From: Isoetes taiwanensis
Lineage: Eukaryota; Streptophyta; Lycopodiopsida; Isoetales; Isoetaceae
Assembly: GCA_021234155.1 (NCBI GenBank)
Contig: JAJEKV010000003.1
Location: 25,268,874-25,332,873 of the forward strand
Reading direction: 5' to 3'
Length of the DNA: 64,000 bases
Below are positions 1 to 64,000 of the stretch, in pieces (positions within the stretch are counted from its first letter, which is position 1; every line of letters begins with the position of its first letter). A program made the position numbers and the translations under genes. The notes beneath the pieces were generated by a model. The model was not told the origin of the DNA. It ran no database searches and saw nothing but the letters and a program-made list of their open reading frames with translations.

Positions 1-1
1 T

Positions 2-307
2 TTGGAAGCCCAACTTCAAGAAAAGCACGGGGCTCTCTTACAGGCCCGCATAGATCTCAAAAGTGCACAGGATCAGACCAGCCTACTTGCAGATCAACAG
101 GCTCAGCTCCAGTCCGAAATTCAGGACTTATTGGAGCAAAACAAGTCCAAAGACACCCTCCTGGGTGCCAAAGAGAAAGATATTGCTAAGCTCGACGCCT
201 CGACGCCTTGTATTCCGAGCTTTGTGACAATTACAGCACTCAAGTTCAATACCTTACAGAGCGTGACGCTCAACTTGCCTCTCTTTTGGCTCGGCTCTCC
301 ACCTTGA
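2..307 (+). pseudogene. Coiled-coil coding remnant inside the decayed LTR element
   Basis: An open frame enters from the left edge and encodes a Leu/Gln/Lys/Asp-rich heptad-like segment (for example QEKHGALLQARIDLKSAQDQ), typical of a long coiled coil. The reading continues in other frames: 208-300 (a YSELCDNYSTQVQYLTERDA-type helix) and then a third frame from about 305 to 470. At least two frameshifts therefore break one coiled-coil protein. It could be the N-terminal half of an unusual Gag or a structural protein of the element; I do not recognise the family. Confidence 0.4.
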
Positions 308-658
308 GACTTCTCGGCTCACATCCCTCCAAGATCAGCTTACGGAGGTTCAGAAACATAAACTTCTTGATGACGCAGAGATTGCCGTGCTTCGACTCAA
401 TGCTCCTGGGCAATCCTCCTCACAGGTTAACACTTCCCAGAAACGGGTCCGTGACCCGATCCATATACATTAGAAAAAGACCACGGGATTCGTGACCTCG
501 AACAACAGCTACTGACAAGCTATTCGGTCTGGCGATGAGGCTCGAACCAAACCGGGCGGCTATATCACCATCGTTAGCAACCTTTTGTTGATTTCGGTTC
601 CTTCCTTCTATCATGATTATGTGGTTGCCCGCCGCCATCTCTTTCTTTCCGAAGTGGC

Positions 659-1216
659 ATGGGGCTGATGGACTGTGGATGTTCACTGCAAGACCGCAGA
701 TTTTCTTCGGATCCGGCGGAACTCTCAATTGAAGACAAAGGTTTATGCTGTGCCCTTTTGGTCTTTGATCTCATTCACTGCGACGATCCGGACTTCATCA
801 CCTTCAGAATTGTTCAGCCCATGGCTTGCATTTTTCATGATTTCTATCTGGGTGATACACAGGAGAACTTTCGGGATGGGCCACGACAGCACTTTCAGGG
901 TGACCCCACTTTTCAATGGTTGCTTCAGGATAACAACCCCTATCTCGCTGATCATGCTCAGACCCACGCTCTTCATCAAGAGTACATGCCTGAGCTTGCA
1001 CATCATTTACCTCTCTGGCAAGCGAAAGTGCTGCAACAAATAAGGAAGTATCTGAGACATCCTGAGGATCTTCCCTATGCACAAATTTATATGCAACACC
1101 TCGCCGGTTACAATCAATTACGTGCTCTTCTGGATAGCAAGACAGTCCCCACAGGCTGGGATAGCCCTCCTGTCAACTCTCAACTCTCTCGCCTGCATGC
1201 GGGATCGTTGGTGTAA
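659..1216 (+). pseudogene. Unrecognised ORF (185 aa) in the decayed LTR element
   Basis: This is an open frame of 185 codons with ordinary protein composition, rich in Leu, Gln, His, Asp and aromatic residues, with no signal peptide or membrane segment. I recognise no domain. The neighbouring frames 1279-1554 (ending GWQRLAMRYM) and 1509-2069 continue coding-like sequence up to the polypurine tract, so this is probably one disrupted element-encoded protein. It could be an element-specific accessory protein. Confidence 0.35.
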
Positions 1217-1962
1217 AGCTCTTGATCCGCCCTTGTCGGTGAATTAGGGAGCGGGCTCAAGAACCCACGCCCACGGGCATGGTTCCCTCTCCCTATGCTT
1301 CCCCGGGTGTTCCTCCACGCCTGGGTTCCGACTTCCGATTGGCGTCCCCTTTTTGGACAAAGGTCATGGATGGCCATGCTGGATGGACTCCACCGCAGAT
1401 CTCGACGGATCTCCGGTGGGATCCCCGTTTTGTTCGCCGCTCCAATTGGGAGGAGGGTGCCACTCTTGATAACACCATGAATTGGATCTATATTGCAAAT
1501 GAGCGTGGTTGGCAACGCCTGGCGATGCGCTACATGGTCTTGACACCTTCTTGAATGCCGCCACCTCACCGGATCCTTCCACCTTCAAAGCGAGGTTTTG
1601 TGCTGCTCTAAAATGCATCTTGCTCGGCTCCTTAAATCGGCGTCCCATTTTTTTTCTTGCAATCCGAATGCCGGCGTCGGTGCCCGGCCTCGGACCTGCT
1701 CGCTCATGGAATGTCGGTTTGTTTCTTCCGGCGCCCATGCCGCCTTTGAAGACATGGTGCGATCTCGTTTTCTCATTGATGCGAGATCACGCCCTTGGCC
1801 TCACCACTCCTCCCGCTCTTCAAACACGCCCGGGATCTCATTGGCGGTACCATAATGGTGCGGAGCCTCATTCCGTGAGGATCACTTTCAGACGGATGGC
1901 TTCCCGCCCTCAGAAACACTTCCTCCTTTTCTTCACTCTGAGTGTCGTTTGGTGGGAAGGAG

Positions 1963-2525
1963 TGTTAGTCCTGTGCCTCCTGGTACAGGACGATTCATGC
2001 ATACGACGAACCAGGTCAAGAACAAGGACCCACAGTCAACCACGGGTCAGACATCCAAGGCCTCCGTAAGACCAAGCCGCTGAAAAAGGAGGCGCCGGAC
2101 AAGTGACGGGTCATCACCGCCGCGTCGTCGGCGTGATCCGAGCACCTCAAGAGGCACCGCCAAAGCATTCCACCGCAAATCGGGCCTCCTTCCGTGAGTC
2201 GGCACCACAGAGATCGGTCGAGTGTCTATATTGGGCCAAAGGCCATTGTACTATATATATGAGTAGAGCTAGCACATGGTTTTTAGATGAGTTTTGAGTC
2301 TTGTCTCTTTTCAGTCTTCTCTCTATTGCGAGAGCTCATGTATGATCATCATTGATATCAAGGAAGCTTATCATTTTCCTCTCATTTTTCTCTTTGTTCT
2401 GTTTTCTTCTTCTTGTTCTCTTCTTGCAAATCCCGCGTGACATAGTCCCCCGGACTCTCTTGTTAGATCCACGGGTCCTCACAGAGGACTGTCTTCCAGG
2501 AGTTCCCGAACCCAGACCCTAAACA
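1963..2525 (+). repeat. Probable 3' LTR
   Basis: The LTR starts TGTTAG right after the purine run at 1951-1962. It contains a TATA-like stretch (ctatatatat, about 2250-2260) with a pyrimidine-rich leader downstream. The most plausible end is CTAAACA at about 2525, which nearly mirrors the start. No primer binding site follows, as expected for a 3' LTR. The right boundary is approximate. Confidence 0.45.
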
Positions 2526-2699
2526 ATGATCCGACAGTTCAAAGCCTATACCCAGATAATTTTCCATCTTCCAAATATTGTGTGTTCTGCTGGCGTTCAT
2601 GATTATAAACACTAAAATTCTATTTCTCAGTTACCATTTGTTACTCCCCCAGTCCACATCACTGAATAATTGTACATCTATTAAACTGGAAAATGCTTT

Positions 2700-4874
2700 C
2701 TGCAAGAAATCATCAGCATAGATGTTTGACATCAAAGACATAGCCAGCCCAATTACAATAAAAAGAATCCAACAAGGCAATTTGATCAAAACAACGTTTC
2801 CCTAGGTCTGTATTTCCATACATTTTACAGGCATTAAGCAAAGATGTCAATGCTGAGATATCATTCTTAATAGCATCCCAGAGTGAATGATTTACATCAC
2901 TAAAGTAACCAGCACGCCCCAAAACGCAGAGTGCAAACCTGTGGGGATGACATGAAATTCTCCCATATACTTATAATGCTAACAACCTTCATCAACTAAA
3001 CCTGCCCAACTGCATGCAATAAGAATACTTGTGAATGTCACCTCATTTGGTTTAATAAACTTCTCTTGCATTTTTCCAAGAAAAAGAAATGCCAAAAGAC
3101 ATTCACCATGTTGAGAATGGCCAGAAATCATTGCATTCCATGAAACTATATTGTGATTTGGTAACTCAAGGAAAATATTATATGCCTCATTTAAACTTCC
3201 ACAATTTGCATACATATCAACAAGGGTGCAGCCCAGTACAACATCTAGCACAACTCCAGATTTTAGTATCATCTGATGGACTAACCTGCCCTTCTCAATT
3301 GCCCCAACGGAAGAGCAAGCTTTTAAAATGCTCGAAAATGTGAACTCATCTGGCTTAGTGCCATCCTCTTGCATCTTTTCAAAACACTCTAAAGCTAAAA
3401 CACCTTTCCCGTGTTGGGCATACCCAGAAATTCTTGCACCCCATGATATGGCATTTGGTTTTGTGCCTGCTACTTCCATCTCATTCAAACAATCTAGAGC
3501 TAGCAGACCCTGCCCCTGCTGAGCATATCCTGAAATCATCGCATTCCATGTCACTAAGTCTCGTTTTGGCAATGTGCCAAACACCTTATTTGCCTCCTCA
3601 AGACTCCCACATTTTGCATACATATCAACCAAGGTATTTCCAACAGCATCAGACTGATGTCCAGATTCAAAAATTTGGTTATGGATGAGCCTTCCAGGTT
3701 CTATTTCTCCCAAGCAAGCGCATGCTTTCAAGGCACCTAAAAATGTGACCTCATCTGGCTTTATGCCTTCTTCTTGCATCGTTTCAAATGTGTGCAGGGC
3801 CAGAGAGCCTTGCCCATTTTGGACATACCCTTCTATCATTGTGTCCCATGACACCACATTCCAAACTGGCAATTTATCAAAGGCTTTGCATGCCTCCACC
3901 AAACTTCCACATTTAGCATACATATCGACTAGAGTCATCCCTAACGCAGGATCCAGGGACATGTTATTCCCTATAATCTGTCCATGGATGAGCCTTCCTT
4001 GTTGCTGATCCCCAATGGTCGCACATGCTTTCAAAACATTAAGAAATGTGACTCCATCAGGTTTTACACCTTCCAATTGCATTTTCATAAAATGTTCCAC
4101 TGCCATAAAGCCATGACCATGCTGAGCAAATCCTCCAATTATTGCTCCCCACGACACTGCATTGGGCATTATTCCTTCCTCTTGCATCCTTTCTAAACAT
4201 TCCAGAGCCAGAAGACTCTCTCCATTTTGAATATATCCCGTAACCATTGCATTCCATGATACAACATTTCTGTTATGCAACATCTCAAATGCACTGCATG
4301 CTTCCTGGACATACCCACATTTTGCATACATGTGTATCAAAATGCTACCAACTACAACATCAGACAGGAACTCACATTCGATGATCTGGTTATGAACTTT
4401 CCTTCCCTGCAAAAGGTCCTTTATCATTGCGCATGCCTTAAGGACAGAAACACAAATATATTTATCACTCTTCATACCTATAACTTGCATTTTCTCGAAC
4501 AATTGAAGGGCAACTTGGCCTTGCCCAAGTTTGGCATTTGCTAAAATAATGGCAGCCAATGTATGTGCACTAGGTATTGCAATCTTTTCAAATGCTTGAT
4601 TTGCTTCTAACAAACTTCCATGATGAGCAAACAGTCTAATAATATGATCCCCCAAAACAGAAATTGTTTCAAGACCATTGCATAGATTGATCAAATGTAC
4701 TCGCCTGCCACACTCCAAGTCCTTTTCTTGTTCAACTAAACGGAGAAGACTGTATGTATCGTTTCTTGTTATAAGAATTTGGTGCTCCATAATTTCCACC
4801 GCTTCCAATGCATCATGCAGCCGATTTTCTTGGCATAGTTTGCTAAGGTCTAAGCATTTATTCAACAAGGACAT
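2700..4874 (-). pseudogene. PPR locus with a decayed E domain (whole locus)
   Basis: The intact PPR ORF (2979-4874) stops at a TAG where PPR-E proteins usually carry Gln just after a GLVDEGC motif. Downstream sequence still reads as an E-type C-terminus, but in shifted frames: LGRAGYF and LTSLLNACKMYGN at 2713-2922, then LMSNIYADD near 2720 in yet another frame. I therefore see one premature stop plus at least two single-base frameshifts. Either the locus is a pseudogene or only the PPR array survives as a truncated protein. Confidence 0.75.
2979..4874 (-). CDS. PLS-class pentatricopeptide repeat protein, C-terminally truncated
   Basis: PPR proteins bind single-stranded organellar RNA, one repeat per base; PLS-class members usually act in C-to-U (in ferns also U-to-C) editing or RNA processing in mitochondria or plastids. 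The 631-codon intronless ORF contains about 17 PPR motifs in P/L/S order: repeated NVVSWNAMISGYAQ-type P motifs, DEVTFxxxLKAC L motifs and LVDMYAKCGSLEEA S motifs. Twice two P motifs occur back to back. The ATG at 4872-4874 is used because an in-frame TGA lies shortly upstream. No clear organellar presequence precedes the repeats, so the N-terminus may also be lost. The E region beyond the terminal TAG is broken and no DYW domain is present. The uniform repeats resemble fern PPRs. Confidence 0.9.
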   Translation of the reverse strand: MSLLNKCLDLSKLCQENRLHDALEAVEIMEHQILITRNDTYSLLRLVEQEKDLECGRRVHLINLCNGLETISVLGDHIIRLFAHHGSLLEANQAFEKIAIPSAHTLAAIILANAKLGQGQVALQLFEKMQVIGMKSDKYICVSVLKACAMIKDLLQGRKVHNQIIECEFLSDVVVGSILIHMYAKCGYVQEACSAFEMLHNRNVVSWNAMVTGYIQNGESLLALECLERMQEEGIMPNAVSWGAIIGGFAQHGHGFMAVEHFMKMQLEGVKPDGVTFLNVLKACATIGDQQQGRLIHGQIIGNNMSLDPALGMTLVDMYAKCGSLVEACKAFDKLPVWNVVSWDTMIEGYVQNGQGSLALHTFETMQEEGIKPDEVTFLGALKACACLGEIEPGRLIHNQIFESGHQSDAVGNTLVDMYAKCGSLEEANKVFGTLPKRDLVTWNAMISGYAQQGQGLLALDCLNEMEVAGTKPNAISWGARISGYAQHGKGVLALECFEKMQEDGTKPDEFTFSSILKACSSVGAIEKGRLVHQMILKSGVVLDVVLGCTLVDMYANCGSLNEAYNIFLELPNHNIVSWNAMISGHSQHGECLLAFLFLGKMQEKFIKPNEVTFTSILIACSWAGLVDEGC

Positions 4875-4921
4875 AAACCAAGCATCTAATCAGTATCATA
4901 ACGAACCATAAACCACATGAT

Positions 4922-4985
4922 TTGCTAACCTATTTCGGCTTCCTTGATGCAAATTGCTAACCTGTTTCGGCTTCCTTGATGCAAA
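4922..4985. repeat. 32 bp tandem duplication upstream of the PPR gene
   Basis: Two adjacent 32 bp copies (4922-4953 and 4954-4985) differ at a single base. They lie about 50 bp upstream of the PPR start codon, in its putative promoter or 5' UTR. A recent slippage duplication is the simplest explanation. Confidence 0.9.
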
Positions 4986-5506
4986 TTTGAGGATAGTGCG
5001 TGGATGACCGAGAGTTTACAGGCAGCAGCCAGTTTGGAGCAGTCACCAGCATATGCTAGGCATATGCCGGCATATACCTGGATATGCCCACATACCCACA
5101 TAAACGAGGGTTTGCCCCCCTAGGGGCAACCCAAAAAGGGAAAACTATGTATTTGAAGCAAAACATATAAGTGACGTTTGAAATAAAGCATGCACGAACC
5201 ACAATCTTGACATAGATGTCAAAGATTCTTTATCCATTAGGCACTGAGATGAGTGGTATACTGGGCTGCAACTCCTATTTGCATGGTTAAAGAATCTAAC
5301 CAAAAGAAAGTTTTGCCCTGAAGAAGTCCAATTTCGAATAAAATTGTTCCACCATCCAAATATCCACCACACACTAGACTGCATAAATTATGCGATGAGT
5401 TGGTCATTTCTTATGTATCTTATCTGTTCAAGTGGAGTGTGAAATGGCCATTTTTGCTAATTTTTTCCAACATAGGGCTAATCCAAATGGAGATTCTTTC
5501 TTCAAA
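4986..5506. other. Intergenic sequence, no gene seen
   Basis: There are short CATATG-type imperfect repeats at about 5049-5100. No coding region longer than chance is seen. The segment separates the PPR locus from Element 1. Confidence 0.5.
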
Positions 5507-5511
5507 TCTTG

Positions 5512-7213
5512 TGTGACGTTCCAGCACAGTATACGTTCCCAGGACGTATACTGTACTGCCTCGTCACGCGTACACGCCACCCCGACTGACGTGTACGCCA
5601 ACGTGTAGCCAGGCTAGTAGCCCTAGGGGGCAACTTGCAAGGAGTGTGCATTTAGTAATGTGCACATTAAACCATGTGCACATTCACTTAGGTGCACATT
5701 TTCCCATGTGGCCACTTTATGCCAAGTGGGCCATACCCATAGGTGCAATTAATGTGCACATTTTCCAATGTGCACATTCATTAATGTGCACACATTTCCA
5801 TGTGAGCACAATTGGGTGCACACATTTCCATGTGGGCACATTTGGCCACCTAGCCCTTAAAAGGCAAGTGGGCCCATTTCCAATTATCCCACATGCCTAA
5901 AGGGGATAATTGGAAACCCTAGCCAACCCCTTGTCTATTTAAGTAGGGGAACCCTAACTTGCCCATTTTCGTTTTCTAGGGTTCCAGAGCTCTGTTTTGG
6001 CTGCCCCAAGGGTCAAAACCATCTCCCAGACGCTGTCTGAGAGAATTGCATCATTAGTTTCCCTTGATTCGAGCATCTCAGCAGGATGGTCGAGCTCAGG
6101 TCAGGAGGAGGAACTCAAGGATCAGGTATTTAGGCAATTTAATAGTCTAAACCCCATTTCAGCCATCGAATCAGTAGGTTTAGCCTCTTAAATTGCCCAT
6201 AGCAGCCCTCTAGATCTCTAGATAGCAGATTCTAACTAAAGAACCTAACTCTATGATATAGATTAGATCTAGTTCTTTAGTTCTTCTATGATGTATATGG
6301 ATGATGTATCTCTGTGAACTCCTTGTATTGGGAAGGGGGGTAGAGACTTCAAGCTTGGTAGTAGATGCTCCTAGATTAGCCTCTCTAGCACACCATAGAT
6401 TCGGCCTGTGTACAAGAGCCACACCTGGTTGTGGGTGAAGGGGCCAGACTGGCTAAGAAGGAGGTTCATGTCCTGACTCTTGAACGATCCCTCTGGTGTG
6501 TAAAGCCTACCAGGGATCATTGTGACTAGGTCTGATGGCTTGCCACTGCGTGTGGGCAAGGCATGGGCTCAACACCCGTGAAGTGGTGTTCACTTTCCAG
6601 TGGGTTCAGTCGAATAAGGGCAGTGGCTCTCTAGTCACCTTGAGTCAGCATGTAGATCTCTGGAGGGAGTGATCCCTTCCTGCCCCATCGGAACTGGGAG
6701 GATGAAACCCAGGAATAGCCCTTTTGGCTATGCATCCGGCGGGCTACAGTCAGGTCCCAACACTTTTCAGCCTACTCTGCAAAGTGTGCACATGAGGGGC
6801 GGATGGAGTGGACAACCCTATGCCATGTTCTTATGCCAGCCAAATCCATTGCCATGAATTCTGTCTGCAATGAACTCTGGAGACCCAAGCCGTCAGTCAT
6901 CCCTTTGAGTCTGAGCCTTGGGTAGGATTCCCTATGTGACGTGCTGATCTTTGTCTATGCAGATATGTGGAGGACCATCCTTCGTGATGGTCATATGATG
7001 TTGATGTATGTACTACTGACATGTATGTTTACGCTTCCGCAGCTAGGTAGGCCCTGAGGGAGACAGGGTAAAGGACCCCTTCATTCTTCCCACTGGAACT
7101 CTTCAAGGTTGCAGTGATACGTGGAGGGCCCTATATTAGCATGGAGCTGGTATGGGGGATGAACTCCTGTTTGTATACGGTGAGTGCACCGTATGCGAGT
7201 AGGGGACGTCACA
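5512..7213 (+). repeat. Element 1 5' LTR
   Basis: The 1702 bp LTR has termini TGTGACG...CGTCACA (perfect 7 bp inverted repeat). U3 holds an AATGTGCACATT motif cluster and a TATA-like TCTATTTAAGTAG at about 5933. Its central part retains many CAG/CTG sites that are altered in the 3' LTR. Confidence 0.95.
5651..5860 (+). promoter_or_regulatory. U3 cluster of palindromic TGTGCACA motifs
   Basis: About eight copies of the self-complementary core TGTGCACA or close variants (AATGTGCACATT, ATGTGCACACAT) recur every 20-35 bp in U3, upstream of the TATA-like box. The same cluster is in the 3' LTR (14064-14300) and, in reverse, in both Element 2 LTRs (about 23031-23190 and 34795-34960). Conserved position and palindromy suggest binding sites for a dimeric factor that drives or silences the LTR; this is inference. 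Confidence 0.6.
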
Positions 7214-7214
7214 G

Positions 7215-7226
7215 TGGTATCAGAGC
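7215..7226 (+). promoter_or_regulatory. Primer binding site, initiator-Met tRNA type
   Basis: TGGTATCAGAGC starts one base after the 5' LTR end and matches the usual plant iMet primer binding site used by most Copia and Gypsy elements. It sets the plus orientation of Element 1. Confidence 0.95.
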
Positions 7227-7406
7227 AATGTTCTTGGAGACCAAGAGCAAAGCACTGGCCATGCTCCCAGTAGTACTAACTTGATAGGATTCTCAAACCT
7301 CGAAAATGGGAAAATTTTTTCTCATTTTTGTAGTTTATGCTAAGCTAGTAACAGTTAAAGTGAATGAGAACATAAAAAGAAAAAAATTAGTGAGCCAACT
7401 AGGATG

Positions 7407-7440
7407 GTCTCACACGTCGCGCCAGGACAGATAATGAGAG
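7407..7440 (+). repeat. Half of the family's leader hairpin
   Basis: GTCTCACACGTCGCGCCAGG and the following bases match one arm of the 67 bp palindromes found four times in Element 2. The second arm is missing here, so the hairpin is broken in Element 1. Confidence 0.75.
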
Positions 7441-10400
7441 TTTGACTTATAATAGCCGCCACATTGACACTCCCTATTGCCAGGATACCTAGAAAGGAGC
7501 TAGAGTCTAGAGCTACCTAAGTCACTCCATGTGTGAGATTGGACTCCCCCAAACCAACTTTGCTAGGACCTTAGAGTATGCCTCAAACATCATGGAGGTT
7601 TTGGAAAACAACCCTCACTTCATGCCATACCACACGTCCTAATGTCCATAGACTTGTAGATTATAGATATGTCCCCAGTAATGCTGCTCGAGCCATCTTG
7701 CTTGCTTATAGAGCCCAGAATGTTGTAGGAGAGCCCTTCAAGTAGACCCTTAGACTCTAGGATACACGAGCGTTGCTTTCGAAGTACAGGGCCAGAGCCG
7801 CAGAAGAGCTAGAGGCGCAACTTCTTGAAGACATCGAGGTCCCAGCCAATGTACAGACAAATAAGGAGAGGAGACCAAAAAGGCAGACCCAAGAGAGGGA
7901 AGCATAACGACAAACACCTCAACCGATAAACGAGTAGAACAGGACACCACCGGCCTATCATCAATCTTCATCAAATGGGAAGAATATTTGGTAACCAACG
8001 GCATCAAGAATTTTCTAGATGTCAACCTCCCGGCTACCACGACGAGGTCACATCAGAAAGAGGATCTCGACGCCTTCACTGACTCGACGCACATGAGTTT
8101 CAAATGGAAGAATGCAAGGCAGCAAAATATAGGTGCAGGAAGACGTTAGACATCGATGCCGCATTAGCATCACGAGCTAGGGCCAGAGGGCATAATCTTC
8201 CGTCGAGGAGAGAAGTCATGGCGACACAGGAGCATATAGAAACCGGAGGGAAGACCACCACGACCTTGCAGCCCAGCAGCTCAAGCGAACGTCATGCAAC
8301 GTCAACAAAAGGAGCAACCAAGCTAAGCAACAACAAAGCACCTAAGGCTAATCAGGAGAAGCTTCCAGCTACCTTGCACCAGCAGGAGAACTTTCATCGG
8401 TTCCAAAAAGTAGGAGACCAGGAGGGGGAGGAGACGCATATCAAGGAACATCGCCGACTTGAAGGCCTATATCAGCACTAGGGGCAATATCAAGGAGGAG
8501 AATATTCAGCTCGAACAAGAATTCCGGACCCAGAAACACCTAGAAACCAAAGGAAGGACGGCTTTACTACGTCAGCCAAGGAGTGCGAGACTCAAATGGT
8601 TAGGACCCAAAGGACGGAGGAGATGACCTAGCCAGCAGGTACAAATCACGCAAAGGCGATCAGAAGGAGCCATGGTAGGGGCAATGGAGATGACCACACT
8701 TCCAGGCACAGGAGAGCCACCTCGGAATGAAGCAAAGCCCAAGCAACAGGAGTCGCACTCAGAAATTCAACCTGCGGGGGAATGACAATGCCTGCCTACC
8801 GACCACGATCTCAGAGCTTCGAAGACATTCAAGAATGCCCGACTGCAACAGCCAGGTGACCCTACTCAAGCTCGATCAATGGCACCGCAAATCAGCAATC
8901 TTGCAACGACACACCGCATGTAGGGACGTGAGCGGTTACCGCATTCCTCGCGACGAACATACACAAAAGGAGGAGCATCTTTTTCAAGGGGTCACATCAA
9001 CAAACACTCTTCGCAACTTGAGGTGATCAGCTCGGATCAGACATGAAGCTCAACAATAGTAGCAGCATCTCAAGGAATCCCGGAGTCAACCAGAACGAAG
9101 AAGATGCAGCAAAACCGAAGAATCAAATGCGAGTTCGGGAAAGGGAAAACCTAGAGGAGTATAAACATTTAAGTAGATCTTCGTAAGTTGTTTTGAAAAA
9201 AAAAAGTGGATGAATTAAAATCCCAATGTAAATGCGTCTATGTCTATTGTATATCTCGGGTCCTCACATATATAGTGGAGAAACATGAGTTTAGAGTCAT
9301 GTTTTACGGATTTAGCGCTTAGATCAAGAAGCTCCTTCACTTCGACTAACAAAGGAGGAAGCAAGGAGGCACAACTATAGCCCAAGACCAAAATGGAAGA
9401 GAAAGTATGAGGGAGAACGACCAGAGGCCAAGCAAACCTTCGACTCCAAACACTTCGGGAAATGCCCTCAAGCAGAAGACTGCTCGGCCACCCAATGTTA
9501 GAATAAGAGACAACACCGGTCATGTCAAGATCATCAACGCGGCACCAGGACATCGTCAGGGCGCAACACTACCTCTTGTAGCAGTGGCAGCACTTGACGA
9601 ACTTATGACATGAGTGGCCTCAACAATGGAAGGAGGAATGCCCCGACATCAACAAGCCAACTAAGAAGGCAACATCTCGACAACCATAATTCCAACTTGT
9701 GGTAATATAGGGTGATGTGCTATGACACGTGTATTAGATGGAGATGCACTTACGAAAGGCACCGCGACGAGGAGATATGCCTCCAACAACTAGGTGATGG
9801 CTTCGTCAGGTACTCCTACCAGTAATTAGAAGAGAAGAAGCCGACCATATCTCCGACATGTGGCACGTCAAACGCCCAAGGTACAAGCATTCGACACCTT
9901 AACGACAAGGATAGCAACTGAAGCACCTTCGGAGAAAAGAGAGTTCAAGATAATAGCCAGGCTATTCAACGACAAGAGTATATCTAAGGCAAGTACTTCT
10001 TCAACTCAAAGGTCAAGCTGCGCAGATATAAGGATCCATCACCCCGACAACATAGCCAGCAGGGAGGAGAGCCATGATGCTTTACTTGACAGAGAGACCG
10101 ACATGCATAGAAGGACAAAGGTCAGGAACTGAAAGCTGGAGAAGTGCTAGCAACCGACTTCTTCCACGAGCTCCCTAGAGGCAACAGGAGGACCAAAACT
10201 GACGAGCACAATCAAAGTCACCGGAGGGTACCTCAAGACAAGAAGACGGCATAGCACTGTGGAACGTGACAACGTCCAAGCCATGTGATCGAGGGGATCA
10301 AACGAGGAAGTTTGGAAGCTCGATGGAGAACCAACTAGGCGAGGCGAGCCGCTGACTTGCACGCGGACTTGCATGCAACTTGGTGAACCCAAGGATGAAC

Positions 10401-11300
10401 GATTCAAAGAACAACTGCAGAAGAGTATTGCCAAAGGAATCGCGCACAGCCTCAAGAGACGCCTCCAAATAGCTTCAAGTATCATGAAGGGGAGAACAAT
10501 TACCGCCCGAGAACAGGATCAGGAAACAGACTGAAATGTCGAAGCATCAACGACCAGCACACCTTTCGTTAGAATGTGATGCAAAGCGTGTTGTGCCATA
10601 GTCCACAAACATCGGAGGGCCCAAGTATATCAACAAGTTACCCCGGAGTACGAGCCGACGTACAAATAGGAGGATATAGATCGTCAACACCATTGCACCA
10701 GGAGGAACACCGATGACATTGCCAAGGAGTGGGTGCGCAACTCGAAGGGAGGCATAAGAGAGACCTAATAGCTCTAGTAGTAATTGTAATTATGTAAGCT
10801 ATATGTTTTGCATGTATAGTTCCCTTGTTATTCCTTCCCTCCCATAGCGTAACAGATCAAAGGAAGAGATGTCATGCAAGTTGCAGGGGTGAAGCAATCA
10901 ACATCGTCAACACTCTTTGGGCAACACGATAACGACAAGAGGACTCGACGTATGAGACATCGATGGAGTCGAAGAAACAATATCGGATACAGAGTCGTCC
11001 TTTAGCTGCCAAGACAAAGAGTTCAAGATGAAAGATCTCTTTCAACGGCGCCACCTTCAGGCATTTGAAAAGCGGCATGCAAGATTCAAGTGATCAACTA
11101 CACCATCAAGCCACCAGCAATGAGAGGCTTCTAGCGAACAAAGTCAACCTCTACTTCAAAGAGCATCCACCGTCAAGGAGACTGAAGTATCGAGCGACTC
11201 GGAAGAACGTTACCTTGCTCCTTCAAGCAGGCAACGAGTGGATGAGCTTCTAGCAAGCTCAAATATCTAAGGCCACGGGGCCTAGTAGGTTAAATATATG
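7441..11300 (+). pseudogene. Element 1 central region: decayed, unrecognised coding sequence
   Basis: The sequence is purine-rich with short coding-like runs in changing frames, for example an AARAILLAYRAQNVVGEPF segment near 7680-7740, an EELEAQLLEDIEVPANVQTN segment near 7805-7865 and a 125-codon ORF at 8104-8481. Other open frames (8727-9026, 9860-10132) are short. I see no zinc knuckle, protease, RT or integrase signature, and no clear histone segment. It is probably a lost element-specific protein or captured host sequence. Confidence 0.4.
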
Positions 11301-12740
11301 GACGGTAACATCCATATTGGGATTAGAAGGCAATTCCGGATATTCTCGTTGAAAGGATTGCCCAATTGGGAAGGAAACGCATAGGAGTAACTAAAATTAT
11401 ACACGATTGTTAACAGACATCCAACATATTGAAACCACTTGGTGAGATTGATCACCTCGCTAAGAAGGAATCATTACTAGGATAATTGTTGACCATGTAT
11501 AAATCTAGTATCTCCAAAAGAATAATCCAACCGAAAGAAAAAAAGTAATCTAACAAGTCCGGCCAACTTGTTACGATGACATCAATTCGATTGGTAGGAA
11601 TATTCCAAGAGTTTAAATAACTAAGAAAGGGGGAATCTCTAGAATAATAAAAGAATAGTACATGCAAGGTACATCTAAAATAAGAATTATAGTAATCAAA
11701 TAGTCTTTTGAGACAAAAGGAATTGTCGTCATGACAAAACCTTGTGGTTTAGAATCGTTCTAACTAAGTAGATAACCCGTAACTATATTGAAATAAATGA
11801 TAACATAATATGTATATCCATCTTAGGTGGTTATATATGTTAGCTAAGGCTAGTAACTTAATGCGCTAAGTAAGAAGCGTATAACCTCTCAAGGGGAGAG
11901 AATAGATATGATGTTGTGTACAACGTCGTTGAAGGGGTGCAGGACCATTTTCTTTTCGAAGAAAGTGGGACGGCTCAATCTTATGATTGAACGTACTTGC
12001 ACCGAATTGACGGACCCGTAGAATAGAGTTCACTCCGGCAATGGCCGAAGCGAATAGAGCGTAAGATAGATAGATAGTTAGCTCAGGAGGCCTTCAACGT
12101 GCGAGACCGACATGATAGCTAACTACACCAACGAAGTGGAGCAAAACCATGAGAGCAATGCAACGACCAAGTCATCTCCAAAATTACTCGACGCCGGCTC
12201 AATGGGTGGATGCGTTCTAGCCTTAGGTAAGGTGTGCGCATGCATTATAAGCTTTAATGTGTCTTATAGATAAGTTAAATATAGATCTTAATAACTGAAT
12301 AGAAATTGTTGTATGTATATGTATCATAGGGAAATAAGTTAAATAACAACGATAATATGAGGTAGCATGTTAATTAATCCTTCGCAAGGACGCAATTCCT
12401 TCCAAGGATAGCTATATGACCTCGGGGTCCTTATAAATATAGATAGAAAATAGAATTCGGATATACTTAAGTGCATCTTAGGGATATACTTCCAAGGGTA
12501 ATGCAGGACCCAAGGAAGAGAATAAGAAGCACATCTAATTCTTGTGTATAATAATTAAAACCTTGTCTATGATACAATAGGTCTAAATCAGAGTTATTGT
12601 TTAAATAATCGCGATCTAAAAGTCGTTAAATATTGTAAAGCTTAGAGTAAATATAATTGTACTATCGGAAGTAATGTATCCGATACTATGATAATGTTAA
12701 TTCATAAATATTACCTTAGGGTAATTATGTTAATCACATG
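11301..12740. other. Element 1 AT-rich non-coding segment
   Basis: I see no open frame of interest here. The sequence is AT-rich with scattered short direct repeats and passes into the 3' region shared with Element 2 from about 12740. Confidence 0.5.
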
Positions 12741-13309
12741 CATTAAAGGAGCCAGCAAAAATCGGCTCAGGCATGTCGATTTGTGTAGATTAATTCTATG
12801 TGTAGTTAAGATTAATCTGCGCATGCAACCTATACTAGGTATGGGTTGCATGCGTTGTTACCGATGATGAGACCACTACGGTGATCTCTAGGGCGTGGTG
12901 TAATGCCAATGTAGGCATGACCGCGTTTCCGCTTGGACGAGTGGAAGTTAGAAAGTCTACTTCTGTTCTATGGAAGTAGACGACCTCGAGAGAAAGGATA
13001 GGAAAGGCACCTTTAGCCCCATATATGCTTTGATAGGAGGAATCTATCCTTCACGCCCCCCACGCGGGAAGGATATCCTCCACGCTGGGCAACTAGAGGT
13101 GTAGGCATGAGCGGCATATAGTCATAATAGGACGCTGTCTCCACGGCCACGATGGAAGAATCATCCTCTTCCTACGTCGGGAGATTAGCCATGCATTCAT
13201 GTAGATAGGTGGGGTGGTCACCATATAACCAAAATTTTTGTAATAATTAATAATAGGTAGGGTCGACCTGCAGGCCTAGAGCGCTCCGGAGGGCAAGGAG
13301 GTCGAGCTA

Positions 13310-13850
13310 CGAAGGCTTGCAACACAAAATTTTGTATAATGTGTTGCAAGGGATGAAGAGTACCTTAGAAGTGTAAATTTTGTAGGAAATTGATAAACTT
13401 TGATAAACTTAAATGTTGTATTAAGTAAGGTTAATAATTACTTTGCGTGGATTAAGTTATGAAGTGATAAGTTAACTGGATAATGAAATAGTACAGTAAT
13501 GTCTTAAACATTACCTTAGAGTAATTCTAATAATTAAGATAGTAAGTACATAATTATAGATATTGTAAAATTAATGCAGGATTTTAAGGTGCGAAGACTT
13601 GCAACACAAATTTTGTTGGAATGTGCTGCAAGGAATGAAGAGTATCTTAAATAATAATTGTATATGAAAGTGTTAAATTGTGATAAACTAAATGTTGTGA
13701 TAATAGAAACTAATAAGTACCTTGTTTTAGTAGAAGTTACGAATTGACAACTTATTTGATAATGTAATGGCGTAATAATGATTTAAAAATATTACCTTAA
13801 GGTAATCGTAATAAATGTGTAAGTATTATAGTAGTATATCGTATGCATCA
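13310..13850 (+). repeat. About 275 bp tandem duplication in the Element 1 3' region
   Basis: Two consecutive units each begin near CTTGCAACACAAA and contain TGCAAGGNATGAAGAGTA and an ATTACCTTA block (about 13313-13585 and 13592-13850). Element 2 has a single unit (about 23400-23670), so the duplication is specific to Element 1. A more diverged copy of the ATTACCTTA part lies near 12700. Confidence 0.7.
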
Positions 13851-13876
13851 GGTTGATTGCAGGTTAGGAAGAGTCC

Positions 13877-13930
13877 AAGGTGGGGAGACCCACGATCTTT
13901 GCCGACGACATCATTTCAAGGTGGGGAGAA
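13877..13930 (+). promoter_or_regulatory. Duplicated polypurine tract
   Basis: AAGGTGGGGAGA occurs at 13877-13888 and again at 13918-13929, the second copy directly abutting the 3' LTR. The distal copy is the likely plus-strand primer. The same duplicated arrangement exists in Element 2, where the spacer is an 18 bp perfect palindrome. Confidence 0.8.
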
Positions 13931-15659
13931 TGTGGCGTTCCGGCACAATATCGTTCGGGACATATCTTGCATCTGCCTCATCACGCCGCATTACACGCCA
14001 CCCCACCCCGTGGCGTGTATGCCAACGTGTAGCCAGGCTAGTAGCCCTAGGGGGCAACTTGCAAGGAGTGTGCATTTAGTAATGTGCACATTAAACCATG
14101 TGCACATTCACTTAGGTGCACATTTTCCCATGTGGCCACTTTATGCCAAGTGGGCCATACCCATAGGTGCAATTAATGTGCACATTTTCCAATGTGCACA
14201 TTCATTAATGTGCACACATTTCCATGTGAGCACAATTGGGTGCACACATTTCCATGTGAGCACAATTGGGTGCACACATTTCCATGTGGGCACATTTGGC
14301 CACCTAGCCCTTAAAAGGCAAGTGGGCCCATTTCCAATTATCCCACATGCCTAAAGGGGATAATTGGAAACCCTAGCCAACCCCTTGTCTATTTAAGTAG
14401 GGGAACCCTAACTTGCCCATTTTCGTTTTCTAGGGTTCCAGAGCTCTGTTTTGGCTGCCCCAAGGGTCAAAACCATCTCCCAGACGCTGTCTGAGAGAAT
14501 TGCATCATTAGTTTCCCTTGATTCGAGCATCTCAGCAGGATGGTCGAGCTCAGGTCAGGAGGAGGAACTCAAGGATCAGGTATTTAGGCAATTTAATAGT
14601 CTAAACCCCATTTCAGCCATCAAATCAGTAGGTTTAGCCTCTTAAATTGCCCATAGCAACCCTCTAGATCTCTAGATAGCAGATTCTAACTAAAGAACCT
14701 AACTCTATGATATAGATTAGATCTAGTTCTTTAGTTCTTCTGTGATGTATATGGATGATGTATCTCTGTGAACTCCTTGTATTGGGAAGGGGGGTAGAGA
14801 GTTCAAGCTTGGTAGTAGATGCTCCTCTCTCTAGCACACCATAGATTCGGCCTGTGTACAAGAGCCACACCTGGTTGTGGGTGAAGGGGCGGAGGCCGGG
14901 CTAAGAAGGAGATTCATGTGTCGACTCTTGAAGCGATCCCCGGTGTGTAAAGCCTACCGGGGATCATTGTGACTAGGTCGATGGCTTGCCAGCTGCGTGT
15001 GGGCAAGGCATGGGCTCAACACCGAGTGAAGTGGTGTTCACTTTCCGATGGGTTCGGTCCGAATAAGGGCGGTGGCTCTCTAGTCACCTTGAGTCGCATG
15101 TAGATCTCGGAGGGAGTGATCCCTTCACGCCCCCATCGAACCGGGAGGATGAAACCCGGGAATAGCCCTTTTGGCTATGCATCCGTGGGCTCTGATCAGG
15201 TCCCAACACTTTCCAGCCTACTCGCAAAGTGTGCACAGGGAGGGGCGGATGGAGTGGACAACCCTATGCCATGTTCTTATGCCGACCAAATCCATTGCCA
15301 TGAATTACATGCGCAATGAACTCACGGAGACCCAAGCCGCCATCATCCCTTTGAGTCTGAGCCTTGGGTAGGATTCCCTATGTGACGTGCTGATCTTTGT
15401 CTATGCAGATATGTGGAGGACCATCCTTCGTGATGGTCATATGATGTTGATGTATGTACTACTGACATGTATGTTTACGCTTCCGCAGCTAGGTAGGCCC
15501 TGAGGGAGACAGGGTAAAGGACCCCTTCATTCTTCCCACTGGAACTCTTCAAGGTTGCAGTGATACGTGGAGGGCCCTATATTAGCATGGAGCTGGTATG
15601 GGGGATGAACTCCTGTTTGTATACGGTGAGTGCACCGTATGCGAGTAGGGGACGTCACA
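13931..15659 (+). repeat. Element 1 3' LTR
   Basis: It is nearly identical to the 5' LTR over long stretches (for example 15351-15659 versus about 6901-7213). It differs in one extra about 30 bp TGCACACATTTCCATG repeat in U3 and in a tract at about 14880-15350 where differences cluster at CAG/CTG sites. The start is TGTGGCG rather than TGTGACG. Confidence 0.95.
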
Positions 15660-15895
15660 TCTTGGGCCCTTGAAGTAGCCTAATTTAGACAAGCAACAAA
15701 TTCAAACAGCAACACGCCAATAATTTATTTCTAACTCCTCTCCACAGAGATCAAACAACTATATTTATAAGCCGATGATCTAAAGAAGGTGAATGCAATA
15801 GATTCTTTTGCACCAAAAATTAAAACTTATCACTACAAAAAATTATTTCTTTTTATAATAAGTAAGTCTTATATTTAGTAAGTAAGAATAGAATA

Positions 15896-16740
15896 GAATA
15901 GTTTTTTTAACGTCCACGGAGACCAATAGGACACGGGACCCATACAATGGGCTAGTACAATCATTACTACTAGGATTAAAAAACCCCTGCCTCAAAAGGT
16001 TTTCAAGGGAAAAACCTTTGCAGTAGCGGAGATAATGACTACTGAGGACTCAGTAATTGCAGATGTTTATCTAGAACCTCAAGTATGTATAATGCCAAGT
16101 CATGCACAGATGGTACTCTGAGAAGTTGTGGAAGCGTGGAATGGAATGCTAAGGTCAAAAAATAATTCCGGACTATCTCAAAAGCAGGGCAACTCAGAAG
16201 AGTATGGCTTTCATCTTCAATAACCTGTAACTGGCAACATGCACATAGTCTCGCTTCTCGCGGCAATTGCAGCCGCTCCCATCTACCTGTCTCAATCCGT
16301 AGCCTGTGGGACCCCGTGCGAATTGAGGCAATAGCTACAAGCTTGTTCCTGGACAATGAAGCAAGCATTTAAGCTTGGGGTCCTGGTGCCAAGGTGGGAT
16401 TTATGTGTGCATGATAATGACCAGTTTTCACTTGGGCCAAAGTAACTGCGTCCCATATCTTTTGAGAAAAACGACCATTGAGATATTGTTGCAAAAGCTC
16501 AGGATCAGAACTGGCAAGCATCAGGCAGTGCTAAGCTATGATAGAGATCCCACAACGAAACAACAAAGTTCTTATTCTCTGAGGGAATATCCTATGTTTG
16601 AAATGACCATTTCCTTAGCCAAGCTTCTTCATCCATGGAACATGACCAAAATGTCGATATGTCCAAGACCATCAGATAATGAATGGCAATTCCAATCATT
16701 TAGCTATCAGTAAACTGCTATGAGATGGAAAATTTGCCAT
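15896..16740 (-). mobile_element. 5'-truncated LINE (non-LTR retrotransposon) 3' end
   Basis: On the minus strand the sequence reads as the C-terminal end of a LINE ORF2: KIWDAVTLAQVKTGHYHAH, then RTGSHRLRIETGRW and a CxCC...H...C cluster (CACCQLQVIEDESHTLLSCP) typical of plant LINE C-termini. In-frame stops and a frameshift make it dead. The 3' UTR carries a stem-loop (15964-16041) and ends with GGTCTCCGTGGACGTTA followed by a TTCTA-type short repeat tail. Confidence 0.8.
16039..16368 (-). pseudogene. LINE ORF2 C-terminal fragment (109 aa)
   Basis: This is the longest surviving open piece of the LINE remnant. It contains the RTGSHRLRIETGRW signature and a Cys/His cluster (residues about 42-60) thought to bind nucleic acid. 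The upstream sequence PELLQQYLNGRFSQKIWD is in the same frame before an in-frame stop. There is no RT catalytic core, so the copy is 5'-truncated. Confidence 0.75.
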
Positions 16741-18428
16741 AACTAACTCATCCTACTCAAGTTGGCCATGGGATTTTGCCAAATGGCCTATCGGGGCCAC
16801 TAAAATTCTTGTTGCCACACCCCTCTACCAAGTTAGTCTATAGCTCATGTAATTCTTTATGGATATACATTCACTCTAGAACTTTAGTGGACCTACCGAG
16901 GTTACAATTAGGCCGTCATATACATTAAGAGGTTGATGTAGTGTCATATGCTTTGATGAGAGTAAAGAACATGGTAAATTGCAAGACAGAAGTCATGCAT
17001 TGGTTAAAAGTATATATGAAATTTAGGTATAACATGCACATCAATCTATTGCAAGATGTTGATATAGTTGAAGAGGTGATTTTTTCAAGGCCGAAGGATA
17101 TTAACGTTAATCATATTGATTAACAGCTAGCAGATGCACCTTCATGCAGGTTCAGAATCAAAGTCGAGTTCAAGGGCAATAGTAACTCAAGACGTGAAAT
17201 GCGCCTATGAAAAATGAAATTCGAAGTGTGGGCTACAATCGTCGATAACTTGTCAACTCAAATGACAATATTTATATACATGGCTCATCCTGTAGAATCT
17301 TGATCCAATGGCTCGGATCGATTGCACTATAACAGGAGAAGATCTTAATCGGGATTTGAACCCATTGTGTCCATGTAACTAGTTTAGATAAAGGTATGAT
17401 GACATACATAGAATGAACCCAATGCTTGAATTCGTGTTTTCTTAGCAACTTGCAAAACTATATCTCTATTAACTAAATGTCCATGCACTTTCCAAAAACA
17501 TGTTTTCCAATCATCAAGAATAACCTCATTTCTAGTGCTTGGATGTCTGATTCTATAGCAATAAATGATTTGACTTCAAGACAGGAACCATACAATCTGG
17601 AATTTGCTCATTGCCATTATTTGTGTATAGTTTTTATCCAATAATGGATACAAACCCAGGCTACCCGAGCTTAATATACAAAATAGAAATCATGATAATA
17701 TATAAAACATGTATTATGGGATGTCACAAAAGCATCTGGAAGCTGCAATACCAAAATCCAGATTATAATCACGCAATCCAGAGCTTGTTCATTACCATCA
17801 GTTGTCTTGATTGTAACCGTCTTCATTGGAAGGAACATGAGATAATTTGCACAGCCTGTGTGTAGGAAAGTGAAATGCCATTATCCCGATAACTAAAGCA
17901 CATTAAGAGAGAAGATTCAATCAAGTATATGCATTGAACAAACATGAGTTTAGATATTCTCATAAAGTTATTGCTCCTGTCTTCATATAATTGCATCATA
18001 TAATTCCTTCATTGGAGCTCAGTAGTAGACTTTGAATTGATTAACTGGGCGCATTTTATTTGCCATCTCAGCAAGTGCAGCATATAGGAACATCTAGTTG
18101 GCCATTTGATATCATTCCTTCAAAGATGATACAGGTTAAATATTAGAATTGTCGAGATCATTACATCTAGGGGAGGAAATGGCATCTTATACAAGAATGG
18201 CAATGGTTCTCAAGGTAAATGATACAGATAACCACGTTCTCTGTGCCTCAGGAAAAGCTGGGCAAGATTGAAATAACTGAGGGTTTCTATGGCTGCAGAA
18301 TATGGTATACAGGCTATATGAGACATGCTCAGGCCAGCTGGAACCAACATGCCAACTATTTGTTTTGCTATAAATATAAATCTTTTTGTCTTGTGTATAT
18401 TATATGGGCATTTGGGTAAATTTTTCAT
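16741..18428. other. Unrecognised intergenic DNA
   Basis: AT-rich sequence with only short chance ORFs (for example 16941-17123 and 17611-17865). I see no domain, RNA gene or mobile-element terminus. Confidence 0.4.
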
Positions 18429-18963
18429 TGATATGATTCTTAACATTTGAGATGCTTATATGGTCTTGAAATAATATTATAATAGATAAACAATATCAAA
18501 TTGTATTCAGGCAGCATCACAACTGATAAACAGGGTCATTCTGGATTTATATTACACAAAATACATTGGAGCATATGATTTACCGCCGAACCGGATCCAC
18601 TGGATTATGGCAAAATACCAGCGCTATGGCAAATACAAAGCTTTGGCATCTGACTTACTAGCCTTCCAGGCTAATATTGCTACTCCAAGTAGCCACAGAT
18701 CAGAAAGCAATTGCAAAATCTGTAGCATCGGTGTAACAGTCATCTATGAGCGCTCATCATGTTTTTGCCCATTACTTTCTCATACGAGCAAACTATGAGA
18801 ACCCTAATTCAAAAACTATACTTGGAGAGGTTCCAACATAGTAAAGATCGCCTCAATCGGAGCTCTATTTGTGGGGATATCTCCAATTGAAATTTAGCTT
18901 CTATTTATAAATCTCTCCTAAACTTTAGCGCTTTTTAGCAGGCAGTTGTCTTTTATATTAAAA
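18429..18963 (-). repeat. LTR fragment of the short-internal Copia-like family
   Basis: It begins TGATATGATTCTTAAC and carries the TACATTGGAGCA...TGGCATCTGRCTTACTRGCC block and a reverse-complement TATA box (TATAAATAG), as in the LTRs at 47694, 49944, 60091 and 63003. It ends where a short retroposon joins at about 18964. Confidence 0.75.
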
Positions 18964-19199
18964 CTAGAAAAAGTGCCCAGCATTGCTGGGCTTTTCAATG
19001 GTTTTAAAGTTATGTCTTTGTTTGTTATAAGTTAATGTTCAAAATTGTCCTCCTAGGACATTCTACTTATTAAGCTTGAAGTTTGAATACAACATATGAA
19101 GTGTTAATATTGTTATTAAACAAATTACTTTTGTTGTTGGTCCCATGACCTATTGGTCTCCGTGGACGTTACTATTCTATTCTATTCTATTCTATTCCT
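18964..19199 (+). mobile_element. Short retroposon sharing the LINE 3' end
   Basis: It starts TAGAAAAAGTGCCCAGCATTG, ends with CCTATTGGTCTCCGTGGACG and is followed by a (TATTC)n tail. The 3' end matches the LINE at 15896 and the tails near 48690 and 63700, whereas the body does not. It may be a SINE that borrows the LINE 3' end or a rearranged LINE copy. I do not see convincing pol III A and B boxes. Confidence 0.5.
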
Positions 19200-21655
19200 T
19201 CAAGTTGTGAGATGAAAATGCTTATCGTGTTAAACATCTTAGCTAAATAAATTTGACATCATGAAGTCATTCTCCCCAATCTTTCAATTTCCCTTTTTGA
19301 TAGTATGAAGTAGGATTACCATCTAAGAATGATAACAAAGTTAACCTCCATTACATTTCATGAAAATAAATTTTCCTGTCTAGCTTGTACCTCAATATCA
19401 AAACCGACTTAGTTTTTGGCTTTCCATTTGCTCACATGATGAATGAGGATATTGTTGCATAGTCAAGTTAAGACATGTTCAAGGTGATAAGGTATACCAT
19501 CGCCACATGTTTTAGCCCCAATTGAAATGATGGACACAATTACTGATACTATTCTATCTGCACATACTCAAGTTTTTTTACACATCTAGCTTTTGACCTT
19601 GGAGAGTGCATCAATTAAAACCATTTGCATCTGCATCTGAATTTGAATAAGGTTGCAAATTTTGCATTTTTTGCTGAGATATTCTCTCATCATTGAAAGC
19701 TTTTGCAATAGAAGCAGCTGCTGAATATATCCTGCTTCTAAATTGCATGTTATATTTCAAACTGTTGTATAAACCTGCTACTTTTATCTCCATGAGCTCT
19801 TTTAAGTGGGATACCTGCATCGTTAACATGTTATATGTATGCATCAGACATCAGCTACTAAAGCAGGATTACATGCAGGAAGATCTTGAGGAAGAGATCC
19901 AATGGTAAAGTTTGATTTTAAAATAAATGACTTTCTAAAGAAACCAAAGGGATTCTTACATAATTGAAAATTGCCGTTTTGGAAAAGTTTTGGAAAAGGT
20001 GCAGATGATGCAAACCCGGATCATTCCATTTCAGTATACATTGAAAAATATTCAACCCATCTACAACCATAAAAGAAAGAGCATTCAAAGCATTCAATCC
20101 TTAGAGCCACGAGACTGAAACAAATGGTAAGCGAAATAATTCGTAACAAGCAGAAGCAAGTCATCTGTGCACATAGTGAAACTCTGCGCCAGCATGCAAG
20201 TTATCATAATCTTTGGGAAAGTATCAAAATATGTAGTTTATTGATATCTTGGACAATAGCTTAGCTCAAGAGGTACACCGTGACATGCATTCCTAAACAC
20301 TTTAACAGCATGTTGTAGCTTGCAGTGTTGTTTCGCATTATCGATTATATTTAGCCAATGTTCACATTGTTTTGTAGGCACGCAATGAAAGCGCATTGAT
20401 CAATGGCTTTATGCCATTCTTGTTTTTAAAGTAAGATCTAAAACTTCTGCAATCTCATTTTATCATAGTCAAGAGAAGGTAGCTTATCAAATAAAACACA
20501 ACAATGGTTCACTTCAGTTTCTAAGTTTGCAGCCTCTACAATGTCTTTTTATCAAGATCAAACTAAAGAGAACAGGATGTTCTGATGCAGAGCAAATATT
20601 ATTATACTCCTCATAGTGTACATGGCTCATGGATCTAGCGAAAGTGTTAACAGTTACATTCTTTTGATGTTCACTAGCTGGTTCCTTGGACTTTCTTGGA
20701 TGTTCGCCCCTTACATATTCAATCCATCTGGATTTGAATGGAACAAGTAATATTTTAACTATGTAAATATTACGTTTTCAACCTTCATCAAACATAAGTT
20801 AACATCAAGATTTCCGCCACCAAAGCAGCATACGATTTTAAAAACTGGATAGATTGGCTTTTGAGAAAGGAGTTAATATGAAAGAAGAAAGTTGGGAAAA
20901 ATGGTGGGATGAAGAACAAGTGGGATGTTTTAGCCTAACTAAGAATTCCTCTTCTTTTGCTATTCAATAGCATTAAGATTACACCAAAGAACGAATTGAT
21001 TATGTCAACTTCTCATCCATGTTTCAACTTCTAACCTTCAATTATTGTCATGCACATATAAGATCATTCGGTTCCAGTGTTTGTGAAACCATTCTAAGTT
21101 TGTGTTTCTTCTTCTTCTAATACGATGTTGTATATCATTTGGGTGCCAGGAATGGAAGCACTAAATTAACTGTAAGATATTGAGAAAGGTTTAGTCTTAA
21201 GTGAAATTACCTAGCATTTTTTGGCTGGTACTTTTGGGCATACTCTTAGTGACGAAGGTACTTCTATAAGCACTGTCTTATGCCAGCTCACATGCACAAT
21301 TGCCACAAACATCAATAAACATGATGTTCAGGATTGTAACAAGTTTATAGGTAAAAAATTTCATGATAAATTTTAGGATGAATATTAGACAACAAAAGAA
21401 ACATGAATTTCAAACTCCAGAGTAAGGGCTTAAACCGTTCATGCACGATCTGAATCAGGATATCACTTTGCCGCTATTTTTATATAGTGGCTACTCTATA
21501 CCGGAAGAACCTTCTGAATTTATAAAAAAGATAGGGCCACCCTTCCCCTCCCCTTTAGCCTAATAGCAGAAGACAAGCATAACAATTTACATGCACGTAT
21601 CCTTCTCTTTCAAGAATGAGGGAGAATCTGCCATACCCTGGACTTGCTTTTGAGA
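19200..21655. other. Unrecognised intergenic DNA
   Basis: AT-rich sequence without coding potential or repeat structure that I can identify. It ends at the Element 2 target site. Confidence 0.4.
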
Positions 21656-21660
21656 GTCCT

Positions 21661-23334
21661 TGTGACGTCCCCTACTCATATATGGTGCACTCACCGTATA
21701 CAAACAGGAGTTCATCCCCCATACCAGCTCCATGCTAATACAGGGCCCTTCACATGACACTGCAACCGTGACGGGTGCCAGTGGGAAGAGTGAAGGGGTC
21801 ATTGCACCCCGTCTCCCTCAGGGCCTACCTAGCTGCGGAAGCGTAAACATACATGTCAGTAGCACATACATCAACATCATATGACCATCTCGAAGGATGG
21901 TCCTCCACATATCTGCATCGACAAAGATCGGCACATCACATAGGGGATCCTACCCAAGGCTCAGACTCGAAGGGATGACTGACGGCTTGGGTCTCCAGAG
22001 TTCATTGCGGACAGAATTCATGGCAATGGATTTGGCTGGCATATGAACATGGCATAGGGTTGTCCACTCCATCCGCCCCTCCTGTGCACACTTTGCAGAG
22101 TGGGCTGAAAAGTGTCGGGACCTGACTGTAGCCCGCCGGATGCATAGCCAAAAGGGCTATTCCTGGGCTCATCTTCCCAGTTCCGATGGGGCAGGTAGGG
22201 ATCACTCCCTCTAGAGATCTACATGCTGACTCAAGGTGACTAGAGGGCCACTGCCCGTATTCGACTGAACCCACTGGAAAGTGAACACCACTTCACGGGT
22301 GTCGAGCCCATGCCTTGCCCGCACGCAGTGACAAGCCATTGGACCTAGTCACAATGATCCCCGGTAGGCTTTACATACCAGAGGGATCGTTCAAGAGTCA
22401 GGACATGAATCTCCTTCTTAGCCAGTCTGGCCCCTTCACCCACATCCCGATGTGGCTCTTGTGCAGTGCCGAATCCACAAGTGTGCTAGAGAGGCTACTC
22501 TAGGAGCATCAACTACCAAGCTTTTAGGTCTCTACCCCCTTCCCAATACAAGGAGTTCATAGAGATACATCATCCATATACTTCACAAAGAACTAAAGAA
22601 CTAGATCTAATCTACAACATAGAGTTAGGTTCTTTAGTTAGAATCTGCTATCTAGAGATCTAGAGAGCTGCTATGGGCAATCTAAGAGGCTAAACCCTCT
22701 CGATTCTATGACCCAAGTAGGGTTTAGACTATCTAATTGGCTCAATACCTGATCCTTGAGGGGCTCCTCCTGACCTGAGCTCGACCATCCTGCTGAAACG
22801 CTCGAATCAAGGGAAACTAAGGGTGCAATTCTCCCAGGCAGAGTCTGGGAGGCGGTTTTGGCTGTTGAGGCAGCCAAAACAGAGTTCTAAAGCCCCCTAG
22901 AAACGAAAATGGGCAAGTTAGGGTTTCCTACCCTATATAGACAAGGGGTTGGCTAGGGTTTCCAATTATCCCCTTTTGGCATGTGGGATAATTGGAAATG
23001 GGCCCACTTGCCTTTAAGGGCTAGGTGGCCAAATGTGCCCACATGGAAATGTGTGCCCACATTAATATGTACATTGGAAAATGTGCACATTAATTGCACC
23101 TATGGGTGTGGCCCACTTGGCATGAAGTGTCCACATGGAAATGTGTGCCCACATTAATGTGTACATTGGAAAATGTGCACATTAATAGTTGCACATATTT
23201 CTGGCAAGTTGCCCCCTAGGGGCTACCCACCTGGCTACACGTTAGCGTACACGTCGGTCGGAGTGGCGCGGTAATGCGGCGTGGCAAACAAAGATATCGT
23301 CTTGGGACCGTATCTTGTCGCCCGGAACGTCACA
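21661..23334 (-). repeat. Element 2 3' LTR
   Basis: It has TGTGACG...(A)CGTCACA-type termini and the TGTGCACA-like motif cluster, plus a TATA box (CTATATAGG on the minus strand) near 22940. It differs from the 5' LTR near its outer U3 end (23270-23330), where CTG/CAG sites are again altered. Confidence 0.93.
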
Positions 23335-23390
23335 TTCTCCCCACCTTGAAATGATCTTTGTCCAAAGATCGTGGGTCTCCCCACCTTGGG
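23335..23390 (-). promoter_or_regulatory. Duplicated polypurine tract around an 18 bp palindrome
   Basis: On the minus strand AAGGTGGGGAGA occurs twice (about 23378-23389 and 23336-23347), the latter abutting the 3' LTR. Between them lies GATCTTTGTCCAAAGATC (23353-23370), a perfect inverted repeat. Element 1 keeps the two tracts but not the perfect palindrome. Confidence 0.8.
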
Positions 23391-24239
23391 ATCATCCTAA
23401 CCCGCAATCAAGCGACACATACGATAACTACTATAGTATTTACACATTTATTAAGATTACCTTAAGGTAATATTTTTAGGACATTATCACACCATTATAT
23501 TATGAAATAACTTATCAATTCATAACATCATTAAAACAGGTTACTCAATAATTCACTTAACATGACAATTAAGTTTATCAAAATTAAAATTAACGTCCGG
23601 GGTCTCTTCATTCCTTGCAACACATTCCAACAAAATTTGTGTTGCAAGTCTTAGATCTTCGACCTCCTTGCCCTCCCGGGGCTCTATTGGCTCAGCAGGT
23701 CGACACACACGTTAGTATCATTTAATTATTAATAAAATTTTTGGTTATATGGTGACCACCCCACCTATCTACATGGATGCATGGCTAATCTCCGGCAGAG
23801 GAAGAGGGTGAATCTTCCATTATGGCCGCGGGAGGCGGTAGCCTATATGCCTATATGCGCTCATGCCTACACCCTAGTTGCCCGGCGTGGAGGATAGGTC
23901 CTTCCGTATATGGGGCGTGAAGGCCCGATTCCTCCTATCAAAGCATATATGGGGCTAGAGGTGCTTTTCCTATCGGTGCATTCCTTCATGACCTCCTTTC
24001 TCTCGAGGTCGTCTACTTCCGTGGGACGTAAGTAGACTTTCTAATCTACCTTCCACTCGCCCAAGTTTTTAAACGCGGTCATGCCTACATTGACATTACA
24101 CCACGCTCTAGAGATCACCGTAGTGGTCCCATCATCGCCGGTAACACGCATGCGACCCATACCTAGCATAGGTTGCATCGCGAGATTAATCTTAACTATA
24201 CATAGAATTAATCTACACAAATCGACATGCCTGAGCCGA
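23391..24239 (-). other. Element 2 3' non-coding region
   Basis: It is homologous to Element 1 at about 12740-13870, including the 16 bp palindrome ATTACCTTAAGGTAAT (near 23456). No ORF of interest is present. It separates the chromodomain from the polypurine tract. Confidence 0.7.
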
Positions 24240-24400
24240 TTTCTTGGAGATGACCTTGCCGCCCCATTGCTCCATAAACCGTGGGACTTGCTTTACTAAA
24301 TCTTTCTTAAGTACCCCGTTGCGTCTTCCACGGTAAGTGTTTCCACTTGACCAAATCTTGGAGGAATTCTCGATCTCCTCGTTTTCTTGAAAGCTTTATC
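24240..24400 (-). pseudogene. Chromodomain remnant of integrase
   Basis: Across three frames the minus strand keeps chromodomain pieces: KKTRRSR, then EFL and LVKWKHLP, then DLVKQVPRFMEQWG. In chromoviruses this domain follows the integrase GPY/F module and targets integration to methylated histone H3 (usually K9). Frameshifts and stops interrupt it here, some of them at CTG-like sites. Confidence 0.65.
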
Positions 24401-24641
24401 GAGAATCAATTACGGAACTATTTCCGGTGCTACTCGTCATTTCCAACAACGTTGGAGTGTCCAAGACTTCGTCTGGATTTGGAGTATGCTTCTTCAACAA
24501 ACTCACGTGGAAGACCTTATGAATCTTTAGGTGTGCTTGAGGCAAGTCTAGCTTGTAGGATTGATTACCTACTCTCTTGACTATTACGAAAGGTCCAGCC
24601 CACCTTGGAGCAAGCTTCTTGCAATTCCGATCCCGAGCCAC
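24396..24641 (-). pseudogene. Integrase GPY/F module
   Basis: The open segment contains WAGPFVIVKRVGNQSYKLDL and HKVFHVSLLKKH, the canonical C-terminal GPY/F module of Ty3/Gypsy integrase. It overlaps the preceding integrase frame and is separated from it by a frameshift. Confidence 0.9.
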
Positions 24642-24948
24642 TTTGCTTCACCTTGATCTTGAGCCAAACATCATCTCCAACTTTGAACTCTCTTACCGTT
24701 CGATGCTTGTCGGCGATGCTCTTTTGTCGACTTCTTGCTGCTAGCAGATACCCTCGAACTTCTTCCACAAGCTGCTGCATATCGGCCAACATCTGCTGCG
24801 AAACTTCCACCTTGGACACGGGGTTGTGCCAAGTGTCCGGAGTTAGGCACTGATAGCCGTAATTGATCATAAATGGCGACATTTGGGATGATTCCTGCTT
24901 GGTGCTATTATAGGCAAACTCCACCAAGTGAATAAATTCTTCCCACAT
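24565..24948 (-). pseudogene. Integrase C-terminal core region
   Basis: It encodes WEEFIHLVEFAYNSTKQES followed by SPFMINYGYQCLTPD and a KFKVGDDVWL-like segment, typical of the end of the integrase core and linker. It lies downstream of the DDE fragment and is broken from it by an in-frame stop near 24960. Confidence 0.9.
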
Positions 24949-24960
24949 ACCTTGCTTATT

Positions 24961-25212
24961 CTAGACATAGTTTCGTAGCATGTCTTCCAAAATCCTGTTG
25001 GTCCGCTCCGTTTGGCCATCCGTCTGTGGATGATACGCCGTGCTCATGGATAGCTTCGTCTGGATTGTCGCAAAGAGGTCTTGCCAAAAGGCGCTCATGA
25101 ACTTCGGATCCCTGTCGGAGATAATCTCCCTTGGCATACCATGAAGCCTAAAGATCTCTTTGGTGAAGAGCATTTGTATCCATAGTCTGTATCGTGGTCT
25201 TGCAAGGCACAA
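24961..25212 (-). pseudogene. Integrase catalytic core, second Asp and Glu
   Basis: It contains IISDRDPKF (second catalytic Asp) and [20 protein letters not shown] (catalytic Glu), the D-35-E half of integrase. A frameshift separates it from the first-Asp segment. Confidence 0.92.
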
Positions 25213-25486
25213 AATGTGCCATTTTCGACAACTTGTCGACTACTACCATCAAAGCATCTTTCCCTCTTACGGTCCTTGGGAGTCCTGTGATAAAATCCAT
25301 GCTAATTACCTCCCACTTAGCATTTGGCACCGCTAATGGCTCTAAAGCTCCTGGAATTCGAAGCTGCTCTGCCTTCGTCTGCTGACATAGCTGGCATTCC
25401 TTGATGTAGCGAGCTACCTGCTTCTTCATTCCGGCCAATAATAGGCTAGCAAGACTTTTGAAATATGTTTTCATGAATCCCCGCAT
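25148..25486 (-). pseudogene. Integrase zinc-binding tail and first catalytic Asp
   Basis: It has CQLCQQ (Cys pair of the HHCC zinc module) and WEVISMDFITGLP with the first catalytic Asp. The His pair (GHAGIHENI) lies at the end of the preceding frame, so a frameshift splits the zinc module. Confidence 0.92.
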
Positions 25487-25979
25487 GGCCAGCTATTGGA
25501 ACATTCAAGCGCGTGTCGTGGAGGATCAATTTCCTTACCCCTGATGATTCGGGTACGCACAACTTGTTCTTATGGTACAACAGGTTGCCTTCCTTCTTAT
25601 AATGTTTAAAGGCTTCCCGCTCCTTATCTGTTCTAGCCTCCTTAGAGAGGCTTGCCCATACTTCCCTGAAATCCACATCCGTTGGCAAGGAATCTTCAAT
25701 CTTCTTACCAAAGTCGCTGGAGAGGTTCGAAATTGCATTGCAATGCACTCTAGTTGTCAGGGGATGCCTTGAAAGCGCATCCGCTACCACATTGAGCTTC
25801 CCTGGCTTGTAGACTATATCAAAGTCGTACTCTTCAAGGAACTCCATCCACCTTCTCTGTCTCAGGTTGAGGTGTGGTTGCGTGAATACATATTGGAGGC
25901 TCTGGTGGTCTGTATCCAACTGGAACTTCCTTCCCAAAAGGTAGTGCCTCCAAATTCTTAATGCCCTGACAACCGCCAA
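25446..25979 (-). pseudogene. RNase H C-terminal half and start of integrase
   Basis: It contains AVVRALRIWRHYLLGRKFQL, the DTDHQSLQ motif with an RNase H acidic residue, VYKPGKLNVVADALSRHP, and then the integrase GHAGIHEN His pair. The upstream RNase H half (25980-26160) is scrambled by frameshifts, though AYDSVKMNDAK and PTHDR remain visible. Confidence 0.9.
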
Positions 25980-26366
25980 GCAATTTCGATCATGCGTGGG
26001 GTAGCGTGTTTGGCGTCGTTCATCTTCACGGAATCATACGCTACCGCTGGCGCTCTTCTTGCATAAAACCTTTGCTTTTGTAGCTATCTTACTCGCGTCA
26101 CGCTACAAGCTTGTCTTTCTCGGGTCAGAAGCAAGTTAGGGGTTAGGGGGCGGTTGTTAAAGCTTCCTTCAACAATTCAAACCACTGCTTGGGCTTTCTT
26201 GTGCCAATGCTCTGCCCAATCTTTCACTTTCTCCGCCCTCGTCAAGTCGGTTACCTGGGCCGCTATCTTGGCAAAGTTCTTCACGAACTTCATGTAGTAC
26301 CCTGCTAGGCCGAGAAAACTCCTGACTTCATGCACATTCTTGGCGCCCGGCCCTTTGGTGGCGGCT

Positions 26367-26567
26367 TCAATCTTTCTTGGGGTCGTCGAGATGCCTTACG
26401 TTGAGATCACATGACCTAGATACTCCACCTTTCTCATTTTCTTGAAGTGGCGCCGACAACTTGGCGTACAACTGGTGCCTCTTCAACTTCTCCAGCACTC
26501 TTCTCAAGTGTTGTACATGCTCTTCAAGGGATCTGCTATACACCAAAATGTCATAAAAAAAAAACAA
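26367..26567 (-). pseudogene. RT palm end and thumb remnant
   Basis: Reading resumes with [20 protein letters not shown], the sequence that normally follows the xxDD catalytic box. The box itself is damaged: the preceding frame ends FVIVFFL and this one opens MFFFYDI, next to a run of ten A (plus strand). The second catalytic Asp pair is therefore not intact in this copy or assembly. Confidence 0.85.
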
Positions 26568-27942
26568 TCACAAAGGTGTCTAAAAACTCCCTGAAGATGT
26601 CGTTCATGAGCCTCATGAACGTCGCGGGGGCATTCGATAAGCCGAAAGGCATTACCGTGAACTCATAGTGCCCATACCGCGTTCTGAAGGCGGTCTTATG
26701 GATATCTTCCTCCTTTATCCTGATCTGATGATAACCTGACCTTAAGTCGATTTTGGAGAAGATTCTTGCTCCTTGTAGCTGATCCATCAAGTCATCTGAT
26801 CTGGGGAGCGCATACTTGTTCTTAATGGTGTGCTTGTTCAACTGCCTGTAGTCTATGGACATTCTTAAACTGCCATCCTTCTTCTTTACAAAGAGAATGG
26901 GCGCTCCAAATGGTGAAACACTAGGTCTAATGAAACCTAGGTCAAGCAGCTCCTGCAACTGCTTCTTTAGCTCCGACAACTCCTGCGTTGTCATTCTATA
27001 TGGAGCCTTGCTTGTTGGCTTTGTTCCCGGTTCGAGTGCTATCTCGCACTCGACTCCCCTATAGGGAGGAAGCTGCTTGATCTCATCTGGAAAGAGATCA
27101 TGGAACTCCGTGATCAGCTTAGCTATTTGCTTCGGCAACTTGCTGAGCACTTTGTCTTCTTTGCTTCCTTCCGATTCCGGCTCACTAATCTCAAGCTTGA
27201 AGATGTATGCCACTTGCTCACTCTTGATGCACTTGAACAGCCGTTTAGAAGACATACACTGCATGATGGGAACAACTTCCTTACCTGTTATCTCAATGAT
27301 CTTGCCGTCGGGTGTTGGGAAGGTCACCTTCCGCTTTCCACAATCGATAATGGCCCCTGCTGGTCCAAGGTACTCCATTCCTTTGATCAAGTCATACTTG
27401 CCAATGCCCATTACTTCTGCCCCCATCTGGATATTAATCCCTGGCAAGTCGATGTCGAAGTTGATTCTCTTGCCTGTTGTCTGCCTTACCGCACCACTTG
27501 CTAAGACGACGGGCCTTGGCTTTGACTTCAATGGTTTCAACTTCAACATTTGAACCATTCTGGGGGATGCAAAGTTATGACTACTTCCTGAGTCTATCAA
27601 GACTATGAAGGACTTGGTCTTGGCCTTCCCTACTGTGGAAATTACCTTATACTGGCTTTCTGCTTGCTCTGTATCTATTGTGGCAAAGATATGGCACTCA
27701 CCCCGAATGTAGCCGCGGGCTTCTTCGTCGTCATCGTCAGACAGAGCGTCCCAATCTCCCAACTCCGCTAGTGCTGCACTCATGACGTAGGGGCAGTTTG
27801 CTGTCCTATGGTCTGGCTGGAAGCACCTGAAGCAAAGCTGCTTTTCTATGCACTCCTGTCTCTTTTCCTTGGGCATCACCTGCAAAAAGGATCGCACTGC
27901 TTTGGAGTAGTTTGACCCCTCCTGCTTGTCCTTGAAGGACAC
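26551..27942 (-). CDS. Gag zinc knuckle, aspartic protease and N-terminal reverse transcriptase
   Basis: The 463-codon frame carries a CCHC zinc knuckle (C37, C40, H45, C50), an acidic linker, an aspartic protease with IDSGS (Asp117) and a Ty3/Gypsy RT starting near residue 295. RT motifs include [19 protein letters not shown] (344-362), [11 protein letters not shown] with the first catalytic Asp (D399) and [12 protein letters not shown] (431-442). It ends at the catalytic YxDD box through a homopolymer frameshift. In an intact element this is part of the Gag-Pol polyprotein acting in the virus-like particle. Confidence 0.93.
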
Positions 27943-27999
27943 CTGCTTCTTCTCCTGCTGCTTCCCCTGGTTTCCACTATGCGAGGCTCTAGCTGGACC

Positions 28000-28410
28000 T
28001 GGACTGGCTGCCCTAGGGCTATAGCTTCCTGTTGCCTTGCCTTTATCCTGGAAATACTAACGCTTCACGCCCACTATTTAGGGTCAGACCCCGCAAGCTT
28101 ATAGCCTTGGACTCGCCGATCTTGTCTTAGGGTTTATTGCCCGACAACAAAAGCGGATCTCCTTATTCAACCCCTCAATATAACTTTCAACCGCATGCTT
28201 CTCTCCCAACTTTGGCACATCTGACCTTAGCCTCATGAATTCCTCTGTATATTTACGACTGATTTGTTTCCTGTTGGAGCCTATAGAACTGCCTTTGCAT
28301 CATCTTTGGACTTATGTTCCTTGGAACGTAATGGCGCTTTTGAAGGCTTTAGCAAACTTCACGAACTTACAAGCATCCCTCGCTTAAGCCATGTGCCTTT
28401 GCATAACCCT
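28000..28410 (-). pseudogene. Gag capsid C-terminal part, frameshifted
   Basis: Short segments such as EFMRLRSDVPKLGEKHAVES and IEGLNKEIRFCC appear in different frames between the capsid ORF and the zinc knuckle. This matches the end of the retrotransposon gag domain (helices before the nucleocapsid). Several stops interrupt it. Confidence 0.65.
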
Positions 28411-28950
28411 TATACCAAATCCGTGCGGCTCCTTTCAAGTTGGTCATTTGCCACTCTTCCTTTGTCTTTATCCTTCATGCCATAAGCATTGCCGTACTCA
28501 CTCATTTCATCCAGCCATGCCTCTGCTTCTAATCGACTATTTCTCCCAGAGAACTGATTTCGATTCCGGGCCTTCCATACATTGCCCAGTGCGGAATCTA
28601 CCTTCTTCTGGTAGTCAGAGGTCCTGGTGTCTCTTTGTCGTCCTTCTGGGGTGTTCCTCTGCCTTCCCTCTTCGGTGTTCCTTTGCCTTCCATCTGTTCG
28701 GTCCTGGGCCTGCTCTTCTTCTTCCTGAGGTCGGTCCAGAATCACGAACTTGAGTCGGAGGAATCCGAAATTTGGGGGATCTCCTTCTCTTGCTCCTCTT
28801 CTTGTCCCTTCCTGTTTTCCGAGCCGATGCTTGTGGCAATTGAGCATTGCCCACCGAACCTGCTCCTGCTTGTGCGGACAGCAAGGCCTTTATCTGCTCA
28901 AGGTCCGTCCTCATCTGGGATATCTCCTCTTCTGGGGTCATGGGTTCCAT
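28410..28950 (-). pseudogene. Gag N-terminus and capsid, one frameshift
   Basis: The frame from 28950 opens MEPMTPEEEISQMRTDLEQI, a short coiled coil and a basic stretch. A frameshift near 28780 moves reading to the 28410-28847 frame, which holds a charged RQRNTEEG repeat and the capsid start LEAEAWLDEMSEYGNAYGM. The WLxxM-type helix is typical of Ty3/Gypsy Gag. Gag forms the particle that packages the RNA. Confidence 0.75.
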
Positions 28951-29225
28951 ATCTCAAAGCGGGTTCCTTGCGAGGGGGTGGTGCAGGCGGGTCCGTTCTT
29001 CTATAAGGTCTCGCAGTTGTCGTTCCCCTGCGTATAGGCCTCTAGCTGCATACACAAGTGATTCATGGCTATATGGTTAGTTTCCTTTGTTCTCTTGCAT
29101 TGTTTATGTTTGTTGGTATAATTGTGGGGCAAAAATACATCAACAAAACATTTAAAGTGCAAATGTAATTGTATTTATATATCATATAATATTTTAGTAC
29201 AAAAGTTTAGGGATCAAGAGTCTAA

Positions 29226-29885
29226 CTAATCTTGAAATCGTAGGTAAGGCGGGTTGTCTTCAAGAAACTTCTTAACTTGGGCCGTCCCTACCGAAAGTGA
29301 CCCAAGTTCTCGATGATGCTTGCCGACGAGCCTCCCCTGTAAGGCTCTCACCAAGTCTTCTACCCCGCGGTCGGATGTAAGGGCGCATGATCCGTAATCT
29401 CGCCCGGCGTCGATGGGGTATGGCGAAGTCGAAGAGGTCGAGTGCCATTGCTCTCTTGACCGGGACAAAGATAGTCGACATTTGCCGCTATCGCGAGCAT
29501 GCCCTGCCGGCTTAGAGAGTGCAATCAGCATGAACACCCCTTCCTCCCCTCTGGGACTGAACTTCCGGTGTATTACCGCTACTCTTCCATCCAGCATCAG
29601 CGGCAAGTAGTACCTGAGCGACCTGTCGTTGTGCGTCGCGGATGATTCTCCACTTGTTTGGCCTTCCGCTCTGTGCCGCCCGGCGTACTCGTCGACCTCT
29701 ATCTCCGTCAGCTCCCGGTAGTCTTCAATTGTGCGGTCGACCCTCCTGAGGTCGATTCCTTCTCCTCTTGCCGGGGGTGGTGTCGAAGGCCTGGGCATTA
29801 GGATGCTCGTGGTCTTCCCACGGATTCCCATCTGTTCTTGGAGGGCGAGGAATTCCTCCTCTATTGGCAGCTCCCGCTCGTCCAT
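29226..29885 (-). CDS. ORF3: possible histone H4-like protein, probably frameshifted
   Basis: The 219-codon ORF lies directly 3' of ORF2 in the same frame, separated by TAA ATC. By eye its second half resembles H4 in order: LSKPAGHAR (124-130) against the H4 ITKPAIRRLAR region, and LTSDRGVEDLVRALQGR (169-185) against the H4 TAMDVVYALKRQGR helix. The H4 alpha-2 equivalent is visible only in another frame (from 29481, STIFVPVKRAMALDLF), which implies two compensating frameshifts or assembly errors. The N-terminal 110 residues and the last 30 are unrecognised. The H4 reading is tentative and leans on the neighbouring H3 and H2B-H2A ORFs. Confidence 0.45.
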   Translation of the reverse strand: MDERELPIEEEFLALQEQMGIRGKTTSILMPRPSTPPPARGEGIDLRRVDRTIEDYRELTEIEVDEYAGRHRAEGQTSGESSATHNDRSLRYYLPLMLDGRVAVIHRKFSPRGEEGVFMLIALSKPAGHARDSGKCRLSLSRSREQWHSTSSTSPYPIDAGRDYGSCALTSDRGVEDLVRALQGRLVGKHHRELGSLSVGTAQVKKFLEDNPPYLRFQD

Positions 29886-29891
29886 GATTTA
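29886..29891 (-). promoter_or_regulatory. Single in-frame stop between ORF2 and ORF3
   Basis: ORF2 ends AGG TAA ATC and ORF3 starts ATG, all in one frame. Stop readthrough or reinitiation could link the two proteins. Alternatively AG|GTAAAT resembles a 5' splice site. The sequence alone does not decide between these. Confidence 0.5.
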
Positions 29892-30752
29892 CCTGATGCT
29901 GTTGTAGGCTTGGATATCGGAAGTCGCTTCCCCTGTGTAGGTGTCGGCTTCCCTCACTTGAATTGGAAAGTCCGAGACTCCTCGGACGATGAAGTCGTCC
30001 ATGTCGGTCTGCCGCAGTTGGTGGAGCAGTTCATCCAATCTGAGCTCCCTCTCCCTGCATTCGGGAAGGTTCTGGATGTCGCTTAGGAGTAGATACTCCT
30101 CCCCGTTGATGATGATAGGGGCTAGGCTTGTGATGCCTAGCCCGAGTGGGGGAGCAACTCTGATGCCCTGCCGGCTCCGCTCGAAGTTGATCAGCTCCTG
30201 CTCTACTTGGCGCCGTTCTTCATCTGAGTCGAGCTCCGTGTATTCCTCGTCATCTGACTCCTCTTCTTCTTCCTTTGCTTCTTGCTCTTGCTGATACTGC
30301 AGAAGCATTTGCTCTTCTGCTTGGGCTGCTATGGGGTCCACGTCCATCGGAGGGATAGAGGTTGCCCCCATCGGGTTTTCGGCGCGGTGGGATAAGAAGA
30401 TGGCTAGGGCTGCGGTGTAAGAGAAGTACTTGATCCTGTTGGCTGTCGAGACCATGTAGTCAGGCAGCCTCTGCGCCTTGTTGGTTAAGTACTTGGCGAT
30501 GTTGGGGACATCGCCCAGGGTTGCTTGAAGGGATGGCCGGGGAACGAAATATCCTATGCAAGGAGGGACCTGAACAAGGGAAGGTCCTACCCTAGCTTGG
30601 AACTCTGCTAGGACTTGCCTATATGCTGGGGTTGCGTTTAGCGTAGCTTGGATATCAATTTCTTTCCCAAAGACTTGGAAGATGTCGTTGACATCTGCCT
30701 CAGCAGCATGGGCACTGGCGCTGTACCATCGGCTGAAGTCAGCAGTGGCCAT
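29889..30752 (-). CDS. ORF2: histone H2B-H2A doublet-like protein
   Basis: The open frame has 287 codons. Residues about 10-62 resemble the H2B fold: VNDIF (21-25) matches the H2B FxNDIFE helix, followed by an N..T...R.. pattern like the H2B NKKPTITSRE loop. Residues about 75-127 resemble H2A: LQ, then NIAKYL and AQRL (84-96) match H2A GRIARYL...AQRV. An acidic stretch (about 128-190, with EEEEESDDEE) interrupts the fold, and RVAPPLGLGI (198-207) plus NGEEYLLLSD (216-225) match H2A RIxPRHxQLAV and NDEELxKLLGD. The C-terminal 60 residues are unrecognised. H2A is well supported and H2B moderately. A fused H2B-H2A order is known from histones of Marseilleviridae giant viruses. The function as element chromatin protein is inferred. 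Confidence 0.75.
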   Translation of the reverse strand: MATADFSRWYSASAHAAEADVNDIFQVFGKEIDIQATLNATPAYRQVLAEFQARVGPSLVQVPPCIGYFVPRPSLQATLGDVPNIAKYLTNKAQRLPDYMVSTANRIKYFSYTAALAIFLSHRAENPMGATSIPPMDVDPIAAQAEEQMLLQYQQEQEAKEEEEESDDEEYTELDSDEERRQVEQELINFERSRQGIRVAPPLGLGITSLAPIIINGEEYLLLSDIQNLPECRERELRLDELLHQLRQTDMDDFIVRGVSDFPIQVREADTYTGEATSDIQAYNSIR

Positions 30753-31050
30753 TGATCTAGCAAGGAAGGGAGTGACAGACGGATGCAGAAGCGCCTCAAG
30801 GAGCTGGAAGATCGCCTAAGCAGTGGAGAGCAAATTTGCAGGTGCTAATTGAGAAATGGGGGACTTATTTATAGAGTTGGGGGAAACCCTAATTTTTGGA
30901 TGACCTAGAATTTACTGAGGCTAGGCAATTTTGATCTATTAAGGGATGCAATTGCAAGTTTGAAGACTATTTCTAGGGTTTGAGCATGCTAAGAACACTA
31001 ATGAACCTATTGCAGCAAACTGGAGATCATTTGGTGAAAAATGATACGAG
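30753..31050 (-). other. ORF2 leader
   Basis: About 300 bp of non-coding sequence separate the downstream hairpin pair from the H2B-H2A start. A TATA-like tatttatag lies on the minus strand near 30875, about 120 bp upstream of the ATG, so ORF2 might have its own promoter. Confidence 0.4.
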
Positions 31051-31116
31051 GTCTCACAGTTGCGCCCAGACCGATTTTGAGAATCTCATTTTCTGTCCTG
31101 GCGCGACGTGTGAGAC
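31051..31116. repeat. Hairpin copy A (66 bp imperfect palindrome)
   Basis: The arms GTCTCACAGTTGCGCCCAGA and, on the opposite strand, GTCTCACACGTCGCGCCAGG face each other around a short A/T-rich centre. It belongs to a set of four in Element 2 and lies 3' of the H3 ORF. Confidence 0.9.
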
Positions 31117-31248
31117 ATGGGTCCTAATTGGGCTATACTTACTCAATTTAAGTGATCTAAGGCTGTAATTCCACTAAACTCGTCGAGTTAGGCAGAATTG
31201 ACCCCTTATTTGGTCGATTTGGAGCTGTTTTGGGCATTTTTGGGCATG

Positions 31249-31315
31249 GTCTCACACGTTGCGCCCAGCCCGAAAATGAGAATCTCATTTTCTGTCCTGG
31301 CACGACGTGTGAGAC
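31249..31315. repeat. Hairpin copy B (67 bp imperfect palindrome)
   Basis: Same architecture as copy A, 198 bp away start to start. It lies about 145 bp beyond the 3' end of the H3 ORF and retains the GTCTCACACG / CGTGTGAGAC ends. Confidence 0.9.
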
Positions 31316-31459
31316 ATCGTCTCAATTTTTGCTCAAAAGCTCTAATTTGACTAAAACAAAAGCTAGAATTCTATACTTAACTTGATTAAGCTTGATCAGA
31401 CATGTTATTTACTTCCAAAATTCTTTATATTAACAAAATTTACAGTTATTTACAAAATC

Positions 31460-32776
31460 TCAAGGGCGTTCTCCCTTGATGTGCCTGGCAAGATACATAT
31501 CCTGCCTCATGAGGGTAACCCTCTTCGCGTGCACCGTGCAGGCCGTTGAATCTTCAAAATGTTGCACTATTTTTGCCTCTGCTGCCTCCTGTAGGCACAA
31601 CAACATTTCGTCGATTACCCGCATGTCCGTGTTGTATTCTTGCATGACTTCACGAACCAAGCGTTGGAACGGCGCCCGGGGGATCAAGAGTCCGTAACTC
31701 TTCTGGAAGTGGCGGATCTCCTTGAGGGCTCTGTCCTCCAACTTCTTCTTCTTGCTCCGCTTCTTACCTGGTGCTCGGGGAGGCTTGGGCCTGGGTGGCG
31801 GTGGCTTCAAGGTCTGCTTTGGGGGTACTCCACCTTCAACTGTCCGCACCCGATGCTCCTGAAAGTAGGCATTGTATGCCTCCCACTTCTGCATATAGGA
31901 GTTGTGCTCCCTAAGTCTCTTCTGATAGACCTTGACAGGGTCTATCACATACGCCTCCCGTTGGGGTCGCGGGGCCTTAACCCTGTCCCACGTCGGGAAG
32001 GGTGGGGGCTTCGCCAACTGTCCCGCCTCCTCCTGTTCCTGTGCTTCCTGCTCAGGGGTTTCTTCCTCTACGACCGGGGGTTTTGAAGAGCTTGCTCCCT
32101 CTGCGCCAGGCACGTAGTCTTCATCCGAGTCGTCGGTAGAAGGCGGGGTCTCCTCTCCTGACGGCTCGTTGATGACGGGACCCACTGCTCGCTTCCCGAC
32201 CTTCACCACTTTCCTTTTGCCTGCCTTGATGGCTTTGGCCTTTCTCTTCTTTGGCCCGCTGGCTGTTGTCGGGTCGTCTTCCCGACTCTTCGTCCTCTGC
32301 TCCCGGCGGCGCTCTTTAGCTTCATACTTGCAGATGAAGCATGCAAGATCGGCTTCTTCATCCGGGGTGAGTTCCGGCGGCTCTTCTCTCCCTTGCTCTT
32401 CCTGCAGGTGTATCTCAGCCTGGGGTTGCTCCTGGGTTGTTGATTGGTCTGCCTGCTCCCTCTGCTCCTCCGGTGGGTTGGTGTTCTCCTGGGGTTGCCC
32501 CTCGGGTATTGGCTGCCCCGCCGGCTCCCATTGCTCCCTGGTCCTCTCCTCCTCCACAGCGATCTCCTCTAGGATCTGGTGCATGATGTCCCGCCGGTCG
32601 TCCTCTACGAGCTCTGTACGGTCGCTCTGATCCGATCTTGCATCCTCGCTCGAAGAAGATTCGCCTTCCCGGAGAAGGCGTTCTTGAAGGATTCTCCGAA
32701 AGATGCCGGAACCGCTGGCGCTGGAGGATTCGCTCCCACGAGGCTTCCGAGCAGTTTGCTTTGTACGGGCCATCAT
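31460..32776 (-). CDS. ORF1: retrotransposon-encoded histone H3 with long charged linker
   Basis: The open frame has 438 codons. After two Met codons it reads ARTKQTARK, identical to histone H3 residues 1-9 including K4 and K9. Residues 351-438 align without gaps to the whole H3 fold (from LREIRRYQKS to the GERA end): about 49 of 88 identical by eye, including [21 protein letters not shown] and a terminal GERP. Loop 1 has canonical H3 length, so it is not CenH3-like. Between tail and fold lie about 340 residues rich in Glu, Gln and Pro, with basic runs [15 protein letters not shown] (175-189) and GKKRSKKKK (337-345) that look like nuclear localisation signals. The second ATG has a better context (G at +4) and would yield an Ala1 N-terminus after Met removal, as in H3. 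It sits between two hairpin pairs. Confidence 0.95.
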
Positions 32777-32957
32777 TTTACGGTTCGTCGATCGGAGCTG
32801 AGCGCCAGAAGATCGCCTTGGCGAGTATGAGCAGAGTTCTAAGGAAGAACGCGAAAATGGGAGGGGTCTAGGTCTATTTATAGGGCCTATTTTTAGGTCA
32901 ACTTTTAAACTACCTTTTTGGGTTGCCTAAAGCATCTAAAACACCTAATTAAGCAAG

Positions 32958-33024
32958 GTCTCACACGTTGCGCCCAGACCGATTTTGAGAAAGTCATTTC
33001 CTGTCCTGGCGCGACGTGTGAGAC
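32958..33024. repeat. Hairpin copy C (67 bp imperfect palindrome)
   Basis: It is the first hairpin upstream of the H3 start codon (about 180 bp away), with the same arms and orientation as copies A, B and D. It lies close to where an ORF1 promoter or leader structure would be. Confidence 0.9.
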
Positions 33025-33157
33025 ATGGTGGGGCCCACTACTAAATTTTGTACTTTTTTGAACCTGTAACATGCTAATTCTACTGATTCTTAGCTTAAAA
33101 TTAGAATTATCAAGTTATTTTACTGTAATTTACAACTTTTTGGTGTCAAAGCTGAAT

Positions 33158-33224
33158 GTCTCACACGTTGCGCCCAGCCCGATTTTGAGAATCTCATTTT
33201 CGGTCCTGGCGCGACGTGTGAGAC
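33158..33224. repeat. Hairpin copy D (67 bp imperfect palindrome)
   Basis: It lies 200 bp start to start from copy C, in the leader about 205 bp after the 5' LTR. Element 1 keeps one arm at the equivalent leader position (7407-7440), which shows this is an ancestral leader feature. Confidence 0.9.
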
Positions 33225-33415
33225 CACCCTACTTTTCGGGATGTTGGCTTACCAATTTTAGTCTTTTTACATTTTTATTCATTTTACTGTTACTTAGCTT
33301 AGCATAACTACAAAAATGAGAAAAAATTTTCCCATTTTTCGAGGTTTAAGGATCCTATCAAGTTAGTGCTACTGGGAACATGGCCAGTGCTTTGCTCTTG
33401 GTCTCCAAGAACATA

Positions 33416-33427
33416 GCTCTGATACCA
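33416..33427 (-). promoter_or_regulatory. Element 2 primer binding site
   Basis: GCTCTGATACCA on the plus strand is the reverse complement of TGGTATCAGAGC, the iMet primer site, one base from the 5' LTR boundary at 33429. It fixes the minus orientation. Confidence 0.95.
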
Positions 33428-33428
33428 C

Positions 33429-35096
33429 TGTGACGTCCCCTACTCATATACGGTGCACTCACCGTATACAAACAGGAGTTCATCCCCCATACCAGCTCCA
33501 TGCTAATACAGGGCCCTTCACATGACACTGCAACCGTGACGGGTGCCAGTGGGAAGAGTGAAGGGGTCATTGCACCCCGTCTCCCTCAGGGCCTACCTAG
33601 CTGCGGAAGCGTAAACATACATGTCAGTAGCACATACATCAACATCATATGACCATCTCGAAGGATGGTCCTCCACATATCTGCATCGACAAAGATCGGC
33701 ACATCACATAGGGGATCCTACCCAAGGCTCAGACTCGAAGGGATGACTGACGGCTTGGGTCTCCAGAGTTCATTGCGGACAGAATTCATGGCAATGGATT
33801 TGGCTGGCATATGAACATGGCATAGGGTTGTCCACTCCATCCGCCCCTCCTGTGCACACTTTGCAGAGTGGGCTGAAAAGTGTCGGGACCTGACTGTAGC
33901 CCGCCGGATGCATAGCCAAAAGGGCTATTCCTGGGCTCATCTTCCCAGTTCCGATGGGGCAGGTAGGGATCACTCCCTCCAGAGATCTACATGCTGACTC
34001 AAGGTGACTAGAGGGCCACTGCCCGTATTCGACTGAACCCACTGGAAAGTGAACACCACTTCACGGGTGTCGAGCCCATGCCTTGCCCGCACGCAGTGAC
34101 AAGCCATTGGACCTAGTCACAATGATCCCCGGTAGGCTTTACACACCAGAGGGATCGTTCAAGAGTCAGGACATGAACCTCCTTCTTAGCCAGTCTGGCC
34201 CCTTCACCCACATCCCGGTGTGGCTCTTGTGCACAGGCCGAATCTACAGTGTGCTAGAGAGGCTACTCTAGGAGCATCAACTACCAAGCTTTAGGTCTCT
34301 ACCCCCCTTCCCAATACAAGGAGTTCATAGAGATACATCATCCATATACTTCACAAAGAACTAAAGAACTAGATCTAATCTACAACATAGAGTTAGGTTC
34401 TTTAGTTAGAATCTGCTATCTAGAGATCTAGAGAGCTGCTATGGGCAATCTAAGAGGCTAAACCTACTGATTCTATGACTGAAGTAGGGTTTAGACTATC
34501 TAATTGGCTCAATACCTGATCCTTGAGGGGCTCCTCCTGGCCTGAGCTCGACCATCCTGCTGAAACGCTCAAATCAAGGGAAACTAAGGGTGCAATTCTC
34601 CCAGGCAGAGTCTGGGAGGCGGTTTTGGCTGTTGAGGCAGCCAAAACAGAGTTCTAAAGCCCTAGAAACGAAAATGGGCAAGTTAGGGTTTCCTACCCTA
34701 TATAGACAAGGGGTTGGCTAGGGTTTCCAATTATCCCCTTTTGGCATGTGGGATAATTGGAAATGGGCCCACTTGCCTTTAAGGGCTAGGTGGCCAAATG
34801 TGCCCACATGGAAATGTGTGCCCACATTAATTTGTACATTGGAAAATGTGCACATTAATTGCACCTATGGGTGTGGCCCACTTGGCATGAAGTGTCCACA
34901 TGGAAATGTGTGCCCACATTAATGTGTACATTGGAAAATGTGCACATTAATAGTTGCACATATTTCTGGCAAGTTGCCCCCTAGGGGCTACCCACCTGGC
35001 TACACGTTAGCGTACACGTCGGTCGGAGTGGCGTGTACGCGTGACGAGGCAGTACAGTATACGTCCTGGGACCGTATACTGTCCTGGAACGTCACA
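33429..35096 (-). repeat. Element 2 5' LTR
   Basis: The 1668 bp LTR has termini TGTGACG/CGTCACA and is nearly identical to the 3' LTR over most of its length. U3 (34795-35096) holds the TGTGCACA-like motif cluster, and the TATA box CTATATAGGG lies near 34700 on the minus strand. Confidence 0.95.
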
Positions 35097-35345
35097 GTCC
35101 CAGACTACTTGGTATGAGTAAGAAATATAGAAATAATTATACAATGATAATCATAGAAACTTAAGATAGTCTAGCATGTCTCTAAACAGATATTGTCGCT
35201 TTTTGCAGACAACCTCTATGGATCAACCAATAATTCTGATGCAAAATATTTCCAAGCAATCTTGCAGGTGTTTTACTTAACCAGGTCCATTTTATGAAGT
35301 CTTTTAACCGTAACATTTTTGTTCTGTACATTTCACGTACCTCAG

Positions 35346-35990
35346 GAGATTGTAACTGGGGCAGTTTCCATGGGTATCCAGTTATTGACTTCCAGAATAA
35401 AATCCAAACTACATGAAGCTGCAATAAAGCTAAAAATGTTCATCTATTTGTGCATGAGATCCAAGACTAGAGGAGTTGTTTTTCCATCAGACTACAGTCT
35501 CCATATCTGTGGACAAGATCAGGGATTTCATATTCTATGTCAAAAAGCTGGGAGATGAAAAACCCAAAAGCTTATGTGGAATAGACATGTATTATGGCTT
35601 CATAATGCGCTATGTCAAGGCGCCCACTGCATTCTTGGGCCATTCGAAAGATTCAGTTCGTGAATATATTACATATTACCATTCAAAAGATCCTAAAGCT
35701 CCAAGATTACTTCAGGATGCGCTTGAAAGTTTGGGGCAAGAACAGAAATGTTGCATGTATTCATGTTGCAAAGAAATACCCTTTAATCAATCAATTTCTC
35801 AAAATCAGAGAAGAGCTAGATCCACAATGGCTATTTTGAAGCGAATGGTAAGATGCTATGTGAGGGATAGATACTATAGGTTTGACAAATTCCAAAGATT
35901 ATTGTGCCATGGAACGGAGTACAAAATAATCAGAGCATGCACCAAGAAATTATGAGGCCAAGAGAGTCGCACTCCATAAAAAACGCAAAG
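35346..35990 (+). pseudogene. L-gulonolactone oxidase-like pseudogene, C-terminal part
   Basis: Plant GULLO-type enzymes are FAD-linked sugar-lactone oxidases tied to ascorbate metabolism. An AG acceptor-like site at 35344-35345 is followed by GDCNWGSFHGYPVI, then in another frame FFHQTTVSISVDKIRDFI, CGIDMYYGFIMRYVKAP and YYHSKDPKAPRL. After a further shift come WGKNRNVACIHVAKKYP and IREELDPQWLF then stop then SEW, matching the conserved HWGKNRN and FDPxGLFSSEW motifs. Three or more stops and frameshifts make it non-functional. Upstream exons are not seen; Element 2 lies immediately upstream and may have cut the gene. Confidence 0.75.
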
Positions 35991-36301
35991 AATAACAGCA
36001 AAGAACACATTAAAGCTTTAATGTGTGTGTGTTGCCATATAGCTTCCCACTCCTTATCCAATGAATATTTATTACTGTATGATGTTAAAAGAGGACCAAC
36101 CCAGCACTTCAGAACAGTATATGATATTGTCTATTTGTGCACTTGAGTTTAAAACACGTAAGCAACAGGGTAACTATGAAAATCAGGGCAAAGGCAGTGT
36201 GAACAAATCAAAATTTAAGTTGACAAATCCACAAATGGTGAAATGGTGGTTGCATATGAGAAAGCATACTGTAATTACAATGCAGCAGACATAATTGTTA
36301 C

Positions 36302-36602
36302 CTTCGGAAAGAAGAGTTATCAAAGGTTCTATGCGTCCATTATCTGCAATTTTCCAAATATTAGCATCAACTTGTTCCAGATCCTTTAATGTTTTTTCTG
36401 CAAGTGACGACCAAACACTTCCTTTGTTTGAAGCTAATGCGAGAAGGTGTATGAGAACATCTTTATAAAAACCTATCCTTTCACAAAGTGCAGTTGACTT
36501 CGATAGCTCATTTGAAAGCTTGAACATAACCTCCTGCTTATTAGAGCCACCCTCGAGGCTTATTACGACAACCTTCATGATACCGGCATCCATCATACTC
36601 TC
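36302..36602 (-). CDS. Exon of a U-box/ARM-repeat (PUB-like) protein
   Basis: The 301 nt open exon is bounded by TTTTAG (acceptor) and GAAG|GTAACA (donor) on the minus strand. It encodes ARM-like helices: LIHLLALASNKGSVWSSLAE, then LKDLEQVDANIWKIADNGRI and EPLITLLSEG. This resembles the ARM region of plant U-box E3 ligases that carry an xxMAxxxxxxPLVxLL pattern. Adjacent exons could not be assembled with confidence, so it may be a live multi-exon gene or a gene fragment. Confidence 0.5.
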
Positions 36603-36619
36603 CTAAAACATGTCAGAAT

Positions 36620-38200
36620 CCAGAAACAAGGGTAAAAAATAAGGAATACCAAAGTTGTACATTTCAGGTGTGGGATGCCAATGAACTGCCGGAAAAAGTA
36701 AGTTTAGTATATGTTGAGAGTAAGCGACTGGCAATTGGTTGTATGTCTAGCACCATACATGAACTTGCTTGGGAATATTTAATATTAACAATGTGAAGCA
36801 AACTGACTGCTAACTATCTCACAAAAGCTATGTACGTAAAAAGGAGCTCCCAGTCCAGTGCTCAAGTTTAGGAGGAGACCATATCAAAATACAAAAATTA
36901 AGAGAGAACGCACACTATAATAGCAGCTATTTGATTTATTAGCCAAACAGCTGTATGTGAATGCAACTTAGTAGAGTGCATAATTTTTTATAACCACGCA
37001 GAGTTCTCCAATTCAAATATCTACAATAATGCCAAATTGAGTGGGTACCTAATGTTTGCAGTTGCCCTCAGACAACCTATAAAGAAGAACTAATTTGTGA
37101 TCTACGTTCATTATGCAACTGCCGCCATACATCCAGTAGTATTGGAATAAGCTTGTACTCATGTAGATCAGCATCATACATCTGTATAACCAGAGAGAAA
37201 AGTCGCATTGTATCAGATTTCATATACAACATAGGTAAGGCCAAAGCAAAACAAAGGCAATTTTTTAGGGTTCATTGATCTTTGTCCTTCCTTCCAAATG
37301 AAAAAGCCGTAAACTTGATTTAACATCATATCAGAAGCAGAGAAACCTCTTTGCAATGTATATGATTGCAATCTGTAGAATCATTTCAAATAACAAATTG
37401 AATAAGAGCATACGTTTTTATATCCAGGCTATATGATTCTTTACTCGGGTAATTAACAATTTAGCAATCAATAATGTCATAAAGAGAGAGTCAGAATCAT
37501 GGGTCTTTTATTCTGACCCATTTATGCAAACATGGTAATAGACAAGAACAACTTTTGTGCCAATTTCTGGAGTTGTCCAAAAAAAAGAGCAGATCTATTG
37601 AAGCAAATACCAAAGACATTAAACCTAATGAAGCAAAGGCCATGGACACAAAACGATAGACATATAGTAGATTGATGGAAGTAGCTTGATGGAAGGACAA
37701 CTTTACCTTTACTATTGGAATCTGCGTGCATCCAGTTTCCATATCTGCAAACATCAAATTTCCATTTGTACCATGAAATTAGAACTCCATTCTCAAGAAA
37801 TAAGAACAACATCAAGAACTCCATTCTCAATAATGAATCAGTAAAATGTTCCAAATACAATTTCAGCCCTAAATATTCTGGAGCATTTTACAAAAATCTC
37901 AAAGGATTTAGACTAAAGATTTTTAAAGATGAAATAGCACTCCGATAAGTAAAAAATTAGCAATATATACTTACATTCGTAAACCTCGTGGTCGTGTATG
38001 TCTGTGGCCTAAAGAGGTCCAGGGCAGTAAGCTTATTCCTAAACATATTTCTGATCAACCAGGTAACTGCCATTGAGACCATAGCAGCGGCTATGTTCCG
38101 GAGTGCAACCAGCCATTGGAGATGGTTCAGAAGACTACATCATGTGCCTTAGAAAAACCAAATTAATGGATTGGTGCTGATCAATGCCCACGACTGAAAA
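36620..38200 (-). other. Possible further exons of the PUB-like locus
   Basis: Three minus-strand segments look exon-like but are unassigned: about 37090-37185 (MYDADLHEYKLIPILLDVWR), about 37710-37757 flanked by TTTGCAG and AAG|GTAAAG, and about 37985-38140 with a hydrophobic WLVALRNIAAAMVSMAVTWL segment. The spacing is intron-like. No joined reading frame was established. Confidence 0.3.
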
Positions 38201-38527
38201 AACCATTAAAAAACCATCAAAGTAGAAAACAAAAATGGCACGTTCAATTCAAGCAACAAAACGACAGGTAGAGGCTCGCGAGAGTGAAGAGTAGTATAAA
38301 AAGAGCTATTTTGGTGAGAGACTTGTCTGGAGGGGAAAACCCGCGGCATATCTTTAATCACAGCAGTGTACAAACATTTTAAAAAATATCTAAGGTGGAG
38401 GGTAGGGTAGTCCACCACACCAATTCAATCTGACTACGCACTAATAATCATAAAGGGAACCTGCCATAGGAACAACCCAGGCCCCTTAAGACGACGTAAA
38501 GTAAGAAAGGCAAATAGGAGGCAACGT

Positions 38528-38602
38528 GCGAAAGTTTATCACCGGGATGAAAAACCCCGCACTTTCGGGTTTTCGAGGAAAACCCTAATGATAAACTTTC
38601 GC
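38528..38602. repeat. Stem-loop H1
   Basis: The outer arms GCGAAAGTTTATCA (38528-38541) and its exact reverse complement (38589-38602) enclose a core with GGTTTT/AAAACC pairing and a GGGGTTTTT run. The core is shared with stem-loops near 15964, 48535 and 51895, whereas the outer arms differ. Confidence 0.85.
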
Positions 38603-39092
38603 CCAATGGCTCCTAAAGAAAAGCCCGGGCCGTCCAAGTTGATATCATTGAAGAAGAAATCAAGGAAGCACGAGATGGAGGCCGAAATTCGGACGATTCA
38701 TCGCAAACTCTATGGGAGAGTTGGACAAAAGAAATAAATAGCCATGATCACCTGAAAACTTAGAAGAAAACAAACAGAATGCGTTAGACATTAGAAAAGT
38801 AACTTAACAAAGTCGCCATAGTTGGATGAGATGACCTGGAAAGAAACAACATAAAACGAAGCAATTAACTCAAAAATAGAAGCCATCACGCCGGCTCGGC
38901 GAAGCCCCCCAAGGGGGCTGGTCCATGACAAATCACAATCCTCCAATAAGAGAAGGGGCTGGTCACGCAACATAACATCATATCTTAAAACAACATAACC
39001 TCTCAAATACAGAGGGGCTGGTCACGCGAGCCACGCGACATAGAATCACAAATCAAATGAAAAAACATGAATGTAAACAACTTAGGGTGGGG

Positions 39093-39217
39093 AGGGAGGG
39101 AACTGAGACCAAAAAACTGCTGTGAGAAGACGCCGATAATGGAGAAAGAGCCCAAAAACGTATATATAGCCTCGTCTCTCCCAAACTGGCGATCCGACGG
39201 TGTCGAATCGCATGCAT
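39093..39217 (-). promoter_or_regulatory. Promoter-like repeat, copy 1
   Basis: A roughly 120 bp sequence repeated at 40645-40758 in the same orientation. On the minus strand it has a TATA box (GGCTATATATACG) preceded by an 8 bp inverted repeat (GATTCGAC...GTCGGATC). It lies upstream (minus sense) of the CCAGCCCC repeat. Confidence 0.5.
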
Positions 39218-40644
39218 TTTGGTGAGAGACTTGTCTGGAGGGGGAAAACTGGTCGATCAAAAGAGAACTTCTATAAGATGATGAGCAAGGTGTGATTGCC
39301 ACTATAAATTTGACACATATCGAATGAGCATCAGGGAAAAGCAATATCAGGTCTAACAATAAAAAATAAGAAATCAAAACTTCCAAAGGTAATTGTTAAG
39401 GAAAAAAGCAAGGCCAAGATGTTAAGAAGGCTAAATGTATTAAAGTGGTTACGAAGGAAACCTAGGAGAGGACCGAAAGAAATGAAAACAAATAAACCCT
39501 AGGAACAATTTGAAAAAATAAAACTTGAAATGAAAATAAAAGACATCATAACGTGTATAAACTATAGAGAGCAAAAATAATAACGAAGAAAAGCCAGTAA
39601 TGAAGTGTGCTACAATAAGCTCAAAACTGCAACCCACAGGGCCGTAAAGATCGAATTGTAACTAAAAGGCAACTTAAAATAAAGTTACTTGGGACTAATA
39701 GAAAGAAACCATGGCAAAAAAACTAAAGAGAAAAAAACTCGGGACTAATAGAAAGAAATCATGGCAAATAAATAAAAGGAATATTGGAAAACTCGAACCT
39801 TCGTCACCAGCATAACAGGAAAAGACTTCAACCATTACGCCCAACCAAAGTATAAGTATTAAAATACAATTAATAACTAAGATAACCCCTTAAATGCTAT
39901 GAATATATAACAGAATTGATGGCGGCAGGAAGCAGGAATGACTGCGGCATGCTAAAAGAGAGAGGAACGGACAGAGCAAAGCAGATCACAAAATCTATCC
40001 AGAAGGAATAAGATCTATGCCGGACGACCAGAATCGGACTAGTAAGGAAGAGCGATTCATAGAAGGAAGCAACCAATTTTTCCAAATATACAGGTATGGG
40101 AGCAAAGGGGGGAAATAATAAACAGTAGCAGATCGATCCAAAGAAAACGCTGGAGCTGTGAGATGATTCGGAAAGGAACTCAGAAGAGTAAGAAGAGTAA
40201 GGAGTAATTATAGACAAGAACTACTCTCAGGGAAGAGAAGACATCAGGAAGAAGAGAGATAGAAAGGATGGTGAAGGGGGGAAAATCTGTGGCCGAACAA
40301 CCCAAAAGACCGCAAAGACTATGCTAAAGAGGAAATCAGAGCTGAAAAAGGCTGCCAAAGAGGAGGATCTGAGCAAAAAAAATGAGAAAGGGCAGCACCA
40401 AAATGTAAGTGCGAATCTATCCAAGACAATACAGGACGAAACAAACGAGTAAGGAAAAAGCAAGAAGAAAAGGATACGAATTTACAAAAAATCAATCCCA
40501 TCCTACTTGAACACGAGACGATTAAACATCAGAGGCCTAACAAAGCAAAAACGAAGCAAAAACGTAGCTACTTTGGAAAATAATGTACTTCCCGGATGAC
40601 CACAATTGCCAAGAGAAATTTAGAAGGAAGATAACGAGGGCATG

Positions 40645-40758
40645 AGACCAAAAAACTGCTGTGAGAAGACGCCGATAATGGAGAAAGAACCCAAAAACGT
40701 ATATATAGCCTCGCCTCTCCCCAAAATGGCGATCCGACGGTGTCGAATCGCATGCATT
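40645..40758 (-). promoter_or_regulatory. Promoter-like repeat, copy 2
   Basis: It differs from copy 1 by only a few bases, including the TATA box and the GTGTCGAATCGCATGCAT end. No convincing ORF follows on the minus strand, only low-complexity frames at 39897-40463. Confidence 0.5.
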
Positions 40759-40916
40759 ACCGGCATTACAGTTGCAAGCAAGCTTGACACCGGAATACAC
40801 TACCCCACAATTCTACAATGAAAACATTTTTGAAAGCATCTTAGCCTTCGATTTAATTTAATGCTCAAGATCTTGCACAGATTATCATCTTTTTTGCTTT
40901 TAGTATTATATATAAA

Positions 40917-41775
40917 TAGCTCCTTGCCTTTAATTAGAATACTTATCATATAGGTAATGGGATATTATCTATGGCTCTTTCATGGAGCTTGATCCCAACT
41001 AATAATCATTCCAATGATAGTGCCTTGCCTCTTCTATAAATATCAATATTATATTGTCCTATGCCCTTCTTTATATACACCGTGTTTGCTTCGTATCAAT
41101 CCATCCCTTCTCAAGATAGATCGTCTGCGATCATCCAAGATACGCCCTCTGTCAATCCATCCCTTCTCAAGACGGATCATCCCGCGACCATTCCTAAACT
41201 GGAAGTTTCACAATCTTACACAATCTAGTAATGGTTTTGGATATTTGCATCCAAAGTACGATATATCCCTTGGTTATAGATAATCGGTGTACTTCCAAAG
41301 CACGATATATCCTTTGTACTATCACATTACATCATTATCTTATGTACCTCCGAGGTAATACTTGATTGTATCGGCACCATGATACAGTGTATCTCCAAGA
41401 TACAGATGCAACTTTTGTCAAGCCAATTGTGTTGCAATCACAATTACTAGTCTTTAAAAGTATACATCTTATGCACTCTTGTTCAGGCTATTGTGTTGCA
41501 GACACAATGATCAATCTACCACGAGGCATTCACATCTAATCTAGTATACCATCTTCAAGCATATTACATTGCAATCGTAATTACCAATCTATCAGTGGGT
41601 ATACACATCTCAAAAAATCGACTTTTACTCTTTATTCCAAATAAAGAAATTCAATTTACGAACTTTACCCATAAGCTCGTACCATATAAAGCAATTTAAG
41701 ATTCCAAATCCAAATTTCACATCCATATCCAATAGCTTATCTGTAGAGTTCTCCTCAATGCATAACCTAACCGGC
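40917..41775 (-). repeat. Tandem-array LTR copy a (partial)
   Basis: It matches the later LTR copies from CTCCTTGCCTTTAATTAGAA through the CTTCCAAAGTACGATATATC blocks to CTCCTCAATGC. It lacks the first third and the terminal TATCA. It is followed by the start of an internal segment, which is cut by a poly(T) tract at 41808. Confidence 0.75.
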
Positions 41776-41804
41776 CTCTCAGATCACCACAATTTGAATT
41801 TCCA

Positions 41805-41807
<3 letters not shown>

Positions 41808-41842
<35 letters not shown>

Positions 41843-43189
41843 AAGAAACGGCAGTTTTTGTATTCATATGATATAACTTTACAGCACAAAAAAAAGCCTG
41901 AAGATTCAGGGAAAAAGATAAGAAACTGTTCTCAGAATATACAGTAAATGAAAAAAGTAGAGTACTCATCATGGAGTTGTTCAACATCTTCTTTGGGTCA
42001 ACTTACTATAGGGAACAACCTTCTTCGGCTGAACCAAATACTATAGGACCTTCTCCATAAATTTCCACCACTAATCCACTTACTTGCTCAATCAAGCAAA
42101 TGCACTTACATTACCCTTCTTGGCAGATTTGGATTAAGCGCAAGTAAAAATTCCCAGTATCCTTTGCAGACTAGTAGGATAAATTGGACCAAAACCTGAA
42201 TAGAAAAGAAGGACATATAGCCAAGTAATTCCCCAAAACCTTATGCCTTAAGAGAACGCATTCCCATTGTAGAGGTAGCAAAGCTCCTAGCTCCCCATGC
42301 TTCTAAATCCATTAAAATCCAACTAGACCTCCAAGCCCAGCCCTAGAAGATGATCCAAAAGATGGTGCATTGTTGGAGAAACCTCAAGGTCATCATACTT
42401 CCATACGGGCGAAGATTCAATAACTAGCAGTCTACATAACCCTTCATCAGAATGTGAAATCCAAGGTCTCCCGAAACTTGAATTTCAAGATTTTTAATCC
42501 AATTTACCTGACCACATCTGCAAAGACACATGGAAATTCCCATATATACATAGAACATTAAAGAGAAAGCAATAATAAATGGAATAGGCTGCCACACTAG
42601 TCCTGAAGCTGCCACCTTCTTTTATGAATCTGATTCTCTGCCTCCACGCAGCCTAACCAATCAGCAATCTAGATAATAGCAGAAGGTTACTGTGGCTCAA
42701 ACAGTTATCTTGAAGCTAGTTAGGCTTAGAACAAGCCCAACCCACCAGACTACTCTCAGAGCCCAGTCTTAAATTATCAAATGTAATAAGACACCAAAAC
42801 ATTCTGCCATAATTTTCAAAAACTGACTAATCACACTGCCATGGCTACAGAAAGAAACAAACCCTGCTGCTTCCATGTACCTGCTCTATGTACTTCTGCC
42901 AGTAAGAAATGGGAAAAAAGAAAGAACTTTTCTGCCAGATTATATTCGAAAGATTTAAATTAGATCACCTGGGTGAAAGCCATGGATCCTTGCCTGTGAA
43001 TCAAAGCAGAAGTCCCTTCGCCTGGCCACAAATAAAAATCCTTGCCCTAAGCCAGTCCCTTCTCGATCCAGAATATTTGCAGAAACAGACGGATTGCAGC
43101 CTTTCATAGATGCCGATGGGCAGCCTAAGGCGTAAGAACATGAACGGCCGGCCCAGGGCAAAGCCCTAGGCGGCCAAACAGTGTCGTCC
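41808..43189 (-). mobile_element. Poly(A) retroposon inserted in array internal segment 1
   Basis: A 34 nt poly(T) run (41808-41841) is the poly(A) tail of a minus-strand retrocopy. The target sequence (T)YTCCACAAT flanks both ends (41801-41810 and about 46933-46942), so the TRIM chain at 43190-46906 was inserted near the retrocopy's 5' end. The body has only weak ORFs (for example 42955-43203) and I do not recognise the parent transcript. Confidence 0.6.
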
Positions 43190-46100
43190 TGTAATAGACC
43201 CATGGGAGACCGCTCGAGTAGATCTTGGTGTCGCGTTCTTGAGACACCGGCATAAATGGGTAGAAGCGCCTACTCATAAATGTCTAGACGGTTTTGCCCA
43301 GTTGGCTAAGGGCATGTCGGTTAGGAACGTTACAGTTGGTATTAGAGCAATGTTGGATCCTTGGGTGTTGATATTATGATCTGTGGATTGCAGAGAGATC
43401 TAGAAATGCTATCCTCAGGAGGAGGAGTAGTATTTAGAGGCTTCGTGGTTACTATAGAAGTATTCAAGGGAGACGTCTCCATATAAGCAATGGGAGCAAC
43501 TTTTGATGATGTTGAGGTATGAATTTGTGAATAAGTTGTCATTGCATATTAATTCCATATTGCTTCACCAAATCAATGATCGGCCCATGAGGACATGGGT
43601 TAAATTTTAGAAGGGGAGACTGTAACAGACCTGGGCACTTGATGGGCCAGTATATGTATTTATGTACGTATATACATATGTATAACATGTACCCAACATG
43701 AGTTCAGGGTTTTGTCTATTTGGAAAAGGGATTGTTACAGAATATGAAGTCAGGGAGCAATTCTGGGCAGTTTTGGAGCCCAAAATTTAGAGCATCATAT
43801 CTCGGCGACCCGAGATCCTTTTCAGGTGATTTTTCTTTTGCTGAAAAGATCTTCAAGTAAGCTTTCCAGAATGGGTCTGATCAGGCCGAAAACTCATCTG
43901 TATGCAAAGTGATGCTGCGTCGGAATTGACTGCACTATGTATGTCCTTCTGCAGTTTGATTCTTTGAGCGAGAAGCCGATCTTTGGAGGCGCAATCAATT
44001 GCAGGGGGTCCAGAGGTCTATCCGCGAAGGACTTCTCAGGTGGGGTTTTGCTATTGATCAATTGAGGTTCTATGAGTTGCCATGATTAGTCTGTACATGA
44101 GTTTTGCATGCAAATATGATAAACTATGAATTTGTTGGAGATTCATAAGGTAGAGAAGGTAATCAATGATTGGAAAAATCTCTGTAAGGGCTGATTCTAA
44201 GTTAGAAATGGCTGAATATTACATGAGAAGCACCGATTCAGCATGGAAACTTCAGAAAAGGCAGAATTGAATTGGATCTGGTCAGCACCGAGCTCTCCAA
44301 TGCCATTTTGTGTTCATGTTATGTTTTTGTCATTTTGTGTTTTGCGCTTTATCTTGTTGGTCTTGTATTTGCTGCTTTTATCAATTTATTTGCATGTCCT
44401 AATATAAAGTTACGTACCCATGGATGGAATTAGATTGCATTTGAGCTTAGCAGTAGAGGAGATTGGAGCATGAAGAGTTGAGCAGAATAATCATAAGTAG
44501 TAAGAATATGCATTGTTTGAATAATTGTCTAACTATGGTAAAATTCTAAGGATTGGGATAAAGTATCTTTTTTAGCTCATGGAGATGGTGCTAATGTTGA
44601 GAAGTAGTCTAGCACAGATGTAGAGCGTTAACGACCCCTCGGCATCAAGGATTTCAGCTCCGGGGGATCCACCTTCTTTATAAGAGATATGCCACCTGCG
44701 TACATAGGGTAGCGAAAAAACCCCTAGTATATGTGTTTCTGATGGGCAAATTTGACCCCTTTCCGTATAGTTTTACAACTAGAAGAACATTCCAAAACCC
44801 CTATGACCCCTAGTATACATACGGAAAAGGGTAAAAAATCACCCCCTCCCATTGATGCACGTGGTTTTGACAGGTTCCACAAGGTGACGCCCCCTTGATT
44901 TCAGCATCAAGTTCGCATATGGATCTTAAAATAGGAATAAACAGTCATCCGACATCAAGGATTATTGAGATTGAGATGGGTCCACATTGGTACAAGGAGA
45001 GCCATGTGAAGCTTGATGGTTTCTGGATGTGGCTATAGCATGAAGTACTGCTAGTCTGAGTGCATAACTGTAAGTTTCCAAGTTGTTGCATTGTATTTTA
45101 TCCAGGGCATCATAGCTAATGGATTTAAAGTATAAACACTATGGAATGTTGTATTCCTCATGGGAGGATGATTTTGAGGTAAGTTTTGCATTATAGAAGA
45201 TGTTAGTATCTTTCCTTGATCAGTAACGTACATAGTTATTGGAGCTACATCAATGATAGTTAGGCTTATGGCTTTCTCGACGTGTTTGGATTCTGATCGT
45301 TATCTTCGTCAGTAACCTAGCTACTTCAACTTGGGCAGGTTATATGGGCAACATCAGCAAGAGTATAGTATAGGCACATGTATAGTAAACATTCTAATGA
45401 ACACCACATGTCATAGTCTTTGCATTGTTCCACTGTTGTCTTGGTATTTGATTATGTCTATTGGAACCTCCGGGGTCGGACTTCTAGGTTCGGTGGCCTA
45501 GGTTGCTCCGGCATGCTTATGTTCATCTGTGATTCTCTGTGGTTCTTGTGCTCTGTGACATCAGGCATAGTTTCCCTGATCAGGATGCTACGTCACCTCT
45601 GTGACTCCATGGTAAGAGGTCCTCCAGCGCCAGACGTGGGCTGGGAAGGGTATGCGCATATGAGGTTCACCCCACCAACTCTGCCAACGGGGCTCGGAAT
45701 GTGAGCTGGCTGGGCATTTTTCTGCTAACATGGCCTGCATGTAGGCTGGCTGAGCTTCCCATTGTCCCGGAGCTATACGTCATGATGGTTTGGTATTTGG
45801 ATATGTTCTTTGCTTCTGATGTTCATGTTTGATATTTTCTTGGATTACGTTGTCATTGTCTTAGCACTGTACTCACCTAAGGTTCTCCATTTGTGTTTGT
45901 GCTTATCCAAGATTTCCAGAGTATTTTCATGCATGCAGAGGCAGCCAGGGATCCTCACTTAGTCACGAGGACTAATCCCATTGAGTGCATGTGCAGTTAA
46001 TCCGCAAGGCATCAATCAGGTTGATGGTGGCAATGCAGCCGGGAATTATGCTCGAGTTCTAAAGCTAGAAGTTTCTATTTGATTTGCTCAGTTGCTGTTG

Positions 46101-46906
46101 TACATGTATATAGATAGCACAGTGTAAATGTTTGAGCTGTTTGATTTGCTCAATTCGAGACTAGAATATATTAAGCTTATGAATATGTTGAATGCATGGG
46201 CAAGGTTGTCTGTTGAGTTTAGACAGTGAATTTCAATTGCAAAGGAAGATTTAATTCTTCACCTAAATTCATACCAACATAAATCTAGCCTTAAGTTAGA
46301 CAAGATCCCGAGTTGCCAGGAGGGTCAACTCGGCAGGCTCGTTACAGTTGGTATCAGAGCAGGTCTCGAGTTCGAGTCTTCATGGGTGCCTATATGCATG
46401 GGTAATTTGCAAAGACTTGGTAATCATTGTGATATGGTATGACATAGACATGGTATAGCCTTGGATGCTCGAGGACGAGCATAGTTCTAGTGGGAGAGAT
46501 TGTAACAGACCCATGGGAGACCGCACGAGTAGATCTTGGTGTGCGTTCCCGAGACACCGGCATAAATGCGTAGAAGCGACTACTCATAAACGTCTAGACG
46601 ATTTTGCCCAGTTGCTTAAGGGCATGTCAGTTAGGAACGTTACATTTGGTATCAGAGCAGGGCTCGAGTTCGAGTCTCCATGGGGGCAAGTATGACCCGA
46701 AATACCGTTGGACGGTAGGTCATGACTTTCTTTGTGATGCTCGAGGACGAGCATAGTCTAGTGAGAGAGGACCTATGGGAGCTGCTCAAGTAGATCTTGG
46801 TGTCGCGTTCCTGAGACACCGGCATAAATGGGTAGAAGAGCCTACTCATAAATGTCTAGACGGTTTTGCCCAGTTGGCTAAGGGCATGTCGGTTAGGAAT
46901 GTTACA
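43190..46906 (+). mobile_element. TRIM-like chain of four LTRs with a single outer target duplication
   Basis: LTRs of two types alternate with tiny internals: short LTR 43190-43334, internal 286 bp, long LTR 43621-46346, internal 154 bp, short LTR 46501-46644, internal about 124 bp, short LTR about 46769-46906. All intact ends are TGTAA...GTTACA. Each internal begins with an iMet primer site (43337, 46349, 46647) and ends with a purine run. The whole chain is flanked by CGTCC on both sides (43185-43189 and 46907-46911). No coding capacity is seen. Confidence 0.85.
43621..46346 (+). repeat. Long LTR (2.7 kb) within the TRIM chain
   Basis: It starts TGTAACAGACC right after AGAAGGGGAGAC and ends GGCTCGTTACA, followed by the primer site at 46349. 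It is about 19 times longer than the short LTRs but shares their termini, implying a large parent family. A fold-back with ACCCCTTT-CCGTAT arms lies near 44756-44840. No gene is recognised inside. Confidence 0.75.
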
Positions 46907-47051
46907 CGTCCCGCCATCCAATATATGTATCAATCTCCACAATATCAAGCAAGAATGCTCTTTTTTTCTTTTCTTTGTTTCTGCTGGTCAAGTCTCCATT
47001 GCAGCGACTGTCGCCATTTTGCCCAGTCCATCTCAGTTCCACTAACCATTC

Positions 47052-47373
47052 GGGTAAAAGCATGTTAGGGTGTCCCTTAAAAAGTATTATTTAGTGACCA
47101 AAAAGGTACCTAAAAAGGTAGCCAGGACTGGGTACTGGGTACCTGTATAATATCTCAATATAAGGTATGTTTTAGAACTTTTTATATATATATTGGTCTC
47201 CGATAGCATTATCTTTATCTTAACTTTGAATATTACCATGTCCTTGACTTTTATTTTGGATTTTTGTATTAGTTTTAATGAAAAGAAAAATGAGAAAGTA
47301 CCCAGTTCTGAAGTACCTAGTGTATGTACTTTTGCAGGTTCCAAAAGTGGTACACCCTAACATGCTTTTACCC
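47052..47373. mobile_element. 322 bp MITE with perfect 22 bp terminal inverted repeats
   Basis: The ends begin GGGTAAAAGCATG and are perfect inverted repeats over 22 bp. Comparison with uninterrupted copies of the internal segment shows this is an insertion. The flanks share ATTC. It is non-coding and its superfamily is unassigned. Confidence 0.85.
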
Positions 47374-47693
47374 ATTCCAATATTGAAATCATATGATTTC
47401 CCATCGTGCATAAAGGCTTTTACTCCATTAAGACAATTCAAACATGTTCTTGTGAACTCCAAAATGATGATCTCCTCTTGTTTCTGATGCCATGCTCCAA
47501 TAAAATAAGAACTAATAGTAGTCCTTGCAGCAAGTACAAAAGCACATGATCTTTACGGCCCTTTGGAAAATTCCTAGCACCATCGTTTCTGACTTCTTTA
47601 ATTCCATTCATGGATTAAAGAGCTCAAATTCCACTGGTGATCTCATTGCCCATAGTTTTCAAAAGGATCGCAAACCTATGCTCTGATACCAAT

Positions 47694-49442
47694 TGATATG
47701 ATTCTTAACTTTTGGAATGATTCATATCATTTATATTCCAGCAAAATACATTGGGGCACATGATTTACTGCATAATAGGATCCACTAGGTTATGACAAAA
47801 CACAAACGCTATGGCACATACAAAGCTTTGGCATCTGGCTTACTAGCCTTCCAGGCTAATACTGCTACTCCAAGTAGCCACAGATCAGAAAGCAATTGCA
47901 AATCTTTAATGTCGCTGTAGCAGTAATCTGTAATCCCTTGTCACATTTTCAGCCAGTACTCCCTCATACGACTGAACTACAAGAATTGCCAACCAATTCA
48001 AAAACTAGACTCGGAGCCGGTTCCGATGAAGTAAAGATCGCCTCAATCGAGCTCTATTTACGGAGATATCTCCAATTGAATTTTAGCTTCTATTTATAGA
48101 TCTCTCCACGACTTTAGTCCCTTTTTAGCAGGCAATTGTCTTTTGTATTAAAATAGCTCCTTGCCTTTAATTAGAATATACTTATCATATGAGATATTAT
48201 CTATGGCTTTTTCCTGGAACTTAATTCCAACTAATAATCATTGCAATAATGGTGCCTCAACCCCTTTCATAAATATCAATATTATATTATCCTATGTCCC
48301 TTCTTCAGTCAGATCCGGGCCAGATACGCTCCCTTAGTACGGCCGGATGTGCCCTTGCATTTGCTGATGAACACACCGTCAGTACGTGCCCTGGGGTCAT
48401 ACATCCAGGAGGTACTGGACCTGCGAGGTCACCTTTGCCCCCGCCTGGCTGTCCGCTGACTAGGCACTACGGGGGTGGTGCATGACTGTATATATTGGGA
48501 TGTTTCTGCATTTTATATGATTAGCACAGTTTGTCAACAGGCTGATTGCTGCCACGGTTTTTCCCTCGAAAACCCTTCGGGGCGGGGTTTTTTTAATCCG
48601 GGCAGTAATCCGCTTGCTGCGTTTTTGTATTGGGTCCCATAGACCGATTGGTCTCCGTGGACGATAAAAGTACCTTCCTTCCTTCCTTCCTTTATATACA
48701 CTTGGGGAAACCTTAGGATTAACATTCATATACCATATGCCATACTTTTGCCATATTTCCATAACCCATTCGCCGTGGACCACTCCCCCGCGCTTGCTCC
48801 GTATCAATCCATCCATTCTCAAGATACATCATCCGCGATCGTCCATGATACGCCCCCTGTCAATCCATCCCTTCTCAAGATGGATCACCCCGCAACCATT
48901 GATAACATGAAAGTTTCACAATCTTGCACAATCTAGATATTCGCATACTTCCAAAGTACGATATATCCCTTGGTTATAGATATCCGTGTACTTCCAAAGT
49001 ACGATATATTCCTTGGTTATAGATATTTGCATACTTCCAAAGTACAATATATCCTTTGTACTACCACAATACATCATTAATTTTTGTACGTCCGAGGTAC
49101 CACTTGATTGTATCGCCACCATGATACAACGTATCTCCAAGAAACAGATGCAACTTTTGTCAAGCCAATTGTGTTGCAATTCTTAAAAAATATACATCTT
49201 ATGCACTCTCGTTCAGGCCTCGTAATTACCAATCTACCATGCGTATACACATCTCAAAAAAATGAATTCTACTCTTTATTCCAAATAAAGAAATTCAACG
49301 TACAAACTTTATCCATAAGCTCGTACCATACAAAGCAATTTGAGATTCCAAATCCAAATTTCGCATCCACATCCAATAGCTTATCCGTAGAGTTCTCCTC
49401 AATGCTTAACCTGAGCAAACCTGCAAATAAAGTAAAATATCA
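47694..49442 (-). repeat. Tandem-array LTR copy b
   Basis: Termini TGATA...TATCA. It contains a TATA box on the minus strand (TATAAATAG near 48090) and a LINE 3'-end insertion (about 48307-48690). It is the most complete copy of this LTR in the window (about 1.36 kb without the insertion). Confidence 0.8.
48307..48690 (+). mobile_element. 5'-truncated LINE 3' end with (CCTT)n tail
   Basis: Inserted in LTR b. It carries stem-loop H3 (48535-48619), then CCCATAGACCGATTGGTCTC, CGTGGACGATAAAAG and a CCTT repeat tail merging with the target CCTTCTTT. The protein-coding part is lost. Confidence 0.7.
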
Positions 49443-49943
49443 ATATAGATGACCTCCAAAGTCAAATATTAATATCCACGGCTAGCCTCTCAGATCACCA
49501 CAATCTGAATCTCCAGAATCTCAAGCAAGAATGGGTTTTTTCTTTTCTTTTCTTTTTTGCTGCTCAAGTCTCGCTTGCAGCAATTGTCGCCAAGTTGCCA
49601 AGTCCACCTCAGTTCCACTAACTGCTCCAATATTGAAAATCATATGATTTCCCATTATGCATAAAGGCTTTTACTCCATTAAGACAATTCAAATATGTTC
49701 TTGTGAACTCAAAATGAGAATCTCCTCTTCATTCTAATGCGATGCTCCAACAAAATAAGGACTAATAGTAGTCATTGCAGCACGTACAAAAACACATGAT
49801 CTTTATGGCCCTCTGGGAAATTCTTAGCAACATCATTTCTAACTACTTTAATTCCATTCACGGATAAGAGAGCTCAAATTCCACTGGTGATCTCATTGCC
49901 CATAGTTCTCAAAAGAATTACAAACCTCCGCTCTGATACCAAT
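49443..49943 (-). repeat. Array internal segment 2
   Basis: About 500 bp between LTR b and LTR c. It has a CTTTTCTTTTC pyrimidine tract, a gag-start relic (GKSYDFQYW on the minus strand) and the primer site GCTCTGATACCA at its end. It is the least disturbed internal unit of the array. Confidence 0.75.
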
Positions 49944-50966
49944 TGATATGATTCTTAACATTTGGGATGTCTATATGGTCTTAAAATAATATCGTAGTAG
50001 ATAAACAATATCAAATTGTATTCACAACAACATTACAACTGATAAACACGAATATTCAGGATTTATATTTCAACAAAATACATTGAAGCACATGATTTAC
50101 TGCCGAACCGAATCCACTGGGTTATGGCAAAACACAAGTGCTATGGCAAATACAAAGCTTTGGCATCTAGCTTACTGGCCTTCCAGGCTAATACCGCTAT
50201 TCCAAGTAGCCACATATAAGAAAACAATTGCAAATCTGTAATGTTGCTGTAGCAGTAATCTGTGACCCCTTGTCACGTCTTCAGCCATTACTCCCTCATA
50301 TAGACGAAGTACAAGAAGTGCCATCCAATTCAAAAATTAGATTCCAAACGGTCCCAATGAAGTAAAGGTCGCCTCAATCGGAGCTCTGTTTGCAGAGATA
50401 TCTCCAATTGAAGTTTAGCTTCTATTTATAGATCTCTCCATGACTTTAGTCCTTTTTTTTTGCAGGCAGTTGCCTTTTATATTAAAATGGCTCCTTGCCT
50501 TTAATTAGAATACTTATCATATGGGATATTATCTATGGCTTTTTGTTGGAGTTTGATTTGATGCTAACTAATAATTATCCCAATGATAGTGCCTTGATCC
50601 CTTCCATAAATATCAATATTATATTATCATATGCCCCTTTTTTAAATACACTTGGGGAAACCTTAGGATTAACATTCATATACTAAATGCCATACTTTTG
50701 TCATATTTCTATAATCCATTCGCCGTGGACCATTATCCCATGCTTGCTCCATATCAATCCCTCCCTTCTCAAGATAGATCGCCCGCGATCATACAAGATA
50801 CGCCCTGTCAATCCATCACTTCTGAAGAGATCACCACGCAACCATTGCTAACCTGGAAGTTTCACAATCTTGCACAGTCTAGCAATGGCTATGGATATCC
50901 GCGTACTTCCAAAGTACGATATGTCCCTTGGTTATAGAGATTTGCGTACTTCCAAAGTACGAATAT

Positions 50967-52140
50967 ATAGCATAATAGTAGGGGGTTCCAGGGGGATTTG
51001 ATATGGATGCATAAATCACTATCCCTGAGACGATAGACCATACCTATAAAGCATTTGAATAGGTTATTATTGGGGAAAAAAAAAACATAGATTCAATAGA
51101 AAAAATAAGCATGTTATTGTGCTTGTAGCATTGGTTAAACCGTTCTTTCTAGGATATTGAATTATTTTGGTAGAGGTTCGAGTCCTATCTCAAAATTTGA
51201 AACCTTAAGTGAATCCATATACAGAGGAGTCTCGGTATTTCATATTCCAAAACCTTAGGCGAACCTGTATTCCATGTTTCAAAATCATAGGCACCCCCAG
51301 TTATAAATGACTATACTTGAAATAAGAGGCATCAAGAGGCTCCAACATATAATCTGGGCCGTACGATGGACAGATCCGACGATTGAGGTAGTCCAGGGTG
51401 CATCCCATAATCGAAACAGGAGGCATCAAGAGGCTCCAACATATAATCCCATCGATCCGAGTCATCGGATCGGCATTCTCGAATGGGCGAGCATGCATCT
51501 CTTGCATGCATGCATGCATTGCATGCATTTTCTGTGGCTCTGGTTCATTTGGGATCGTTATTTCTTGCAGCTTCTTCATCGACTTCTCATCGGCGTTTCT
51601 CCTCTTTTAGCAGTTCCCTTGACTCCCACCTACCCTCCCTTAATGTGTATATTATTGTAAATGTTGTTTTTGTTGCGTGGCACGCATGACCAGCCCCTCG
51701 CTTTTTCGAGGTCGTGTTTTGTTGCGTGGCACGCGTGACCAGCCCCTCGCTTTTCGAGGTTGTTTTTTTTCTTATCTTTGTGTTTTACTTTATGTGCAGG
51801 TACAGGGGGATGCGCGACTCCGTCTTCTTCAGGCTTCGAGAGTTTCTTGTGGGAGCGTTTGTTTTTGCAACCTTATGTTGTGTCCAAGCCCCCTGCAGAG
51901 GGCTTATCACTAGGGTTTATCCTTGAAAACCCAAAAGGGCGAGGCTTTTTAATCCCGGTGATAAGCTCTCTGCGGGTACACTTAACCGACATCTGTAGAA
52001 TTGTTTTGGGGTCCAGATGATATAACTAGATATTCCTTGTGTTTTTCCATTGTGGGTAGCTTGCAAATATGCAGCTATCCACTCTCAACCATTGCAGAGA
52101 CAGATCTGGCGATTGAAGTAGTCCAGGATGCACCTCATTT
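50967..52140 (+). mobile_element. Structured repeat insertion (same family as 38311-39248)
   Basis: Flanked by GAATAT. It contains a 30 bp direct repeat (51327-51356 and 51419-51449), a (GCAT)n stretch (51490-51530), two GTGGCACGC-TGACCAGCCCC units (51677-51760) and stem-loop H2 (51895-51973). No protein domain is recognised. Confidence 0.55.
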
Positions 52141-53539
52141 AGAATATGTCCTTTGTACTACCACAATACATCATTATCTTTTGTGCCTCTGAGGTACTAC
52201 TTGATTGTATCGCCACCACGATATAGTGTATCTCCAAGACATAGATGCATTTGTCAAGCCAATTGTATACAATCACAATTACTAGTCTTCAAATGTATAC
52301 ATCACTATAACCCCAAAATTTGCTCCATGTGTAATTTTTTGCTGTCTTTTGTGCAAAAAAACAACACATAAAGACCATGCATATTATTGTTCCGAAAATG
52401 CTAGAAACAACGCGTACTTTTTTGGTGTGGTTTTTTGGTGTGGTCTTTAGTGTAGACAAAAACAACACATAATTTTATGCTTGATTTTTACCATGGTTTT
52501 TAGACAAAAACAATGCGTAAAACACATCTGTAATTTTTTGCTCAAAAGAAAAAACAACGCATAATTTTTAGGGGTGATCTTTGCCCAAAACAACGCATTT
52601 TTTGGCATAGTTTTCCTTCAATTGTCCACGTGTTATTTTCGTTAGTTCTAATGCAACCACGCATTGTTTTTCATACAATAAGACATGTTTTTCCTATTGT
52701 AGTTTAATGAAACAATGCATTGGATTAAGACAAAAACAATAAGCATAGAAAACTTAAAGAATAGCTCATCCTCATTCAAGCTATTTCTAAATCCTGATTG
52801 AATTTCTACTATTCCTAAATTGTGATTGAATATCCTGATTGCCTTTTGGGAATCGAACCCAAATGAAGTCCACTAGGCATTACATAAATGCTTAAACTGA
52901 AACATCCACCAAGCTTGTATCACGACACCTGAACAAGAACGAATGTCAGTTCCTATTTAAACTTCTCAAATGAGTACACATTTAAAATGTGAGTCACCCT
53001 TCAGCTAACAAAGATCCTATAATAAATGTGAGTTTTGAATTTCAATAATTTCAGAACTTGTATGAGACATAAAATGAGGATATTACCTATGATTAAAAAC
53101 CTTAAAGCATTTTATTCAACAACTAATTTCAATTTGTAGAGCTGAAAAACAAAACAACAAGAATACAAGCAAAATTCTTTTGCATAGTAGCCAACATGCA
53201 AATGCTGCAGATCACCTTTGCAACACAAATTGGAGCCATTTTCAAAAGAAGGAAAAAAAAATCGTGCAATCTTACCTAACATCTTTTCTTAAGACCAATT
53301 AGTATCCGAGGAGCAGCAAAGAGTAAGTAATGGTTTCTCCAGCATATTCACATACAAATAAGTGGCAAGTCTTCTAGAGGACAAAGATCCCATCCTATTC
53401 CTTCGTGACAATACATCTGCAATGCAAGGAACTGATTTTAGATTAAACTTAAAAAACTAATAAACTTCCAGTAAGTACAAATGAAGCTATGCATGATATA
53501 ATGTTAACTTGATTACTACATTAAACTCATAACAGAGAC

Positions 53540-54290
53540 ATTCTAACCTAATTTATGTAGCCTTCCAGCTTTCTTATGTTGCCATTGGAATTTGTATGCC
53601 TTCAGCCAGAGTATTATCCAGATAGCCTCCTTGAAATAAAAGATTGAAAGGGGCCCTTTTCTCAAATCTTTTGCACTGCTTTTCTTTTCCAGCATGCTAA
53701 GGTAAGTAACCCTTTCAATATTTGCACACTTCTCTTCATCCAGCCCTATAGAAGGCGCCGCTTTGCCATCTCCTTTGTATAATCTGAACAGAGAATCGTA
53801 ACAAGGGGAAGTTCCATAGAGCAAGAACTAAATAAATAACCTGAATGGACAGCATAATATCTTACAGGAGCTGTGCATCTGCTGCAGCTTCCTCCCTTTG
53901 TTAGTCAGCATGCCAATTTTTGGCCGAATAGGAAATCGGCCACTCTATTTGCTGTTGATGCTAACGACATCTTGGTCACCTTGATCTGTAAACAAAATAA
54001 GTGCTACAAAAGCCTATGTGCCATAAAAAACACCTATGAAATCTGAGCGGCTGCTCTGCTAAGCACTAAGAAATCGTGAGCGCCAAGAAAAAACCTGAGC
54101 GTCATTGCAAGAACTGATTTGCTCAGCACTAACGTCCGGATTTGTTGAGTAGGAGAACCGGCATGAGTAAGTGAAGCGGCAGAGAGTGAGCGGAGTGCGA
54201 AGCACAGAATACCTAATCGGATTTGCACAGAGGCGAAGCCGGAAAGTAGTGTAGAACCAATAGGATGACAATGCCAGGATCACCATCTGG
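53540..54290 (-). pseudogene. Gene-like fragment inside the CACTA element
   Basis: Minus-strand open segments (53543-53824 with GLDEEKCANIERVTYLSML, and 54034-54286 with a Ser/Arg-rich N-terminus resembling an organellar presequence) are separated by intron-like sequence with TTTACAG and CCT|GTAAGA sites. No continuous frame joins them and the family is unrecognised. A captured host gene fragment is plausible, as CACTA elements are known to do this. Confidence 0.35.
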
Positions 54291-54533
54291 GCCGTTTATC
54301 TCGGCCAAAAGGAAAAAAAAAACAAGGTAGATGATTAATAAGAAAACGTAACAATATCACAGTTGGGTCGCTGCTATTTCCGGTGGTGCATTCTCAGGCA
54401 TCCACGTCGCCCCTGCCGATTTCAAGGAATCCTATTTCCATTCTTCATGCTTCAGCACCAGCTGCACAGGTAAGAAATCATAACAAATTTTGATCACAGT
54501 AACCGGATCTTGCGCTCCCCAACTGTGATATTG

Positions 54534-54592
54534 TAAGGGTAGCACAATTGGTCCTGGATTCCCGGAATCCAGTCCCAATTGTGCTACCCTTA
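54534..54592. repeat. 59 bp near-perfect palindrome
   Basis: The left arm TAAGGGTAGCACAATTGG continues to the centre at CCCGG, and the right arm is its reverse complement with a two-base mismatch. It would form a stem of about 29 bp with almost no loop. Confidence 0.9.
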
Positions 54593-55264
54593 TACAACAT
54601 AGAAAAAATTTTAGGGTCTAGCAATATCACGTCTGGAAGGCATATCCTTGATCATTTGCAATTGTAGACCTTCCATTTCAACAAATGAAGATTCCGTAGC
54701 AAGACGCATGAGGCATTTGTAGAAATTTTTCTCATTCTAATTGCACAAATAATGCGTGTCATTTGAGACCATTTGTGCCCAATGTAACATCAAGAACAAT
54801 CTAGTGCAAAAACTGATATACTACCGGAACCGCATATGCTCAAAGCCAGCGCAAGCGCAGCAAATAAGCTTTACAAACATCAATGCTCACAAAATGTTTG
54901 TGCTCATGAGAAATGATAAGTTAATATTCAATTGTACTTCAAATTAAACTCCAGAGATCTTACCCATAATTAAAGCTTCGCACTGAGATTTAGCATGACC
55001 TTATTTAAAGATCTAGTAGCCTAGATAATCTTCTAGAATGGCCAGTTTTTCTTCAGGTTTTGCTTAAAGCCAAAGCCTGATGTCGGACCGTATCAAACTT
55101 ACCGGCCATAGTATTTTGGATCGTCTCAACAGTATTTTAAATAGTGGCATGTGCCAAGCTGACGAGGGTTTGAAGGTGGAGCTCCCTTCAAGCTAATCGA
55201 CGGATTATGTAGAAACTGGAAACAACTCACATGCTCAGTTTCCCATCTCTATCAACCGTGTTTA

Positions 55265-55860
55265 TAATAACTTCAAGAATCTAGGGTAATCTTTATGAAA
55301 TATGGGGAATCTAAAGGATTGCAAGGGCCCCTAGGGGAATTTTCATGAAATATGGGAAATCGAAGGGAATGTAAGGAAACCTTGACTGAATATCAACAAA
55401 TCTAGAAGGATGTAGGGGAAGCATAAGTGATTCATGGGAATCTTAGCGAACCTAGGGGAATCTATGAGACCCTTCGTGGAATCTTAGGGAATCTAGGGGG
55501 ATCTATGGAAATCTCAAGGGAATCCTAAAGAAGCTAGTGAAATTTATATAGAACATTCAAGAATCTAAGGAATCTTTATAGAATATCAGATAATGTCTGA
55601 ATCATCAAGGGATCTTGAGGAATCTAAATGAACCTTGGTAGAATCTCATGGAATGTTGAGGGAATCTAGGAGATTCTCGAGAAATCTTCATATAATCTTA
55701 AAGTATCTAGAGGAATATTAGAATCTTAAGGGAAGCTTAGAAAATCTAAGCCAATCTGTATAGAATATATGGGAATCCTTGTAGAATCTTAAGAGATCTG
55801 CGGGATCTATTGGATCTTGAAGACTCCATGAGAATCTTCATGGAATATTGAGGCTTCTAA
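55265..55860. repeat. Degenerate GGAATCT-type minisatellite
   Basis: About 600 bp made of irregular short units around GGGAATCTAGGGGAATCTT with many variants. It sits directly before the 20 bp minisatellite and inside the CACTA element. Confidence 0.7.
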
Positions 55861-57865
55861 GGGAATTCTGGCATGTTTGAGCCATCTTGGCATGTTGGAG
55901 CCTAGGTGCCATGTTGGAGCCACCTTGGCATATTTGAGCCACCTTGGCATGTTGGAGCCTAGGTGGCATGTTTGAGCCGCCTCAGCATGTTGGAGCCTAG
56001 GTGGCATGTTTGAACCACCGTGGCATTTTAGCACTTAAGTGGCATGGTGGAGCCACCTTGGCATGTTTGAGCATAGGTGGCATGTTGGAGCCTAGGTGGC
56101 ATGTTTGAGCCACCTTGGCATGTTGGAGCCTAGGTGCCATGGTGGAGCCACCTTGGCATGTTTGAGCCACCTTGGCATATTAGCGCCTAGGTGGCATGGT
56201 GGAGCCCGCATGGCATGTTTGAGCCATCTTGGCATGTTTGAGCATAGGTGCCATGTTGGAGCCTAGGTGGCATTGAGCCACCTTGGCATGTTCGAGCTTA
56301 GGTGGCATGTTTACCCTAGGTGGCATGTCTGAGCCATCTTCACATGATGGAGCCTAGGTGGCATGTTGGAGCCCATGTGACATGTTTGAGCCACCTTGGC
56401 ATGTTGGAGCCTAGGTGGCATGTTGGAGCCTGCGTGGCATCTTTGGGCCACCTTGCATGTTGGCGCCTAGGTGGCATGTTTGAGACACCTTGTCATGTCA
56501 GAGCCTAGGTGGCATGTCGGAGCCCACTTGGTATGATTGAACCACCTTGGCATGTTCGAGTCTAGGTGGCATGTTGGAGTATTGGTGGCATGTTTGAGCC
56601 ACCTTGGCATGTTCGAGCCTAGGTGGAATGTTGGAGCCACCTTGGCATGTTTGAGCCTAGGTGGCATGTTGGAGCCACATGGCATGTTTGAGCCACCTTG
56701 GCATGTTTGAGCCTAGGTGGCATGTTGGAGCCACCTACGCATGTTTGAGCTACCTTGGCATGTTGGAGCCTAGGTGGCATGTTGGAGCTGCATGGCATGT
56801 TTGACCCACCTCGGCATGTTTGCGCCTAAGTGGCATGTTGGAGCTACCTTGGCATGTTGGAGCCTACGTGGCATGTTGAGCCACCTTGGCATGTTGGAGC
56901 CACTTTAGCATGTTTGAGCCTAGGTGGCATGTTGGAGCCACCTACGCATGTTTGAGCCACCTTGGCATGTTGGAGCCTAGGTGGCATGTTGGAGTTTGAG
57001 CTGCGTGGCATGTTTGACCCACATCGGCATGTTTGAGCCTAGGTGGCATGTTGGAGCTACCTTGGCATGTTGGAGCCTACTTGGCATGTTGGAGCCACCT
57101 TGGCATGTTGGAGCCACCTTGTCATGTTTGAGCCACCTTGGCATGTTGGAACCTAGGTGGCATGTTAGAGCCCGCATGGCATGTTTGAGTCACCTTGGCA
57201 TGTTTGAGCCTAGGTGGCATGTTGGAAGCTAGGTGGCATATTGGAGGCACCTTGGCATGTTTGAGCCACCTTGGCATGTTGGAGCCTAGGTGGCATGTTG
57301 GAGCCCGCATAGCATGTTTGAGCCACCTTGGCATGTTGGGGCCTAGATGGCATGTTGGAGCCATCTTGGCACGTTTAAGCCACCTTGGCATATTGGAGCC
57401 TATAGGTGGCATGTTTGGGCCGCCTTGGCATGTTGGAGCCTAGGTGGCATGTTTGGGCCACCTTGGCATGTTGGAGCCTAGGTGGCATGTTGGAGCCCAT
57501 ATGGCGTGTTTGAGCCACCTTGGCATATTGGAACGTGCGTGGCATGTTTGAGCCACCTTGGCATGTTGGAGCCTATGTGGCATGTTTGAGCCACCTTGTC
57601 ATGTTGGAGCCTAGGTGGCATGATGGAGCCCACGTGGCATGTTTGAGCCACCTTGGCATGTTGGAGCCACTGCGGCATGTTGGAGCCACCTTGCCATGTT
57701 GGAGCCTAGATGGCATCTTGGAGCTTAGGCATGTTTGAGCCACCTTGGCATGTTGGGGCCTAGATGGCATGTTGAAGCCCACCTTGGCATGTTTGAGCCT
57801 AGGCGGCATATTGGAGTCTAGGTGGCATGTTTGAGCCACCTTGGCATGTTGGAGCCTAGGTGGCT
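55861..57865. repeat. 2 kb minisatellite of 19-20 bp units
   Basis: About 100 units alternate between GAGCCACCTTGGCATGTT and GAGCCTAGGTGGCATGTT types, with a third GAGCCCRCRTGGCATGTT type. GCCACCT and AGGTGGC are reverse complements, so neighbouring units can pair. The open frames on both strands across the array are by-products of the periodicity. Confidence 0.95.
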
Positions 57866-58639
57866 AGGGATGGGTGATTTGGCAAGAAAATTAGCAAACA
57901 AAGTTTCTCCTAGTCAAAAACTTTTTGTGACATGGATATGACATGATGATGATGTGGAGGTGATATAATGGAACTTTTGACATGTATGCACAATGGTGCT
58001 TGCATTTTGAGATCTTTAGGCCAACTTTTTGCCTTTTCTAGGAATGTCATGTCATATGTACTTCCTCTCTTTCTTTATTACTTTAGAGAGAGAATATGGT
58101 TTTGGGACTTTAAAAATTGCTAAATTGAATGGAATTTTAGCAATTTTTCATATGTGATGGATGAATGGTATTTTTTTTACTAGGAAAAATAGTCTTGCTA
58201 ACTTTGCTCTTGACAACTGGTGTATAAAAATGTGAGAAAATGATGTATAAGAGATAATGTTTTTGGGTGGAATGATGGTAGTAAAGCCTTGGAAAATAGC
58301 AAATCATGTCTTAAAAAGTAACGTCATGGCAAAAGCTTGAATTATGCAAAGTACCCCCTGTTATTGTGCTATATATTGAATTTCAAGTGGTCTTCCAAAC
58401 TTTAACTTTGGGGTCTTCAACCTTCGACTCCAAGTGTTCAAGATGTTTAGATGATCAAATGTCCTTCAAGAAATGCCTATATGATGCCAAACTATCCATC
58501 TTTGGTTCTTCATATCAACTCCTACAAGTTGCCAAATGATGGATGTCTTCAATTTTCACGCTCTACAAGCTCACCCAACACATGTGTGAAGTCAAATGCT
58601 AGTGAAGTGTGAAGTGTGTCAAGCATATATAATTCTTAG

Positions 58640-58970
58640 ATGAGATTCAGAGGTCGCAAGAGCAAGTTGAAGAGGCTTGTGGGCAGTACATGGACATTGA
58701 TCGTCGTGGTGCCCACCCTCCACCTAAACATCCACCTGCTCTTCTTCAACCTCGAAAGTCAGCTAAGGGTTCTAACACCTCTGCATCTCCTCAGCACTTG
58801 CTATACGTGATTCTGCTCCTCCTGTTGCATATGGTCGCTTTGCTTCACTTCAGTGGGCTGATTTGGCTGAAGATAATACTATCTTGTCGCAAGCCCAAGA
58901 TACATCTTCAAACTCTCCTGAGATTGGCATGTGGACAACTTGGTCATACACGGATTCTTAGAAAACCTTA
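58640..58970 (+). pseudogene. Unrecognised coding remnant near the CACTA right end
   Basis: EIQRSQEQVEEACGQYMDID leads into a Pro-rich stretch in the frame of the ORF starting at 58690. A frameshift near 58800 then gives APPVAYGRFASLQWADLAED to a stop near 58960. The composition is protein-like, but no domain is recognised. It could be a captured host or retroelement exon. Confidence 0.35.
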
Positions 58971-59592
58971 AAAAACCACACCTCAAAAAAACACTACCTT
59001 AAAAAACACCACCTTAAAAAAACATCCCTTCAAAAAACCATACCGCCTGAGAAAACAACATATCCTTAAGAAAGAGACTACACCTCCTTAAGGAACGACC
59101 CATTCTTTAATAAAAAAACTAACGTATCCTTAAGAAAAACTACAACATATCCTTGGAAAACCACACCCCCATATAACTACGTGTAGGTTTTTTTCAAACC
59201 TTCAAAAAAACAACTCGTATTTTGTTTTTACTGTTGTTTTCAGCCATGGACCAAATGTTGGGGTCGTAGTGCATCTTACGCACTCTTAGGCCTATTGTGC
59301 TACAAACACAATTACCAATCTACCAAGAGGCATTCACATCTAATCTAGTATACCATGTTCAGGCCTATTACGTTGCGATCGTAATTACCAATCTACCACG
59401 TGTATACACATCTCAAAAAATTGAATTCTACTTTTTATTCTAAATAAAGAAATTCAACTTACGAACTTTACCCATAAGCTCCTACCATATGAAACAATTT
59501 GAGATTCCAAATCCAAATTTATCCAATGGCTTATCTGTAGAGTTCTCCTCAATACTTAACCTGAGCAAATCTACAAATAAAGTAAAGTATTA

Positions 59593-60090
59593 ATATAGAT
59601 GACCTTCAAAGTCAAATATTAATATCCACGGCCAACCAGCCTCTCAGATCACCACAATTTGAATCTCCGCAATCTCAAGCAAGAATGTTTTATTTTTATT
59701 TTTTTCTGTTGTTCTGGTCTCGCTTGCAGCAACTATCACCATGTTGCCAAATCATCCTTAATTATATTAACCGCTCCAATATTGAAATCATAGATTTCCC
59801 ATCATGCATAAAGGCTTTTACTCCATTACGACAATTCAAATATATTCTTGTGAACTCCAAAATATTAATCTCCTCTTCATTCTGATGCCATGCTCCAACA
59901 AAATAAGAACTAATGAAGTCTTTGCAGCACGTACAAAAACACATGATCTTTACCGCCCCCTGGAAAATTCTTAGCACCATTATTTTTTACTTCTTTAATT
60001 TCATTAATGGATTAAAGAGCTCAAATTCCACTGGTGATCTCATTTCCCATAGTTCACAAAAGAATCGCAAGCCTCCGATCTTATGCCAAT
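59593..60090 (-). repeat. Array internal segment 3
   Basis: About 500 bp. It keeps a minus-strand gag-like ORF (59762-59980, with LNCRNGVKAFMHDGKS), a T-rich tract and a mutated primer site (TTATGCCAAT) at its end. Confidence 0.75.
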
Positions 60091-60898
60091 TGATATGATT
60101 CTTAACGTTTGGGATGCTTATATAGTCTTGAACAATATCAAATTGTATTCATAGCAGCATCACAACTGATAAACACGGTCATTCTGGATTTATATTCCAG
60201 CAAAATACATTGGAGTACATGATTTACCGCCCAACCGGATCCACTGGGTTATGGCAAACCACAAGCACTATGGCAACTACAAAGCTTTGGCATCTGCCAG
60301 GCTAATATCACTACTCCAAGTAGCCACATATCTGAAAGCAATTGCAAATCTCTAATGTCGATGTAGCAGTACTCTGTGACCCCTTGTCACATTTTAGGCC
60401 ATTACTCCCTCATACGGACGAAGTACGAGAAATGCTGCGCAATTCGAAAACTAGACTCCGAACCGGTTCCAAAGAAGTAAAGATCGCCTCAACGGAGCTC
60501 TATTTGTGGAGATACCTCCAATTGAAGGTTAGCTTCTATTTATAGATCTCTCTACGGCTTTAAACCTTTTTTTAGCAGGCAGTTGCCTTTTATATTAAAA
60601 TAACTCCTTGCCTTCAATTAGAATACTGATCATATGAGATATTATATATGGCATTTTCTTGGAGCTTGATCCCAACTAATAATCATCCCAATGATAGTGC
60701 CTCGACCCCTTACATATACATCAATATTATATTATCCTATGCCCCTCCTTTATATACACTTTGGGAAATCTTAGGATTAACATTCATATACTATATGCCA
60801 AATCCAAATCCAAATTTTGCATCCGTATCCAATAGCTTATCCGTAGAGTTCTCCTCAATGCTTAACCTAAGGAAACCTGTAAATAAAGTAAAATATCA
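60091..60898 (-). repeat. Tandem-array LTR copy d
   Basis: Termini TGATA...TATCA, 808 bp. Relative to copy b it lacks about 0.55 kb between ATATGCCAAATCC and CATCCGTATCC, an internal deletion. The TATA box TATAAATAG lies near 60538 on the minus strand. Confidence 0.8.
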
Positions 60899-63002
60899 AT
60901 ATAGATGACCTCCAAAGTCAAATATTAATATCCGGCAAACCAAGCCCCTCAGATCACCACAATCTGAATCTCTACAATCTCAAGCAAGAATGCTTTTTTT
61001 TTCTTTTTTTTTTCTGCTGCTCAAGTCTCGCTTGCAGCAATTGTCGCCAAGTTGCCAAGTCTATCTCAGTTCCACTAACTGCTCCAATATTGAAATCATA
61101 TGATTTTTTGTCATGCATAAAGGCTTTTACTCCATTAAGACCATTCAAGTATAATCTAGATCGTGTTTCTTTCAATTTGCTTAATCCAAGTTAACAAACC
61201 AGATATGAGCTTCTTGGTAACAGAAGACCAGAGAGGAGCTCATGTTTTGGGTGATGGATCATGCTTCATCCCAACTCACAGAGGAAATTCACCGTCTATG
61301 TTAGAGGACCTGGCTAACAGTATCCGTTACACAAATGAAAATTGGTCAAGATATTACAGATTCTCTGATCAATCCTGCTTAAGCTCTGCCATTCAAACTC
61401 CAGGGGAATAAAGGCAGCTATTATATAGTGCACCACTATCTGGTCAAGCAGTTGATAGGTTGCAAATGCTTTTACAGGCCAAAAGAGATCCAAGACCTCT
61501 TTCTGCTAGTGTGGCGAATCAAGGTGTTCATGAATTTCTAAAGGGTTCATCAATCGGGCAAGGACTGGCACTCTCATCATCGTCGTCAGAAACGGGTGTT
61601 CTTGTGGAAACGGGTGTTCTTGTGGGTTTATCGGGAATGCAGATTCCCTTATAAACAGATATTATGCTAGATATTCAGGGCCATAGCTGCAAAGGATGTT
61701 AAGGCTTGCTTCTTTAATTTGGTAGTCAAAGCAACAAGCCTGCAAATGTTTTTGTTGCTACTGGATGCTTTAATCATCCCTAATGTTTCAAGAGTCTGGC
61801 GATACAACAGGGATGGTGTAGCCGAGATAGTTTCTTCTTCATTCGGCGTCCATAGTCTAGCGAATCCTTCAATGCTCTAATTTTTGGAGCTTAAGGGAAG
61901 GTAGATTCCCTTATAAACAGATATTATGCTAGATATTCACGGCCATAGCTGCAAGAGGATGTTAAGGCTTGCTTCTTTAATTTGGTAGTCAAAGCAACAA
62001 GTCTGCAAATGTTTTTGTTGCTGTTGGATGCTTTAGTATATTAAGTAGGTATGGCTGGAGCTTGCACTGCATAGGTTTTCCCACAAAGGGAATGAAAATT
62101 CCAATCCTTACCTTGTGGCAGCATGAAGCATGCAAAATAGAAGGTTGATATTGGTTGATGTTGGTGTCCCTGTTTTTATGCTAGAAATTCCCATTTGATC
62201 CCATCAAAACCCCTTATGCTAGTTTGTGTACATGTTTTCATTTGCATTGTTTTTATGATTTTTATATTCTATAGGCCATAAAACTTTTGTTCTTCACAGA
62301 TCTCACAAACATATATAACAATAAACAATGATTATATGACTTTCTTTTTGGTTTAGATGCTAGATATTCACTCAAGGGAGTTTGGACTGTGTATATGTTG
62401 TATTGTTATAAATTGCTTGTTTGTTTATTTGGTTTTGTTTTCTTTTGTTAGGCCCGAAGGGCCAAAAAAAAATTAGTATAACTACCAACACGTAACTACC
62501 ATTAACATTAATTAATACAAACCATTGCATTCCACACTTAAAAATAAAACCCCCCCTTAAACCCCCTTTGGTTTGGGTGCATATTCACACGGGGGGGGGG
62601 TGACTCCGGGCATCGAGAGTTGTTGGATGAGCATACATGCCTTTGATTCCTCGATCTAGACCGTACATAGAGATCCTCGTTTGTGGGGTATGCATGTACA
62701 AGTTTTGGTATATTGTATAACACAGTTTGCAAAATACTATAAGATTTGAGACAATGTACTTTATTGTGTTGATTTTATACATGTATAACATGATTTTAGG
62801 ATGCTCCAACAAAATAAGAACTAATAGTAGTTTTTGCAGCACGTACAAAAACACATAATCTTTACGGCCCTCTGGAAAATTCCTACCACCATCGTTTCTG
62901 ACTTCTTTAATTCCATTCATGGATTAGAGAGCTTAAATTCCACTGGCGATCTCATTGCCCATAGTTCCCAAAAGAATCGCAAGCCTCCGGCCTGATACCA
63001 AT
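60899..63002 (-). repeat. Array internal segment 4, interrupted
   Basis: The internal sequence runs from 60899 to about 61151 and resumes at about 62800 to 63002, where GCCTGATACCAATTGATA meets LTR e. The interrupting 1.65 kb is described separately. Confidence 0.7.
61152..62800 (+). mobile_element. Unclassified insertion with a gene-like fragment and duplicated block
   Basis: It carries a coding-like frame from 61163 to 61654 with one internal TAA (LEDLANSIRYTNENWSRYYR before it, LQMLLQAKRDPRPLSASVAN after it). A block of about 135 bp is repeated at 61637-61772 and 61899-62033. Homopolymers (poly-G at about 62590-62602) lie near the right end. No termini, domain or target duplication were identified. 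Confidence 0.35.
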
Positions 63003-64000
63003 TGATACAATTCATAACTTTTGTAATGCTTATATGGTCTTGAAATAATATTGTAGTAGATAAACAATATCATATTGTATTCACAACGGCATCACAACTG
63101 ATAAACACAATCATTCTGGATTTATATTCAAGCAAAATACATTGGAGCACATGATTTACCGCCCAACCGGATCCACTGGGTTATGGCAAAACAAAAGCGC
63201 TATGGCAATACAAAGCTTTGGCATCTGGCTTACTGGCCTTCCAGGCTATCACTACTCCAAGTAGCCACAGATCAAAAAGCAATTGCAAGTCGCTGTAGCA
63301 GTAATCTGTGACCCCTTGTCACATTTTCGACCATTACTCCCTCATATAGACAAACTATGAGAAGTGCCGCCCAATTCAAAAATTAGACTCCGAGCCGGTT
63401 CCAAGATGTAAAGATTGCCTCAATTGGAGCTCTATTTGCAGAGATATCTCCAATTGAAGTGTAGCGTCTATTTATAGATCTCTCCGTGGCTTTAGCATGT
63501 TTTTAGCAGGCAGTTGCCTTTTATATTAAAATAACTCCTTGTCTTTAATTAGAATACTTATCATATGGGATATTATCTATGGCTTTTTACTAGAGCTTGA
63601 TCCCAACTAATAATCATCCCAACAATAGTGCCTCGACCCCTTACATACATATCAATATTATATTATCCTATGCCCGTTGGGTTCCCGTGGACGTAAAAAT
63701 TCATCTTATCTTATCTTATATACACTTCGGGAAACCTTCAGATAAACATTTATATACTATATGCCATACTTTTGCCATATTTCTATAACCCATTCGCCGT
63801 GGACCACTCCCCTATGCTTGCTCCGTATCAATCCACAATCCATCCCTTCTAAAGATAGATCGTCCACGATCGTCCAAGATATGCCCCCTGTCAATCCATC
63901 CCTTCTCAAGATGGATCACCCCCGGTTCCAATGAAGTAATGATTACCTCAATCAGAGCTCTATTTGCAGAGATATCTCCAATTGAAGTTTAGCTTCTATT
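63003..64000 (-). repeat. Tandem-array LTR copy e (runs off the window)
   Basis: It starts TGATACAATTC and matches copies b and d, with the minus-strand TATA box near 63471. A tail-only LINE insertion (63676 to about 63714) interrupts it. Confidence 0.8.
63676..63714 (+). mobile_element. Minimal LINE tail insertion
   Basis: Only TTGGGTTCCCGTGGACGTAA plus a CTTAT repeat tail separates two parts of LTR e that are contiguous in the other copies. This is an extreme 5' truncation that leaves about 20-25 nt of the LINE 3' end. Confidence 0.65.

Follow-up and report, generated by a model that had tools for sequence, protein, structure and literature searches.

Hosts silence transposons through marks on histone H3. 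In the window, a 64,000-nucleotide stretch of the Isoetes taiwanensis genome (contig JAJEKV010000003.1, positions 25,268,874 to 25,332,873), a minus-strand LTR element carries three additional ORFs between its 5′ LTR and gag, and the original prediction read them as a core-histone set: an H3, an H2B–H2A doublet-like protein and a possible H4. The question raised by this locus is whether a retrotransposon does encode histones and, if so, what they do for it. We find that the three ORFs lie where they were predicted and that one histone, not four, is present: the H3 stands, and the H2A, H2B and H4 do not. Genome-wide counts below refer to the 1,658,258,908-bp assembly of the species.

Structure of the element

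The insertion, Element 2, is a Ty3/gypsy chromovirus (Table 1). It has paired LTRs, a primer-binding site that we take to be of the initiator-Met tRNA type, a purine-rich tract and a target-site duplication (GGGAC/AGGAC, matching at 4 of 5 positions). Its two LTRs differ by 3.0% (50 mismatches and 6 gap columns), and gag, protease, reverse transcriptase (RT), RNase H and integrase follow one another in the Ty3/gypsy order in what is now a fragmented copy. The sole chromodomain read at an integrase C-terminus is that of L028, a lineage-B relative (Pfam Chromo, 7.7e-8). A Ty3/gypsy backbone with an integrase chromodomain is shared with the plant chromoviruses described in the consulted part of PMC3350952, from which the Isoetes element differs by the extra H3 ORF and ORF2 between the 5′ LTR and gag.

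Table 1. Features of Element 2 in window coordinates, listed in the element's 5′ to 3′ direction
Feature	Position	Strand	Basis
Element 2, whole Ty3/gypsy chromovirus insertion	21661-35096	minus	LTRs, primer-binding site, domain order
5′ LTR, 1668 bp, TG...CA	33429-35096	minus	alignment to 3′ LTR
Primer-binding site TGGTATCAGAGC	33416-33427	minus	
TATAAATA, possible own promoter of H3 ORF	32875-32882	minus	109 nt 5′ of second ATG of H3 ORF; promoter role putative
H3 ORF, 438 aa	31460-32776	minus	Pfam Histone, E = 5e-26; PDB histone H3, E = 4e-29
H3 ORF, tail ARTKQTARK	about 32744-32770	minus	
H3 ORF, C-terminal H3 fold	about 31463-31732	minus	
TATAAATA upstream of ORF2	30866-30873	minus	121 nt 5′ of ORF2 ATG
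ORF2, N-terminal part of ~500-aa accessory protein (predicted)	29889-30752	minus	44% to P0121
ORF3, C-terminal part of ~500-aa accessory protein (predicted)	29226-29885	minus	40% to P0121
gag (capsid) region, fragmented	28268-28709	minus	tblastn with L012 gag-pol
Protease and reverse transcriptase, fragmented	26324-28380	minus	Pfam RVP_2, RVT_1; tblastn
RNase H and integrase, fragmented	24510-26126	minus	Pfam, tblastn
Integrase C-terminus, chromodomain region decayed	24273-24857	minus	tblastn with L028, E = 1.6e-32; frames
Purine-rich tract directly preceding 3′ LTR	23335-23348	minus	
3′ LTR, 1674 bp	21661-23334	minus	

An H3 gene and an accessory gene

The first ORF of Element 2, 3′ of the 5′ LTR, encodes histone H3, as predicted. 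The protein starts with an exact H3 tail, becomes non-canonical past K9, continues through a long charged linker and ends in an H3 fold that aligns full-length with nucleosomal H3. In the lineage to which the window copy belongs, this fold is 57% identical to host H3. Residues C110, H113, A114, R116, D123, L126 and I130, together with R69, R72, R83 and K115, which we take to be H3–H3′ and DNA contacts, are the same as in host H3; EMLL replaces SAVL at the host chaperone site. An AlphaFold model of the ORF scored low (pLDDT 52.9, pTM 0.24). CENH3 is marked by an extended loop 1 joining helices 1 and 2; the window H3 aligns gap-free to host H3 through loop 1, and a CENH3 origin is thus unsupported.

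The two ORFs that follow had been read as an H2B–H2A doublet (ORF2) and an H4 (ORF3). They lie in one frame, separated by a single in-frame stop codon, and the 501-aa protein P0121, the one relative returned by a database search with ORF2, aligns with both. In other copies the ORF2 frame often runs to 528–529 codons. On this sequence evidence, ORF2 and ORF3 are best read as two in-frame pieces of one protein of about 500 aa. Neither has a core-histone match in Pfam at E ≤ 1 or in PDB at E ≤ 10, and an AlphaFold model of an ORF2-type protein reached a pLDDT of 35.6. We therefore reject their assignment to H2A, H2B and H4 and give almost no credence to a full core-histone set, of which the H3 part alone holds and the remainder is refuted at the sequence level. 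The further suggestion that the element could build nucleosomes from its own proteins is likewise unsupported; because only H3 is element-encoded, H4, H2A and H2B would have to be supplied by the host.

The H3 ORF and ORF2 of the window each have their own TATA box, and neither is fused to gag or pol. A TATAAA motif lies 85–88 nt 5′ of ORF2 in 13 of 14 lineage-A copies. A TATA box common to the H3 ORFs of lineages A and B is unsupported, with TATAAA within 260 nt in 5 of 19.

The H3 gene is a trait of the family

The original prediction would have been reduced to a one-off capture had the H3 ORF been missing from all other copies. Instead, it was scored at 96 loci genome-wide, with an ORF2 match 681–904 bp after H3 at 33 of them and H3 followed by RT at 17; among the 96, no nearby H3 match had the wrong order or strand. 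When 20 further relatives outside the H3 list were selected by RT and one 2-kb slice was examined for each, 12 contained the H3 fold, another (L065) had an H3 N-terminus, and 5 slices had none of H3, ORF2 and ORF3. In one RT-selected relative, L053, ORF2/ORF3 lie on the strand opposite to RT. The H3 ORF is a family trait: the 96 loci, the RT-selected relatives, the kept gene order and the 1,051 genomic sites that exactly encode a 10-residue tail peptide (control, 0) rule out both a one-off capture and an assembly artefact.

Two further lineages, A and B, encode an H3 that is 86–88% identical to host H3 and has no ARTKQTARK tail, so the tail is not universal. A tree of the H3 domain (92 columns) groups C1 with C2 (100/100) and A with B (96/91) and does not distinguish one capture from two; it contains no true CENH3, the CENH3-named database matches inspected having near-canonical H3 domains. 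Host H3 dominated the 8,000 scored candidates in a database search with the H3 ORF, and a search with the lineage-A N-terminal module returned no relatives.

Selection on the fold

Functionless captured fragments are common in transposons, and the H3 gene might have been copied along with the element as one of these. We consider such a passive passenger very improbable, as the fold has a dN/dS of 0.035 in 19 of 21 window-lineage ORFs and of 0.054 in 17 lineage-A copies, at a dS of about 0.6–0.7, values that are lowered by the fetching of copies mostly from intact high scorers; moreover, the tail is preserved across many DNA spellings (see below). In the sister lineage A, the corresponding values are 0.036 for capsid (14 copies) and 0.024 for RT (4 copies). 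The H3 fold, capsid and RT are thus held by purifying selection of roughly equal strength.

A constraint of this kind, on an ORF that belongs to a chromovirus, would also suit a protein that compacts cDNA inside the particle or anchors the pre-integration complex on chromatin, possibly in concert with the integrase chromodomain. This role seems to us quite unlikely, given the separate TATA boxes and unfused reading frames of the H3 ORF and ORF2, and given that the L028 chromodomain (KWKHLP), aligned to HP1, has neither the first nor the third residue of the aromatic cage. Group II chromodomains also lack these residues, and their partner is given as unknown in the consulted part of PMC3350952.

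Conservation of the tail

Among 28 tail-bearing copies, the 10-residue peptide is exact in 24, and the tail is written in 21 different DNA spellings. All 12 unusually spelled tail sites continue into non-H3 sequence, and the 451 bp read at one tail site contained no fold. The tail is damaged or absent in two of the RT-selected slices (L055 and L061). A Met-Met start is found in 16 of the 28 copies, and a free N-terminal alanine is therefore not assured.

The retention of the 1–9 peptide while the downstream sequence diverges, together with the altered chaperone site of the window lineage, could point to a mimic or decoy, a protein that remains free of nucleosomes and sequesters the host's H3 writers, readers or chaperones, thereby weakening silencing of the element. 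We regard this as unlikely, although worth serious consideration, because the fold is more constrained than the first 17 codons of the window-lineage ORF (dN/dS of 0.134), and lineages A and B retain the fold only. The targets named for such a decoy are H3K9 methylation, H3K4 readers and H3–H4 chaperones.

A model for the element-encoded H3

On balance, we lean towards a model in which the element's H3 is a variant of its own that partners host H4 and exerts its effect on chromatin. A Ty3/gypsy chromovirus family would have captured a host H3 gene, which it carries, with the accessory gene ORF2 next in line, in the interval from the 5′ LTR to gag. The element probably still needs its H3 protein, because the fold is under purifying selection about like that on capsid and RT. 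Through its kept H3–H4 and H3–H3′ surfaces, the variant would pair with host H4 and sit on DNA, whether element cDNA, provirus or target site, bringing the added N-terminal module with it. In the window lineage, the exact 1–9 peptide (R2, K4, R8 and K9) could then engage host H3 writers and readers and so bias either silencing or integration to the benefit of the element. Points that weigh against this model are the low-scoring AlphaFold prediction, the altered chaperone site, the tail-less lineages A and B, the Met-Met starts, the damaged tails, the tail site with no fold, the strand of ORF2/ORF3 in L053, the RT-selected slices that have none of H3, ORF2 and ORF3, and the choice of mostly intact copies for the dN/dS values. 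Whether an old, highly multiplied group of lycophyte chromoviruses depends on its own H3 joining host H4, with the 1–9 peptide of one branch addressing the H3K4/K9 machinery, is in our judgment an even call.

Relation to known systems

We know of no earlier retrotransposon-encoded histone, and none was found in the open-licence PMC literature, judged on titles and abstract openings, in agreement with the prediction that a histone is unusual in a plant LTR retrotransposon. If our model is true, this would be the first retrotransposon-encoded histone that we know of, and a case of a transposon attacking the very substrate of silencing. Since a transposon has long kept an H3 of its own, and the marked peptide survives in one of its branches, the action of a selfish element on that substrate becomes testable. 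Moreover, H3 folds that are 57–88% identical to host H3, with the tail kept or replaced, form a natural series that bears on what a functional H3 needs.

The nearest parallel among DNA transposons is the H3-like gene (H3L) in a hAT element of the fungus Pyrenophora tritici-repentis, where, according to the consulted part of PMC3538342, a mobile element took up an H3-like gene and amplified it next to an ORF of unknown function. That element has terminal inverted repeats and near-identical copies (10 long-form copies in the reference), whereas the Isoetes element is a plant LTR retrotransposon with diverged lineages, a long N-terminal extension and strong purifying selection on the fold. Element 2 is not an instance of hAT-type H3 transduplication, as LTRs and RT are present instead. 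Among plant Ty3/gypsy elements, those of orchids with an AlkB-type m6A demethylase ORF also add a working-looking host-type domain, although the cargo is an RNA demethylase rather than a histone and the survey, in the part consulted, covered angiosperms rather than lycophytes (PMC9289625).

The present family extends histone capture of the viral type to retroelements and plants. Single H3s occur in xenomavirus, Dishui Lake phycodnavirus, Sylvanvirus and others, and an H4 in bracovirus; as in Isoetes, a selfish element carries one core histone, often N-terminally extended, and these single viral histones are believed to be incorporated into the host's chromatin alongside its own histones (PMC9145170, part consulted). 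Unlike the Isoetes LTR element, the carriers described there are DNA viruses or virus-derived particles. The fold identity of these viral histones is 73–87%, a range that lineages A and B fall within or just above; the window lineage is more diverged, yet its 1–9 tail is exact.

The H3 ORF and its companions in Element 2

Between the 5' LTR and gag of Element 2, the Ty3/gypsy chromovirus in the window, lies an ORF whose predicted identity as histone H3 is borne out by matches to the Pfam Histone family (5e-26) and to H3 chains in the PDB (4e-29). ORF2 and ORF3, which the original prediction took for an H2B-H2A doublet-like protein and a possible H4, did not hold up as histones: neither has a Pfam core-histone match at E ≤ 1 or a histone match in the PDB at E ≤ 10, and a profile built from six ORF2 sequences likewise found no PDB histone. 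The two share one frame with one stop codon between them, and their sole database relative, a 501-aa protein (P0121) with no Pfam family match at E ≤ 10, aligns to both ORF2 (44%) and ORF3 (40%). ORF2 frames of 528-529 codons recur in the same genome. Similarity to P0121 is lost over a stretch within the ORF3 piece, which suggests that the window copy is further damaged there.

The accessory ORFs are followed by gag, protease, RT, RNase H, integrase and a decayed chromodomain region. The H3 ORF of this copy is open; gag, pol and ORF2 are fragmented. The LTRs of Element 2 (1668 and 1674 bp) differ at 50 positions (3.0%), and the target-site duplication matches at 4 of 5 positions.

Features of the window and related sequences
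Feature	Location	Strand	Description
Element 2	21661-35096	minus	LTRs, PBS, purine tract, target-site duplication
H3 ORF	31460-32776	minus	438 aa; H3 tail start, long charged linker, C-terminal H3 fold
H3 ORF opening	32771-32776		ATGATG (Met-Met)
LTR repeats	34800-34963, 23035-23198		72-bp segment duplicated within each Element 2 LTR, 92% identity
Hairpins	about 33158-33225, 32958-33025, 31249-31316, 31052-31117		four, near-perfect, ~66 nt; two precede the H3 ORF, two precede ORF2
Element 1	5512-15659	plus	LTRs 90% and 84% identical to Element 2 LTRs
Small ORF	L027:2442-2966 and relatives		extra ORF of lineages A and B, ~175 aa, located after ORF2 and before gag
Host H3 genes	G000 contig C1025, about 2.98-3.28 Mb		0.3-Mb region with four canonical genes

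Distribution across the genome

Searches of the 1,658,258,908-bp assembly (1,110 sequences) indicate that the H3 ORF is a feature of the element family. Among the best 96 loci scored from 12,901 first-look candidates, the matched stretch is stop-free in 64. Because each list contains top-scored matches only (the best 136 of 12,065 candidates for ORF2 and 92 of 32,872 for RT), overlaps are lower bounds: by coordinates, at least 33 of the 96 H3 matches are followed by ORF2 at 681-904 bp and at least 17 by RT on the same strand 3.5-3.9 kb away, and none has ORF2 or RT nearby in the wrong order or strand. At least 20 of the 136 ORF2 matches are followed by RT, with wrong order or strand in 2. We also examined 2-kb slices upstream of the first 20 RT matches that had no listed H3 match. 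An H3 fold is present in 12, in some of them across frameshifts; one further slice (L065) contains the H3 N-terminus, another (L063) has ORF2/ORF3 on the correct strand, and in a third (L053) these lie opposite in strand to the RT. Five slices have no H3, ORF2 or ORF3, two of which (L050, L064) bear the ~66-nt hairpins.

Two related lineages, A and B, were sampled as 20 stretches around the best Pfam Histone matches with long open frames. Here an N-terminal module (MPRFKLT or METPKQV) stands in place of the H3 tail, and that of lineage A has no relative among 5.8 billion proteins. An ORF2-type frame was located by motif in 17 of the 20 stretches, homologous to the window ORF2 at 24-27% over aligned pieces; in L012, gag directly follows the H3 ORF. 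The additional small ORF of these lineages has no confident Pfam match and, in a tblastn comparison, is matched in most A/B stretches and has no match in the window.

Constraint on the fold and the tail

The window protein is identical to host H3 at 52 of 92 fold positions (57%), compared with 79 of 92 in lineage A (86%; single copy, L010) and 81 of 92 in lineage B (88%; L023). By the Nei-Gojobori method, the window-lineage fold has a dN/dS of 0.035 (dS 0.635; 19 of 21 ORFs, two broken ORFs excluded), against 0.139 over the whole ORF; the first 17 codons stand at 0.134 and the linker at 0.168. In lineage A, dN/dS is 0.054 for the H3 fold (17 copies), 0.036 for capsid (14), 0.024 for RT (4), 0.088 for the further small ORF (12), 0.125 for the N-terminal module (17), 0.145 for ORF2 (16) and 0.190 for protease (11). 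All values are lowered because most copies were picked from high-scoring, mostly intact matches, although the gene-to-gene ranking within lineage A is less affected. The window-lineage fold is set against capsid and RT values that come from lineage A alone.

When the window copy is taken together with 20 fetched ORFs and 20 slices, a recognisable tail occurs in 28 sequences. The 10-residue tail is exact in 24 of these, and across all 28 its ten codons have 21 distinct DNA spellings. In a sublineage (L051, L054, L068) that shares ~50-60% identity with the window protein, the tail is unchanged and RRPGE comes next. Tails are damaged or absent in slices L055 and L061; the remaining slices show none, the tail position in many falling outside the 2 kb. 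A degenerate pattern for the tail found 1,051 sites genome-wide (516 + 535; reversed control, 0); canonical host H3 genes contribute to this total, with at least five among the sites listed. Twelve listed sites with spellings unlike those of host and window lineage, were read over 410 bp each: none of the twelve continues as canonical H3, and what follows the tail varies from site to site; six are stop-free over 136 codons. The exactness of these tails is ascertained, since the exact pattern found them; the informative point is that the nine tail residues persist in many spellings while their surroundings have diverged. Downstream of one such site (L081) is a decayed H3 fold (E = 4.4e-10), and another (L082) has no H3 fold within the 451 bp read. 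The Met-Met opening of the window ORF recurs in 16 of the 28 tail-bearing copies, and a free alanine at the N-terminus of the tail would depend on use of the second Met.

A proposed role for the element H3

The H3 fold is common to the window lineage, A and B, it is about as constrained as capsid and RT, and the positions that we take to be H3-H3' and DNA contacts are largely kept. Together these points favour a model in which the element protein would serve as an H3 variant, with host H4 as its partner. At the host H3 chaperone site, SAVL according to PMC9145170, the corresponding residues are FAIL (lineage A), HAIL (B) and EMLL (window); by these motifs A and B look competent for deposition, the window lineage less so. 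Conversely, the window lineage alone retains a peptide with K4 and K9. A bold reading is that the family puts H3 to two uses: a nucleosome variant in A and B, and in the window lineage a variant or mimic whose tail is live.

We also considered the integrase as a plain reader of the element's own methylated K9. The chromodomain of L028, a lineage-B relative, reads KWKHLP and, relative to what we presume to be the HP1 arrangement, lacks the first and the third of the aromatic residues, which fits group II; we therefore do not propose this reading. Group II chromodomains are described as missing these two residues in PMC3350952.

Origin and expression

ORF2 usually follows H3 in window-type, A and B elements, its versions are homologous, and the window LTR segment is present in 19 of the 20 A/B stretches. 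These shared features favour a single ancient capture of the H3-ORF2 pair; the H3 tree leaves one versus more captures undecided. No retrotransposon-encoded histone was found in the open-licence literature, judged from titles and abstract openings, and the word "histone" has a count of zero in the main texts of both Isoetes genome papers (PMC10541799 and PMC8566536). The nearest precedents are H3L, a captured H3-like gene carried by a fungal hAT transposon, and single H3s encoded by viruses. Selfish elements that carry captured histones are a known kind; what would be new here is that the carrier is a retroelement.

TATAAATA lies 109 nt upstream of the window H3 ORF and 121 nt upstream of ORF2. 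In lineage A, TATAAA occurs 85-88 nt upstream of ORF2 in 13 of the 14 copies whose ORF2 start was found; it was not seen at that distance in three lineage B copies. Only 5 of 19 H3 ORFs of A and B have TATAAA within 260 nt, the background being 0.30 TATAAA or TATATA per 260 nt. These motifs suggest that the H3 ORF and ORF2 may be separate transcription units.

Other features of the window

Element 1, in which profile search and tblastn detected neither H3 nor RT, looks like a non-autonomous relative of Element 2. The window also contains a 631-aa PPR ORF, and many PPR genes are mentioned for the Isoetes taiwanensis genome in PMC8566536. The four hairpins have folding energies of -33 to -41 kcal/mol, and the motif recurs in 7 of the 20 slices upstream of RT matches.
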